From the NCBI GenBank assembly GCA_963921825.1, contig OY997594.1, forward strand, positions 35,446,956 to 35,510,955: a stretch of 64,000 nt of DNA, read 5' to 3'. How positions within the stretch are numbered: position 1 is the first letter of the stretch; the number at the start of each line of letters is the position of its first letter. Below the pieces are notes generated by a model. The model was not told the DNA's origin, did not search any database, and saw only the letters and a program-made list of their open reading frames with translations. Below, one piece after another: positions 1 through 64,000 of this stretch. Both the position numbers and the translations under genes were made by a program. The DNA comes from Erodium maritimum (taxonomy: Eukaryota > Streptophyta > Magnoliopsida > Geraniales > Geraniaceae).

Positions 1-3000
1 TTCATGTTTTTAAACCCGATTTCATGTGCTAGCTATTTCATCTCTCGGGTGTATATTAAGTTCTAGGCTAGAGTTCATAAAATGCAAACTTGAGCCATTT
101 AGTGAAATTATATAGGATTTCCGATATTCACATGTCTTGATTTCCTATTGACGAGATAGAAATATGTGAGGGTGTGTTTTCTCGATTCTCTTGTGTGTTT
201 CAAGCCGACCAAACGATTTGGGGATTTTCCCATAATTGTTGTGTGCGCTATGTAGATTGATGTTTGGAGCGATCCATGATTCGATCTAGTGTGAGACCAG
301 ATTTAACTTTTATAGAATTTGCTTATGCCTGTGTATTACCAGAATATTGTGATTCAATGTTCTATATAGTTCGCCTTAATTATCGGTGACCATATTTATT
401 GTGGTGTTCGGTAGTTAGGAAGATTGAACTAGGCGTAGCTAAGTAGGTTTGTTGAATATTTTAGAGTTTACTTACGCTTGCGTATTACTAGAGTTTCGTG
501 ATTCGTTACTCTATTTAGTTCTACTTACTTACCGAACACATTTGTCATAAAAGGAAACATCGGGGTAGGTATTGGATAAAAAAATACATGAGGGTAGGTT
601 TCAGAAAAACTTGGCAAGTTGAGGGTATGCATTCGTCGTTTTCCCTTATATGTTTCCTTCCTATTTGTTCTTGTTCCTCTTCTCTAGCGACTCTCCCGCC
701 ATATGCATTTTACACACACTTTTCACCATTTTCACCTCAAAGGAAACTCGCTGCTTTCGTCATGTGTATAGCTAAAAAAAAGTAACAACAACCATTATCT
801 AGAGATTCCTTATACCTAAGTTATAAAGACTCCATGTGGGATTGCACGATACTTCACCGTGACTATACTTTCTTGTTGATAGTCATGTAAATTGCATGTA
901 TATTAAGTCTAGTTTGGGCATGACAACAACTACTTAACACCAAATCTCGTGGGTAAAAGATTTCGACCCAAAGCCTCAAAATGATCTTTAGACTCAATGT
1001 CTGGACACATTTCCTCTGAGAGCCCAAATGTACTCTATCAGTGAGTAGCCTCTATAAGAATTACATTGCAACCTCTGTCACCCAATTCCTTTCCCCATTT
1101 TGCTGCCCCAACCAATTTTCCTTGTATGTTCTCAACCAACCAATCAACCCCCTTTCGCTACATATATTGTTTCAGAGTAACCCTCATCCACACCCTCTAC
1201 AAGAGCCTCATTTTTCTCCATGATTCTCTAACAAAGCTCTGAAAGGCCTTCCTCGTATGACCTATTGTTTCGTAGAAAAATCTAAAGGTAAGGGATCATT
1301 CATATCAGGTCATCCGAAAAACGTGGTATTGACTTTCAACCAACGACATAAAGTTTTATCAAGGAAAATAGAAATCCAACTCGTAATTACTCCCTCCGCA
1401 AAAAAAGAAAGTCGGTTGGGTTTATTGCAAAAAAAAGCACACACCATTACCCCAATCTCCCTTTTTGTCATAAAAAACACATGAATATCATAGACATGAA
1501 TCCACATATCTAGGTATTCCAATGGAGTGGTCTTCCAATCAGTCCCCTATTCCACCCTTTACAAGATCAACTACATCTTGTTAAAAGGCCACAATCACCC
1601 TTTTGAGATTGCTCCTTTAAAAAAACTTTAAAGAGGAACTTGTTGTTCTTGGGGCTATGCAACTTCATACTTAAAAGGGTTATTTACAATTTGGTACTCA
1701 AATGTTTCGTCCACGAACGATTTGCCACCCTTATGTTTCAAATGACCAATTTGGTACCCAAATGATTTGTCCAAGGATGGAATTGGAATATTCCGTTACA
1801 AAACTAACAGAACATTCCTCCAAATCACCCATGTGCAGTTAAGTGGAGTGTGAAATGACATTTTTACCCTTCCTTATTATAGCCTTATAAATTGTACATA
1901 TGAAATTAATATTTTACCCTTGTTTAATAATAATAAATTTAAGAAATAATTATAAAATAAAAATAATAAAAACTTAAAACGTAACCTAAGATCAACTTTT
2001 AAAACAAAAGTCGTTTTAGTTATTTTCCTACCAAATTTGTTTCTCAAACTCCTCGATTCAAGACCGTTTTCACACAACCAGACGGATCCACAAGATCTGT
2101 TTCAACAAAGATCAGATTCGACAGTAGTTCGAAAAGCAAAACCAAAGGGAGAGGGAGGACTTTGATCGGAAACTGAACGATCACCGGCAGAAACGCCGGC
2201 GACCGTGGCCTCACCGTAGGGAACAGAAAAAGGGCGGCGGTGCGGTCTTGAGGTGGCGGAGCACGGTGGCCTCTCGCCCGTCTCAGATCTGGACCCGACG
2301 ACGGGGCTCGGGTTCGAGGGTTCCGAAGACGAGAAGGGGAGGAGGCGGCGGAGGCGGCCGTGGGAGGCGCAGTCTCGGGGATCTGGTGGCGGAGGCGGTC
2401 TCCGTGAGGGCGGCGAGGCGGATACGAGAGAGGGAGGGCTCGGCGGCGACGGTCGTGTCTGGAGAACTCTCCAGATCGGAGGAGAGGAGGGCACCGGAGC
2501 TCGCTGCCGGCGTCTTGGGGCTGGACGGGCGAGATCGACGGCAGGAAGAGGGCCGGAGAGGACGGCTCTGGGCGGTGGTGTTCGAGAAGGTGAGAGGGAA
2601 GGAACGGAGAGTGGGAGGCGACGTGGCCGGAGCTGGAGAGAGGGTCGCCAGAGAGGATGCAGATGGGAGAGAGAGAGAGGAGTCGGGAGAGAGGTTGCGT
2701 GAGGGTTGAAGAAACGAAGAAGAAGAGGAATGCAATCAGAAACCCTAATTTTAGGGTATTAAAAGGCGAGCCAGGCTTGGGCCTCAGAGGCGGAATGGGC
2801 TGCTCGGCCCAAACGTGAAGAAGAGGGCTGGGTCTGGCCGGGTTTGCTTGCCAGGCCTGGTCCGACTCTTACCTCTTTTTTTTTTGCTCTTCTCTTTCTT
2901 GTTATTATTATTTTTTTTAAAACGAATTAAAAATTAGATCGAATTTCGACCTCGTCTTTACCAAAACCGATTTAAATTTCAACCTCGACGTTCCGATCGA

Positions 3001-3111
3001 ATAAAATTTAATAAATAAATTTTTTTTACAGAGGCGGTCTTCACATATTAAGCTAAATTTAATATACTCTTAAATTTAGGAGTAGGAGTAATTCAACTAC
3101 TTAGTTCAAAG
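1..3111. repeat. Tandem duplicate, distal part of copy 1
   Basis: This stretch is repeated almost base for base at 6146-9260. I noticed only two substitutions and a few homopolymer-length changes. The identity stops sharply at 3111/9260. The copy begins before the window, so its left edge is unknown. Bases 1-1667 hold no gene I recognise, only short chance open frames. The remainder is a truncated Pack-MULE (see 1677-3111). Confidence 0.9.
1677..3111. mobile_element. Pack-MULE, right-truncated copy
   Basis: This matches 7823-9257 of the complete element. Its left terminal repeat and the preceding 9-bp TACTTAAAA (1668-1676) are present. It stops at 3111, the duplication breakpoint, so the right terminal repeat is missing. 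It includes the same GC-rich captured segment (about 2074-2750). Confidence 0.75.
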
Positions 3112-3339
3112 AATTTATTCTTATTATCTAAGTCTCTATGCCAATAATTTAACTCGGTTAGTCTTAGAACATTTATAATTGCATGTTGTAGTTACCAAAT
3201 CTTTCAAGGAAGGTATAACATAAAGGTTAATTTTTTTACTTCTAAAAAATAATGAAGTAAATCGTTCCATGAGTGAACAAATATTTTATTCATTATATCA
3301 TTGAATAGATTATTGTATAGTATCGAGGGAAAATAAATC

Positions 3340-3690
3340 AATATTTAGGATTCCCTTATATGTAAATACCCAAAATTTTATGTCTAATACTCCATGGATC
3401 GTTCCAACTGTAGTGGAACTAAAATCAATTTAAGTGTGAATAGTATGGGAGAAACTCTATCTTTTCTAACCTATTCCACGCGTGCAATTTATTCTCTGTC
3501 AATACATCCTGTAATTTGTACTTGAATTTCTTTTGCATAGGCTTTTTCCGCTAATTAAATAGTTTTTTCCGTTGTTTTGTAAAATGAAACTCTGTTATTT
3601 AATTGGTCAGATAGAAAGGCAGCAACAATTTTAGGGTTTATATAAGGATTTTCAGCTTTTCTAATAACAATCTTCAGGTCTCGGTTTCCT
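3340..3690 (-). pseudogene. rps3: Plastid ribosomal protein S3 fragment (nuclear plastid DNA)
   Basis: Minus-strand translation gives a recognisable C-terminal half of chloroplast ribosomal protein S3. A stretch like NPYINPKIVAAFLSDQLNNR is followed by VQITGCIDRE, IARVE and, after a frame change, GVLDIKFWVF, in the order of the plastid protein. In-frame stops and at least one frameshift interrupt it, so it cannot encode a ribosomal protein. S3 normally belongs to the small ribosomal subunit in chloroplasts. Here it is an old plastid-to-nucleus transfer lying just inside the left edge of the duplicated unit. The AT-rich sequence down to 3112 may be the adjacent plastid spacer, but I could not confirm that. 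Confidence 0.75.
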
Positions 3691-3749
3691 GAGTAGCACT
3701 TTTATGTGGATCGTATGAATAAAATTTACAAAAAAAAATGATCTATGAA

Positions 3750-3834
3750 CTAGGGGCGAAACCAGAATGGTATATGGTCTTTTACAAAATAATCGGCGGC
3801 TACCCCTAAAATAAATTCCTGGTTCCGCCCCTGA
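3750..3834. mobile_element. Short inverted-repeat element (MITE-like)
   Basis: Two inverted arms, near 3750-3767 (CTAGGGGCGAAACCAGAA) and 3816-3834 (TTCCTGGTTCCGCCCCTGA), flank about 50 bp. The imperfect arms resemble termini of small plant DNA transposons. No convincing target duplication was seen, so the family is not assigned. Confidence 0.4.
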
Positions 3835-3907
3835 ACTTAGGGGAATTTTTTACCACCAAAGGCCATAACAAAGATGATCCAAGGAGTTCTCAAGTATCCA
3901 TGAGCCT

Positions 3908-3969
3908 CCCACCATCTCCAATTTCTTCATTTTCATGAGTTGAAGTTTTGGAGAGTTGGAGATGGTGGG
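3908..3969. repeat. 14-bp perfect inverted repeat (hairpin)
   Basis: CCCACCATCTCCAA at 3908-3921 is exactly complementary to TTGGAGATGGTGGG at 3956-3969, giving a hairpin with a 34-base loop. No function can be inferred from this alone. Confidence 0.6.
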
Positions 3970-4272
3970 TTTGCAAGCTAGGGGAGTTTTTGATTGGGTA
4001 ACTCAACCCAATCCCAGTTCTAATCTCTACTCTTCCCTATTTTGTTGTAAAAATTGTTTTTTGTGGTATGCTTGAGTAGGATTTGGAATCCATGACCTTG
4101 GATTTTAATCCTTGGTCATTGGTGTTGTGTAATTGTTGATTTCTTTTGAATTGATGCATGAGTTTATGGTTGATTTGATGTTGGTGGTGTTTATGACATC
4201 ATTTTGTGGTTTTGAGCTTAAATAACATCCACTTGCTTGTATAGTTTTTACCTAAACAATTGGCTCTCTCTA

Positions 4273-4881
4273 ATGGCTCTCCCGTTTCCAGCCTTTGTCT
4301 CGGTTCTGGTGGAGTACTACCGTGACTATTGTTCGGTGATAGCTGGGGCTTTATCTGGTGATGGCAAAGGCGACGTCAAAGGGATAGCGAGGAAGAAGAA
4401 GTCAAAAGCAAGGGCTGCAGTAGAGGTCAAGGCTCGGGATCCGCCCCGTCGGAATCTGTCGTCCGGTGAGGAAAAAAGGGTGAATGTTGTAGATGGGGGC
4501 ATGGATTCGCAGCCAAATCTGATCGCAATGAAGGCATATGGTAAGTCAGGTCCGGTCTCGGAGGCTGTTTCTACGAAGAACTCGAAAGGTGCTTCGTATT
4601 CCGCTCCATCTGAGTCGTCTCCGAGTCGATGTCGCTCTCTTTCTCACGAAATTTTCATTTGTAACCTTCCATATGAAACCTCGGAAGATTGGGTACGCAA
4701 GGTTTTTGGCGCATTCAGATCGATAATGAATTGGTCTGTTTTGAGACGTTCGAACAGAGGTGGGAGATTCTTCGGGTTTTTCACTTTCCTGACGTCATCT
4801 GCAGCGGTTGAAGCTATGGAAAGTATGAACGGGTTTATAGTCAAAGGATATGTACTTTTCGTGGCAGTAGCTCGCTCTTGA
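4273..4881 (+). CDS. RRM-domain protein of a LINE-like element
   Basis: A 202-codon frame from the first in-frame ATG. The N-terminal 120 residues are basic and Ser-rich, with a KKKSKARA patch. Residues about 125-202 form an RNA-recognition motif: the RNP2-like strand is IFICNL, the RNP1-like strand is GRFFGFFTF, and the usual spacing and a final beta strand (VLFVAVA) are present. RRMs at the start of plant LINE first ORFs bind the element RNA. I infer the same role because the gene sits inside a retrotransposed segment with target duplications. The stop at 4881 may be genuine or a decay mutation, since related low-complexity coding sequence continues downstream. A captured host RRM gene is an alternative. 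Confidence 0.6.
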   Translation: MALPFPAFVSVLVEYYRDYCSVIAGALSGDGKGDVKGIARKKKSKARAAVEVKARDPPRRNLSSGEEKRVNVVDGGMDSQPNLIAMKAYGKSGPVSEAVSTKNSKGASYSAPSESSPSRCRSLSHEIFICNLPYETSEDWVRKVFGAFRSIMNWSVLRRSNRGGRFFGFFTFLTSSAAVEAMESMNGFIVKGYVLFVAVARS

Positions 4882-4887
4882 GCTTCA

Positions 4888-5855
4888 ATGTCCGACTTGG
4901 AAGAGAAAAACAAAGCCTCATCCGGCATGGAAGAGAAGAATAGAGAATCTCGGGAGACGTCTCTCTCGCGTCCCATTGATGTTGTGTTGGATGAATCTCC
5001 TAAAGACGTGGATGCGAGATTGATTTCGGACGTGAATAGTGTACCTACCGCCGATGTTACGGCCGACGATGATGTTGGTTCATCTCCGACTCGTGATTTG
5101 GGCGGATTGGATTTTCAAATCTCCCATCAATCTCGGGGGCTACCGCTGATTTGGATATCAATCTCGTATATGGCGTGGTGGATTCTGCAAATCCGATTGT
5201 GTTCCCAGATTTGTCGCGCGAGAACGATGGAGCGTACGACGTCGTCCCTCATGTATTGGGATCCAGCCCACCTGATTCAACGTTGAGCTCAGCCCAGGTT
5301 TTGGAGGGATTAAACACGGTAGTGATGAAATCAGGCCCATCCGAAAAGGCCCAGCTGGCCTGTGAGGATCCTTGTCTGGTTGGTATTTTTAACCGACTCA
5401 AGACGGATTTGGGCCTGGCAGTTTCCTCTATGGGCTCGAGTTTAGTAGCTAAGGACAAAGTCGGTCCACTTAAGGAGGAAATTCCTCGGGGTGGCGAAAC
5501 GATTTTGGGCACCGGGATTCAAGGTAGTCCATGGAAGGAAGCCCTGGCCAAAGTTCCAGTCTCTGGGGTTGAGCAAAAGAAACGTGGACGCCCAAAGAAG
5601 GGTCTGTCAAAGTTTACTGCTCAACCAATGGTTGTTTACAAGACATGAGCCATGACTTCTGCTGATACAGGGGATAAACCAGGACGGTTTATTGTGGACG
5701 TTGCGAAAAAAGATAGCACGGGTAATTGGAGTTATAGTTCGAAAGTTGGGAAAAAGGTAGTTGACTTATGTTCTTTGGCGCTCGATCAGTACAAGTGGAC
5801 TCCGAGGGCAGGAAGGACGAGGATTACCTTGAACTGTTTTCAGATAAAGCTCTAA
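4888..5855 (+). pseudogene. Remnant of the LINE-like ORF downstream of the RRM
   Basis: Overlapping open frames at 4888-5286, 5151-5648 and 5652-5855 look like one former reading frame broken by frameshifts and stops. They are rich in Ser, Asp and Pro and include an AT-hook-like KKRGRPKKG near 5577-5603. I recognise no catalytic domain. Hydrophilic linkers of this kind often follow the RRM in plant LINE ORFs, so I read this as decayed element sequence and not as a host gene. Confidence 0.4.
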
Positions 5856-7822
5856 CCCCTGTTCCGTTGTCCAACCGGTTCACATGTTTGAACCCGGTAG
5901 GAAGTATGTCAGGTGTATGTTTGCACCCTGTTTTGTTTTTGCTTTTGTCTTCGCTCTATGGAGCTGTATCGGTAAGAGGAAAAGGTCTTTTTGATTCTTT
6001 TCTTGCTTTGTTCTATATTCTTATAGAACAATTGCCTAATAAATTTTTGCTTATAAAAAAACATCCACTTTCTTGTATGGGTATATAATCTATATTTAAG
6101 CCAAATGATGTTCAAGCATGATTCTCTTACTTTGTGTTTGATAATTTCATGTTTTTAAACCCGATTTCATGTGCTAGCTATTTCATCTCTCGGGTGTATA
6201 TTAAGTTCTAGGCTAGAGTTCATAAAATGCAAACTTGAGCCATTTAGTGAAATTATATAGGATTTCCGATATTCACATGTCTTGATTTCCTATTGACGAG
6301 ATAGAAATATGTGAGGGTGTGTTTTCTCGATTCTCTTGTGTGTTTCAAGCCGACCAAACGATTTGGGGATTTTCCCATAATTGTTGTGTGCGCTATGTAG
6401 ATTGATGTTTGGAGCGATCCATGATTCGATCTAGTGTGAGACCAGATTTAACTTTTATAGAATTTGCTTATGCCTGTGTATTACCAGAATATTGTGATTC
6501 AATGTTCTATATAGTTCGCCTTAATTATCGGTGACCATATTTATTGTGGTGTTCGGTAGTTAGGAAGATTGAACTAGGCGTAGCTAAGTAGGTTTGTTGA
6601 ATATTTTAGAGTTTACTTACGCTTGCGTATTACTAGAGTTTCGTGATTCGTTACTCTATTTAGTTCTACTTACTTACCGAACACATTTGTCATAAAAGGA
6701 AACATCGGGGTAGGTATTGGATAAAAAAATACATGAGGGTAGGTTTCAGAAAAACTTGGCAAGTTGAGGGTATGCATTCGTCGTTTTCCCTTATATGTTT
6801 CCTTCCTATTTGTTCTTGTTCCTCTTCTCTAGCGACTCTCCCGCCATATGCATTTTACACACACTTTTCACCATTTTCACCTCAAAGGAAACTCGCTGCT
6901 TTCGTCATGTGTATAGCTAAAAAAAAGTAACAACAACCATTATCTAGAGATTCCTTATACCTAAGTTATAAAGACTCCATGTGGGATTGCACGATACTTC
7001 ACCGTGACTATACTTTCTTGTTGATAGTCATGTAAATTGCATGTATATTAAGTCTAGTTTGGGCATGACAACAACTACTTAACACCAAATCTCGTGGGTA
7101 AAAGATTTCGACCCAAAGCCTCAAAATGATCTTTAGACTCAATGTCTGGACACATTTCCTCTGAGAGCCCAAATGTACTCTATCAGTGAGTAGCCTCTAT
7201 AAGAATTACATTGCAACCTCTGTCACCCAATTCCTTTCCCCATTTTGCTGCCCCAACCAATTTTCCTTGTATGTTCTCAACCAACCAATCAACCCCCTTT
7301 CGCTACATATATTGTTTCAGAGTAACCCTCATCCACACCCTCTACAAGAGCCTCATTTTTTCTCCATGATTCTCTAACAAAGCTCTGAAAGGCCTTCCTC
7401 GTATGACCTATTGTTTCGTAGAAAAATCTAAAGGTAAGGGATCATTCATATCAGGTCATCCGAAAAACGTGGTATTGACTTTCAACCAACGACATAAAGT
7501 TTTATCAAGGAAAATAGAAATCCAACTCGTAATTACTCCCTCCGCAAAAAAAGAAAGTCGGTTGGGTTTATTGCAAAAAAAAGCACACACCATTACCCCA
7601 ATCTCCCTTTTTGTCATAAAAAACACATGAATATCATAGACATGAATCCACATATCTAGGTATTCCAATGGAGTGGTCTTCCAATCAGTCCCCTATTCCA
7701 CCCTTTACAAGATCAACTACATCTTGTTAAAAGGCCACAATCACCCTTTTGAGATTGCTCCTTTAAAAAAACTTTAAAGAGGAACTTGTTGTTCTTGGGG
7801 CTATGCAACTTCATACTTAAAA

Positions 7823-9874
7823 GGGTTATTTACAATTTGGTACTCAAATGTTTCGTCCACGAACGATTTGCCACCCTTATGTTTCAAATGACCAATTTGG
7901 TACCCAAATGATTTGTCCAAGGATGGAATTGGAATATTCCGTTACAAAACTAACAGAACATTCCTCCAAATCACCCATGTGCAGTTAAGTGGAGTGTGAA
8001 ATGACATTTTTACCCTTCCTTATTATAGCCTTATAAATTGTACATATGAAATTAATATTTTACCCTTGTTTAATAATAATAAATTTAAGAAATAATTATA
8101 AAATAAAAATAATAAAAACTTAAAACGTAACCTAAGATCAACTTTTAAAACAAAAGTCGTTTTAGTTATTTTCCTACCAAATTTGTTTCTCAAACTCCTC
8201 GATTCAAGACCGTTTTCACACAACCAGACGGATCCACAAGATCTGTTTCAACAAAGATCAGATTCGACAGTAGTTCGAAAAGCAAAACCAAAGGGAGAGG
8301 GAGGACTTTGATCGGAAACTGAACGATCACCGGCAGAAACGCCGGCGACCGTGGCCTCACCGTAGGGAACAGAAAAAGGGCGGCGGTGCGGTCTTGAGGT
8401 GGCGGAGCACGGTGGCCTCTCGCCCGTCTCAGATCTGGACCCGACGACGGGGCTCGGGTTCGAGGGTTCCGAAGACGAGAAGGGGAGGAGGCGGCGGAGG
8501 CGGCCGTGGGAGGCGCAGTCTCGGGGATCTGGTGGCGGAGGCGGTCTCCGTGAGGGCGGCGAGGCGGATACGAGAGAGGGAGGGCTCGGCGGCGACGGTC
8601 GTGTCTGGAGAACTCTCCAGATCGGAGGAGAGGAGGGCACCGGAGCTCGCTGCCGGCGTCTTGGGGCTGGACGGGCGAGATCGACGGCAGGAAGAGGGCC
8701 GGAGAGGACGGCTCTGGGCGGTGGTGTTCGAGAAGGTGAGAGGGAAGGAACGGAGAGTGGGAGGCGACGTGGCCGGAGCTGGAGAGAGGGTCGCCAGAGA
8801 GGATGAAGATGGGAGAGAGAGAGAGGAGTCGGGAGAGAGGTTGCGTGAGGGTTGAAGAAACGAAGAAGAAGAGGAATGCAATCAGAAACCCTAATTTTAG
8901 GGTATTAAAAGGCGAGCCAGGCTTGGGCCTCAGAGGCGGAATGGGCCGCTCGGCCCAAACGTGAAGAAGAGGGCTGGGTCTGGCCGGGTTTGCTTGCCAG
9001 GCCTGGTCCGACTCTTACCTCTTTTTTTTTTTTTGCTCTTCTCTTTCTTGTTATTATTATTTTTTTTAAAACGAATTAAAAATTAGATCGAATTTCGACC
9101 TCGTCTTTACCAAAACCGATTTAAATTTCAACCTCGACGTTCCGATCGAATAAAATTTAATAAATAAATTTTTTTTACAGAGGCGGTCTTCACATATTAA
9201 GCTAAATTTAATATACTCTTAAATTTAGGAGTAGGAGTAATTCAACTACTTAGTTCAAAGGATTCAATTAGATACTTAATTTTTTGATTTGTGGTGGGAT
9301 TCAAAACACAAATTTCTGTTGTTATCGGATTTGGTTTTGTGAATGAACATGAATTTGAAAAAAATCAGATTAAGTTTTTTTTTTTTAAATTTCTGAATGA
9401 ACATGAACGGAAAGAAAAGAAAATAAATGCATTTGATTTTTTTGTAAAACTGAACAAAAAATGAAAAATGAAAAAAAAATGAAAAATCAAATAAGAAATA
9501 TAGTATTTATAAATTAATAATAAAATTTAAAAATACAATAATTAATTAATAATAAACTAATTTTATAAGAATTAACATAAGAAAAATATTTATGAAAATT
9601 TTAAAAAGTAAAATAATTGAATTTGTTAAAATTTCAAAAAGTAAAATAAATAAGAATTAATAAAGAAATTAACGATTTTATAAATAATTAATTAAAATAT
9701 TAATGAAATTAAATCTAGTGAAAGGGTAAAACAATCTTTTTACACTTAAGTCAAAAGTCAACTAAAATGATATAGGGTAAAATGGTCTTTTCACTTTGGT
9801 CTGTTAGTTTTTTAACCCCATTAACCCAAATCATTCGTGGACGAAACATATGGGTACCTAATCGTAGATAACCC
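7823..9874. mobile_element. Pack-MULE (2052 bp, complete)
   Basis: The left end reads GGGTTATTTACAATTTGGTA. The right end, on the other strand, reads GGGTTATCTACGATTAGGTA. Similarity continues inward through GTTTCGTCCACGAA and AAAACTAACAGA. Both ends are flanked by the same 9 bp, TACTTAAAA (7814-7822 and 9875-9883), the size typical of Mutator-like elements. There is no transposase; the interior carries a GC-rich gene-like fragment, which defines a Pack-MULE. The interior right part (9261-9720) is very AT-rich and has no gene. Confidence 0.85.
8220..8895 (-). other. GC-rich captured gene fragment inside the Pack-MULE
   Basis: This block is far more GC-rich than its surroundings and ends with an AAACCCTAA-type motif, as at the 5' end of many plant genes read on the minus strand. 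Open frames exist in several phases on both strands (for example 8429-8881 and 8248-8640 on the minus strand), but all are low-complexity Arg/Gly or Ser/Pro/Arg translations, and I recognise no protein. I infer a captured 5' gene end, as Pack-MULEs prefer. The source gene is unknown. The same block lies at about 2074-2750 in the truncated copy. Confidence 0.45.
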
Positions 9875-10965
9875 TACTTAAAATGATAATCTTTCACTCA
9901 TTTAAGCGATTTTGTCCTCTTTTTATTCTCTTTTATTATACTTTATTCACTAGATATGACCGTGGTTATATTTTTTTTGGTGATCTTAGACTCGAATAGA
10001 GGATTTTTGAAGCGTTTCTTGAAGTTAAAGAAATTACTTGCAAGCAATGGATCAAGTCATATTGTGTAAAAAGAGGAGCAAGTCTCATTGGTAGTGGGTC
10101 AAAGCACACGAGGGCGTGTGTTGTAAGCCATTGTAGCACTATTTGGGTCGTGTATAAGCACATGGGCCAGAGGGAAGGCCCACTAGTCACGTGTTTCGAC
10201 CCATTAGCTTATGTTTTGCCTAAATGAAATTTCAGTAGCTAGTTTTTCGTGTGTGTTTTTTTATGGGTATAAAAAGAATGCCCGGATATTTTGTTTGTTT
10301 GGCTGTTGTAAGCCATCATGGAAGATTAGGAAAAAAAAAGAAGGAAGTGGAAGAAAAATAAGATGGTAAAGGTGAAACTTAAGAATAGGCGAGTCTCAAC
10401 TCTAATAATGTATACGTATCATTTACTCTCTTTTAATATATATTTTTCTCTTCTTATTTCATATTCCTTATGAGCTAAACACTTGTTTTTAGGGCATGAT
10501 CAGTTTTTTGTTTGTTTATGACTTTTTATCTTTATTTTTGTATGAAAGTTGCACACGAGGATTTCTCAGTAAGGTGTTGGTTGATCTCACATGGAATTAT
10601 TGATAATGATTGTATTCAAGCAAGATAAGACAATGTATTGTCACTATCCAATATCTATATATATGTCCAAGTACGTAGCATGGAAGTGGTTGAATTATAG
10701 GAAGTTTAAATGGAAAAATGGTAAACAAAGTGAAGAAAATAAGAAATGACGATCTAGATAGAGCAAGCAATGATGATTTATTCAGATAAAACAAGATATT
10801 TATGCACCGAGCACGCCTCCATACCTATGCTCTATGTCGCTCATCGCTCCTCGTCACTACCGTAAGCTACAAATCTACCGCCGGATGCCGCCGCCGCAAG
10901 CTACAAATACGGCAAACCACGGGAGCTTCCACCGATCTCTTTTTTTCTTCTTCTTCAAATTTTGG

Positions 10966-11117
10966 GGCCTAGAGTTTTTGATTTGAGGCTGAGAGTTTGG
11001 ATTTGGGATTGAGAGTTTGGATTTGAAGTTGAGGGTTTCTGATTTAGGACTTAGGGTTTTGATTTGGAATTGAGAGTTTTTTTATTTGAGGCTGAGGGTT
11101 CAGATTTGAAGACAGTA
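10966..11117. repeat. Degenerate direct repeat (GAGAGTTTGGATTTG-like units)
   Basis: About six loosely conserved units of 20-30 bp alternate 'gatttg(a/g)g' with 'tgag(a/g)gttt'. Some units read AGGGTTT, but spacing and sequence drift exclude a telomeric array. Confidence 0.5.
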
Positions 11118-11805
11118 CAAAATTTATGTTTTTCCCTGTCGTATGTTGTTTGGTTGCCAAGAAAATAGAGGAAAGTTGGAGATAAAATTTTAAAAAGGTT
11201 ATGAGATTTGAGATTTGATTATGTGATTTGAAAAATAAGAATAAAATGAAATAATAATTAATAAAAATGAATAATAAAATAGAATTTAAACAAAGGATAT
11301 AGAGAAAAAAAGAAAAACATTTTTAATTATTTTAAAATAAATATTTTATTTTCAAAAATAGAAGTTGTGATTTTTGAAAATATTTGATTTTTTAAAATAG
11401 ATCAAAAACTAGGTTTTGAAAGATTCTTTTTAAAATTAAAATCTAAAATTTGTAAATAAAAAATTTAGAATAAAAAATAAAAAATTGAAAATATTTTTTA
11501 ATGTAAACAAATGAAAAGGAGATATAATTTTTTTAATAAAAAGATTATAAACAGAAATATGATAAGGTTAATAATATTAAAAGGTAGTTGAGGACATTTC
11601 AGTTTTTCACAATTTCTCAATAACAGTCCAACTGACTGAATATAGAAATTGGTATATTCTAAAATATGAAGAAATCCAGTAATTATATAAAATCAAATAA
11701 TCGTACAAGTTTGAGGGTAGGTAATGAGTTTTATCCCTTTTGTTTGTAGCCCATTAAACTCTAAGAATATGAGCCGCATGGGGTGCCCGTTGAGGTGCCG
11801 AAGCC

Positions 11806-11841
11806 GAAGCCTCTAATAAAATATTGTATTTTAGAGGCTTC
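11806..11841. repeat. Short hairpin
   Basis: GAAGCCTCTAA at the left is complementary to TTAGAGGCTTC at the right, with an AT-rich loop. A further related GAGGCTTC follows at once. It could be a relic of a small inverted-repeat element. Confidence 0.45.
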
Positions 11842-12719
11842 GAAGTTTGAGGCTTCAAAGCTGAATTGGAAAATCCTACAGTGCTTAGATGCTTGCAGAG
11901 ATGCCCGAACAGATGCCCAGAGTTAAAATATTAATTTTATAATCAATAAAAGAGTTTTAAAATACTTAGAAAATTACAAAATATATTATTAAGAATTAAA
12001 TTAACCAAAAAAAGACTATTTTTTAATAAAAAACTGAAAAAATAATTAATAAATATAGAAAAAATAATTAGTGAATATTTTAAAATAATTTAATAATTAA
12101 ATGAAAATGATTTAATTATTAAATTGTTTTTAAATATATTAATGAAGTGAAATAAGAAAAGAAAAGATAAATAGAGAATTTATTAAAATAATTTATAAAA
12201 GAAAAGGATTTAAAAAATCGATAAAAAAGAAATAAGAAAGATAAAAAGAAAATGAATAAAAATAAATAAATAGAGGACGCGTGTCACGTGCGCGAGAGAG
12301 GAACAAGAGGTGCTGAAACCGAAGGAAGGGTCGCACGCCGAGCAGCGGCTTTGCTCAGAGCATGTACAATGGAAAGGCCCTTGGTGAGTCCCTAGTCTTG
12401 AGTCCCTTGTGCTGACTGGACAAAATCGAGGGACTAGGGACTCAGATAGTGGGTGTTTTGCAATGAGGTTCATAGTGAGTCCCTTGGGCTTAGTCCCTTG
12501 TGCTGACTAGATGCTGAGTTGTTAATTAATTGATATTTTGCTGTTTTATTTAATTCTTTATCAGAAACCGTTTAAATTATATAAAATATAAACAAATGTG
12601 AAAAAAATAATTAATGACAATAAATAAAATAATAAATAAATTTAACACGAATAAAAATGAACTTGAACTTTTATTCATCGCCTTTTAAAACAACCCCCCA
12701 AAAAATACATGCTCAAGAA

Positions 12720-14249
12720 TCATTGTGGTGGGTCGACATCCGGTGGTGGTTGTTGCCGTCGAAGATTTTCAATTTCACCTTCAAGAGCATCCAAGACTCT
12801 TCGCACTCGGGCCTTGCACGACTTGTGGTCTTCCAAATCTTCTTCGGTGTAATTGGAGGTATCAATTTGCCTCATGGACATGTAGAAGGCCATGTTTGCT
12901 TCCCATTGTTGGGTTATCTTGGATATCAGGCGGGTCCTTTCTATTTTTCCTTACTGCCTTGTACGTTCCATCTCTGCGAAGGCACTCATTTGGGCCGTGA
13001 GGACGGTCGCCTTTTTTGATGCATTCGCTGCCTTATTTCCTTGCGGTCGCGTTCGGCGAGTTGGTTGAGATGGACTTGCACCGACCTCATGGGAGGGGGG
13101 TGTGTTGCTGAGAGGGACCCCACTCCCCTCGTTGTGATCAGAAGCTCACCATTCTGGTTGTTGGGACTCGCCACTAAGATGTGTGTAATCGTCCCCTGTG
13201 CTTGTGGGTGAGGTTGAGCTATAAGCCCCAACCTCATCCAAGCGTTGTCGTTGTTGTTGTTGGCGAACATTACCCATGGTGCCTTCCTCGGAAGCGAACT
13301 TGTTATTTCCCTCAAGCACGGCAACCCAATGATCCGGGTCGAAATGTGCTGGGTGGTCCCTCGGTCTGTCTTCCTTCCGTACAGCCGCCCACATATCCTT
13401 CGCATGTTGTATGTGTTGCTCGTGGTTCCAGCCGCTGTGGTACTCGGCCTTGGAGGTCTTCAGATAATCAAGGAACCTCCTTGTCTGCGACTGACATCTG
13501 ACCCAACGTTTCTTGATAGCATTCCAGCTTTGGTGGCGGTGACCTCCCGTCTCGTTGAACTTCCTCTCAATAGTGCACCAGAATGTGTTTCCGGCTTGAG
13601 AGTTTCCCTTAATCGCGTCTTTTGTAGTATTGAGCCAACACTCTATGAGGTGTAGGTCTTCCTCCTTGGTCCATAACCTCAGATCCTGCTGTGCTGCTCG
13701 GGGTCGTCGTTGGGAAGGTCCGATAGAGGATGAGTTCGATTTACGGGTGACGCCTACGTCGGGTAGTGGGTGGTCGAGGTAGTTGTAGAATTGTGGTGGA
13801 AGCTGGAACCCTTGTGGTGGCATTTGGAATTGTGACGTCATTTGAAATTGTGGTGCCATTTGGAATTGTGGCGCCATTTAAAATTGTTGTGCATGAAATT
13901 GACCTTGAAAATATGAAATTACAAAACTCTAATTACACAAGTATTCTAAATAAATTGGTTCAATGAATTAAACAACAAGACAATAAATGAATTAAAAAAA
14001 ATACAATAAATGAATTAAAAAATAAAATAAATGAATTAAAAAAAATAAAATAAAAGAATTAAAAAAATACAATAAATAAAAAATTAGTTTGCACTTACAT
14101 GAGCTCGAACCCGGTTGCTAGTATGCCGTGAAAGCGGAGTTCTCACGAGGGTCCGTTAGAATGTCTTGGAAATCCCGTGCTAGTTCGTCGGGGGTGAATC
14201 CTACTTCGTCACCAGCTGATTGTGCACGGGACCCTGCGTCGCCCGACAT
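12720..14249 (-). pseudogene. Harbinger ORF1, SANT/Myb-like DNA-binding protein, decayed
   Basis: In PIF/Harbinger elements the ORF1 protein binds DNA and helps the transposase enter the nucleus. Exon 1 runs from ATG 14249 to 14099 (MSGDAGSRAQS...). Exon 2 runs from 13903 to the stop at 12720, with a phase-matching GT-AG intron between them. The longest open part (13877-13146, 243 codons) has a Gln-rich MAPQFQ repeat, then a trihelix/SANT-like region (residues about 65-165: LRLWTKEEDLHLIECWLN, WNAIKKRW). After its stop the same frame resumes with TRRTRPQGNKAA and a C-terminal coiled segment. The frame contains stops in exon 1 (TAG), at the start of exon 2 (TAA), after residue 243 (TGA) and near 12933 (TAA), but no frameshift. 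It is therefore recently but clearly inactivated, unless the 243-codon fragment still functions. Confidence 0.85.
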
Positions 14250-14629
14250 TTTTCACGAGAATATTTGAAATGAGAGAGTAGAATGTGGGAATGGGAGAGT
14301 GAAATTGGAGAATGGGTGTGAAAAAATGAGGTTGGGGTTGGGGGTATTTATAAAGTTTAAATTGTTTTAGATTTAATTTAAAAAAAAGTAGCCGTTACCG
14401 ATCGTTTTCAAACGGTCTAATTTTTTTGTCTGACGCAGGGACACGTGGCGCCACGCCACTGGATGGGAGCTGAGCGAGGGACGAAGGCGAGGGACGCGTG
14501 CCCGGCCCGCGTTTCCGGGACGAGGGGCGAGGGCTGAGGCCCGGCCCGTATTTTTGCGGTCTGCGTAAAAGCCGTCCCACTATAGGACGGCCCGCAAAAC
14601 GAGGGTCGGGCCTCAGGGCCGATCCATTA

Positions 14630-16763
14630 GAGCATGAACAACAGAAAGGACCTTGGTCAGGGAGTGGGAGTGCAGACCTTGTGCTGACTGGACAAAAGTC
14701 AGGGAGTGGGAGTGCAGAAAAGTGGGTGTTTTGTAACAGAAAGGACCTTGAGGTCCTGGGAGTGCAAAACAGTGCTGACTGGATTACTATTTGATATTTT
14801 CCTGTTTTATTTAATTCGTTATCATAAACCGTTTAATTTAGTTATAATTTAAACAATTTTGGAAATCAATAATTAATGACAATCAATAATTAATAAATTC
14901 AACACGAATATAAATGAACTTCTAATTTTATTCAACCCCTTTTAATACAACCCAAAACAAACCAGCTCCAAGAGCACAAACGACTACTCGTCATCATGGA
15001 AACCAGCTCCAAATCGATCCCATAAGTGCTCCATAAGATCTTGTTGTAGTCGATGGTGGATCTCAGGATTTAGGACACTTTGTTGAGCATCCACTCGTTG
15101 CTGGTATTGCAATGGCCCTCCGTGGTGCCATCGTTCCGGTGGTGTCCAATTAGGCATTTCTGGAGGTTGCGCCCACAACAACTCCTCCTCCCCATACTCG
15201 TACCGGTCGCGCTCATCCTCTACAATCATGTTGTGTAGAATTATGCAAGTGTGCATGATATCAGCCAAAGTGTGTTTGCTCCAACTACGAGCGGGACGGG
15301 AAATGATGTGCCACCTTGCTTGAAGTACTCCAAAAGCCCTTTCAATATCTTTCCGAGCACCTTCTTGGGATCTAGCAAACAACTTCTCTTTGGGCTCGAA
15401 GGGATGCCGAATAGTCTTCACAAACCGTGCCCATGCTGGGTAAATGTCGTCAACCAAGTAATAAGGTCGGTCGTACCGATGGCCGTTGATGTAGTACTCA
15501 ACAGCAAGGTCTTGGCCGTAGTAAGCGTCTTGGAATAAGTGGCTGTGGTTGAGGACGTTGATGTCGTTGTTCGATCCAACCATCCCGAAAAATGCATGCC
15601 AAATCCATAAATCACGGGACGCTACAGCTTCAAGCATAATTGTCTTTTCCCCGTGGTGACCTCCCCGTCCATGGGCTCCCTGCTCTTCGGTTGGGCAGTT
15701 CTTCCACTTCCAATGCATACAGTCAAGACTCCCCGCCATTCCGGGAAACCCTCGGTTGTACCCTTCTCGGAGTAAGCGGTCCATGTCAGTCGGTGTGGGT
15801 GTACGCTCATACTCAGCTCCGAAGACCTCAATGACGGCCTTGCAAAACTTACGTAAACATTCAAGTATGGTGCTTACCCCCATGCACAGAGTTTCGTCCA
15901 GTGAATCGGCCGCGGACCCATACGTAAGCATCCGTATAGCGGCGGTGCACTTCTGTTCCGTTGATAACCCCGGCCGTGAGGCAGCGTCGGGCCTCTGTTC
16001 GAAGTAGTCGTCGTGAGCCTTCACCGCGTTCATAATCCGTTGGAAAAGCGGTTTGCACATACGGAACCGACGCCTGAACATGTCAGGGCCGTATAAGGGT
16101 TGTTCGTCAAAATAGTTCGCCATCAATTGGATGTGGGCTGCCGAACGACCTCTGTTAATCTCTCGGCGCATTGGTTCCCCACGGATGGCCCTCTGGACCC
16201 TTGGCATTACTGTCTGCATCTGCCTCTCCATCATCCGCCGGAATCGTCGCTCAACTGGCTGCATTTGGGCTGCCATCTCCTCATATGTCGGCAGTTGGGC
16301 TGCCATCTCCTCATACGTCGACATCCGGAAAGCCAGCTCCTCGTATGTCATCTCCTCAGCGTCGGACATAACCTCGTCGTTGGACATTTTCAAAAATAGC
16401 GAGTAGGAAGTGAGAATGAAAGAGTAAGTAGAGAATGGTTTGACAAAAATGAGGAATGCGGTTTGGTATTTATAGGGTTCATTTTATCTGATTTTTGAAT
16501 TAAAAAAAATAGCCGTTGGAGTTGACCGTTGCCAACGGTCGGGACACGTGGCGGCACCGGAGCCTGCCAGCGCAGGCCAGGGCGCGAGGGCGCGTCCAGC
16601 GCGCTCGGCCAGACAGAGGGGAGCGGGTGCGGGAGATTGGGGAGCGGGAGCGCGAAAATGAGGAGCGGGAACGCAAATTTTCGCGTCTGCAGCGGACTGG
16701 CCAGCGTCCTGCGTTTCCGGCGCGCGCGGAGCGAGGAGCGGGCACGACCCGTTGTCCTTGCTC
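14630..16763 (-). mobile_element. Inner PIF/Harbinger element carrying transposase only
   Basis: The left end GAGCATGAACAACAG and the right end (minus strand GAGCAAGGACAACGG) are inverted repeats flanked by TTA on both sides (14627-14629 and 16764-16766). It is inserted a few bases from the right tip of the outer Harbinger, splitting that terminal repeat. It contains one intact transposase gene and no ORF1. The inner edges of its noncoding arms resemble those of the outer element. It is the younger insertion because it lies within the other. Confidence 0.9.
14984..16387 (-). CDS. PIF/Harbinger DDE transposase, intact
   Basis: This 467-residue protein catalyses excision and insertion of Harbinger elements at three-base TWA/TNA targets, with help from an ORF1 partner. 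The ATG at 16387 (MSNDEVMSD) is the first in frame and matches the position of the ORF1 start in the sister element. Residues 15-42 contain three (T/S)YEEMA(A) repeats, and a helix-turn-helix-like region lies near 143-185. The DDE catalytic residues are visible: Asp222 in GSLDCMHW, Asp275 in GSNNDINVL and Glu349 in DIERAFGVLQARW, followed by the LHNMIVE motif. The frame is open throughout, in contrast to the broken ORF1 nearby. A promoter-like TATTTATAGGG region lies upstream at about 16468-16476 on the plus strand. Whether it is expressed cannot be told. Confidence 0.95.
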   Translation of the reverse strand: MSNDEVMSDAEEMTYEELAFRMSTYEEMAAQLPTYEEMAAQMQPVERRFRRMMERQMQTVMPRVQRAIRGEPMRREINRGRSAAHIQLMANYFDEQPLYGPDMFRRRFRMCKPLFQRIMNAVKAHDDYFEQRPDAASRPGLSTEQKCTAAIRMLTYGSAADSLDETLCMGVSTILECLRKFCKAVIEVFGAEYERTPTPTDMDRLLREGYNRGFPGMAGSLDCMHWKWKNCPTEEQGAHGRGGHHGEKTIMLEAVASRDLWIWHAFFGMVGSNNDINVLNHSHLFQDAYYGQDLAVEYYINGHRYDRPYYLVDDIYPAWARFVKTIRHPFEPKEKLFARSQEGARKDIERAFGVLQARWHIISRPARSWSKHTLADIMHTCIILHNMIVEDERDRYEYGEEELLWAQPPEMPNWTPPERWHHGGPLQYQQRVDAQQSVLNPEIHHRLQQDLMEHLWDRFGAGFHDDE

Positions 16764-16971
16764 TTATGTTTGCTCTCATAGAGAATCCCTGAGCTTCGGA
16801 AGCCCAGGCTTCCTAATGGGTCCCCCCAGCTATACCAGGTCGAAGCTTGGGCTTCGGTGTGGGACTGCGGCACCCCGGTTTGGGCTGTGGATGCACATGC
16901 TCAGAATACCCCTAGACGGTGCATCCAGCGCACAATAGCTAAGAACCCAATGCTAGGTCGGACTCTTTTGC

Positions 16972-16979
16972 TATAAATA
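16972..16979 (+). promoter_or_regulatory. TATA box of NRPB1
   Basis: TATAAATA lies about 240 bp upstream of the NRPB1 start codon in otherwise unique sequence, and only about 200 bp from the edge of the outer Harbinger. Transcription would start near 17005, giving a 5' leader of roughly 210 bases. Confidence 0.5.
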
Positions 16980-17219
16980 TATCCTTTGGCTGCTAAAAAT
17001 ATTTTCGAGTTCGACTCTGTCTCTGGGTAGTTCTTCCTTGGAGAGACGAACAGAGATTTGATCTCTGCAGCGCGGAAAAGCGTTAACCGTTTGTAAACAA
17101 AAATTCACAACACGAAAATATAATCAGGATAATGAACTCATTTTGTTGTGACAATCTGGAGCTTTTAATTTGATTCTTGAATCTCTAGGGTTTTCTCTCT
17201 CTGTTTGAATTGTGCCGCC

Positions 17220-20200
17220 ATGGATATGCGCTTCCCTCACTCCCCTGCTGAGGTGGCCAAGGTCCGCATGGTCCAATTCGGCATTCTCAGCCCTGACGAG
17301 ATTGTAATTCCTCTTGCTTCATTGGTTTTGTTTGGCTGACTGGAAATAGGGTTTCTGCATATTGTAAATTCTGAATCTTTTGCTGTGTGTTTGGTTGGCA
17401 GAGGCAAATGTCTGTCATACATATTGAGCACAGTGAGACGACGGAGAGGGGCAAGCCGAAGCCAGGCGGATTGAGTGATCCCCGCCTCGGAACTATTGAT
17501 AGGAAGATGAAATGTGACACCTGCACGGCCAACATGGCTGAGTGCCCCGGCCACTTTGGCCACCTTGAGCTTGCCAAGCCTATGTTCCATATTGGGTTTT
17601 TGAAGACGGTGCTTTCAATCATGCGTTGTGTTTGCTTCAACTGCTCTAAGATTCTGGCTGATGAGGTATGGCAGATTGTCCTCCTAATTATGCCTTTACC
17701 ATGACCCTCTTGTAAGTGCACTGTTTCCTTGTGTCTTAGCTGCAGTGGACCACAGAGCCACCTACTGTTTCAATATGTATTTTACAAGTTAATGAGAGCA
17801 AACAATGAATGAGAATCTGGAATCTTATGTTGAAGTTGAAACTGAATGTAAATGGCTTTTGAGCTGAAAATTGAAACAGGATGTTCCTGTCCTCCTGAAT
17901 TATGCATGAAGTTAGCTATGGTGTGATTTTTTTTTTGTCTTGACCATCTTCATCTAAATATTTGAGATGACAGACTATTGTGTGCCCTAGAATTAGCTCC
18001 CTGTTACACAATATTATGTTTTGGAAATTGCAATCTTTATGCTCGACCTTTTTCTGTATTTTTGATGAAGCTGTTATCTACCTTATAATCCTCATTTTTT
18101 TCATTCTTGAATCTGGTTGCTTATAGTACTTGTTGATAAGTTGAGAGTTACTATTTTGTATGATGAAGCTTTGGTTGTGGTTAGATTATGACTATGTTCA
18201 ATAACTCGTGCCATTTAACTTGACAATTGGTGCAGGAGGATCACAAGTTTAAGCAGGCAATGAGGATAAAGAATCCCAAAAATAGGCTTAAAAAAATCTT
18301 AGACGCCAGCAAGAATAAGACTAAATGTGATGGGGGGGATGATATTAGTGTTCAAGGCCAAGATACCGCTGAACCGGTTAAAAAGAGTCGTGGTGGCTGT
18401 GGTGCTCAGCAGCCAAAGCTCACGGTTGAAGGTATGAAAATGATAGCTGAGTACAAGGCTCAAAGGAAGAAAAGTGATGATCAGGAACAGCTTCCAGAAC
18501 CTGTTGAAAGAAAGCAGACACTTACAGCAGAGAGGGTTAATCATTCAGCAACCCTAGTTACTAGTTTCTTAAAGGACTGTTGCATGGCTCTAACATTTTG
18601 TTGTATGCTTGATAGGTTCTCAGTGTTCTGAAGAGAATAAGTGATGAAGACTGCCAACTGTTAGGCTTGAACCCTAAGTATGCACGTCCGGATTGGATGA
18701 TTTTGCAAGCCCTTCCAATTCCTCCACCTCCTGTTAGACCCTCCGTGATGATGGACACTTCTTCTCGGAGTGAGGTGAGGTTCATTGTTTTTTATTGGCC
18801 ACAACTATACTGGACCGAGCGTGCCCTTCTAATGCGACTGCTATGATTGTCAATTTAGGGTTATTTAGTTTAAGCAATTCTCGCAAGCAAATGTTTTGAT
18901 ATAACCCTCTATTTATATCATTCAATTTTTCCAATTCTGCTATGATTACTGATGAATTCTGTTTGGTTTGTTCACTGCAGGATGATTTGACTCATCAGCT
19001 GGCTATGGTTATCAGGCACAATGAAAATTTGAGGAAACAAGAGAGAAATGGAGCACCTGCACATATCATTTCAGAGTTCGCACAACTGTTGCAGTTCCAC
19101 ATAGCCACATATTTTGATAATGAGTTACCTGGACAGCCAAGGGTATAGCTGCATGAGTTCATGCTATGTCTTATTATTTATATCACAAAAGTATGTATTA
19201 TCTGTTTGTTTATTAGTGTTGTTATTTATTTTTCTTAACAGGCCACACAGAGATCTGGAAGACCTATTAAGTCAATATGCAGTAGGCTTAAGGCAAAGGA
19301 AGGTAGGATTAGAGGTAACTTGATGGGGAAACGAGTTGACTTCTCAGCTAGAACTGTCATAACACCAGATCCGAACATTAATATTGATCAATTGGGAGTT
19401 CCGTGGAGTATTGCTCTAAATCTTACATATCCAGAGACCGTGACTCCATATAACATTGAAAGGTCTATATTTTTAAGAACCAAGTCTCCTCATTTTTATA
19501 ATGCTGTGTCTGCTGCTTGTTATAGACCTATAAATCTACTTGACAACAGGTTAAAGGAACTTGTTGAATACGGTCCCCATCCACCGCCCGGGAAAACTGG
19601 TGCTAAGTATATCATAAGGGACGATGGTCAAAGACTCGATCTTCGCTATTTGAAAAAGAGCAGTGATCACCATTTGGAGCTCGGATACAAGGCAATGTCT
19701 TATATCTTGTGTATCTTTTTGGCAGTACATCTTGCCTTCCAACTTCCATGCTCACTTGATTGTGGTTGTGTTTGCAGGTGGAGCGGCATCTAAATGACGG
19801 AGATTTCGTCTTGTTTAATCGTCAACCTAGTCTCCACAAAATGTCCATTATGGGACATAGGATCAAGATTATGCCATACTCTACTTTCCGGTTGAACTTG
19901 TCGGTCACTTCCCCTTATAATGCTGATTTTGATGGTGATGAGATGAATATGCATGTTCCCCAGTGTTTTGAAACTAGAGCGGAAGTATTGGAGCTAATGT
20001 TGGTACCTAAATGCATTGTGTCCCCCCAAGCAAATCGGCCTGTGATGGGTATTGTCCAGGATACTCTTTTAGGATGCCGTAAAATCACCAAGAGGGATTC
20101 ATTTATAGAGAAGGTAAATATTGTGATGTACTTGTTATTTCAATTCCCTCATATTCTTTTTTTGCACCCCCTTATGTTTAAACATTATGGTTTCATCTTG

Positions 20201-23200
20201 GTCCAATAGTTGTTGAGCGCACTGAACTTTTCAGGACGTTTTTATGAACATTCTGATGTGGTGGGAAGATTTTGATGGAAAAGTCCCCGCACCTGCAATT
20301 TTAAAGCCTCGACCTCTTTGGACTGGAAAACAAGTTTTTAATCTTATTATACCCAAACAAATAAATCTATTAAGGTATTCTGCTTGGCACTCTGAGTCAG
20401 AACGAGGTTTTTTAACTCCTGGGGATACACAAGTACGAATAGAGAAAGGGGAGCTGCTTTCAGGAATCCTTTGCAAGAAGGCAATGGGGACATCTACTGG
20501 AAGTCTTATACATGTTATATGGTATGTGTTTCATAGACATTGCTGTCAGTTTTGCCCTTGGATAAAGAAGTGCTGATTTGCAGTCAGTTTTCCTATCTCA
20601 CAAATTAAAACTGAAATTCATGCTAACCTCTTAAGTTAGAGTTGGAGCTGATATCTAAAGATCTGATTGCTTTGCTTCGTTTCTTTGACCTAATATGATT
20701 TTGCTTTTGGTCCAAAGCTAAATTTGGAAATCTTTTGTTTGTCTTTACTAATCTATTTAGGGAAGAGGTTGGCCCAGATGCAGCTAGGAAATTTTTGGGA
20801 CATACTCAGTGGCTTGTCAACTATTGGCTTTTGCAACAGGCTTTTAGCATTGGGATAGGAGATACAATCGCTGATGCATCAACAATGGAAAAAATTAATG
20901 AAACTATTTCTAAAGCAAAGGAAGATGTGAAGCAACTAATCAAGGATGCCCAGGAAAGAAAGTTAGAACCTGAGCCAGGACGAACCATGATGGATTCCTT
21001 TGAAAACAGAGTGAATCAGGTGCTTTGAACAGACTGCTCGTCTTCTTTCCTATATGCTTTGATACTGAATGCTAGTTCCATCGTTCTTTGTTGTTCTCTT
21101 TTAGGTGTTGAATAAGGCCCGAGATGACGCAGGAAGTAGTGCCCAGCAGAGTCTTGCAGAGAGTAACAATCTTAAAGCAATGGTTACTGCAGGATCTAAA
21201 GGAAGTTTCATTAATATATCACAGATGACTGCTTGTGTGGGTCAGCAGAACGTTGAGGGTAAGCGAATTCCCTATGGTTTCGTTGATCGAACATTACCAC
21301 ACTTCACCAAGGATGATTATGGGCCAGAAAGTCGTGGATTTGTGGAGAACTCGTACTTGCGTGGGCTGACCCCTCAAGAGTTCTTTTTCCATGCCATGGG
21401 TGGTAGGGAAGGACTTATTGATACAGCTGTCAAGACTTCTGAGACTGGGTATATCCAGAGGAGACTGGTCAAGGCTATGGAAGATATCATGGTCAAGTAT
21501 GATGGTACTGTAAGGAACTCACTGGGGGATGTGATTCAGTTTCTCTATGGAGAAGATGGTATGGATGCTGTCTGGATAGAGTCGCAGAAGCTAGATTCCT
21601 TAAAGATGAAGAAAGCAGAATTTAACAGGGTTTTTAGATATGAGATTGATGATGAGTATTGGAATCCAAGTTACATGTTGCCTGAACATGTTGAGGATTT
21701 AAAAACTATCCGCGAGTTCCGGAATGTTTTTGATGCTGAAGTTCAAAAGCTCGAGGGTGATAGACTCCAGCTTGGAACAGAAATTACCACTACAGGTGAC
21801 AATACTTGGCCAATGCCTGTTAACCTCAAGAGGCTTATATGGAATGCACAGAAGACCTTTAAGGTTGACTTACGAAGGCCTTCTGATATGCACCCAATGG
21901 AAATTGTAGAAGCTGTTGATAAGCTTCAGGAGAGACTGAAGGTTGTCCCGGGTGAGGATTTATTGAGTGTGGAAGCTCAAAAAAATGCCACCTTGTTCTT
22001 CAACATTTTGCTCCGTAGTACTTTTGCCAGTAAAAGGGTGTTGGAGGAGTATAGGCTTACCCGCGAAGCATTTGAGTGGGTGATTGGTGAAATAGAATCA
22101 CGCTTCTTGCAGTCACTTGTGGCTCCTGGTGAAATGATTGGCTGTGTTGCTGCTCAGTCTATCGGTGAGCCTGCTACTCAGATGACTCTGAACACCTTCC
22201 ATTACGCTGGTGTGAGTGCGAAAAATGTCACTCTTGGTGTTCCTAGGTTGAGAGAAATCATTAATGTTGCCAAGAAAATTAAGACACCATCTCTCTCAGT
22301 CTACCTGAAGCCTGAAGTTGGTAAGACAAAGGAAAGGGCCAAAAATGTTCAATGTGCTTTAGAGTATACTACTCTCCGCAGTGTAACTCACGCGACAGAA
22401 GTTTGGTATGATCCAGATCCAATGAGCACAATAATTGAAGAGGATGTTGATTTTGTGAAATCATATTATGAGATGCCTGATGAAGAAGTTGCTCCTGAAA
22501 AGATCTCTCCATGGTTGCTTCGTGTTGAGTTGAATCGTGAAATGATGGTGGATAAAAAGTTGAGCATGGCTGATATTGCAGAGAAGATCAATCTTGAATT
22601 TGATGATGATTTAACGTGTATATTCAATGATGACAATGCTGAGAAGTTAATTCTTCGAATTCGTATCATGAATGATGAAGGCGCTAAAGGTGAAACGAAT
22701 GATGAGTCTGATGATGCTGAAGATGATGTTTTCCTGAAGAAGATTGCTACTAACATGCTTACTGAAATGGCTCTTCGGGGTATTCCAGATATCAACAAAG
22801 TCTTTATTAAACAAGGTAAGGTGAACAAGTTTGATGAGAATGAGGGGTTTAAGCCGGAAAACGAATGGATGCTGGATACAGAAGGCGTCAATCTTTTAGC
22901 TGTTATATGTCACGAAGATGTAGATGCAAGGAGGACGACAAGCAATCACTTGATTGAAGTTATTGAAGTTCTTGGAATTGAGGCAGTGCGTCGATCCTTG
23001 CTGGATGAGTTGCGAGTTGTCATTTCTTTTGATGGTTCTTATGTGAATTATCGTCATCTAGCTATCCTGTGTGATACCATGACCTATCGTGGCCACTTGA
23101 TGGCCATCACTCGTCATGGTATTAATCGGAATGATACAGGGCCGATGATGAGATGCTCATTTGAAGAAACTGTGGACATTCTTCTTGATGCCGCAGTTTA

Positions 23201-25027
23201 TGCTGAAACAGATCACTTGAGGGGTGTTACTGAAAATATAATGTTAGGTCAGCTTGCACCCATCGGTACTGGAGACTGCGGCTTGTATCTCAATAACGAG
23301 ATGTTGAAGAATGCCATTGAACTTCAGTTACCAAGTTACATGGATGGTCTGGATTACGGCATGACACCTGGACGCTCTCCAGTATCTGGGACTCCTTACC
23401 ACGAGGGATCGATGTCTCCTAATTATACGTTGAGCCCAAGCCTCCGTCTATCTCCTATTACAGATGCTCAATTTTCTCCTTATGTTGGTGGAATGGCTTT
23501 CTCTCCAACTTCATCTCCAGGGTACAGTCCTTCATCACCGGGCTATAGTCCTTCATCTCCGGGCTACAGTCCTACCTCCCCTGGTTACAGTCCTACCTCC
23601 CCTGGTTATAGTCCCACTTCTCCAACATATAGTCCTAGTTCTCCTGGTTATAGCCCAACAAGTCCCGCATACTCTCCAACAAGTCCTTCATACTCACCCA
23701 CCTCTCCCAGCTACAGCCCGACCTCTCCAAGCTACAGCCCAACTTCGCCCAGTTACAGCCCCACCTCCCCTGCATACAGCCCCACCTCTCCTGCATACAG
23801 CCCCACCTCACCTTCCTATAGTCCTACATCACCTTCTTACAGCCCAACCTCACCTTCCTATAGCCCAACATCACCTTCTTATAGCCCTACATCTCCTTCT
23901 TACAGCCCCACATCTCCATCATATAGCCCTACATCACCAGCTTATAGCCCGACTTCTCCTGGTTATAGCCCAACTTCTCCTGGTTATAGCCCAACTTCAC
24001 CAAGTTACAGTCCTACATCTCCGACCTATAGCCCAACATCTCCAAGCTACAATCCCCAGTCGGCAAGATACAGCCCATCACTGGCGTACTCGCCAAGCAG
24101 TCCAAGGTTGTCACCATCGAGTCCTTACAGCCCTACATCTCCAAGCTACAGGTATGCTTTAATATCATTTAGTTGCCCAGTGACAAGTGTCTTTGGGCTG
24201 CTTGGATTGAAATTACAAAATGCTAATGTCAAGAATCCTAGAGTTATGTTAATTGTTAATATTTTCTTCTGTTACAGTCCAACCTCTCCATCATATTCCC
24301 CAACGTCTCCATCTTATTCTCCTTCAAGTCCTACATACAGTCCGAGCAGGTGAGGCTATTCTTGTTTTTCTTCTCCTGCTTGAATAGGTGCTAATTTCAA
24401 TTTGGGACATGCTTCTGGTCTTCACTTAAGCAGACTATCATTGTTAAGCAAGTCCTTTAACATTTTTTTCTTCATTTGATATGTTGGAAGTTTTCAATGG
24501 CAGTGAAGTTCATAAATGGGCTATTGAAATTGAAAAGTTGTGAAATAGATTAATATTAGGTGGTCCCAGACCAATTACTTGAATTGATTTTCAGAAACGT
24601 GCTTTTTACAGTTACTACAAGAGTCTGATTCAATGTGGCACAACTGCTACTATCTGTTGCTAGTGTTACATATATAAAGTCTTGTGATTATATTTTACGC
24701 TGAAATCGTAATGCTTAGATTTGATGTTGTTAATCTAGCCCGTATAACTCTGGAGTGAGCCCAAATTACAGTCCAAGCTCTCCACAGTACAGGTGAGTGG
24801 AGGCCACGGATGGCTCTTGGAATATCCTTAAATGCACTGTTGAAATAATATGGGTGATGTAATTTATTCTCTTGTTATTATGCAGTCCAAGTGCAGGGTA
24901 CTCACCAAGTGTGCCTGGGTACTCACCGACATCTACCAGTCAGTACACTCCAGAAACAGGCAACGAGGATCCCGGAACGAACAATGCGGATCCAGAAACC
25001 AGCAACCAGGATGGCAGGAACACTTGA
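17220..25027 (+). CDS. NRPB1: DNA-directed RNA polymerase II largest subunit (RPB1)
   Basis: This is the catalytic subunit of nuclear RNA polymerase II. I assign 14 coding exons: 17220-17303, 17402-17665, 18236-18535, 18616-18774, 18981-19142, 19242-19462, 19550-19691, 19778-20113, 20235-20521, 20761-21019, 21105-24151, 24278-24349, 24739-24792 and 24886-25027. All junctions keep frame and give 1842 residues, close to the ~1840 of Arabidopsis NRPB1. The N terminus has the clamp zinc site (CDTC...CPGHFG). The active-site NADFDGD occupies residues 492-498 (19919-19939). The bridge-helix/trigger-loop region lies in exon 11 (for example [16 protein letters not shown]). The C-terminal domain has about 30 YSPTSPS-type heptads. 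Intron 7 uses a GC donor. Introns 6 and 11 are multiples of three without in-frame stops. The last residues are acidic/Asn-rich and lack Lys. Identity is certain; the individual splice sites are inferred from homology. Confidence 0.97.
23523..24349 (+). repeat. RPB1 C-terminal domain heptad repeats
   Basis: Twenty-five uninterrupted YSP(T/S)SPx units run to about 24050. A degenerate stretch follows ([13 protein letters not shown]), then further heptads through exons 12-14. The 7-residue unit is the phosphorylation platform that couples transcription to RNA processing. Most position-7 residues are Ser, with Ala, Gly and Thr variants clustered. An intron (24152-24277) lies inside these coordinates. 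Confidence 0.95.
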
Positions 25028-25686
25028 GGAGAATGTTATTTGTAAAGAGCTAGTGTTTGCAAAGGTATAGTCCAAGTTGAAAATGGAAATTATCATCTGT
25101 TGGCTATAGAACACAAGAAATCTTGAGGCATAATCTTTGAGGGTAATTTGCATGCTTTGGTGAGATATATTTCTGTTTTGCTGGTAATCGGAGATGACCG
25201 TCTTATGGTTGAGATTTAATACAAGCTTTTCCTTAAAATTTGTGGTGTTCATTCATTATGGCAGGATAGTTACAGGGTCCAATCTTACTGAATTATAGCT
25301 TTAAGCTTGATCGATGTTCTGTCTTGACAAGTACGTACCTGTTTTGTTGTTGTTATTGTGATTACCATTTGATCTACAGTGCCAGTCGTTGTATGGCAAC
25401 ATTAGACATATCTCAGATCCTCCATTTGAATGTATTTGTGCATGTCCACATTCAGGTTATTTTACAAGCTGGTTCATGATTAGTTTTGTTGAATTTGCAG
25501 GGTGGAGTATGATAGAGTTGCAGATGTTCCAGTCCTAAAATAAGATTGGAGCATGGGGAGGGCAACTGATATCATATGTATTAGTTTTGTTACATCCTTA
25601 TGGTTGTAGTAAGGCGTTGACTCTTAGTTTGTTGCAATTAATGAGGACCCCGAGATGGACTTGTTCATTTTGTTTCTACAATTATA
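25028..25686 (+). other. NRPB1 3' untranslated region and flank
   Basis: No coding potential was seen after the stop. A possible 3'-UTR intron runs from a GTATAG donor at 25065 to a TTTGCAG acceptor ending at 25500. Transcript ends cannot be fixed, but the sequence becomes unique AT-rich DNA just before the MULE target duplication. Confidence 0.4.
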
Positions 25687-26376
25687 ACAAAATAAGGGAA
25701 CGATTTATTAAAAAGGCCTTCTGAGGCTAATTTATTGCAAAAAAACCTTCACATGTTATATGTTTTGTAAAAAGACCTCCACTTTATGTTTTCCAATATT
25801 ATCCTTTTGTAATATTGGAAAAAAACCCTAAATCTCAGCCCCCCTTTTCGCACCCAGAAAACAGCCGGCCGACGACCTCCATATCTAAAAAAAATTCCGG
25901 CGTCCACCACGTTCCCCGTCGCCGTCCACCACCGTCCAAAGCCCATTGAGTCCATTTAAGCAATCCTCAAAGTAAGGTAAGCTTGATTTCATCATAAATT
26001 TGAAGCTAGTGAATTTCAGTTATAGGTTTGAGTAGATCTTCGAATGTAGGAGTGGAAAAACGATAAGTTATGGTTTAATGTGTGTGTAAACTTAGTGAAA
26101 TAAACAAATGGTAGAATTTGGTGGAATAGATTAATATGTCGTAGGTTTTGTGAAGTTTCTGAAATGGTGAACCAGTAGGGCCGATCGGCCTCGGATGGGG
26201 AAGACGAGCTCACCGATCGGTCTCGTATGCACGTGAATATATACGAGCCGGACGGCTGATATGTCAACCGATCGGGTGACCGATCGGATGGGTTATTTGT
26301 GGGACGGCTAATTGCATATACTAAATCATACTCGATTAGTACAATATGTCCTTATGGGGTTGTAATTGTTACAGGA

Positions 26377-28820
26377 ATGGGTGAAATTTTAGTCCGTGCT
26401 ACTTACGGTGGGGAATATAAGCTAGTGGATGAGAAGTATGATTGGATATCAACAACAAACAATGGTTGTGTTAGCCTTATTGTGGATGATAATACAACGC
26501 TGAAGAAAGTGAAGGAGCGCCTGTATTCCGAAATCGGGGTGAATGAAAGGGAGATAGAACTGAAACTTAGTTTTGTAGCTGTTATGCCCAATTTTGTAGG
26601 AGTTATCCCAATAGAGAAAATCTACGATGATTTCACTCTTCGGGGTTTTGTACTGAAGAACAGAATTATAGGTGCCAGAACCGTGTTACGTGTAGAGCTG
26701 AGCAAGAAAGATACAGTTTGTGAGGAAGATGATACTGTTGAACAGGGGGTCAACAATGTACCGGAAGCTGTTGCATATGAGTATGATGAACATGACAATG
26801 GGGGGCATGACGCTTATTTTGAAGTTGGTATTTGTAGTGTTGCAGGTAATCCAAATAATGTAGATAACCCAGTTATTCGGCGGAGAGAACGTGATACGGA
26901 AGCACAAGCATCATCTCCTACGCCACCATCGATAAGCTTGGATAATATCGAGGAGAACCGTGAAATGGTGGAGTATGTTCATAGAAATGAGGAGTTTCCT
27001 GCGGATTCGGTGGATCCAGAACAAAGCACTGTCGGTTTTAGGGATGTGTCAAGTTTAGTAGTTGGTAAAGAGTTTCCGAACAAGAGAGCACTGATGAGTT
27101 ATCTGAAAGACATTTCAATTAAGGGTGATTTTCGGATAAAACGTGATAGATCTTCAAAGACTTTATACATTGCAAAATGTGCTGGTGCTACTTGTGGGTG
27201 AAGAGTGCGTGCAGCAAAAGATCGCGGATCCCGTGAAACGTTCTCCATTAGAACGTATGAGTCTTTACATACTTGTTTGGTTAGTGAACGGAACTCCCGA
27301 AAAGGTAAATTGACCACGGAAGAGATTGCGTGTAGGTTGGTAAAAGAAAATAGTGAAGTAGAATATATTCCCAAACCACGTGCCATTCAAAACAAGTTGG
27401 AGTTGGACCAGATGGGCTTTTATAAATACTGACAATGTTGGAGGGCAAGAACACTGGCGATGATTAAACTTGTAGGGGACCCAGCTTCAAGTTATGGATT
27501 ACTCCCTGTTTATTTGCAGCAGGTTCGGAAGATGAATGCAGGTGTAGTAACTCATTTGGAGGTGGATGCGGAGAGTAGATTTAAATATGTTTTCATAGCA
27601 TATCGGCCATGTATTGAGGGATTTAACTATGCCTTGAGAAAAGTGATCTTAGTAGATGGTACGTGGTTGAAGACAAAGTATAAAGGGGTACTGATAATGG
27701 CAAGCAGGGAAGATGGTAATGGTCACCAATATCTTGTGGCTTGGGCTGTAGTTGACTCGGAGAACAACGAATCATGGAAATGGTTCTTCCAAAAGTTGAG
27801 GTCGGAGATCCCGGATGGGGACGACTTGGTTATCCTTTCGGATAGACATGTAAGTATCAGCAATGCAGTGTCGATCGTCTACCCAGAAGCCCAACATGGG
27901 CATTGTAGGTGGCATCTGACCCAAAATGTGAGAGAGAAGGTAGGGGCTAAGGAAAAAAAAACAGATTATCGAAGTTGTTTCAAAAAGTTGCTGATGCGTA
28001 CACAATGGAGAGGTTCCATGACAAGTACGAGCAACTGAAAGAAATGTACCCGAAGGCGACAAAATATTTGGAGGAGACAACCATACAACGTTGTCAATGG
28101 GCGAGATCTCACTTCGTAGGGTCGCGGTACAATATAATGACAGCGAACGGGGTTGAGTCTATCAACAATGTAATAAGAGAAGCGAGAAAGCTGCCTGTTA
28201 TAAAGTTGTTGAACATGATGCAGGAAAGGGTTACCGAATGCTTCATGCAACGTCTGGATGTGATGAACAAGATACCGAACTCCCATACTATAACTCCAAA
28301 GGTAGAGAAAATCATGTCTGCAAGCAACAAGCTAGTCTCGCATATGCAGATAACACCACTGAACACACACGACGAGTATCAGGTGAGGGCTGAACATAAT
28401 GACGTATTGGTTCATTTGGGGATGAGGCAATGCAGTTGCCGGGAGTTTGACATAGACAGAATTCCTTGTGCTCATGCCCTAGCGTGTTGTGAGCATGCCA
28501 ATATAGATCTGTATGACTTGTGCTCGAACTATTACACGCTACAAAAATGGGCTGAAGCATATTCTGGGACTGTGTACCCAGTGTCCCGTACAGAAGAGTG
28601 GAATATTGATGATTTTGATCGTGAAGTTCTTATCGATGTTCTTCCTCCAGACTATGAAGCGAAACGCGGGAGACTGCAGGAAAGAAGAATTCCTTCAGGA
28701 GGTGAGGTTCAACGAGCGACTCAAGCGGCTCCAAAGCGTCCCAGGAAATGTGGACATTTTGCTACCGTGGGTCACAACAGACGAACATGTCCTTCGCTTC
28801 GATCTGCATCTAATGTTTAG
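26377..28820 (+). pseudogene. MuDR-type (MULE) transposase, broken
   Basis: A MULE transposase normally cuts and inserts the element. The first ATG after a TGTTACAG acceptor-like site is taken as the start. In order the gene shows an N-terminal domain with a ubiquitin-like look (VSLIVDDNTTLKKVKERLYS), the MuDR DNA-binding region with a CAGATCG Cys cluster (about 27060-27270), and the DDE-type core (VDGTWLKTKYKG, LVILSDRHVSI, HCRWHLTQNV). A SWIM zinc finger follows (CSCREF...CAHALA), then a C-terminal zinc-knuckle-like GHNRRTC. It is broken by TGA at 27199-27201 and 27430-27432, both where the family usually has Trp, and by a frameshift at the A9 run 27953-27961. Three intact blocks remain. 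Truncated proteins could still be made but would lack a joined catalytic core. Confidence 0.92.
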
Positions 28821-29259
28821 TGCAGGTATGTTTCCATTTATGATAGACTGTGTGTATTTATTTATTCTTGAATATGGTACTATTTGCTGAGTATACTTTG
28901 TTTGAATTGCATGTGTTGAATGCATTTCCATTTCCATTACATGCGAGGAATGCATTTATGTTTGGGATGGGATAGTGGTGTATATGCATGAAGCCGATCG
29001 GCAACGGCGGGAGCCGAACGGCTTAACTGTGAAAAAATAAGATCTGTTCTGTTGCCCGATCGGTCAAGGATGTGGCCCCAGACGGCGCCGAATGGGTTAA
29101 CAACTCATATAAACCAAACATCGTTCAAATACCACAAGTCACATGTAGTTTGATTCAAGTTAAACGGTAAACACATTACAACCCTACTTTATTACCACAA
29201 AGACTCTCATATGGAGTTGAAAATTTGAGGTCTTTGTGTCCGATACAAACCAACCCATA

Positions 29260-29529
29260 TTACCAACGGGTAGGAGTACAATCTTGGTGAGTGAAGGACA
29301 AGACGAAATGTCGAAGTCCTTCGAGCTGCTCCAACACGATACATGCATTATTCTCGTCGGCATCTGTCCATCCACTTCTATTCGCCTGTCTCAGCTCGTC
29401 CATCAGTGCATCAGCCTTCACTTGGACCCGAAGAAAACTTATCCTAATCTTCTGAAGCTTATCCAGCCTCTCCTTGTGTTCAAGTTCAACACGCTGTGTT
29501 GTAATGATGTCTCTTAAAGGTGCAGACAT
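29260..29529 (-). CDS. Small coiled-coil gene, family A copy 1
   Basis: An 89-residue protein starting MSAPLRDI, not recognised from any known family. It shares with the two copies at 30291-30485 and 30758-30952 the order MS(A/S)P, a Leu-rich heptad helix (LDKLQKIRISFLRVQVKADA), and an ending like L(E)GL..FV.SFT. Where the sisters stop after SFT, this copy reads through a further nine residues (HQDCTPTRW), and it has a 15-residue insertion before the final helix. A TATA box (29592-29598) lies 63 bp upstream. It sits between the transposase and protease genes of the MULE and is transcribed in the protease direction. It looks like a small coiled-coil adaptor or oligomerisation protein, but function is unknown. 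Confidence 0.6.
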   Translation of the reverse strand: MSAPLRDIITTQRVELEHKERLDKLQKIRISFLRVQVKADALMDELRQANRSGWTDADENNACIVLEQLEGLRHFVLSFTHQDCTPTRW

Positions 29530-29591
29530 TGTGGATGAAGTGAGTGAAGAGTAGTGATGAGTGAGTAGTGAGTCAAGAGGGTTGGAGTGGG

Positions 29592-29598
29592 TTTTATA
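29592..29598 (-). promoter_or_regulatory. TATA box of family A copy 1
   Basis: The minus-strand context is GCCTATAAAAC, 63 bp before the ATG. The same GCCTATAAA context recurs upstream of all three family B genes. Confidence 0.55.
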
Positions 29599-29699
29599 GG
29601 CGTGGTGAGGTCCATAAATGTAAGTTGGGTGGTGGGTTCCATTAATATGGGGTTGGTGGTTGTTGGGAAAACAGGGTTAGTGGTTGTGATGACTTAATT

Positions 29700-30175
29700 T
29701 GATGGAGGAATGGCCCCAAACAGCGCTTTATGGGGCAAAAATTAGGGTTTGTTGAAGTCGGATGGAGGGATGGCCCCATACGGCGCCGGATGAGGTCAGT
29801 ATTAGGGTTAGGGTTTAGGGTTGGTCTTAGACTGCGCCGGATGAGGTCAGTATTAGGGTTTGTTGAAGTCGGATGGAGGGATGGCCCCATACGGCGCCGG
29901 ATGAGGTCAGTATTAGGGTTAGGTGTAGGGTTGTTCTCAGACAGCGCCGGATGAGGTGTCAAACAGCGCCGTATGGTGTCAATCGGACAGAGGGTTGGTC
30001 TCAGACTGCGCCGGATGAGGTCAATATTAGGGTTAGGTGTAGGGTTGGTCTCAGACAGCGCCAGATGAGGTGTCAGACAGCGCCGTATGGTGTCAATCGG
30101 ACAGAGGGGGGTCCCAAACAGCGCCGTATGGGGCCAATCGGACAGAGGGATGGACCCATCCCGCGCCGTTTGGGG
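29700..30175. repeat. Minisatellite with GCGCCGGATGAGGTC units
   Basis: Repeats of variable length (roughly 45-75 bp) are built from modules such as GATGGAGGGATGGCCCCATA, CGGCGCCGGATGAGGTCA, GTATTAGGGTT and GTCTCAGACAGCGCC. Similar GCGCC-GT-TGG words recur near 37230-37650 at the other end of the same MULE. Confidence 0.75.
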
Positions 30176-30290
30176 ACCAATTCCTATTGTTTATTTGTTG
30201 GAAGGTCCCATTCAATTAACATTCAACGACTAACATTACAAACCTAATGATTACCACAAAGCCTCACATCTGGAAAATGGAAATGGTCTC

Positions 30291-30485
30291 CTAAGTGAAG
30301 GACCGTACAAGCTGTAAAATGCCCCCGAGGTGGTCCAAAAACTCCTTCAACTCCTGCTTAATTGGATTTGTATTCTCTACGACCCTCTGAAGACTTATCT
30401 TCAACTGCTGGAGCTCGGCCAATAACTCGGTGTATTCAAGTTCACCACTCTGTGGTGGAGTGATGTCCCAAAAAGGTGCAGACAT
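30291..30485 (-). CDS. Small coiled-coil gene, family A copy 2
   Basis: A 64-residue protein starting MSAPFWDITPP. Its middle (LLAELQQLKISLQRVVENTN) and end (LVRSFT) match copy 3 closely and copy 1 more loosely. The heptad spacing of Leu/Ile suggests one amphipathic helix that would dimerise. A TATA box (30550-30556) is 65 bp upstream, and the first bases of the leader resemble copy 1 (TCACT...CATCA(C)AATGTCTGCACC). The frame is intact, unlike the two large genes of the same MULE. I do not recognise the family. Confidence 0.6.
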   Translation of the reverse strand: MSAPFWDITPPQSGELEYTELLAELQQLKISLQRVVENTNPIKQELKEFLDHLGGILQLVRSFT

Positions 30486-30549
30486 TGTTGATGAATAGAG
30501 TGTAGAGTGAGTAAAGAGTAGTGATGAGTGAAGTGAAGTAAAAAGTGGT

Positions 30550-30556
30550 TTTTATA
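30550..30556 (-). promoter_or_regulatory. TATA box of family A copy 2
   Basis: The minus-strand context is CCCTTATAAAAACC, 65 bp upstream of the start codon. Confidence 0.5.
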
Positions 30557-30757
30557 AGGGTGACTGAAGAATATATTCCTTCCGTAAAGTAGGAGTACAA
30601 TTCTACCCTAAACATTACAACCCTAATTCTCACGACTCTCTTGCAACGTGAGTACAATTCAACACTAATTATTACCACAAAGCCTCACATACGACATTAG
30701 AAAATGGAGGTATTTGTAATCCGATACAAGCAAACTCACATTAGCAAGTGGGATCTC

Positions 30758-30952
30758 TTAAGTGAAGGACCGTACGAAACGTAATAGGCCTTCGAGCTGG
30801 TCCATGGCCTCCTTCAACTCCTGCTTGAGTTGATCTGCCTTATCTTCCACCCTCTGAAGACTTACCTTGATCTGGTGAAGATCGTCCAATATCGCAATGC
30901 ATTCTTCATCAGCAAGCCGTGGTGTATTGCTGCCCGAAATAGGTGAAGACAT
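30758..30952 (-). CDS. Small coiled-coil gene, family A copy 3
   Basis: A 64-residue protein starting MSSPISGSNTPR, followed by a long heptad helix (IAILDDLHQIKVSLQRVEDK, then ADQLKQELKEAMDQLEGLL) and the family ending FVRSFT. This is the clearest coiled coil of the three. It has the same length as copy 2, its own TATA box (31007-31012), and sequence between copies that is not conserved beyond the promoter region. That pattern suggests separate genes and not exons of one. No signal peptide or membrane segment is seen. Function unknown. Confidence 0.6.
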   Translation of the reverse strand: MSSPISGSNTPRLADEECIAILDDLHQIKVSLQRVEDKADQLKQELKEAMDQLEGLLRFVRSFT

Positions 30953-31006
30953 TGTCGATAAACTTAGTAAAGAGTATTGCTGAGTTCATTCAAGTGAATA
31001 TTAGGG

Positions 31007-31012
31007 TTTATA
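31007..31012 (-). promoter_or_regulatory. TATA box of family A copy 3
   Basis: The minus-strand context is CCCTTATAAACCC, 55 bp upstream of the start codon and similar in context to that of copy 2. Confidence 0.5.
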
Positions 31013-31021
31013 AGGGTAACT

Positions 31022-31145
31022 AAAGAATATATTCCTTCCGTAAAGTATGTCCCATCTAATTGACGTCGGAAGGAATATATTCCTTCCGTAAAGTATGTAC
31101 CATCTAATCGACGTCGGAAGGAATATATTCCTTCCGTAAAGTATA
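31022..31145. repeat. ~53-bp tandem repeat containing a 20-bp palindrome
   Basis: About two and a half units share AATATATTCCTTCCGTAAAG, then TATGT(C/A)CCATCTAAT(T/C)GACGTC. Units are joined through the perfect palindrome GGAAGGAATATATTCCTTCC. A further partial unit lies at 30570-30590, upstream of family A copy 2. Confidence 0.85.
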
Positions 31146-31330
31146 TTCAGTCTCAATATGTGCAGATTGGATCCCAAACTGCGCATATTGGGACCCAATC
31201 TGCGCATATTGAGTCCCAATAAGCGCAGTTTGGTACCCAGTCTGCGCATATTGAGGCCTAAACTGCGCAGATTGGGACTCAATCCGCGCATAATGAGTCT
31301 CAATCTGCGCAGTTTGGGTCCATGGGATGA
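31146..31330. repeat. 21-bp minisatellite, block 1
   Basis: About eight degenerate units of the form (A/T)TTG(A/G)G(T/A)C(C/T)CAATCTGCGCA. The unit is the same family as at 31908-32025, on the other side of family B copy 1. Confidence 0.8.
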
Positions 31331-31416
31331 CCGATTGGCCCACAGCAAGCAATGTAAAACCCATAAACTTATTTTATTTCATCCAAATAGCATAATCATA
31401 CAGCCTCATTACTACA

Positions 31417-31764
31417 TTACGCATCTAGCATAAAGTTAAGGAGCCTCTCCTCAGCTTCTCTAGATTTGTCCATCCACTCTACGAAACGTTGAAACCATGG
31501 AGGCTCCTCGTAAGGAAGCCTCACAATGTCACGATCGTTTTCAAAAGGAGGGAATTCAAATGGGTGTTCACCATCTAGAGGTGGAGGACATTCTACATTA
31601 TTCTGTTGGACGAGTTCCTTTATTCGGTCCAACCGCTGAATTGAGTCATCGAGTATGCGGTCGTACTCAACGGCCCATGGTGGTGGCGCCACAAAGACGA
31701 CTGTTCCGACGTTCTCCCGTCGCCTCCACCTACGCTCAAGACGAGGATCGTGGTTGGGTTCCAT
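31417..31764 (-). CDS. Small Trp-motif gene, family B copy 1
   Basis: A 115-residue protein starting MEPNHDPRLERRWRRR, not recognised. It has a basic N terminus, a helix (YDRILDDSIQRLDRIKELVQ), a Pro-rich linker (PPPLDGEHPFEFPPF) and the family signature EEPPWFQRFVEWM, followed by a short C-terminal helix ending LLNFMLDA. The copies at 32209-32599 and 33055-33348 share the same order: M(E/D)P, a helix with QRLD/QRLA, EEP(A/P)WF..(F/Y)V(E/Q)WM and a hydrophobic tail. A TATA box lies at 31830-31836. The frame is intact. It could be an interaction module exposing the Trp-Phe patch; this is inference only. Confidence 0.6.
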   Translation of the reverse strand: MEPNHDPRLERRWRRRENVGTVVFVAPPPWAVEYDRILDDSIQRLDRIKELVQQNNVECPPPLDGEHPFEFPPFENDRDIVRLPYEEPPWFQRFVEWMDKSREAEERLLNFMLDA

Positions 31765-31829
31765 CCTGTCCCAAAAAGTATACCTATAAAATGAGGGTTG
31801 GAGTGAAAATTATTCAAGTGGAGAGTGGG

Positions 31830-31836
31830 TTTTATA
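31830..31836 (-). promoter_or_regulatory. TATA box of family B copy 1
   Basis: The minus-strand context is CACGCCTATAAAACCCACTC, nearly identical to that of family A copy 1. It lies 66 bp upstream of the ATG. Confidence 0.55.
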
Positions 31837-31907
31837 GGCGTGTAAGGAATGAAGAGGGTTGGAGTTGGTGTGTGTACGCATTAATGGAGCCATTAATGTG
31901 TTGACTG

Positions 31908-32025
31908 TGTTGAGTCCCAATCTGCGCAGATTGAGTCCCAATCTGCGCAGATTGAGTCCCAATCCGCGCAGGTTGAGTCCCAATCCGCGCAGATTGAGTC
32001 CCAATATGCGCAGGTTGAGTCCATG
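31908..32025. repeat. 21-bp minisatellite, block 2
   Basis: Five near-identical 21-bp units, TGAGTCCCAATCTGCGCAGA and variants, directly upstream of the family B copy 1 promoter. They create a long repetitive minus-strand frame that is not a gene. Confidence 0.9.
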
Positions 32026-32208
32026 TGCATATTAATGGTACCCATTAATGTGTTGACTGCGTTGATTGTAGTGCATGCATTGGGACGTGCAGATTTTGTA
32101 TAGGAAATGTATCAAATAAAAGCATTGCCATTCATTGCATTAATTCTACAAACATAAACGTCATTTAGTCAAGTACCAACATTATTTTCCAAAAAATAAA
32201 AACAAACA

Positions 32209-32599
32209 CTACGCAGCAAGCAGACTGTTAATGAGACTCTGAACAATTTGTTGGTTTCAACCCATCCACTGTACGTAACCCTGGAACCAAGCTGGCTCCT
32301 CGAACGAATGAAGAAGGTCATCCTCGTTCATCGGTGGTTGAATAAATGGGTTTTCACCAGGAGGGAGTGGAGGACACGGTAAAATTTTCTCGCGCATGAC
32401 TGCCTCCAGTTGGTCCAACCGCTGGTTCCGGTGCTTGATACAGTCGTTCGGGCATTCGGACTATTCTGCCGTCGGCCAACATTGTGACGTATTCTCCGGC
32501 TAGCTCCCGTCTTATCCACGCACGCTCCGCACGCTCCGCACGCTCCGCACGCTCCGCACGCTCCGCACGCTCCGCACGCTCCGCTTGGTCGGGATCCAT
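32209..32599 (-). pseudogene. Small Trp-motif gene, family B copy 2, broken
   Basis: It starts MDPDQAER and runs into an Ala-Glu-Arg triplet repeated seven times, encoded by a 9-bp DNA repeat. After about residue 50 the family similarity continues in another frame (NQRLDQLEAV, PPLPPGENPF, FEEPAWFQGYVQWMG), so one frameshift lies near 32440-32460. A TGA then interrupts the C-terminal helix (about 32255) before the family-like ending SLINSLLAA and a stop at 32209. The 5' leader has a probable 83-bp intron (32601-32683) and a TATA box (32746-32752). It was a gene like copies 1 and 3 and is now inactive in full-length form. Confidence 0.65.
32518..32584. repeat. 9-bp repeat coding Ala-Glu-Arg
   Basis: CACGCTCCG is repeated in tandem seven times, in frame with family B copy 2 and preserving its frame whatever the copy number. 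Such arrays expand and contract by slippage. Confidence 0.9.
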
Positions 32600-32745
32600 T
32601 CTGTCACAAACATATACGTGGTTACACTACTAAAACAACAAACACATCTAAAAAATTATAATGCAAGAACATTATTCGACTACCTATTCCTTGAAAGCTG
32701 AGAGTGAAGGGGGTTGGAGTACAAATAATGGGGTAGCTAAGCCCC

Positions 32746-32752
32746 ATTTATA
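32746..32752 (-). promoter_or_regulatory. TATA box of family B copy 2
   Basis: The minus-strand context is CAGCCTATAAATGGGG, about 147 bp before the ATG. The longer distance is explained by the leader intron. Confidence 0.5.
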
Positions 32753-33054
32753 GGCTGGTGACAATGAATATGGTTGGAGTGGGTGGATGAGTGGGTGTGT
32801 ACCCATACATGTGTCTTGGGTGGAGAGACATATTAATGAGAGACATTAATATGTTGCGTTTCTTGGATGTAGTGATTGAATAGGGACGTGCATATTTTGT
32901 ACAAGATATGTATCCATGATAAAAATCAATTCAGAGCAATTCCAGTAAACAACAAAAAAAACACTGTGTTGGACAACAAAAGCATTACACTGAAGAACTC
33001 AACTTAAAGAGCAATAATACAAAATTGAAGGTTGAAGAACTCAACTAATACACC

Positions 33055-33348
33055 TCAATTTAAAAGACCATCAATAATACGCCCGCAAACAGCTTTGTTC
33101 CCTTCCATCCATTCTACAAAACTCTTGAACCACGCTGGCTCCTCCACAGATTGAATGTCACCCTGAAACTGGTCTACCCAAGGATGACCTTGTTCGAACC
33201 GGGTTTTTCCTTCCGCTAGTAGTTGGCGTTGAATCAACGGTATATTTATCTCGCGTGCACGTCGCTCCATGTTGGCCAAGCGTTGATGATGTTCCTCCAT
33301 GATTTGGTAGTATTGCTGCAACCACGTTGGTTGAGGTGCAGGTTCCAT
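33055..33348 (-). CDS. Small Trp-motif gene, family B copy 3
   Basis: A 97-residue protein starting MEPAPQPTWLQQYYQIMEEH. A helical stretch with HHQRLANMERR is followed by a charged linker and the family signature EEPAWFKSFVEWM, then a C-terminal helix ending IIDGLLN. It is preceded by a leader intron (33350-33423) whose acceptor TTTGTGTCAG is joined to the base before the ATG, as in copy 2. A TATA box is at 33497-33503. The frame is intact. Its nearest neighbour is the last exon of the Ulp1-like gene, about 350 bp away on the same strand. No family in my knowledge matches. Confidence 0.6.
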   Translation of the reverse strand: MEPAPQPTWLQQYYQIMEEHHQRLANMERRAREINIPLIQRQLLAEGKTRFEQGHPWVDQFQGDIQSVEEPAWFKSFVEWMEGNKAVCGRIIDGLLN

Positions 33349-33496
33349 CCTGACACAAACATACACATGTTTAAAGGTTCGAAAATAACAGACATATTTA
33401 CGAAAGAACAATGTTACCAATACCTGATGGCCAAAGATTATGTGATGTTGGAGGATTGGATGGATGGAGTGAGTGAAATGGGAAGTGTAGAGGTCC

Positions 33497-33503
33497 ATTT
33501 ATA
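33497..33503 (-). promoter_or_regulatory. TATA box of family B copy 3
   Basis: The minus-strand context is CACGCCTATAAATGGACC, 149 bp before the ATG including the leader intron. Confidence 0.55.
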
Positions 33504-33707
33504 GGCGTGGTGTGGTGTGGTGACAAGGGTGAAGATCAATCAATGAGAATTCAACATGTTGGTGAGATGCAGTTGTGTATTTAATTGGAGTTATTTTAAT
33601 GCAAACATTCAGGTATGCGTACAAACATCAGATATGAGTCAAACCATCAAAAATATATTCGTCACTTGTCATTCAAAAGTTTATCAGTCATCCAACATAT
33701 ATACATA

Positions 33708-36700
33708 CTACAAAAGATATTCGTCATCCGTCATCACATGCATACAATATTTGATGCGAAACTGCGGCACAAGTGTATGTCGTATGTGGTCTTTGAATTC
33801 CAGTTCCGCCATCCCCACCTCGATGAACTTGAGGGTGTAGATCCCACTATCGTCCATCCTACAAACAAACACCAATATAATAAGCATGACATACAAGACT
33901 GTACTGCAAAGGTAAAATAAATAAGTCTGATACTTACTTCACGGCTTGCGGTATGAGTTCCACCCTCTCGAAGGTAAAATCCGCGTTGTATGCGGATAAT
34001 GTCTCCGATGTCCCGGGTAAAATCCGGAAGAGCATCTTAGGGAGCATGTTGACATACGGGGTCATCAACACCTTCATCTCGAACTCTGATATCTGGGGAC
34101 GGTAGCTGTCGTACACTTGGATTTTTTTTGCTTGCACGTCCACAACCAACAATATCCAATGCTTGTTCTTGTGGTTCACTGGAAAATAAATCTTCTGCGC
34201 AGACATACACGTGCAGGGATAGACATCCGGCTTCTCCCCTCGAGCATAGTTCATGAGCTCAAGGTCCGGTTCTATATTCGCCTCATACTCTGCACATCAT
34301 AGCTTGTGGAACACACAATCCAGCACTACATGGCTCTGCCTGAAAACATTCGGAAAATGTCGTTGTCTGCACCGTATGCCTGACAACGCATCGTCCATAT
34401 GCTGCACAAAGTTGAAAACAATATAAATTATACATTGCCAGGAAAAATATACTCATATGCTGCTTAAAATAAAATACTAACCTATGGTGTGACCCATTCG
34501 CCAGGGGTTGCCAATGGCCGGTAATATGAGGCGGGTAGGCCTCTGTAGAGGACTCCGTCCTGCAAACCGGTACGCACGGTACCAGAGTAATTCCTCAACC
34601 GTTGGGGAATCTTCGCTGCAGGGTTCCAACTGCGGATCAGCCTCTGATCAAGGACACCGAGCAACTGGGTCCTCTTCCTCTTTCTGGAACTGGGCGGATC
34701 AGGTTCAAATAGGTGACGGGGAAGGGTAACCACGATCGATGGTGGCTCCCGAGGCTCCGAGGGTTCCCCCGGAGCCTGAGTCTGTGCCCCCGGAGCCTGA
34801 GACTGTGCCTCATCACCGACACCTTCATCGTCGGTCTGTACCTTCTCCCAAGACGACAGTTCCCGCGCAGGAGTTTGACTGACCTCCTCCTCCCCTTCGA
34901 CCTCCAGACCTTCCCAAAAAGTCGACAGTGACCCCTCCATAGACTTACCCCCCTCTTCCCCTCCTCCAAGTACCCCTCCCGCACTACGTGTCTGAGAATC
35001 AACTACCACGATCGGTGCTGGAACTGGAACCTGTCCCTCCTCAACCCCCTGCTGAACTGCAACCTGTCCCTCCTCACACATCACCTGTCCCTCCTCCCTC
35101 CTCACCTGAACATCAACCTCACCCCCCATCTGAACATCAACCTCACCTCCCATCTCAACCTCATGGACCATATCCATATCCGGGGGTCCATGGCTAGACT
35201 CTCCAACCTGTTCCCGTCTTCCTCCTGCGTCACCTGATCCACGAGGCTGAGATTCATCATCCCTTTGAGATCCGGCTTCATGCGATCGATGAGACCGATG
35301 CGGGCAATGTGATCCTCGGGAGTCGCCCCCAGATGCACGGTCGGCAGGCCTGGGCAGCGGGTCACGGGCAGCGCCCTGGGTCCGGAGTAGATGAAGGATC
35401 TCATCTAGTTTTCCCCCAAACTCTCTCCGCAACGCTCCGATGGCGCCCCCAAACTCAGTCCGTACCGCTCCAATAGAGTCCGCAACGGATTGGATCTTGC
35501 CCTGCAACTCTCCTATCTCAACGCGGACACCTCTAATATGATAATCTACTGCGGCCTGTTCCCCCTGACGACGAGGGGTCTGGGGTAACTCTCCTACCCC
35601 GATGGTGGCCTCTTCCCGGCGACGAGAGCACTCAGCTCCATCCCGAACCGGATCCGGCGGTGTCTGCTCTGTACCCATCACCTCATCCCCGGACTGATGA
35701 TCAGGTGTCGGCTCCCTTCCAACTGGCTCTGCTTGCTCCATACCCTCATCATCCCATTCTATCTCCCCTCCAGCCTCCAAAATTTCCGCAATCCGCTCAA
35801 GCGTCCTATCCGCTACCCTGTCGGGTATGACTCCCACATTTTGATTATGCGGAAGTGCCCTCTCTATTTCTGTGGGTATTAGGACACCCCGAGTCACCTG
35901 CACCTGCACACACATAACCATTAAATTCAATTTATATAACCAACCTACACCTACAATTATACGTCTACACTTATATTTTTTTACCTCGTCTTTCTGAAAT
36001 TTGGTTGTCACCTCATCCGCCGATGGGGCCTTGGGCTATTTCGTGCGCCACTTAAAAAAACTCGGTAGGTCCTCACTGTACTGTGGGTCCACCGTCCCCC
36101 ACTTACTTGCCAGTGCTTCCATAGACTCAAATACAAAAGGCTGTTACACAAATCAAATTATTAATAACCAATACGTAAATTAATTGATATTAATGCTCTT
36201 ATTCAAATTGTATTAAATGTTTTACGTACCGTAAATATCGGGAGCATACCGCATATGGTGTATGTGGCCCCCTGTCTGCCAGGGACGAGCGATTGGAACT
36301 TCGCTCTCAACTCTCAAATACAATCCTCCCTCAGATGTCGGAAGGAGATATACCCCCACGGGTACCGGTTGAACATGTCCAGGTTTTCTACTAATCCCAT
36401 CCACTTTGGCTCAATGGGTGTTGTCACTTTTGTGTGAGGTATCAACGCATCAGTGACGAACAGCAGCTGAGCCATCTTCACAATATTATAATCTGGATCG
36501 GTCCTCCGGGTCCTCGGTTTCAACCGGGTAGTCACAAGGGCGGTCAACTTGTTTGCAGGTCTAGTGGAGACACTCCACGCTGGTTGTGACCAAAATGTCT
36601 TTTCTCGAATGCTGTGGAACTCAATTGTCTCCTAAAATTTTCATCTCCACGGATCGGTGTTGAGCAATTCAACCCCGTCATCAATGCGTATTCCTTCAGG

Positions 36701-37047
36701 GACAACCTGATAGGTTTCCCTTTCACCACGAACCACATTTCGGAGTCCCTTCTCACCGTGGTACTCCTGACTAATAGCATCCACGCCAGGTTGTTGGAGG
36801 GCTGGAACTTCTCCGGTAACCTGGTGAACATCCCGAATGGACCCGCTCTTATTGCTGCAACTGTCAGCGGGTCCGCATCCTTCAGCTCATTGTACTTCTC
36901 ATACAAGACCTTATACCCACACCTGGCTGTCACACGACAGTTGAAGTACTCGCCATCTTGCAGTTCTGTTTCAATTCTTGGAAACCGTTGAGGTGCTTCT
37001 GACGGAGTTGCACTCGGTATCGAAACAGAACCTACTTCCTCTTCCAT
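33708..37047 (-). pseudogene. DUF1985/Ulp1-like cysteine protease gene of the MULE, broken
   Basis: Kaonashi-type MULEs carry a gene with an N-terminal DUF1985 domain and a C-terminal C48 (Ulp1/SUMO protease-like) domain. Exon 1 starts at ATG 37047 and shows DUF1985 (WFVVKGKPIRLSLKEYALMT, then YPWGYISFRHL after a frame change near 36560). A short exon and a large hydrophilic exon (to 34482) follow, rich in Glu, Gly and Pro with an MGGEVDVQ repeat. The protease exon has the His (NKHWILLVVDV) and Asp (QVYDSY) of the catalytic triad. The last exon (33858-33708) has DDSGIYTLKFIEV, where Ser (AGT, 33846-33848) replaces the nucleophilic Cys. In-frame stops lie at 36314-36316, 36036-36038, 34482-34484 and 34297-34299. 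It is clearly not an active protease gene. Confidence 0.85.
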
Positions 37048-38103
37048 TGACTATATTATGATTATAAGATGCATCCTAACATTATCTAGTAATCCAAATT
37101 GTAGTAGTAATATTATCAATATAAAATAACATTAACTAGTAATCAAAACTGTCATGGGCCGAACGGCCTTTCACCTAATTGTCCTTGGCCGATCGGGCAA
37201 CAGAGAGTTTGGTCACTTTCCCAGTCGGCTCATACTGACCCCATTCGGCGCCGTTTGGACCTTGCTACACAAGATCAAAACGCCACGTTTTACTACCGAT
37301 ATGCGCCGTCTGGAGCCTTTGGAAGGCAAATGATTGGGGGCCAAAACGACGTCGTCATTGGTGAAGGGGTGTCAGTTTGGGCCATGGACTGGGCCTCACC
37401 GAGCTTATTGGGCCGTGGACTGGGCCTCAACCACCTTAGTGGGCCCAACCTGCTCCGTTTGGTTCAACCACATGGAGCTGGTCGGCCCCAAAACGACGTC
37501 GTTATGGGGTCTCATTCGGATCCGACTGGGCTCCCCAATCGGAGCGGATTGGGGACAAAACGTTGTCGTTGTGTCCCCGACCTACTCCGTCTGGAACTCC
37601 AGCGACTCAGTGGGCTAAAACGCCACCGTTTTAGCCCCAATCAGCGCCGTCTGGACCCCAGTCGACGACACTGATTCCTTCTCAGGCAACGACCCTATTC
37701 CCTTCTACGCCTCCCCCATTCGCCGTAGCCTCACCGGCGATTTACAGTAACTAAACCCTAGGTTTTGCAAAAGGGAACTAAATCTAACACAAAATGTACG
37801 AGTTCAAATCGGACGTACCTGGTTCGACATTGTTGGGGTTCAAAATGTAGGAATTTCCTCTCGCCGGCGTCGTTGCTTCCTCGGAGATGATCAGCGCTCT
37901 CGAAGTCGTCGACAATCGTATTTCTGACTTTGACTCAGTGACGAAGACGAAGAGGCAAAGAAGAAGAAAGGCGAGGGTATAACCGGCAGTTCATAATGTT
38001 TTGAATCAAAAGAAAAACAAAAATTCGAATTATTTCGAATGCCAAATTACCGAGGCTACCCCGCAAATATATTAGCGTGATAAGGCCCTTTCCAATAATT
38101 CCT
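37048..38103. other. Right subterminal region of the MULE
   Basis: No gene was seen. It contains a CCGATCGG palindrome (37189-37196), repeated AAAACG(A/C)C words such as CCCCAAAACGACGTCGTTAT near 37490, and GCGCCGTTTGG/GCGCCGTCTGG modules that resemble the minisatellite at 29700-30175. A GC-rich stretch before 37930 looks like the leader of the Ulp1-like gene or captured sequence. The last 45 bp form the terminal repeat. Confidence 0.55.
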
Positions 38104-38262
38104 ACAAAATAAGGTTACAAATTCGTATGCTCTTTCTTCCTCTGATATTTTTTGAACAAAAATAAGTAAGAAGGAGAAGAGATTGAATGACGTTGAAGAA
38201 AAGAAAAACTATGATATGTTATTCTTACATTATGCGTTGGGACACGTAATCGAAAAGTAGAA

Positions 38263-38269
38263 TATATAA
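38263..38269 (+). promoter_or_regulatory. TATA box of the phospholipase D gene
   Basis: TATATAA lies about 115 bp upstream of the chosen ATG and about 160 bp from the right edge of the MULE. Confidence 0.45.
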
Positions 38270-38381
38270 CCTTGCTTTGAACGTAAGTTCATGTTCCCGC
38301 CAAAACCCATTTTCTCCTTTTATAAGCATCTATGATCAGATATCCTGTTCATCATCCCCTGTGTTTTTGTTTCTGTCTTCA

Positions 38382-41300
38382 ATGGAGGCACTCTACCTCC
38401 ACGGCGACCTGGAGCTCCACATTTACGAAGCCCAGCGGTTGCCCAACATGGACGTCTTCTCCAACCGTCTCCGGCGGTGCTTCACCCCCTGCGGGGGCGG
38501 CACCACCACCGAGAAAGACATCCACGACCCCAACCTGATGACCAGCGACCCCTACGTGACGGTGACCGTCCCTCAGGCCACCCTCGCCCGCACCCGCGTC
38601 ATCAAGAGCAACCCCAACCCCGTCTGGAACGAGCACTTCCACATCCCTCTCGCCCACCCCGTCGCCACCCTGGACGTCGAGGTCAAGGACGACGACCTCT
38701 TCGGCTCCGAGCACATCGGCACCGCCCAGTTCCCCGCCCGGGACATTCTCTCCGGCAACAAAATCAGCGGCTGGTTCCCCCTCCTGGGGCCCTCCGGGAA
38801 GCCCCCCAAGCCCGACACCGCCATCAGGCTGGAGATGAAGTTCACTCCCTGTCAGAACAACCCCCAATACGGCAACGGCATTGGGGAAGTGAAGCACACT
38901 TACTTCCCTCTGAGGAGAGGGTGTGATGTGAGACTGTATCAGGACGCTCACGTGCCTCCGGCGGGGCTTCTGCCGGACATCCAATTAGACGGAGGGAAGA
39001 AATTCGAGCGGCACGCCTGCTGGGAAGACGTATGCTTTGCAATTGCAGAGGCTCATCACGTGGTTTACGTTGTGGGTTGGTCTGTTTTCCATAAGGTGAG
39101 GCTCGTCAGGGAACCAACCCGCCCCCTGCCCAGAGGCGGAGACTTGACTCTTGGTGAATTGCTCAAGTACAAATCCCAAGAAGGCGTCCGAGTTCTCATG
39201 CTGGTTTGGGATGACAAGACTTCCCACGATAAGTACTTGATCAAAACGGTATACTAACTTATACATGTATTTCATATGCACACACTAACATTTAGAAATT
39301 ACGGAAACATACACATCTTTATATATGTTAAAATTACAGATGCATGCACGTTACCAAATGTAAAAATTAGGATAGATATGTGTAATTTTTAAAAATTAGC
39401 GTGTACATGTGTTATATGTGTACATGTTAGCGTAGGTAAATGTAATTAACCCTTTATTCAACTTTACTCTCGCATCCTGGAATTTGTTTATCAAGTTATA
39501 AATAATGTCAAGTGGCAATATTGGTGCACTGCAGACTGGAGTTATGATGACACATGATGAGGAAACACTTCGATTTTTCAAGCATTCATCTGTTATTTGT
39601 AAGTTGGCTCCTCGCTATGCCAGCAGTAAACTTGGCTACTTCAAACAGCAGGCAAGCTTTTCTTTCAGTTTCTCGTCTCAGTTCCTTGGTTTCTTCCCAA
39701 GACAAACTCTTGCTATGTGTTTTTCTTCCAGGTTGTTGGAACCCTGTTCACACACCATCAAAAATGTCTTCTAGTGGATACTCAGGCGACGGGTAATAAT
39801 CGCAAGATAATTGCATTTCTTGGCGGTCTTGATCTCTGTGATGGTCGTTATGACACGCCTGAGCATCGTCTATTTCGTGATCTCAACACAGTATTTAAGG
39901 ATGACTTTCACCAACCTACATTTCCTGTGAGTCACTCATTAACTATTTTCTGCACACAATATTCAAATTTTAAACTTAACTCTGATATATATTTTGCAAG
40001 AATTTCTCAATTTGTCTACTTCATCATTAAAATATATGCTTTTCTTAGTAGAAATTGAGGAATATCAAATATTTAAATCATTGAAGCTTGAGCTATTATT
40101 CCTCAATTTCTACTAATTTTGAAAACAATTGTATATTTCTTTGCTGATAAGCGCCCCTTGGAATGTATTTATGTAAGGCTGGAACTAAGGCACCTAGAGA
40201 ACCATGGCATGACTGGCACTGTAGAATAGACGGGCCTGCTGCATACGATGTTCTTATAAACTTTGAGCAGCGGTGGAGGAAAGCAACCAAGTGGAAAGAG
40301 CTTGGACTGCGCCTCAGAAAGGTGTCTCACTCTCGATGGCACGATGATTCTCTCATTAAGATCGAAAGGCTCTCATGGATTTTAAGCCCTCCCTTATCCA
40401 ATGACAGGGACGGCACCACAATTGTTCCAGGAGACGAACCAGGAATATGGGTTACACGTGAAGATGACTCTGAAAACTGGCATGTTCAGGTTCAATATTG
40501 CATGGATATTTTCTTAAGTTCCCTTTTTCGTTTCAAAAAAACTTGATTAAATATTGGTCGGGAATATGTTTTTGTTGCAGATATTTCGGTCTATTGACTC
40601 AGGATCACTCAAAGGGTTTCCAAAACAAGTCCACGAAGCTAGATCCCAGGTTATATGAATTTCTTTTCTTCTTAGTCGTTTTTGTTAGTCAATATTGACC
40701 AAAGATAATACTGAATAGGATATTTGATGAAGAGTGACATTTCTTGCTGCAGAATCTTATCTGTGCAAAAGACCTGGTAATAGATAAAAGCATCCAGACA
40801 GCATACATCCAAGTGATAAGATCCGCTCGAAATTTCATATATATTGAAAATCAGTATTTCATTGGATCATCCTACGCATGGCCATCATACAAATTTGCAG
40901 GTTCAAATTACATCCTTATCACCGTCTGCAGAAGAAAACATGAACGCCTATTTTTTCCTTATCTGTATGATTAAGTTGTTTTCTTTCATTGTATGAGCAG
41001 GAGCTGACAATCTAATCCCGATGGAACTTACTTTAAAGATTGTTGATAAAATTAGAGCCAACGAGAGATTTGCAGTGTATGTTGTTGTACCGATGTGGCC
41101 AGAGGGTGATCCAACCACAGGTGCCATGCAAGAAATTCTATATTGGCAGGTAAAATGGTTACGGACTCTCTAAAACTGTCTGAACATGGTTTCATTATGC
41201 TTGTCTGCAGATAAATGTTAGTTATGTTGTTACTCCTTGCAGGCGCAAACCATGGAAATGATGTATGGAATTATCGCGCGTGAACTTAAATCATTGAACA

Positions 41301-42154
41301 TTACAGACTCACAACCTCAAGACTACCTCAACTTTTTTTGTCTTGGTAATCGTGAAGAGATTACTGAGGGAAACCTGCTCAACTCTTTTGCTAATACTAA
41401 CATGGTAACTATCATTTAGTCTTGATTCTGATATTGGCAAGGCATGTTCCTTTATTGAAATGGATGATCAAAATTGCTTACAGGTGTCCGATTCGTACAA
41501 GTATCGGCGATTTATGATCTATGTGCATGCCAAGGGAATGATAGTAGATGATGAGTACGTTGTAATGGGTTCTGCAAATATTAACCAGAGATCAATGGCT
41601 GGTACAAAAGACACAGAGATAGCTATGGGTTCATATCAACCTCATCACACATGGGCTAATGGGAGGCATCCTCATGGCCAGGTTAGTTTCACTCAACTAT
41701 GCAATTTCATGCCTACTTTGTTAGAGCTTTAAAACATTTCTTTGCCTTGCAATCTTTTTCATCCTAGCTGTGATATATTAGAGATGAAGTAATAGCATAA
41801 ATGCACCCTAAAGAGTTGCTGCAAGTGTTCTTTGTATTGAAACAAACATGTGTTCAGGTGTACGGGTACAGAATGTCACTGTGGGCAGAGCATCTTGGGT
41901 TTGTAGAGAAATGGTTCGATGAGCCGGAGAAATTGGCTTGTGTGGAGAAAGTGAATGAGATAGCTGTAGAGAACTGGAAGCGGTTCACAGCAACCGAGTT
42001 TACGAAATTGCAGGGCCATCTTCTCAAGTACCCTGTGCACATACAAGCTGATGGCAAGGTGGTCTCTCTTCCTGGGCATGAGAATTTCCCTGATGCCGGC
42101 GGTAAAGTCATCGGGGCTTATTCCAACACCATTCCTGATACTCTCACCACCTAG
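38382..42154 (+). CDS. PLDDELTA: Phospholipase D, delta type
   Basis: It hydrolyses membrane phospholipids to phosphatidic acid; PLD-delta in plants is plasma-membrane bound and acts in stress signalling. Ten exons keep frame: 38382-39248, 39535-39651, 39732-39926, 40178-40489, 40581-40649, 40753-40900, 41001-41149, 41243-41404, 41484-41681 and 41858-42154, giving 837 residues (Arabidopsis has ~868). The N-terminal C2 domain covers residues about 8-160 ([25 protein letters not shown]). The two HxKxxxxD catalytic motifs are His337/Lys339/Asp344 and His688/Lys690/Asp695. [21 protein letters not shown] segment and the ending LPDTLTT are typical. I chose the ATG at 38382 because homologues start just before LHGDL; an upstream in-frame start is not conserved. 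Exon 1 is strikingly GC-rich. Intron 2 (39652-39731) has a GC donor. Delta is favoured over beta/gamma because the N terminus is short and the best remembered match is delta. Confidence 0.95.
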
Positions 42155-45100
42155 TGTCTCTTCCATGATACAGATTACAATGGTGGTGCCATGTTTATTC
42201 ATTTTGAGGCTCACTAGATTGCAACATTGGAGGAAGTTGTACTAATTTCTAACTACGATTTATTGGTTGAATCCACTTTGTAAATTTGCAGAGTGGAAGG
42301 AATGTGATGTGAATAGCTAAACTTTGTGTTACATAATACAAGTGCAACATTACCATTTGAGGTCTGTAAGACTCATAATCAAGTTATAACAAGGTAAACT
42401 ATGTCATTTCACTAGAACAGGTTTGATAGTGATCAAGGATGTGGGTCATTGACTTGATAGCTTCTTGTTGTAATTTTTGGAGGAGCTTTACTAGTTTAGG
42501 ACCTAATTTATTTCGTCTTTCATTGGGATTCGGTACTATATGTTACTGTTATATATTCGGGGTCTAATTAGGAGATTTTTTGGGTCTAGGGTTTAGGGTT
42601 TACTAATCACTCGTAAATATATATGTACTTTTGCATCGATCTAGCATTTTGTATGAGAAATTTGGAAATCTATGCTTTATAGCATAGCATATTTGTTTAG
42701 TATGCCAGTATTATTTAATATTTGAAAATCTATACTTTTGAAATATTTTAGGACAAAAATATCCCGATTATTATTAGTTTAACCCCCAAAATAAATTGTA
42801 TGTAAGAGTATTTGAACCATGATTGTTCAAAATAAATTGTATATAGTGGCATTATAGAAAAATATGTTATATTATGAAGCATATATTTTCAAAATTTTCT
42901 TTTAAATTCTCAGCAGCTCTTCCTTTGTGTTTGTGAATGTGCCCAACACATTGTCGGGATTGAAATCTAGTTCGAATTGTAGGAAAAGGATGGCTGGGAT
43001 TAACGTGAAGGCTAATAAGTTCACAAGAAGGAACAATTTAAGCTAACTACAAAATAATTATGCTAGCGTTGTTGCGATGAGGACGACCATAAGCATTGAG
43101 ACTTGCAAAATACATAACTATTTACCCGTGTTTCATATTGCATTTAGCTTCTATTTGATCGTTCGAATATTAAATTAAGCCATTGATCCACTACATTTAG
43201 TACAAGGGCACGGAACAGGAAAAATCAACATCTCAGACCTTGGATGCCGCCCCCAGCATGCCATGAAAATTTACATTGCCACACCGATGTGTGGCTAGTA
43301 ACTCGATGGTGGAGCCGTATGATGACTCCAACACGTCAATCAAATTCATTTCGAACCATTGATCTTAAGTTCCTATAAATACCAAACTAGTAAGTCCCGT
43401 CATTTATGTGCATGGTCTGAACCACGAAGGGCGCTGAGATTTGGAGAAGACGCCTTTACACGACGCCATTATTTTTCATTTAACGTGATATTTGCAAGCC
43501 ACAAAAGAAGATAATCAATAAATTCGAACTATATTCAATATATTGTATATTTTTCTCATTTTCGTGTTTGATGAAAATTTTACGGTCATCAGCTAAATCT
43601 CACGGGCTATGACTATGATTGTTGTTTGAATGACATGGTTATATTATATGCTTTAGTTGCTTAATGAACTCTTATGAATTACCGACTTATTGGACGTATA
43701 CAAATTTTCATGTTGTTGAGTATTATTATTCGACGTATTCAAACTTGTGAACACATGTAAATAGCGATGTTGTTTCAACTAGGGTTGGGACAAATGGATA
43801 AACCGACTAAGCTTACATCACCATGACATAGAGAAGACTTCCTACGACATGAAAATCAAAAAGACCACGGTGTGGGAACACCATGCGCCACGGGGTGGCA
43901 AGTGCAACTCATATTTTTTCGATTTTATGCCCCCAATGTGAAAATCACAAACTCCAAGTCATGAGACAAGACCCTGCGGCGTGAAGGTTACTTCCCACTA
44001 CGTGAGATGACGTAAAATATGAAATCTATAAATAAGCACCTAGCCATCCGAATTTGAAGGTCCTAAAAATGTGACATACTAAGTCTTGAGAGAAAGACAT
44101 TTGAAGTGTACAAGAAGAAGAAGAAGAAGGTCATCGTGTTATTGTAGGGAATCCTTTCCCTCCATTAGAATACCATTTATTATCTTTTATTATTAATCTT
44201 ATTTCTTGTATCTCGTGTTGAAACTTCATGGATGTATGACTATATTATATTTATTTCAATTTTTGTTATGTTCATGTACGATGATGAAAGATTGTTAATG
44301 GTTTTTGTAAAGATTTATAGTCTAGATTTTCATTCTATGAACTAAAGGTTCGGCTTTTGTGTTCTAGGACCATAGAGCTCAAGGGTGAACTCAAGAAAGA
44401 TTGTGAGGTCGTTCACATGGTTTGGTTGTGCGGGAAGGACCTACCTAGATGATTTGGTCGGAAAACTTTCTAGATGGATAGGTGGGTTGCTTGGAAGGGA
44501 AATGCCAATGGACGCAAAGTGCGACTCTTGGAGCGAGAATTGGTTAACACTACGGTTAACGACTAATCAACCAAAATCATAGTCGTGACTTTGTCCATGA
44601 AAGAACAAGCACATCGTTGAGAAATTGTTAATGGTTTGCTAGCTCTCTAGAGTAGTCACTGTAGGATGACGAGTTGCAGAAGGGAGGTGATGATCCCGAC
44701 CACCGATGCATAACCTAAAAACCCTGTAGCTCGTTGCATAGGGACTGAATTGTAGTTCTAATTTCAAGATAGGGTTGGAACTCTTTTCCTTTACCACCCG
44801 GTGGAAATTATCAGAGCAGAAACAATCCAAGTATCTACCTCCGATACTTGAGCACTGTGAACTTCCCCATCATATCCCACACTACTCACTATTTGTGCAC
44901 ACCAACCACTATGAGAACTCATTACTTTTAACAAGTGCATAACTGCACTAGGTGGCGACAACCCTAGTCTAGATTTTCTCTAGAGGTAAGTTACAACATA
45001 CCCTATGTTGGATCGATCAATACTTTATCGTTAAATTTAAACCGCTTGAACGACCATGTTCTGACGCACGTAAAAGGGAATGTACACATTTGACACATTT

Positions 45101-45919
45101 ATTTTATTATTCCTTGCAAACGAATGTGTGCACATCCTGATCATCACCCCGATCATCATGTAGTCGCCGCCACCTCCATGTAAATTTGAATTTCAAAAGA
45201 CAAATTCGAATGTGTGCACTTCCCGATCATCATGTAGGCACCGCCACCTCCATGCCACAAACGCTAACCGTCGCATTAAGATGAGACAAAATCTGGAGAA
45301 GAGAGCTAGGGAAAAATCTCTTTTAATATCTAGAGATATTTCTTATTATATTCGATTTTGAAACCTTTTCAATTGATTATTTACATTCACAATGTATTTT
45401 TACACTTTTAGAAGTCGTAGGACTTTAAAGCTATAAAGAGCGTTTTGAATTAAAAAAAAGTCATACATGCAACAAATATTTAAATAACCGTAATTGTTTT
45501 GTACGAACTTTGATGTAAGCCAGTAAAAGATAAACTAATAACTTACGATTTTATAATAAGTGTCTCTGACTAGAATATGTCACGACAAACATCATGCCCC
45601 TTTAAATCCACAACCCTGGTATACATGTATGTCAACAATACTAATTAACGCTTTCAACCATTCTCCCACATAAGATGTAAACAAGTCGAGTTTACAACGA
45701 GTTGTTCGATCTTAGTTTTGTTAAATATATAATTCAACACCGACAACCGACCTTAATCCGGATTCGAGATTAAGACTGAACATGCTTAGTAAACAATTTA
45801 AATCAAACCATGTAAGACTAAACAATTTAAACAAAAAGATTCGAATTGAGAAGCAAAGAGGAAACAAAAAGGACAAGTTTATTTACAATTGATTGATGAT
45901 GGGAGGAAGAGAGTGGAGA
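42155..45919. other. Intergenic region, no gene recognised
   Basis: AT-rich DNA with several isolated promoter-like words (for example CTATAAATA near 43373 and 44025) but no long frame, protein domain or paired transposon ends that I could support. A local duplication lies at 45120-45256, and a GAAGAAGAAG run near 44112. Parts may be LTR remnants. Confidence 0.5.
45120..45256. repeat. Imperfect local tandem duplication
   Basis: CGAATGTGTGCAC(A/T)TCC is followed by GATCATCATGTAG and GCCACCTCCATG. The block occurs twice in succession, with a 12-base indel between copies. Confidence 0.7.
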
Positions 45920-46117
45920 TCAGAACTTGGCGTACTTGTGCCAACAGAGAAGCATGACTACACATCTGCGAGCGACATAGAACCTCGTCCTATGCTCCCT
46001 AGCCACCGTCACCCATCCATAACACCATCTCTGCTGCTTGACCTTCTCTTCTCCTCTAGTACTCGACCCTGTCCCTGACCTTGACCTTGAACACGATGCT
46101 GAAACGCATTGACCCAT
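45920..46117 (-). CDS. RTFL: ROTUNDIFOLIA-like / DEVIL small peptide
   Basis: RTFL/DVL peptides are plant-specific, membrane-associated regulators of cell proliferation and organ shape. The first ATG in frame (46117) gives 65 residues starting MGQCVSAS, then a Ser/Arg/Gly-rich spacer. The conserved C-terminal RTF domain is visible (residues about 43-64, including REHRTRFYVARRC and VVMLLCWHKY). The family ranges from about 40 to 140 residues, so this is a normal length. The ATG is supported by a TATA box 64 bp upstream (46181-46187) and by a GAGGGA-rich leader. MGQCVS fits an N-myristoylation context with a nearby Cys that could be palmitoylated. Its position next to PLD-delta and NRPB1 matches Arabidopsis RTFL6/DVL17 (AT4G35783), so it is probably the orthologue. 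Confidence 0.88.
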   Translation of the reverse strand: MGQCVSASCSRSRSGTGSSTRGEEKVKQQRWCYGWVTVAREHRTRFYVARRCVVMLLCWHKYAKF

Positions 46118-46180
46118 CAATCCACCAACCAACCCTCTAATTTCTAACAACCTCCCTCCCTCCCTCCTCTACTCTCTCCC

Positions 46181-46187
46181 TATATAT
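46181..46187 (-). promoter_or_regulatory. TATA box of the RTFL gene
   Basis: The minus-strand context is GCAATATATAGGGAGAGAG, 64 bp upstream of the ATG, followed by a purine-rich leader. Confidence 0.6.
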
Positions 46188-46439
46188 TGCCTTTTCAGTT
46201 GTTGTGATTATAAAAAACTGAAATACTTGACAGCTTAATTGTGTATATATAAGATAACAAAGAATACTAATTAATCATTATTTATTATTGGAGGGTGAGT
46301 TTGACATGTAAGTAACCCGCCAACAAATATAATTATATATGCATGACAAAATAAGGATAAGCAAAGTGTTTCATTTTAGCCCTAACTAATCCTATATATG
46401 TAATTTGCTTCTATACCTACTTTTTTTTTTTGACAAAAA

Positions 46440-47577
46440 TACTTTTTCTTTCAATCTTATTCGCTCTCGTTGAGACCTTCGCCTAGCTCTAGCCTTAATT
46501 GCGCTATGGAGCTTTTTCCTATTGTCGTCGTTGTCGCCGCTGTCGTGCACCATGCCCAGTCGACACTTCGGGCTGGGTCTGTAGGTCACGCCGCCCTGGT
46601 GTTCCCCCAGTCCCATCCGATCGTTTCCCTCGCAGACCACGTTTGGTGTGGGGGATAAATATTGGTGGGATTGGCTGCCTTCGCCCCCACCCCCTCCCTC
46701 GCCTTGGGCCGATCCTACTCTTCTATGGCCTTGCTGGTCTCACAGCCTTCGCTGTCGCTGTCAGCTGGACGTCCAGGAGGAATGCTACGCTACCCAACGG
46801 TGACTTCTTCTCCAAGGTGTGGGGCGGTCCCGCCTCGCCTAAACCATATCCCGACTACCCGAGCTAATCATGACCTTGCTTTGGTGCCCAGGGAGGACGA
46901 CGGAGATTCTAGGGTTCCGAGATTTCTCCCCTCTCGAAACCATGATAGGGGGATAACTCGGGACATGGAGATATGGTCGGCGTACTCCATGATCATGACG
47001 ACGCGGGGTTGGTCCTAGAGCTTGGTTCGGGACACGTATGGGTGGAGGAGGAGGACGACAGAGGCGGTTGCCACGTTTTCTCGGTGAGGCTGGGCGTGGA
47101 GGCGAGCTAGGGTTTGGATACCTTACGGTGGGGATGCTCTTGAGTCGGCCAGTGGGGCCGCTGACTCTCCGTCTATGGTCTTGGGGAGAGACGCGATGAC
47201 CAATGCGGAGGGGGAGGCTGCACGAAAGCTGGTTAAGTCGTCGCCCTCGCCCCGGTATCCTCAATGCCACCTTCCTGCATATCAGAGGGGTCTGCTGCGG
47301 TGTACTCCGGGGAGAGGGCCTCGTCCCCGTGTGTGCCAACGGAAGTCCAAACCACCCCTCTGGTTTCGATGGAGCAGAACTCAACCGAGGATCGTGAAGT
47401 CGGTGCTGCACTGCAAAGACTCGTGGAGGGAGCTTCCCATAGTACATTGACAATGGACCCGATACCTAAGGCAAGATTGTCTCTAGGAAGGGGAACCAAC
47501 ATGACAATGGAACCGATACCTAACTCGGGCCCCCAGTTTCCTACCAGAGACATCAGCCAGCCGCCCGCGACAGGCCT
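46440..47577 (+). other. GC-rich retroelement-like remnant, left part
   Basis: A GC-rich block with overlapping short frames in all phases (for example 46839-47453 on the minus strand and 47264-47599 on the plus strand). None matches a protein I know. The plus-strand frame ending at the solo LTR resumes after the LTR at 50949, so the two parts were once continuous. The right part ends in a run of A near 51520-51530. Together this suggests an old non-LTR element, but no reverse transcriptase is visible. Confidence 0.35.
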
Positions 47578-48179
47578 TGTCACGCCCCAATTTCAATAAA
47601 ACGAACTCGGGACGCGAACATTTAAAATAAGAAAACACCTTGAAACCTTTTCCATTTAAACACTTTAAAATACATCATTTGTTCAACAAAAATAATAATT
47701 ACAACTTAAAACACGTCCCAACAAGTGGACTAAAAACGAGGTATCCGTCGCTAGACTCAAAACACCCAGAAACCCGCTTCAAGCTCTTCAAGCTTCAGAA
47801 GCTCACCTAGTCCAGACTACGAACGGTACCTGTAGGAAAAGCAGCTAGGGGTGAGCGTTCGCTCACCACCGCGAATAACAGACTGACTACGGCATAATTA
47901 GTCGACAAAGCCAGTAACACTAAAACCAAACCCAACACTGGGACTATAGTCCCCAACTCAAGTACCCAACTGACCCACAACCCGTTACCTTCCTCAACAG
48001 ACTCAACACTCGATAACACAATGTAGACCCGACACAACTATCGACGACCTCCTCCAAGGACACGACAGAAAGACTACACAACGCCAAACAAGATCACAAA
48101 GGATCGCACACCAAACAAGATCACAAAGGATCGCATACCAGCTGCTCAGTAACCTCTCCCACTCACACGAACACGGATC

Positions 48180-48400
48180 ATGCTAGCCAAAGAATGCTTA
48201 CAACCTGTGATACTCAAACTCGGACCAGGCCAGCCAAAGAATGCTTGCAACCTGTGTTACTCTAACTCGGACCAGGCCAGCCAAAGAATGCTTGCAACCT
48301 GTGTTACTCAAACTCGTGTCAGGCCAGCCAAAGAATGCTTGCAACCCGTTGATACTCAAACTTGGTCAGGCCAGCCAAAGAATGCTTGCAACCTACCGGG
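48180..48400 (+). repeat. ~47-bp minisatellite in solo LTR 1
   Basis: About five units contain AGCCAAAGAATGCTTGCAAC, CTGTG(A/T)TACTC and AACTCG. A few scattered single copies of the unit follow near 48610-48700. Confidence 0.9.
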
Positions 48401-48713
48401 ATCCGCAATCACAATCACACGCAAATTCATCAACCAGTAACAACACAAGTTCAACACTCACAGGCACTCATGGCCACCAAGACACCAACAGTAAAACTCG
48501 AACTCAACAGCCCCACAGGCACTCACGGCCTCCCAAGACACACCGATAGTAAGACACGGACTCAACAATCCCACAGGCACTCACGGCCTCCCAAGACACC
48601 AACCATAAGGAACGCTTGCAACTTACCGAGACTCTAACTCGTAAGCCAGCTAAAGGAAGCTTGCAACCGCCCCGAGACTCTAACTCGGTCAGGCCAGCCA
48701 AAGACACCAACCT

Positions 48714-49060
48714 TAGTACACGGGCCCTCAAGGCCACCCAAAACACCAACAATTGACTACGGGCTCTCATGGCCACCCAAGACACCAATTCAAATACACG
48801 GGCTCTCAAGGCCACCCAAACTCAATCAATAAATAATACGGGCTCTCAAGGCCACCCAAACTCAATCAATAAATAATACGGGCTCTCAAGGCCACCCAAA
48901 ACTCGATAATAAAATACGGGCTCTCAAGGCCACCCAAACTCAATCAATAAATAATACGGGCTCTCAAGGCCACCCAACCTCAATCAATAAATAATACGGG
49001 CTCTCAAGGCCACCCAAACTCAATAATAAAATACGGGCTCTCATGGCCACCCAGGACACC
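48714..49060 (+). repeat. ~40-bp minisatellite in solo LTR 1
   Basis: About nine units of ACGGGCTCTCAAGGCCACCC plus AAACTCAATCAATAAATAAT, the middle ones nearly identical, so the expansion is recent. Confidence 0.9.
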
Positions 49061-50953
49061 AAATAAGCAATCAACCTCCGGCTTAACCAAGCCGCCAACA
49101 GTCCTAACATCAACAGTTTCACAATCAACCTCCGGGCATGGTCATATGCCTCCAGTACTCCTAATATCGATAAGTTCACAAACAACCTCCGGGCATGGTC
49201 ATATGCCTCCAGTAAAACAATTAACGCTAAGTTCTCTGCTCCTACGACACTACTAAGTGTCACATGCTTTTCTCAATAATTACTAAGTTCCCGTAACATG
49301 CTTTTCTGATAAACGCTACAACCCCGTATCATGCTTTTCTAGTATTTAAATTAAACCTACTCAACTCACGACACCCCGGTGTCACATGCAAATCTACTGT
49401 TAACTTTCCCTAGTCAGGGCCGAGATCCGGCTACTTTTCCCTACCTCGTGCGTGTTCTCCCAAAAGCCAAACCACGAGCTCCGGTGATGATCTCAGTCAC
49501 TCACCCAGCTTTCCCTTGCCTCGGTCCGTGGCACGATCTAAAGGGACACAATTTAAAGTCACTAAACAACTCGCAGGAATAAACCGAAAACCAATAAACT
49601 CGATGCCCAAACTTAACCCCGACAATGTCGATCACTCCCAAACTTCCCAATTACTCGACATTGTTGATAAAGGACCCGTAAAGGCCCGATTCGCCCGACA
49701 TGGCGAATCTGCCCGGGTTTTGTTAATTGCCTTCCGGGGCTCCAAAAGCCCCCGTTTTCGTTTCTACGGCCTTAGAATATTTCAAGGAACCCAACGCACT
49801 TGACGGAATTGAATTCCGACTTCTAAGTCAATTAATTAACGTTTAAAGTTTCCAAAACCCGTTAATTACAACTTCTCCAATTTAATTCCAAATTTCGATT
49901 CGATTAAGGATAAATGGTCCGGGGAACGTTTTAAACCACCCGAACGATAAAACCCGAGCACCCAAGCATGTGGGCCCCACCCACACTACTTGGCCGAGAC
50001 CCTAGGGTTTAAGGGGAGGCTCGGCCACCATGTGGTGGCTGCTGCCAGCTCCGGCCAGCCACCTCATGGCCGGCCGGCCACCACCCACGGTGGCCGGAGC
50101 TCCTCCCGAGCCTCCGGTCACCGGAAAACGTGAAATTAAACCCCCAAACACCTCTAAAACGTCTCCAACACCTCCCCACACTCTACACAACCCTAAGCCT
50201 TAGTTTATACTCAAACCCTAGCTTCCAAGAAAATAACCAAAACGAGAATCGGTTCGGGTATTACCGTAGAGGAGAACGAGGGGAACGGGATTGCTCTTTG
50301 CTTTGACTCGATCCAAGGGCTCGATCACAAACCATAGCTCAACCTCCCTTCTTCTCTCTTCTTCTCCTTCTCCTTCTCTCTCTAAAACCTCTCTTCTTCT
50401 TTCTAATTTAATAAACTAACAACAAAACTAACTTTTCCTCCTTTAAAACCTTATACTCGGCCACACCTTACAACCACACACTTTCCCCCCAAAACTAACA
50501 CCACCATATACTTGACAAGTGTCAAGGTGGGTCCCACACCTTTTGGAAAATATCTAGTTGATATTTTCCAATCAGTTTTGCGAAAAACGGACGTTTCGGG
50601 CCCCGAACGGGCACTTTTCCCAAGAAATTACGAAACTTGACGGGCTACAAGGAAACGGCTCAACTAAGACCGCTGCGACGACGGCTAAGCTTTTCGGATC
50701 CAAAACGGTCCTCGAATGGACCAAAACGTCGCTCGGTTGACTTTTCCAGCGAAAAGTCAACATTTCCCAAATTGATCAGAAAGTTGCCCTGAGTCCCCCG
50801 GAACTCACTTTGGTCAATAACAGGGTCAACTTAAGTCCGGTATGACACTCGGGGTCATTTTAGGTTTACTTAACTGTCAGTCTTAAAATTTTTAAATTTT
50901 CCTATTTTTCGCAGGTTTGACTGGCGTTGACCGGGAGTGGTTATTACAGGCCT

Positions 50954-51530
50954 CCCTGGGCGGTCCGCCCCAATCCCGGTATCTTTTGTACACGGGAACA
51001 TCCAGCAAGGGGTGGGTGGAGATCAGCTCTCTGCTGATTCGATTGCTGACCACCTGACCCATGACCGTGGTGGGTTTGGAGGACGCCCACACCATGGGGT
51101 GCGGGAAGCTAGAATTCCATCATCCGTCATCCTGGGGAGCACAACCGCTGAAGCGCTGAAGAGGTCGACGCTAGCTCGTAGTTGAGGAGCCAAGCTACAA
51201 GCGGGGAAGAGGCCCCGTCAAGAGGGTTGATAGACCTTCAATTCACCGGGGACTGGCCCTAGGAGGGGTCCCCAAACGATGCTTTTCCTCCAACCATCAC
51301 CACTGTTGAGCTTCTAGAGTTCCGGTACCCCGTTCCCCCCCTTCGTATTCTGAATTTGCCTGTGTGGCATCCAAATACCGTCTGTGACAGTTATGATATT
51401 AAAAGGCTCAGTGAACCATTGTTCATTTATACTGACCTTCCGTGGTCGAGGAGCATGTTCCTCGACACACAACGATGTAATCAATATTAAAGGATTTAAA
51501 ATATTGCACCTTTCGCTAAAAAAAAAAACA
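50954..51530 (+). other. GC-rich retroelement-like remnant, right part with A-run
   Basis: Continuation of 46440-47577 after the solo LTR. A short plus-strand frame runs to 51185, then noncoding sequence with a GTGGTCGAGGAGCATG/CTCGACAC inverted motif, and it ends in TTTCGCT followed by an A11 run (51520-51530). The A-run is compatible with the 3' end of a non-LTR element. A matching target duplication was not found. Confidence 0.35.
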
Positions 51531-52292
51531 TTATGTATTTCTAAAAAATTCAATAACTATATGATAAACTTTTATTAAAGTAGAGATATACAGTCAAGGG
51601 ATCAAGTGAACAAAGCTTAGAGATATTGAAATACTTTAAACTTGGATTTAGAAAATAATAATATTTTGTTTTTATTTTAATGAAAGCTTTCTTCTCTTCT
51701 CCATAAGTAAGGGCAACCACTTCCTTGGCAGCATCAAATTAGCAATCATCGTCAGGTGGTGGGAGTGGGGTCTACCGCTGCTTGATCTTGACCGTTCATT
51801 CGGTTACGTATATGGTTTCGATTGGTTCACGCGTATTGAACCGTTACGGAAACGCAGTAGCCAGTTCCTTTCCTTGTTTTCTTTCTTTTTTGGTGGTTGC
51901 ATTTTCCTTAATTAATTTCCATAACATTAATTTGGAAAATAATTATTGTCGTACATGAATTGGCTGGAATGATTTAAGTATGCGTTGGAAGACACTAATA
52001 CTCACGAATAATGACAATAATGGAGGAAATTAAAATCATGGTATGATTTAAGAAATTAATCAATATTCCGCATAGAATAACTTAATTTGGAGACAAAAAG
52101 GGGAATGTTTTAGAAATAAAGAATCACTTTCATTTGTTTGTAAGAAATCGACCTAGATTGTCTTGCAACCAACTCAGTAGAGCCTAGAGGAAGAGTAACC
52201 TTATTATAGTGTAGAAACATCAATCTTTTTCTCTCTTTCTAAGTCTTAATGAACCATACTGTACATGAGTTGATTAACAGAGGTGGTAGATG
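51531..52292. other. Unassigned AT-rich interval
   Basis: No coding frame, repeat or transposon end was seen. Confidence 0.5.
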
Positions 52293-52295
52293 TTA

Positions 52296-52662
52296 GAGCA
52301 TATACAATATAAGAGCTTGAGTTAGGGGTTTGGATGCTGACTACATAAAAGAGTGGGACTCAAGAGTCAAAATAAATTGTGTTTTACAATGGGAGTCCCA
52401 TATAGGATCTCGTATTGTGAGTGCACCAATCATAATTAGTTAAATCTGAATTTTTGTATTTTTTTAAAAAAGAGGACACATGTCGAGCAATGGGTCCCGG
52501 GTCCCGGATTAGCGGGACGCGAGCCACGGCCCGACTCAGGTTTTTTGTGGGACGCGGGACACGAAAAAGCCATCCCACAACGGGACGGCTCGCGTCCTGC
52601 GTCCTGCAAAAACCCGAGCCGGGACGCACGCAGCAACCCGGGCCGTCCCATTGTTCATGCTC
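52296..52662. mobile_element. Harbinger MITE (367 bp)
   Basis: The left end GAGCATATACAATA and the right end (minus strand GAGCATGAACAATGG) match the termini of the two Harbingers at 12.4-16.8 kb, and TTA flanks both sides (52293-52295 and 52663-52665). There is no coding capacity. The right half is GC-rich and self-complementary (GGGACGCGAG / CTCGCGTCC). It could be moved by the intact transposase in this window. Confidence 0.85.
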
Positions 52663-52665
52663 TTA

Positions 52666-53134
52666 GAGAGTAGTGGATATAGAACCAAAAGAAAATAAGG
52701 GTTTTCTCTCTCCATAGTCAAAACCCTATCTTTGTTCAAGCCGCCGCCTCCCTTTCTTCTCTTTATCGTTGGTGACGATCGTGGGCTCTGGCCTGGGGCG
52801 TTGCCGACGATGGTCTCCTCCCCCTCTTCCTTTTTTTGCTATCCTCTCCTCCTTCTCTTTTCCCCTACCCCTTTGTTTTGCTTCAGAGCTTCGATCTGAT
52901 TCCTTTGCTTCAATCTGGTTCCTTGGCTCGTCAGAACAGTTTAACACTTGGGTCTGGTTCGCAGGTGTGAGTTCTCGCCAAAGCTTTGAACGTCTGAGCT
53001 GTGGAGGTCACGAGTTGTTGTGATGGTTGGCTCGACCAGCGTTGTGGTTGTGGAAGTGGTCTGCTCGGCCGACGGTTGTTTGCTGGTAATCACCGGTGGC
53101 GTATCTTTCTCGTGTCCTCAACGCTGGTTTGTGG
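52666..53134 (+). other. Retroelement-like remnant interrupted by solo LTR 2
   Basis: A pyrimidine-rich start followed by GC-richer sequence with short frames (for example 52769-53023), continuing after the solo LTR at 56339-56524, where the copia LTR begins. No protein is recognised. Confidence 0.3.
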
Positions 53135-54899
53135 TGTAATAACCACTCCCGGTCAACGCCAGTTAAACCTGCGAAAAACGGGAAAATTTAAATTTTTTGG
53201 TCAGACACTTAAATGAACCTAAATTTGACCCCGAGGGTCATACCGGACCTAAGTTGACCCCGATATCGACCAAAGTGAGTTCCGGGGGACTCAGGGTAAC
53301 TTTCTGACCAATTTGGGAAATGTTGACTTTTCGCTGGAAAAGTCAACCGAGCGACGTTTTGGTCCATTCGAGGACCATTTTGGATCCAAAGAGCTTAGCC
53401 GTCATCGCAGCGGTCTTAGTTGAGCCGTTTCCTTGTAGTCAATCAAGTTTCGTAATTTCTTGGAAAAAGTACCCGTTCGGGGCCCGAAACGTCCGAATTT
53501 CGCGAATCTGATTGGAAAATATTTAGAAGATATTTTCCCAAAAAGGTGTGGGACCCACTTGACACTTGTCAAATATGTGGTGGTGTTAGGTTTATTGAAC
53601 AAAATAAAAGATGAGACATGTGATGGGTAGTTTGTAATTAAGTATTGGTTTTGATTTTTAAAACAAAATAAAAGGAAAGGGTGGTTGTTGTACACGTTCA
53701 TTTCAAAAAAAAGAGAAGACTTGGAGAGAGAAAGTGGTGTTAGAAAGAAGAGAGAAGGAAGAGAGAAAAAGAGAAGAGGTTGGGGGAATTTGTGATGTTT
53801 CTCGTCGATCAAACCGGTGGATCGTCTCAACGATAAAAGAATCGAGCTCACATCGACATTCCCTACGGTGAGAACCTAACTGATTTTCATTTTGGAACGT
53901 TTGAATGTTATGGTTTGAGTTTAAACGGTTTGATTAAGGTTGGGTTTTGTTTAAGATTGGTTTAAAGATGAATGGTTGAGGTTTGGGGTTCGTTAGGAAC
54001 GTTTTGGGGCAAAAAGGGAATTTTTCCATTGTGGCCGTGTGGGGCCCAGATGCCCGGGTATCGGGTTTTCGTGTTCGGGTGGTTTAGGACGTTCTCCAAG
54101 TCGTTAATCCACACCCGGATCGAAATTTGGAATTAAATTGTGAAAGTTGGAATTTCGGGTTTAGAAACTTTAAACGCGAATTAAATCGCTCGGAAGTCGG
54201 AAATTGATTCCTTCGATTGCGTTGGAACCCTTGAATTATTCTAAGACCGTAGAAACGAAAACGGGAATTTTCGGAGCTTCGGAAGGGCGTTTCCAAAACC
54301 CGGGCAGATTCGCCATGTCGGGCGAATCGGGCTTTTCCGAGCCCTTTATCGACAATGTCGAGTAATTGGGAAGTTTGGGAGTGATCGACATTGTCGGGGT
54401 TGAGTTTGGGCGTTTAATTCTTTAAATTCGGGTTTCGCATGCTTACTTAAAAAGTGTGTAAATTGTAATAATTGTAGACCGCGTCGCCTATCGTGGAAAG
54501 AGGAGGCTAAGCGGGAAATTTGGAGCATTGTCGGAGAGCGAGCATCGGTTGTGACACGCTTCAAGAGGTAGGGAAAAGTAGCCGGATCTCGGCCCTGACT
54601 AGGGAAAGTTAACAGTAGAATTGCATGTGACACCGGGGTGTCGTGGGTTAAGTAGGTTATCGAATATTAGAAAGACATGATACGGGAAAGTAGCAAATAT
54701 TAAAAATGCATGTGACACTTAGTAGTGTCGTAGGAGCAAAGAACTTAGCGTTAGTAGAATTACTGGAGGCATATGACCATGCCCGGAGGTTGATTGCGAA
54801 CTTATTGAGATTAGGAGTACTGGAGGCATATGACCATGCCCGGAGGTTGATTGTGAAACTGTTGATATTAGGACTGTTGGAGGCATTGGTTATGCCGGA

Positions 54900-55360
54900 G
54901 GTTGATTGTGTATTTGGTGTCTTGGGTGGCCATGAGAGCCCGTGTTTTACTGTTGTGTCTTGGGTGGCCATGAGAGCCCGTACTTTACTGTTGTGTCTTG
55001 GGTGGCCATGAGTGCCCGTGGGGTTGTTGAACCCGTGTCTTTACTGTTGGTGTGTCTTGGGTGGCCGTGAGTGCCCGTGGGGTTGTTGAGCCCGTGAGTT
55101 ACTGTTGGTGTGTCTTGGGAGGCCGTGAGTGCCCGTGGGGTTGTTGAGCCCGTGAGTTATGGTTGGGGTGTCTTGGGAGGCCGTGAGTGCCCGTGGGGTT
55201 GTTGAACCCCGTGTCTTTACTGTTGGTGTGTCTTGGGAGGCCGTGAGTGCCTGTGGGGTTGTTGAGCCCGTGAGTTGCTGTTGGTGTGTCTTGGGAGGCC
55301 GTGAGTGCCCGTGGGGTTGTTGAGTCCGTGTTTTACTGTTGGTGTCTTGTGTGGCCATGA
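54900..55360 (-). repeat. ~58-bp minisatellite in solo LTR 2
   Basis: About seven units with GTGTCTTGGGAGGCCGTGAG, TGCCCGTGGGGTTGTTGA and GCCCGTGAGTTACTGTTG. Related single units occur in LTR 1 (about 48450-48600), and an array in LTR 3. Confidence 0.9.
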
Positions 55361-55432
55361 GTGCCTGTGGAGTGTTGAACCTGTGTTGTTGCTGTTTGTT
55401 GAACTTGCTTGTGATTGTGATTGTGGTTACGT

Positions 55433-55750
55433 GAGTGAGACAGGTCGACCGCCTGGCCCGACTTTGTGTCGGGGAAGCGCGTGAGTGAGAGAGGTTACTG
55501 AGACAGGTCGACCGCCTGGCCTGAGTGGTTCGGCAAAGTGCGTGAGTGAGACAGGTCGACCGCCTGGCCTGAGTGGTTCGGCAAAGCGCGTGAGTGAGAC
55601 AGGTCGACCGCCTGGCCTGAGTGGTTCGGCAAAGTGCGTGAGTGAGACAGGTCGACCGCCTAGCCTGAGTGGTTCGGCAAAGCGTGTGAGTGAGAGAGGT
55701 TACTGAGACAGGTCGACCGCCTGGCCTGAGTGGTCCGGCAAAGCGCGTGA
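55433..55750 (-). repeat. ~46-bp minisatellite in solo LTR 2
   Basis: Six to seven units of GTGAGTGAGACAGGTCGACC, GCCTGGCCTGAGTGGTTCGG and CAAAGC. LTR 1 has no comparable array at this place, and LTR 3 has only two or three diverged units (63420-63530). Confidence 0.9.
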
Positions 55751-56524
55751 GTGAGGGAGGTTACTGAGCAGATGGTATGCGATCCTTTGTGATCTTGTTT
55801 GGTGTGCGATCCTTTGTGATCTTGGGTGTTAGGTGGTGGTCTTGAGTCTTGGAGGAGGTCGTCAATCGTTGTGTCGGGTCTACTTTACATGTCCAAGTGT
55901 TGAGTCGGCTGGGCAAAGTATCAGTGTGTGGGTGTCGGTCGGGTTACTTGAGTTTGGGGATAGTGATCCCCGGTGTTGAGTTGGTTGTTGGTGTTACCGG
56001 CATTGTCTGCTAATTATGCCGTAGTCAGTCTGTTATCCGTGGTGGTGAGCGAACACTCATCCCTAGCTGCTTTTCCTACAGGTAACGGTCGCAGGTTGGA
56101 CTAGGTGAGCTTCCGAAGCTTGAAGAGCTAGGAGCGGGATTCTGGGTTTATTTTGAGTCTAGCGACGGATACCATACTTTTGTCCACTTGTTGGGACGTA
56201 TTTTTAAGTTGTAATTATTATTTTGTTGAACAAATGGTGATTTTAAAGTGATTTAATGTAAAAGGTTTCAAAATGCTTTATTGTTTTAAAGGTTCGCGTC
56301 CGGGTTTGGTTCGACTGAATTTGGAGCGTGACATGTGGGGTTTGGGGCCTCATCTCGTTTGCTGTAGGAGCGCATCGTTGCATGTAGAGCAGAAGGCAGC
56401 CGCATGGCGTCTCCGGTTGGTCCGGTGCTTTTGAAGCTGGAGCTCGCCAACCTTGTGGGGAATTCAGATATGACCTTTTTCAGGCAGAACCGGACTTCCT
56501 AACCTCGCCGGCGCGTGGTGTGTT

Positions 56525-58198
56525 TGTTAGGTCTCGAGGTAGGGTTGGAGATGAACCAACTCGCAGCGGAAAATCAATGAAAACCAAGAGACGATTAAAA
56601 CCATGAAACAACTAACAAAGAATGGATTCACAAGAGAAAAATTCAGCACTATTTCTTACTAAAATAAGAACACCGGGTAACGAATGATTGGCTTGAGTAT
56701 CCAAGATGCCTACGTATCCACATGGGAATCAAAGCCACGTAGTTCTTCTCTTTGAGGACTAAAGAACACAAAAATGGAGGTGGGAGCTTTCCTTTGCCGA
56801 AATTGCAAGGGAGAGGAGGGAGAAGTTGTGTTTCCTATTCTTGTCTTGTGTTTGTTATGTTGAAAAAAGATGACTTAAACATAACAAACCCCATCAACTT
56901 GTCAAACTAAAAGCATGGGAAGTGTATGGTGTAAATAGGACAAGTATGGTGGGCTAGACAAGATGGGGTTAGGCGGTGAATCACCAATACCTTAATCCTT
57001 GTCTTGCTTACTTAGTACTAATTAATCAAAACTTGATTGATTAGTTGCATGGGCCTTGGTTGCATGGGCCTCTCATGGGCCTCTTAGAACATGACCCGTG
57101 GCCATTCCCAACGAGGTCCCGTGATGCGCTCATCGCCTCCAAGCCTTCCATACTGGAAGCATTATCCGACGTGATCAATCCCAAGACTCCAAGCCTTGTC
57201 TTGATCCGTAATGTCCTATTCACTTACAGACACATGACCCAAAACCCATTTTTGGTCATGTCCCGAGACAACTCCCTTTTGACCATTCTCCATAAATGTG
57301 TCAATGAGTTTCATCCTCCGGTGTGACCCTTAGGTTTATGCATGTCAATAGATCAACGTAAAATCCCATTTTACTTGATCCTATTTAAGTGGAAACTAAC
57401 GAGACTTTAGTATTGCCTGACACTGCATAACGAATCGACCCTGTCGATTCTAACCTTTCCGTCGTCCCTGTCATTATCCTTTTATCTCTGATATCCTGAT
57501 TGAGATAAGGCATAAAGCCGTCATCCTTATTGTTCTCAATCACTTTTCCTTGATATGTGAGATGACTGAATATATGATACCCAGTATCATGTGCATGGCC
57601 ATGCAATTCTTTCAGTCACTCTCGATCAAGCGACCGATAACCGATATCTTCCTCATACCGTAGTATGAGGGATAAATCCCTTAGCCGTCTTTCGTGTCAC
57701 TCATGCAGTTCGTCCCCAAGCTAATCCTGGCCGTTATGGAAGCCCTGTTACGGACAACGTTAGGCTCAGGTCAAACTCAGTTGTTTACTGCATAACGATC
57801 ACAAAGACTCCTTGGTCTAAGGATACATGACAAGCTACGACAATGAATATGTTCATGACTTGATCTATGGCACATATTCAGGTCGTGTCGTCCAATATCA
57901 TGTCCCACATGATATCTATGATCAGACTCCGGAATCCCATTCCAATGACTAACAAAACGTAAGCCATAAAGAGCCATCATTCATACTAGTCGCTTCTAGT
58001 GAAACTTTGTTGACTAGGGACCCGTCGAGTGCGATCTATCTCGGTATATGGTTCTATTCGCATTGTGGGCATAGATCAGAGCACACATCGATATATTACT
58101 CAAAGACATAAGTAATATAAGGCCGTTTTAATTTTATTGCTAACGATGATACATACATTTGGACATTTAGGATTGAACTACGGGCACTAAGACTAATA
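56525..58198 (-). repeat. 3' LTR of the copia element
   Basis: On the plus strand it begins TGTTAGG and ends CTAATA, one base away from the TGTTAG/CTAACA pair expected for an intact LTR. It is next to a polypurine tract and holds no gene. Confidence 0.65.
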
Positions 58199-58382
58199 AT
58201 CTCACACTTGCCCTAGTTCCAATTTAAACTCCAATATGTCCCCATCGACTTTACATGTCTAACATGTTTAGGCAGCGACACCACCTTCATCAAAGGGTTG
58301 GCTATGTTATCATCTGTTGCAATATAGGTTATCTTCACTTCACCTCGGTTCAGTATTTCTCTGATAAGGTGGATACGCCGCA

Positions 58383-61300
58383 TTACATGTTTGGATTTGT
58401 TATGCGATCTGGGCTTTTATCTTGCGCAATGGCCCTTGTGTTGTCGTAAAATGGATTCACTGGGCTGGATGAGTTTTTAATTACACCCAACCCTGTTGTG
58501 AATTTCCAAATACACATAGCCTCCTTAGCTTCCTCTACAACATCCATGTACTTGGCCTCTATCGTAGATTCAACGACGGTATCTTGCTTTACGCTGTCCC
58601 AGCTAAGCTCCGCCATTCGGTGCAAACACATATCCTGATTGACTTCTAAAGTCATCTGGATTTGTCATGGAAAACTAGCGTCTACTTATCCTTCGACGAA
58701 TAGTTCAACATCATCTTTTCCCAAGCTTAGACTGATGTCTACTGGTATAACATAAGGCGTACGAGACATCCAGTCTCGTACATGTCATGACATATATGAT
58801 CGATCCTGCCCCCAGGCGCATGGGATTTGCATCATCCTTTTCACCTCATCAGGTGTCTTAGGACACTGAGTCTTGCTGAGATGAATGACATGACTAGTGG
58901 GTAAGAGTCCTTTCTTTGAATCGAGCATTGAGAACCTACTCAATGCCTTGTTCACATAGGTTCTCTGACTTAAATCCAAGACCCTCTTGGTGCAATCTCT
59001 ACATATCTTAATCCCTAAGATATAAGAAGCATCGCTTAAGTCCTTTATTGAAAAACACTTCCTCAACCAAGCTTTAGTCTCGTGCAAGGTTGGGATGTCA
59101 TTTTCAATTAGCACCAGAAAGGTAATCTTGCTTCCACTAGCCTTCTTATAAACGCAAGATTCATCCTCGTTCTTGATTAAGCCAAGTCCAATTACAGCTT
59201 CATCAAAACGAAGGATCCAACTCCGAGAAGTTCGTTTCAATCCATAAATGGATTTCAACAACTTATAAATCTTTCCCTTATTCTTCGGATCGTCAAAACC
59301 TTTGGGCCGAGATATACAAACATACTCAGTCAAATTTCCATTTAAGAAAGCGGTTTTGACATCCACTTGCCATATCTTGTAATTATGATACATAGGTATG
59401 TAAAGAAGAATTTGGATCAATTTGACCATAGCCAGTGGGGAGAAGGTTTCCTTATAGTCAATCCCTTGGATATGTCTATAACCTTTCGCCACCAGTCAGG
59501 CTTTATAGGTCAGAGGGTTTCCGTCCATGTCCATCTTCACCTTGAAGATCCATTTGCATCCGATGGTCCTCACACCATTGATGAGATCAATCAGTTCCCA
59601 AACTTGGTTGTCCGACATTGCTTACATTTCCTTCCTCATGTGTCCCAGCCATAACTGAGAGTCAAGTCCATCCACAGCTTCCGAAAAGGTGGTTGGATCC
59701 TCTAGATCCACCATAAACTCTTGTTACCTCCAAACACAAAATTTCCATATCTCGGAGGTGGACGAATAATCCTTCCAGATCGCCTTTGACCTTCAGGAAT
59801 TGTTACCAGAATTTGTTCTTGCTCTACGACCATATCTGGTTGCGGCCGTTTCCAGAGCATAACCCCAGAAAGAGATCGGTTGATCAGTCCAACAGATCAT
59901 GGAATGGACCATTGCCTAATAATGTCCGATTTCTCCATTCGGCTACTCCTTTTAACTATAGTGTCCCAGGAGGAGTCCATTCCAAAAGGATCCCATTCTC
60001 TTTTAGATGATCTTAAAACTCTATGGTCAAGTATTTTCCACCTCGATCCAATCAAAGTGTCTTAATACCTTTCCCGAGCTGGTTTTCTACTTCAGTCTTT
60101 AACTCTTTGAATTTATCAAAAGCTTCAGACTTATGTCTTACCGAATAAATATAACCATATTTACTATAATCATCAGTAAATGTGATAAAGTAGCTAAAAC
60201 CCCTCCTGGCAAGCGAACTTATTGGTCTACACACATCCGAGTGTATCAGCCCCAATAATTCATTCGCCCTTTCACCGCGATTGATGAAGGGCGCTTTAGT
60301 CATTTTCCCATAAAACAAGCCTTGCACCTATTATTCGAATGAAATTCGAATGGACTTAAAATTCCGCACTTCTGAAGTGCTGATATGCGTTTCTTGTTTA
60401 TGTGGCCTAAATGACAGTGCCTTAACAGAGTCTGGTCTAAATTATCGGATTTAGACCTTTTGGCATTAACGTCATAAATAGAGCTTAAGACATTGTTACC
60501 CATATGTACAATCCTCGGAACAAGTTTGTACAAACATAAGACATATCATTGGATAGAATATTGAAAATCCAATTTTCAATATCAACATTATATCCTTTGG
60601 TGTCTAACACGGATACAAATATAATGATCCTATTAAAATTAGGTATCCAATAAACATTATTTAGTACAGATAAAGGCCACTTGGCTAACAAAGACTCAAG
60701 GATCCTACAACAGTCGCTACAACCCTCATCTGCTGTCCACTCCGAGGTCCAATCCGTTCTTCTCCAAGTTTCTTCTACCTTCCATCCACTACACGTCAGT
60801 GCATGTGTGAGATTCAGCTCTGGTATCCAATACCCATGAATCTTTGGAAGTAGAGAGAGGTAGCTCTATAATGTTAATACCTGATGAAGGCGTAGTCCCA
60901 TTGCCCTTCTTCAGATGATCTTGGTTTTTCCCGCAATCCCTTTTCGTTGACTAGGCTTCTGGAAATAGAAGAAGACATTCTTATCCTCCTTATCCTTCCT
61001 TGAGGACCCCTTGATCCTTAGATGGATAGGAGCGATCAAGTGTCTCATCTTTCTTGCCAAGTGAGGAAGGGCCTTGCCCTTGCCACTACCAGTTTCCTTC
61101 TTGAAATTGGATCCCTTTCTGACCATCAGAATATCCTTGGATTCTAAATCCTTGATATTCTTCTCATCAGTTACAAACGTGCCATGTAACTTTGATATGG
61201 TCTTGTCCATATTGTGCATGTGATAGTTTATGAAGAACTCAACATATGCACGAGGAAGGGAGCGCATAAACCTATCTGCCGCCATCTCCAATTCTATCTT

Positions 61301-61504
61301 AAGACCCAGTCCATTAAGACGCTCGAGATGCCCCTTCATTTTCTAGACATGAAGGATAACATTGTCAAAGACATATTGTTTGCGTTCAGACTTGAGGACT
61401 ATCCTCAAAATTCTGTACCCGTCCAAATAGTTTGTCCCATTTAGTTTGACCCTGTCAAGCATGGTTTTTAATGACAAATTATTAATGTTCGCTGAATTTT
61501 CCAT
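58383..61504 (-). pseudogene. copia gag-pol remnants
   Basis: Gag starts at ATG 61504 (MENSANINN) and is interrupted by a stop near 61342 before continuing to 60911. A gag-pre-integrase zinc region (60300-60533) and the integrase core with two of the acidic residues (60052-60327) follow, then a damaged integrase tail. The reverse transcriptase lies at 58785-59492; its metal-binding Tyr-Val-Asp-Asp position reads Ile-Glu-Asn-Asp. RNase H is at 58383-58655. Several frameshifts and stops separate the pieces, so no polyprotein can be made. The domain order integrase-RT-RNase H identifies Ty1/copia. Confidence 0.85.
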
Positions 61505-62845
61505 TTGATCTACAAGAGATAAAATTCAATCAGTAAACTGAATTAATTTTATGAAGATCAAGCTTAAACACCAACAATTGATTCTCTACCTTTAGAATCT
61601 AAAACCAAGATCCTTGATTCACTCGATCAAGCTGAACGAAGGCTCACCACTCAATCGAACTATGTAGGTAGGACCCCGTCCAATCACATCCAATGTGACT
61701 CTTGGCTAGGGTATGTACTTATGTACACGACTTACCCTATCTGATACCCTAGCTCAACCCTGGCTGAGAATCGTAGTCGGGTTCACCAATTTTCAACTAT
61801 GGTCCGCCACTATGTAGGTGCTCCGCTAAGGCGGACGACACCCACATATGTTGTCCAAACCTGCTACCCCGCTTTCCCATGGATGCTTCGCTAAGGCGCA
61901 CGACACCCATAGGGCGGGGAGGTAGTAAGGTGTTGATAATTGGGAGGTATCGGACATGACCCTTTTTTACTTGTCCGGTTGTGTTTAAAACTTTTGGCAC
62001 ATCCTAGATGCGACAAGCACATCAACTACATTCCAAATGTGATGATGCCTCCAACTACATCCAATGTAATTCTTCCTTCGAACCCGTCAACTACATCCAA
62101 TGTAATGACGGTTCTAAGGGCTCACAAACAAGGATTAAAATTCCAATTTTATCTTTGCATGTGAGGTGATATGCTCGGTAAATAAAGTTATGCATGCAAT
62201 TCTAATCCAACACATATAATTAATCATGCATAAACTAAACTAAACATAAAGCGATAAATGTGCACATAATAGCCCCCTAAACTAACTCCCACAATCTTCT
62301 TGAGCTCCATCGACTCCAAGCCGATGCCAACACCCAAAAATCCACCAAATGATCTTTTTGCCATTTCTTCGTCTTGAGAAAAATATTACAATTTAATACA
62401 CGACTCGCAGGTCGGGAATAAGTAAATATTACAAATAAGTGGTTCGACGACCACACCTTGAAAGAATAATTACACGCTAACTTTAACGGCTCACATGCCA
62501 TGAAAAGCGATAAATAATTAAATCGAGCTCGGGGCTAATATGTACACCATGCCAACATCACATCACACATCGTGTTATCAAACAAGAATGTTATCAAACA
62601 TCATGTGATTTTCCAGTTTTAATCAATAGCCAAGTTTCGAAATATTTTGATGCTCGGTTTATCGAAACCGTTCAAAAATGAAATTTTTGAACATTTGATC
62701 TCCGAGTTCGTCATGACGGTTCCAAACTCATCATAACTAACAAAACATTTTAGCCTTGACATATCAACCATCCAATGGTCATGCTTGGCCTAGTCCCGTC
62801 CAACGGAGCCCCGTTCGGTCCGGGTTTCGGCTCCCCGAGAGTCCC

Positions 62846-64000
62846 TGTCACGCCCCAATTTCAGTCAACCGAACTCGGGATGCGAACGTTTAAAATAATA
62901 AAACAATTGAAACCTGTTTTGAATCAACACTTTAAAAAATCGCCATTTAATAAATCAAATAATATTTACAACTTAAAAAAAAATACGTCCCAACAAGTGG
63001 ACAAAAGTATGGTATCCGTCGCTAGACTCAAAATAAACCCAGAAACCCGCTCCTAGCTCTTCAAGCTTCAGAAGCTCACCTAGTCCAACCTACGACCGGT
63101 ACCAGTAGGAAAAGCAGCTAGGGGTGAGCGTTCGCTCACCACCACGGATAACAGACTGACTACGGCATACTTAGCAGACAATGCCGGTAACACCAACAAC
63201 CAACTCAACATCGGGGACCACTATCCCCCAAAACTCAAGTAACTTAGCTGACACACAACCCGTTACTTCCGCAACAGACTCAACACTCGGACTCGTAATG
63301 TAGACCCAACCCAACGATCACGACCTCTTCCCAGGACTCAAAAGACCACCACGCAAACCCAAGATCACAAAGGATCGCATACCAGCTGCTCAGTACCTCC
63401 CTCACGCCCTTTACCAATCTCAATCAGGTCAGGCGGTCGACCTATCGCAATTCCTCGACACAAAGTCGGATCAGGCTGTCGATCTATCGTAATTCATCGA
63501 CACAAAGTCGGATCAGGCTGTCGACCTATCACACTCACAACCCAAAACCACACACGCGCGGCCAGGACCCCTTTGTTGTCGGGCGGGCCCCCTACCCCGT
63601 CTGAACATGCAGACGCGTGTGCTCGTGGGCCCCCGTTTCATGAAGCGGGCCCCCAACCTCAGGTAACCACAATCACAATCACAACCAAGTTCAACAAACA
63701 TCAACAACACATGTTCAACACTCCACAGGCACTCATGGCCACACAAGACACCAACCGTAAAACACGAACTCAACAACCCCACAGGCACTCACGGCCTCCC
63801 AAGATACACCAACAGTAACTCACGGGCTCAACCACCCCCACGGGCACTCACGGCCTCTCAAAACCACCAACAGAATCTCACGGGCTCAACAACCCCACGG
63901 GCACTCAAGGCCTCTCAAAACCACCAACAGTAACTCACGGGCTCAACAACCCCACGGGCACTCACGGCCTCCCAAGACACACCAACAGTAACTCACAGGC
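62846..64000 (+). mobile_element. LTR 3, left part (cut by window end)
   Basis: It begins TGTCACGCCCCAATTTC after GTCCC and aligns with the start of solo LTR 1. It is inserted into the copia leader. Whether it is a solo LTR or the edge of a complete element cannot be told here. A GC-rich insertion-like patch lies at 63545-63660. Confidence 0.85.
63720..64000 (+). repeat. ~58-bp minisatellite in LTR 3
   Basis: At least five units with ACAGGCACTCACGGCCTCCC, AAGACACACCAACAGTAACT and CACGGGCTCAACAACCCC. It is the reverse complement of the array in solo LTR 2 and continues past the window end. Confidence 0.9.

Follow-up and report, generated by a model that had tools for sequence, protein, structure and literature searches.

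Two families of tandem small genes in a VANDAL/Kaonashi-like Mutator-like element of Erodium maritimum look like element-owned, selected genes

Six small minus-strand genes inside a Mutator-like element (MULE) of Erodium maritimum, three of one family (A) and three of another (B), look from their sequences like genes that belong to the element and are under selection, not like noise or captured host peptides. We read them in this way because copies of both families occur in divergent elements, because they keep their order beside the transposase gene, and because constraint is found in their reading frames. The element lies in a window of 64,000 nucleotides, the whole stretch of DNA analyzed here (Table 1), and our searches cover the whole genome of the source plant, a single genome.

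The element is complete. Other copies set its boundaries: at 39 scored places besides the window the left boundary falls at window positions 25682–25705 (mode 25700), and at 39 the right boundary falls at 38102–38113 (mode 38105), with 40 places scored per flank out of 227 and 156 candidates. Both ends share an 11-base identity, of which 9 bp (AAAATAAGG) is taken as the target-site duplication because the other copies' right boundary is 38105. This duplication is within the 8–11 bp typical of the MULE superfamily, to which the transposase domains also point (PF10551, E 9e-24; PF04434 SWIM, E 3e-8); a match to PF03108 (DBD_Tnp_Mut) stays below its cut-off. The 11-base form of AAAATAAGG occurs once more in the window, at 46346. 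RPB1 and C2-domain genes flank the element. Terminal inverted repeats are absent or short and degenerate, as in VANDAL and Kaonashi (KI) MULEs: no inverted match between the flanking regions is better than 15 bases at 93% or 24 at 79%, and the two ends bear a degenerate likeness, judged by eye. The large second gene runs in reverse to the transposase, another VANDAL and KI-MULE feature, and is of the DUF1985+Ulp1 (VANC/KIU) type, so that on this evidence the element is a VANDAL/Kaonashi-like MULE. A Pack-MULE is defined by captured host fragments without a transposase gene; this element has its own transposase, and no host source for such capture appears among the matches listed.

Table 1. Positions in the window of the element, its genes and its noncoding motifs
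Feature	Position	Strand	Basis
Complete Mutator-like element, ~12.4 kb, short degenerate termini	25698..38105		Flank boundaries of other copies; termini by eye
Left 9-bp target-site duplication, AAAATAAGG	25689..25697		11-base identity shared by both ends
Right 9-bp target-site duplication, AAAATAAGG	38106..38114		End identity; other copies' right boundary
Four CCGATCGG motifs upstream of transposase	26181..26288		Motif search
Transposase gene, MULE and SWIM domains, broken in this copy	26377..28820	+	Pfam domains
Gene A1, 89 aa	29260-29529	-	ORF, tblastn, copies
TATAAA of A1	29593..29598	-	Conserved across copies
Tandem array of CGGCGCCG-type motifs upstream of A1	29701..30181		Repeat scan
Gene A2, 64 aa	30291-30485	-	ORF, tblastn, copies
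TATAAA of A2	30551..30556	-	Conserved across copies
Gene A3, 64 aa, predicted single 53-residue helix	30758-30952	-	ORF, tblastn, copies, structure model
TATAAA of A3	31007..31012	-	Conserved across copies
48-bp unit with palindrome CGGAAGGAATATATTCCTTCCG, then 21-bp unit, upstream of A3	31025..31318		Repeat scan
Gene B1, 115 aa	31417-31764	-	ORF, tblastn, copies
TATAAA of B1	31831..31836	-	Conserved across copies
21-bp tandem array with palindrome CAATCTGCGCAGATTG, upstream of B1	31910..32022		Repeat scan
Gene B2, broken here (deletion and frameshift)	32209-32599	-	ORF, tblastn, copies
TATAAA of B2, upstream of candidate 5'-UTR intron	32747..32752	-	Conserved across copies
Gene B3, 97 aa	33055-33348	-	ORF, tblastn, copies
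TATAAA of B3, upstream of candidate 5'-UTR intron	33498..33503	-	Conserved across copies
Large second gene, as inferred single gene	33708..37047	-	DUF1985, middle ORF, Ulp1-like domain
Ulp1-like domain, two exons	33938-34254, 33708-33858	-	PF02902 (Peptidase_C48), E 8e-22
AGT (Ser) codon at catalytic Cys position of Ulp1/SENP	33846..33848	-	Copies, genome places, SENP alignment
Middle ORF without Pfam match	34482-35921	-	ORF
DUF1985	in 36544-37047	-	PF09331, E 1.7e-11

All six small genes of the first-pass annotation were recovered in their places, as two families of three. Five of their frames are open, as it had claimed; the broken one is B2, and the transposase is broken as well. The B2 ATG frame stops after 81 aa in the window, its N-terminus holds a variable 9-bp repeat, and the frame is complete in 13 of the 27 copies spanned. 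In tblastn searches within the window, matches among the A members range from E 3e-7 to 1e-14, and B1 matches B2 at E 3e-14 and B3 at 4e-8; the B2–B3 pair is weak (E 0.23 with the window's reading of B2), and beyond the A and B members nothing scores below E 0.1. Run against the whole 64 kb, the profiles of the two families found no match besides the six genes, the runners-up standing at E 0.76 and 1.9, and on this ground the possibility that A or B are fragments of the large genes was rejected. That the families are unrelated to each other agrees with an hhalign probability of 2.3%, and the protein sequences do carry the proposed SFT ending of A, beyond which A1 extends nine residues, and the B motif EEP(A/P)WF..(F/Y)V(E/Q)WM. 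Length by itself is weak evidence for genes: in 4.7 kb the minus strand has 9, 7, 3 and 2 ATG-started ORFs of 60, 80, 90 and 110 aa or more, counts that take in frames besides the six genes, while the same thresholds in shuffled sequence give means of 3.5, 1.25, 0.76 and 0.26 and maxima of 9, 5, 4 and 2 (300 shuffles). It is homology, copies and selection that set A and B apart from chance, and through these we rejected chance ORFs.

The TATA boxes of the first-pass annotation were also found, a TATAAA lying upstream of all six genes, 60–72 nt from the ATG in A1–3 and B1; in B2 and B3 the distance is 153 and 155 nt. Mismatches between copies number 3/905 in these boxes vs. 206/12080 at A/T flank positions, and six random A/T hexamers equal the six boxes in conservation in 3.9% of draws. 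Separate TATA boxes would suit small genes that set the dosage or timing of the element carrying them, for instance as repressors or decoys, their tandem copies differing through conflict with host silencing. Tandem number is indeed variable (3+3 here; one subfamily lacks A2 and B3; a five-copy A array lies on C5, with stops in four), and the A paralogues diverge fast. Pfam, however, recognizes no DNA-binding domain in A or B, and we consider such a control function improbable.

Homologues of A and B, anticipated in other MULEs, occur in numerous divergent elements within this one genome. The region is present in many genome copies at ~90% identity, 27 of which were read besides the window. 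Genome-wide protein searches, for which B1, A3 and B3 served as queries, each reached at least ~150 genome places, with lowest identities among the matches listed of 44% (B1), 41% (A3) and 37% (B3); by hand count, 36 of 52 listed B1 matches at 61–79% identity and at least 106 residues are stop-free. Gene order, counted over 150 A3, 150 B1 and 150 transposase matches and 80 of the 150 for B3, is mostly kept. A listed transposase lies within 15 kb of 122/150 listed A3 places, downstream in 119 and on the opposite strand in 119, and of 99/150 listed B1 places, downstream and on the opposite strand in 99/99; for a random point the figure is 0.6%. Seen from the other side, 91 of the 150 listed transposases (90 at ≥90% identity and one at 86%) were compared with part of the listed A and B places, and for 84 of them an A or B gene lies no more than 15 kb away. 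The remaining 7, together with two complete ~8 kb elements without listed A or B genes, imply that the set may be dispensable in cis.

These neighborhoods bear on whether A and B are host peptides captured and then amplified inside the element, an origin that the first-pass annotation had offered. MULEs often capture genes, according to the accessible text of PMC2528002, and for 31/150 listed B1 places no transposase and no A gene is listed within 15 kb, but the transposase list ends near 66% identity. All but 3 of the 150 listed A3 places have a listed transposase, a listed B gene or both within that distance, and no Pfam family exceeds its cut-off for A or B. From the neighborhood of the A3 places among the matches listed we rejected host capture, which is now hardly credible.

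Across divergent elements, internal-branch dN/dS is 0.57 for the B1 orthologues (p 8e-5), 0.37 for the A1 group and 0.28 for the A2 group, and the constraint is not significant in the A3 group. An internal-branch excess of synonymous change is found in the annotated frame only and in none of the shifted frames. These alignments draw on 40 divergent genes picked mostly from stop-free matches, and left out L038, L054, L062, L063 and L076–L085. Within the window's subfamily and its sister, A1, A2, A3 and B3 are neutral-like, B1 reaches p 0.043 and B2 p 0.05, and a control frame, B2 shifted by two, gives p 0.02 on terminal branches. Pairwise dN/dS of A has a median of 0.97 and is 1.17 at dS 0.2–0.4. 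The expectation that copies would differ at dN/dS below 1 is thus upheld on internal branches across divergent elements and falls short of significance for A3 and for most young-copy genes. On the terminal branches of young copies no annotated frame is significantly constrained, as would be seen if A and B were non-functional passengers, open since the copies are young. Frames open at 61–79% identity and in-frame constraint on internal branches argue against passengers, which we hold to be very unlikely; homologues in divergent elements and internal-branch dN/dS <1 instead bear out the claim that these promoter-bearing families belong to the MULE. As far as a single genome shows, two of the three outcomes that the first-pass annotation named as refuting are therefore absent.

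Structure prediction gives a single helix for A (pLDDT 88.8) and, at modest confidence, two long helices for B (pLDDT 71.6), the latter without a fold match at E 0.001. For A and B alike, assignment to a known fold or family was rejected, matches being sub-threshold only; one of these, UPF0184 for A, was taken as coiled-coil likeness. Neither family is described in the titles and abstracts found by keyword among open-licence papers, a set with most subscription papers outside it. Helical, oligomer-like models and the fact that A and B mostly adjoin the transposase would also fit a role in transposition itself, with A and B as small co-factors that join the transposase at the ends of the element, apart from anti-silencing. 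In what is accessible of PMC6446971, mudrB, the second MuDR gene, is apparently required for integration. Against co-factors, the two complete elements mentioned above are without listed A or B genes, though supply in trans is possible, and no result connects A or B with the termini; we regard this reading as unlikely but of appreciable weight. A packaging role, raised at first, is unsupported.

The "protease" gene of the first-pass annotation does have a Ulp1 domain; missed were its DUF1985+Ulp1 (VANC/KIU) type and a Ser in place of the catalytic Cys. We infer that DUF1985, the middle ORF and the Ulp1 exons form one gene. Its nucleophile position reads Ser (D-S-G) in 28/28 copies and, among the matches listed, Ser at 99 genome places and Cys at 16; the catalytic Cys of the D-C-G motif of active Ulp1/SENP is absent from all 28 copies. 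The gene resembles Ulp1/SENP SUMO proteases (Peptidase_C48) in its Pfam domain and in aligned His and Asp positions, its Ser aligning to a Ser of SENP constructs, in weak PDB matches (E 0.08). By this alignment the protease-like gene has lost the residue needed for cutting. Unlike Ulp1/SENP, it has the substitution of the laboratory mutant Ulp1 C580S, which is inactive and traps SUMO conjugates in the available text of PMC3216068.

Tandem motif arrays were found in the element's noncoding regions, and all 7 CCGATCGG motifs in the window fall in its noncoding parts. The published VANC21 motif and the VANC6 CC-type motif were rejected as candidates, both being absent from the element, so any recognition differs here. 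In VANDAL elements VANB occupies the slot between the transposase and the VANC-type gene, and some plant elements resist silencing via VANDAL-type accessory genes. Like VANDAL (Hiun/VANDAL21: VANA, VANB, VANC), as presented in the accessible parts of PMC5735166, PMC10398659 and PMC6446971, our element has a MULE transposase, a DUF1985 gene and further gene(s), noncoding tandem motif repeats (bound by VANC in VANDAL; PMC5735166), and weak or absent terminal inverted repeats. It has six small genes of two families where VANDAL has one VANB, and unlike VANDAL21 it has a Ulp1 domain and other repeat motifs. With KI MULEs it shares a mudrA-like gene, a reversed Ulp1-domain gene (KIU) and the non-TIR condition (PMC2528002, PMC13317346, in part); unlike those with KIU, its catalytic Cys is Ser and it carries two small-gene families. 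In the accessible text of PMC13317346, KIU counts among three coding genes and Ulp1 is also present in some VANC genes, and the available portions of PMC13317346 and PMC6446971 give no role for VANB or the KIU Ulp1 domain. By description alone, A and B also recall mudrB of MuDR, an extra MULE gene of unclear function (PMC6446971, same portions).

Our preferred reading, offered tentatively and at not quite an even chance, is that A and B are accessory genes of a VANDAL/Kaonashi-like MULE and partners of a SUMO-trapping, anti-silencing DUF1985-Ulp1(Ser) protein. Placed between the transposase and the DUF1985+Ulp1 gene, in VANB's slot in VANDAL, both families would have multiplied by tandem duplication, each gene with its own TATA promoter sequence. 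If the models hold, A may assemble into a coiled-coil oligomer while B serves as a helical adaptor, and together they would partner the DUF1985-Ulp1(Ser) protein, which might bind the element's palindromic repeat arrays and hold, not cleave, SUMO-modified silencing factors, so that the element stays expressed. A doubtful extension of this is an anti-silencing machine of several parts: the Cys-to-Ser change would have made the Ulp1 domain of the DUF1985 protein a natural SUMO trap, and two orphan families of small helical proteins would act as its adaptors, undergoing repeated tandem multiplication and diversification while the repeat arrays change. Two orphan protein families under selection adjoin a VANC/KIU-type gene with a conserved loss of the Ulp1 nucleophile, and the Ser-for-Cys change makes the question of why MULEs carry Ulp1 assayable: does the protein bind SUMO without cutting?

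The small genes lie in a single Mutator-like element (MULE) situated between an RPB1 gene and a gene starting with a C2 domain (by reading, of the phospholipase D type), within the window G000:C7:35446956-35510955 (contig C7 of the species' own 763-Mb genome, G000). Genome searches scored 40 places for each flank; besides the window, the 39 left-flank places begin at 25682-25705 (mode 25700) and the 39 right-flank places stop at 38102-38113 (mode 38105). These flank boundaries, together with a direct repeat present at both ends, delimit the element and its 9-bp duplication, AAAATAAGG; an 11-base form of the repeat occurs further at 46346. The element ends in short, degenerate terminal inverted repeats. 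Elsewhere in the window, two direct copies of a 3.1-kb sequence, 6.1 kb from each other and 99.8% identical, may belong to a young LTR element truncated at the edge of the window; two ORFs presumably resemble a PIF/Harbinger transposase with its Myb-like partner; and a distal region holds numerous diverged repeats, direct and inverted, along with an ORF that we take to resemble a Ty1/copia reverse transcriptase.

Features of the element and its surroundings (window positions)
Feature	Position	Strand	Remark
Direct repeat, 3.1 kb	1-3115; 6146-9264
ORF, Myb-like partner(?)	13146-13877	minus
ORF, PIF/Harbinger transposase(?)	14984-16387	minus
RPB1 gene			left of element
Element	25698-38105
CCGATCGG sites	26181-26288; 28994-29063; 37189-37196
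Transposase, MULE and SWIM domains		plus	broken in window copy
A1-A3, B1-B3		minus	six small genes
Large gene, DUF1985 and two-exon Ulp1-like domain		minus	follows small genes
Ser codon in place of catalytic Cys	33846-33848
Gene starting with C2 domain	begins at 38382
Diverged repeats	47500-64000
ORF, Ty1/copia reverse transcriptase(?)	58785-59429

The six small genes match the first-pass annotation, which had described two unrelated, promoter-bearing families of three (A1-A3 and B1-B3). With its two exons joined, the Ulp1-like domain matches Peptidase_C48 (E 8e-22), and we infer that DUF1985 and Ulp1 are parts of one gene. We read 27 other copies from the same genome, 20 as stretches of 10 kb and seven shorter ones forming a second subfamily. 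Across the 28 copies, omitting absent or unspanned genes, start-to-stop frames are complete in 19/26 (A1), 10/19 (A2), 19/27 (A3), 20/27 (B1), 13/27 (B2), and 11/18 (B3); the B2 frame of the window copy is not complete. In the second subfamily A2 and B3 are missing in 7/7, the A3, B1, and B2 regions are present in 7/7, and A1 is present in 6/7. TATAAA occurs within 230 nt upstream of nearly every copy (A1 26/26, A2 17/17, A3 26/27, B1 27/27, B2 26/27, B3 18/18). Mismatches to the majority number 3/905 base calls at TATA positions versus 206/12080 at nearby A/T positions (P = 2e-4), but six random A/T hexamers equal this conservation in 3.9% of draws. Most copies of B2 (26/27) and B3 (16/18) retain an AGGTA donor within 180 nt, which fits a candidate 5′-UTR intron. 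The window has 7 CCGATCGG sites, all in noncoding parts of the element: they flank the transposase on its upstream or downstream side, or precede the DUF1985 gene.

Protein searches of the same genome with B1, A3, and B3 each yield at least ~150 places, and identity among the matches listed declines gradually to 44%, 41%, and 37%, respectively. Of the 52 listed B1 matches that span 106 residues or more at 61-79% identity, 36 are stop-free by hand count. Divergent members retain the family features: in B, a basic start near ERRWRRREN (in most of those read from the start), followed by P.W, a helix, a turn rich in proline, and EEPAWF..(F/Y)V.WM; in A, a heptad-like helix with S(F/L)T at the end. 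A five-copy A array (C5:6429925-6434836, stops in 4/5) and a four-place B cluster (C6:48416616-48420645) point to repeated episodes of tandem multiplication. There are also distant matches to A and B that lie 4-6 kb apart on opposite strands (C9:25586868/C9:25590916, C4:20875738/C4:20881511); if each pair belongs to one element, they may represent an alternative arrangement of these genes.

A listed transposase lies within 15 kb of 122/150 listed A3 places (downstream in 119, same strand in 3) and of 99/150 listed B1 places (all 99 downstream, opposite strand); for a random point the figure is 0.6%. B1 is within 15 kb of 133/150 listed A3 places. Proximity of a listed transposase to B1 matches falls with identity (19/53 at 60-74%, 3/8 below 60%), the transposase list itself ending near 66%. 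Conversely, of 91 transposases examined (one at 86% identity, the other 90 at 90% or more), 84 lie no more than 15 kb from a listed A or B gene and 7 have none listed in that range; two complete ~8-kb elements (C8:8527536-8535518 and C2:30086975-30095093; transposase identity 96-97%) have no listed A or B. The A/B set is thus a usual part of the element, perhaps not an indispensable one in cis.

Selection is clearer across divergent elements than among young copies, in parsimony-based tests whose P values assume independent sites and whose divergent genes were chosen mostly from stop-free matches. On terminal branches of young copies no gene tested, including the transposase, shows significant constraint, as expected for a copy that has already landed. 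On their internal branches, B1 (14 N:8 S versus 17.2:4.8 expected, P = 0.043), B2 (32:17 versus 36.8:12.2, P = 0.05), and the Ulp1 exon (5:6 versus 8.8:2.2, P = 0.0016) lean to constraint; no such tendency appears for A1, A2, A3, B3, the middle ORF, or the pieces of the transposase, and one control frame reaches P = 0.02 (B2 shifted by two, terminal). Internal branches across divergent elements give ratios of 0.57 for B1 orthologues (123:58 versus 142.9:38.1, P = 8e-5), 0.64 for all B (P = 2e-4), 0.28 for the A2 group (P = 9e-4), 0.37 for the A1 group (P = 4e-4), 0.64 for all A (P = 0.011), and a nonsignificant 0.64 for the A3 group, with no shifted frame significantly below 1 (lowest P = 0.11). 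Pairwise estimates are less clean: the median is 0.65 for B1 and 0.97 for A, and A pairs at dS 0.2-0.4 give 1.17, which may reflect rapid divergence of the A paralogues.

The second Ulp1 exon reads D-S-G-I-Y where Ulp1/SENP proteins show D-C-G, and Ser occupies the catalytic Cys position in 28/28 copies of both subfamilies. A degenerate pattern for the Ser form has 99 matches in the genome, against 0 for the reversed control; 87 of them are no more than 8 kb from a gene in a subset of listed A/B places, always on the same strand. The pattern for the Cys form has 16 matches (control 0), including C1:129193572, ~0.5 kb from a B3-like match (56%). The best PDB matches, weak at E about 0.08, align the element's Ser to Ser in SENP2 and SENP1 chains, which we take to be catalytically dead C-to-S mutants. 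The C580S mutant of Ulp1 is reported to lack activity and to trap SUMO-modified proteins (PMC3216068). KIUs, the Ulp1-domain genes of Kaonashi (KI) MULEs, are described as having domains that are potentially functional in catalysis and whose activity had never been examined (PMC6117582).

Structure prediction models A as one 53-residue helix (pLDDT 88.8) and a divergent 129-residue B relative (L055) as two long helices, 44-70 and 103-128 (mean pLDDT 71.6), with no fold match for B at E 0.001. Pfam searches returned no family at cut-off for A or B, and family searches gave only weak matches, the best at E 0.0012 (B) and 0.00012 (A). Earlier reports already describe MULEs that carry accessory genes and MULEs that carry Ulp1 domains (PMC2528002, PMC13317346, PMC6446971); among the papers listed by keyword searches of open-licence literature, none was seen to describe two tandemly arrayed orphan small-gene families, or a MULE whose Ulp1 domain has a fixed Cys-to-Ser replacement. 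VANB of VANDAL MULEs or the third KI-MULE gene may be homologous to A/B.

VANC proteins bind tandem motifs in the noncoding DNA of VANDAL elements and thereby strip these elements of methylation (PMC5735166). Our element carries a DUF1985 gene, and its noncoding parts contain several families of tandem, palindromic motifs that differ from the published VANC motifs. The main rival reading is that the A/B set acts in transposition itself. The simplest model, whose every molecular step we infer from these sequence features, is that the DUF1985/Ulp1(Ser) gene, A, and B would work together against silencing: the Ulp1(Ser) domain would capture SUMO-modified silencing factors, and A and B would supply oligomerisation and bridging within this anti-silencing unit.
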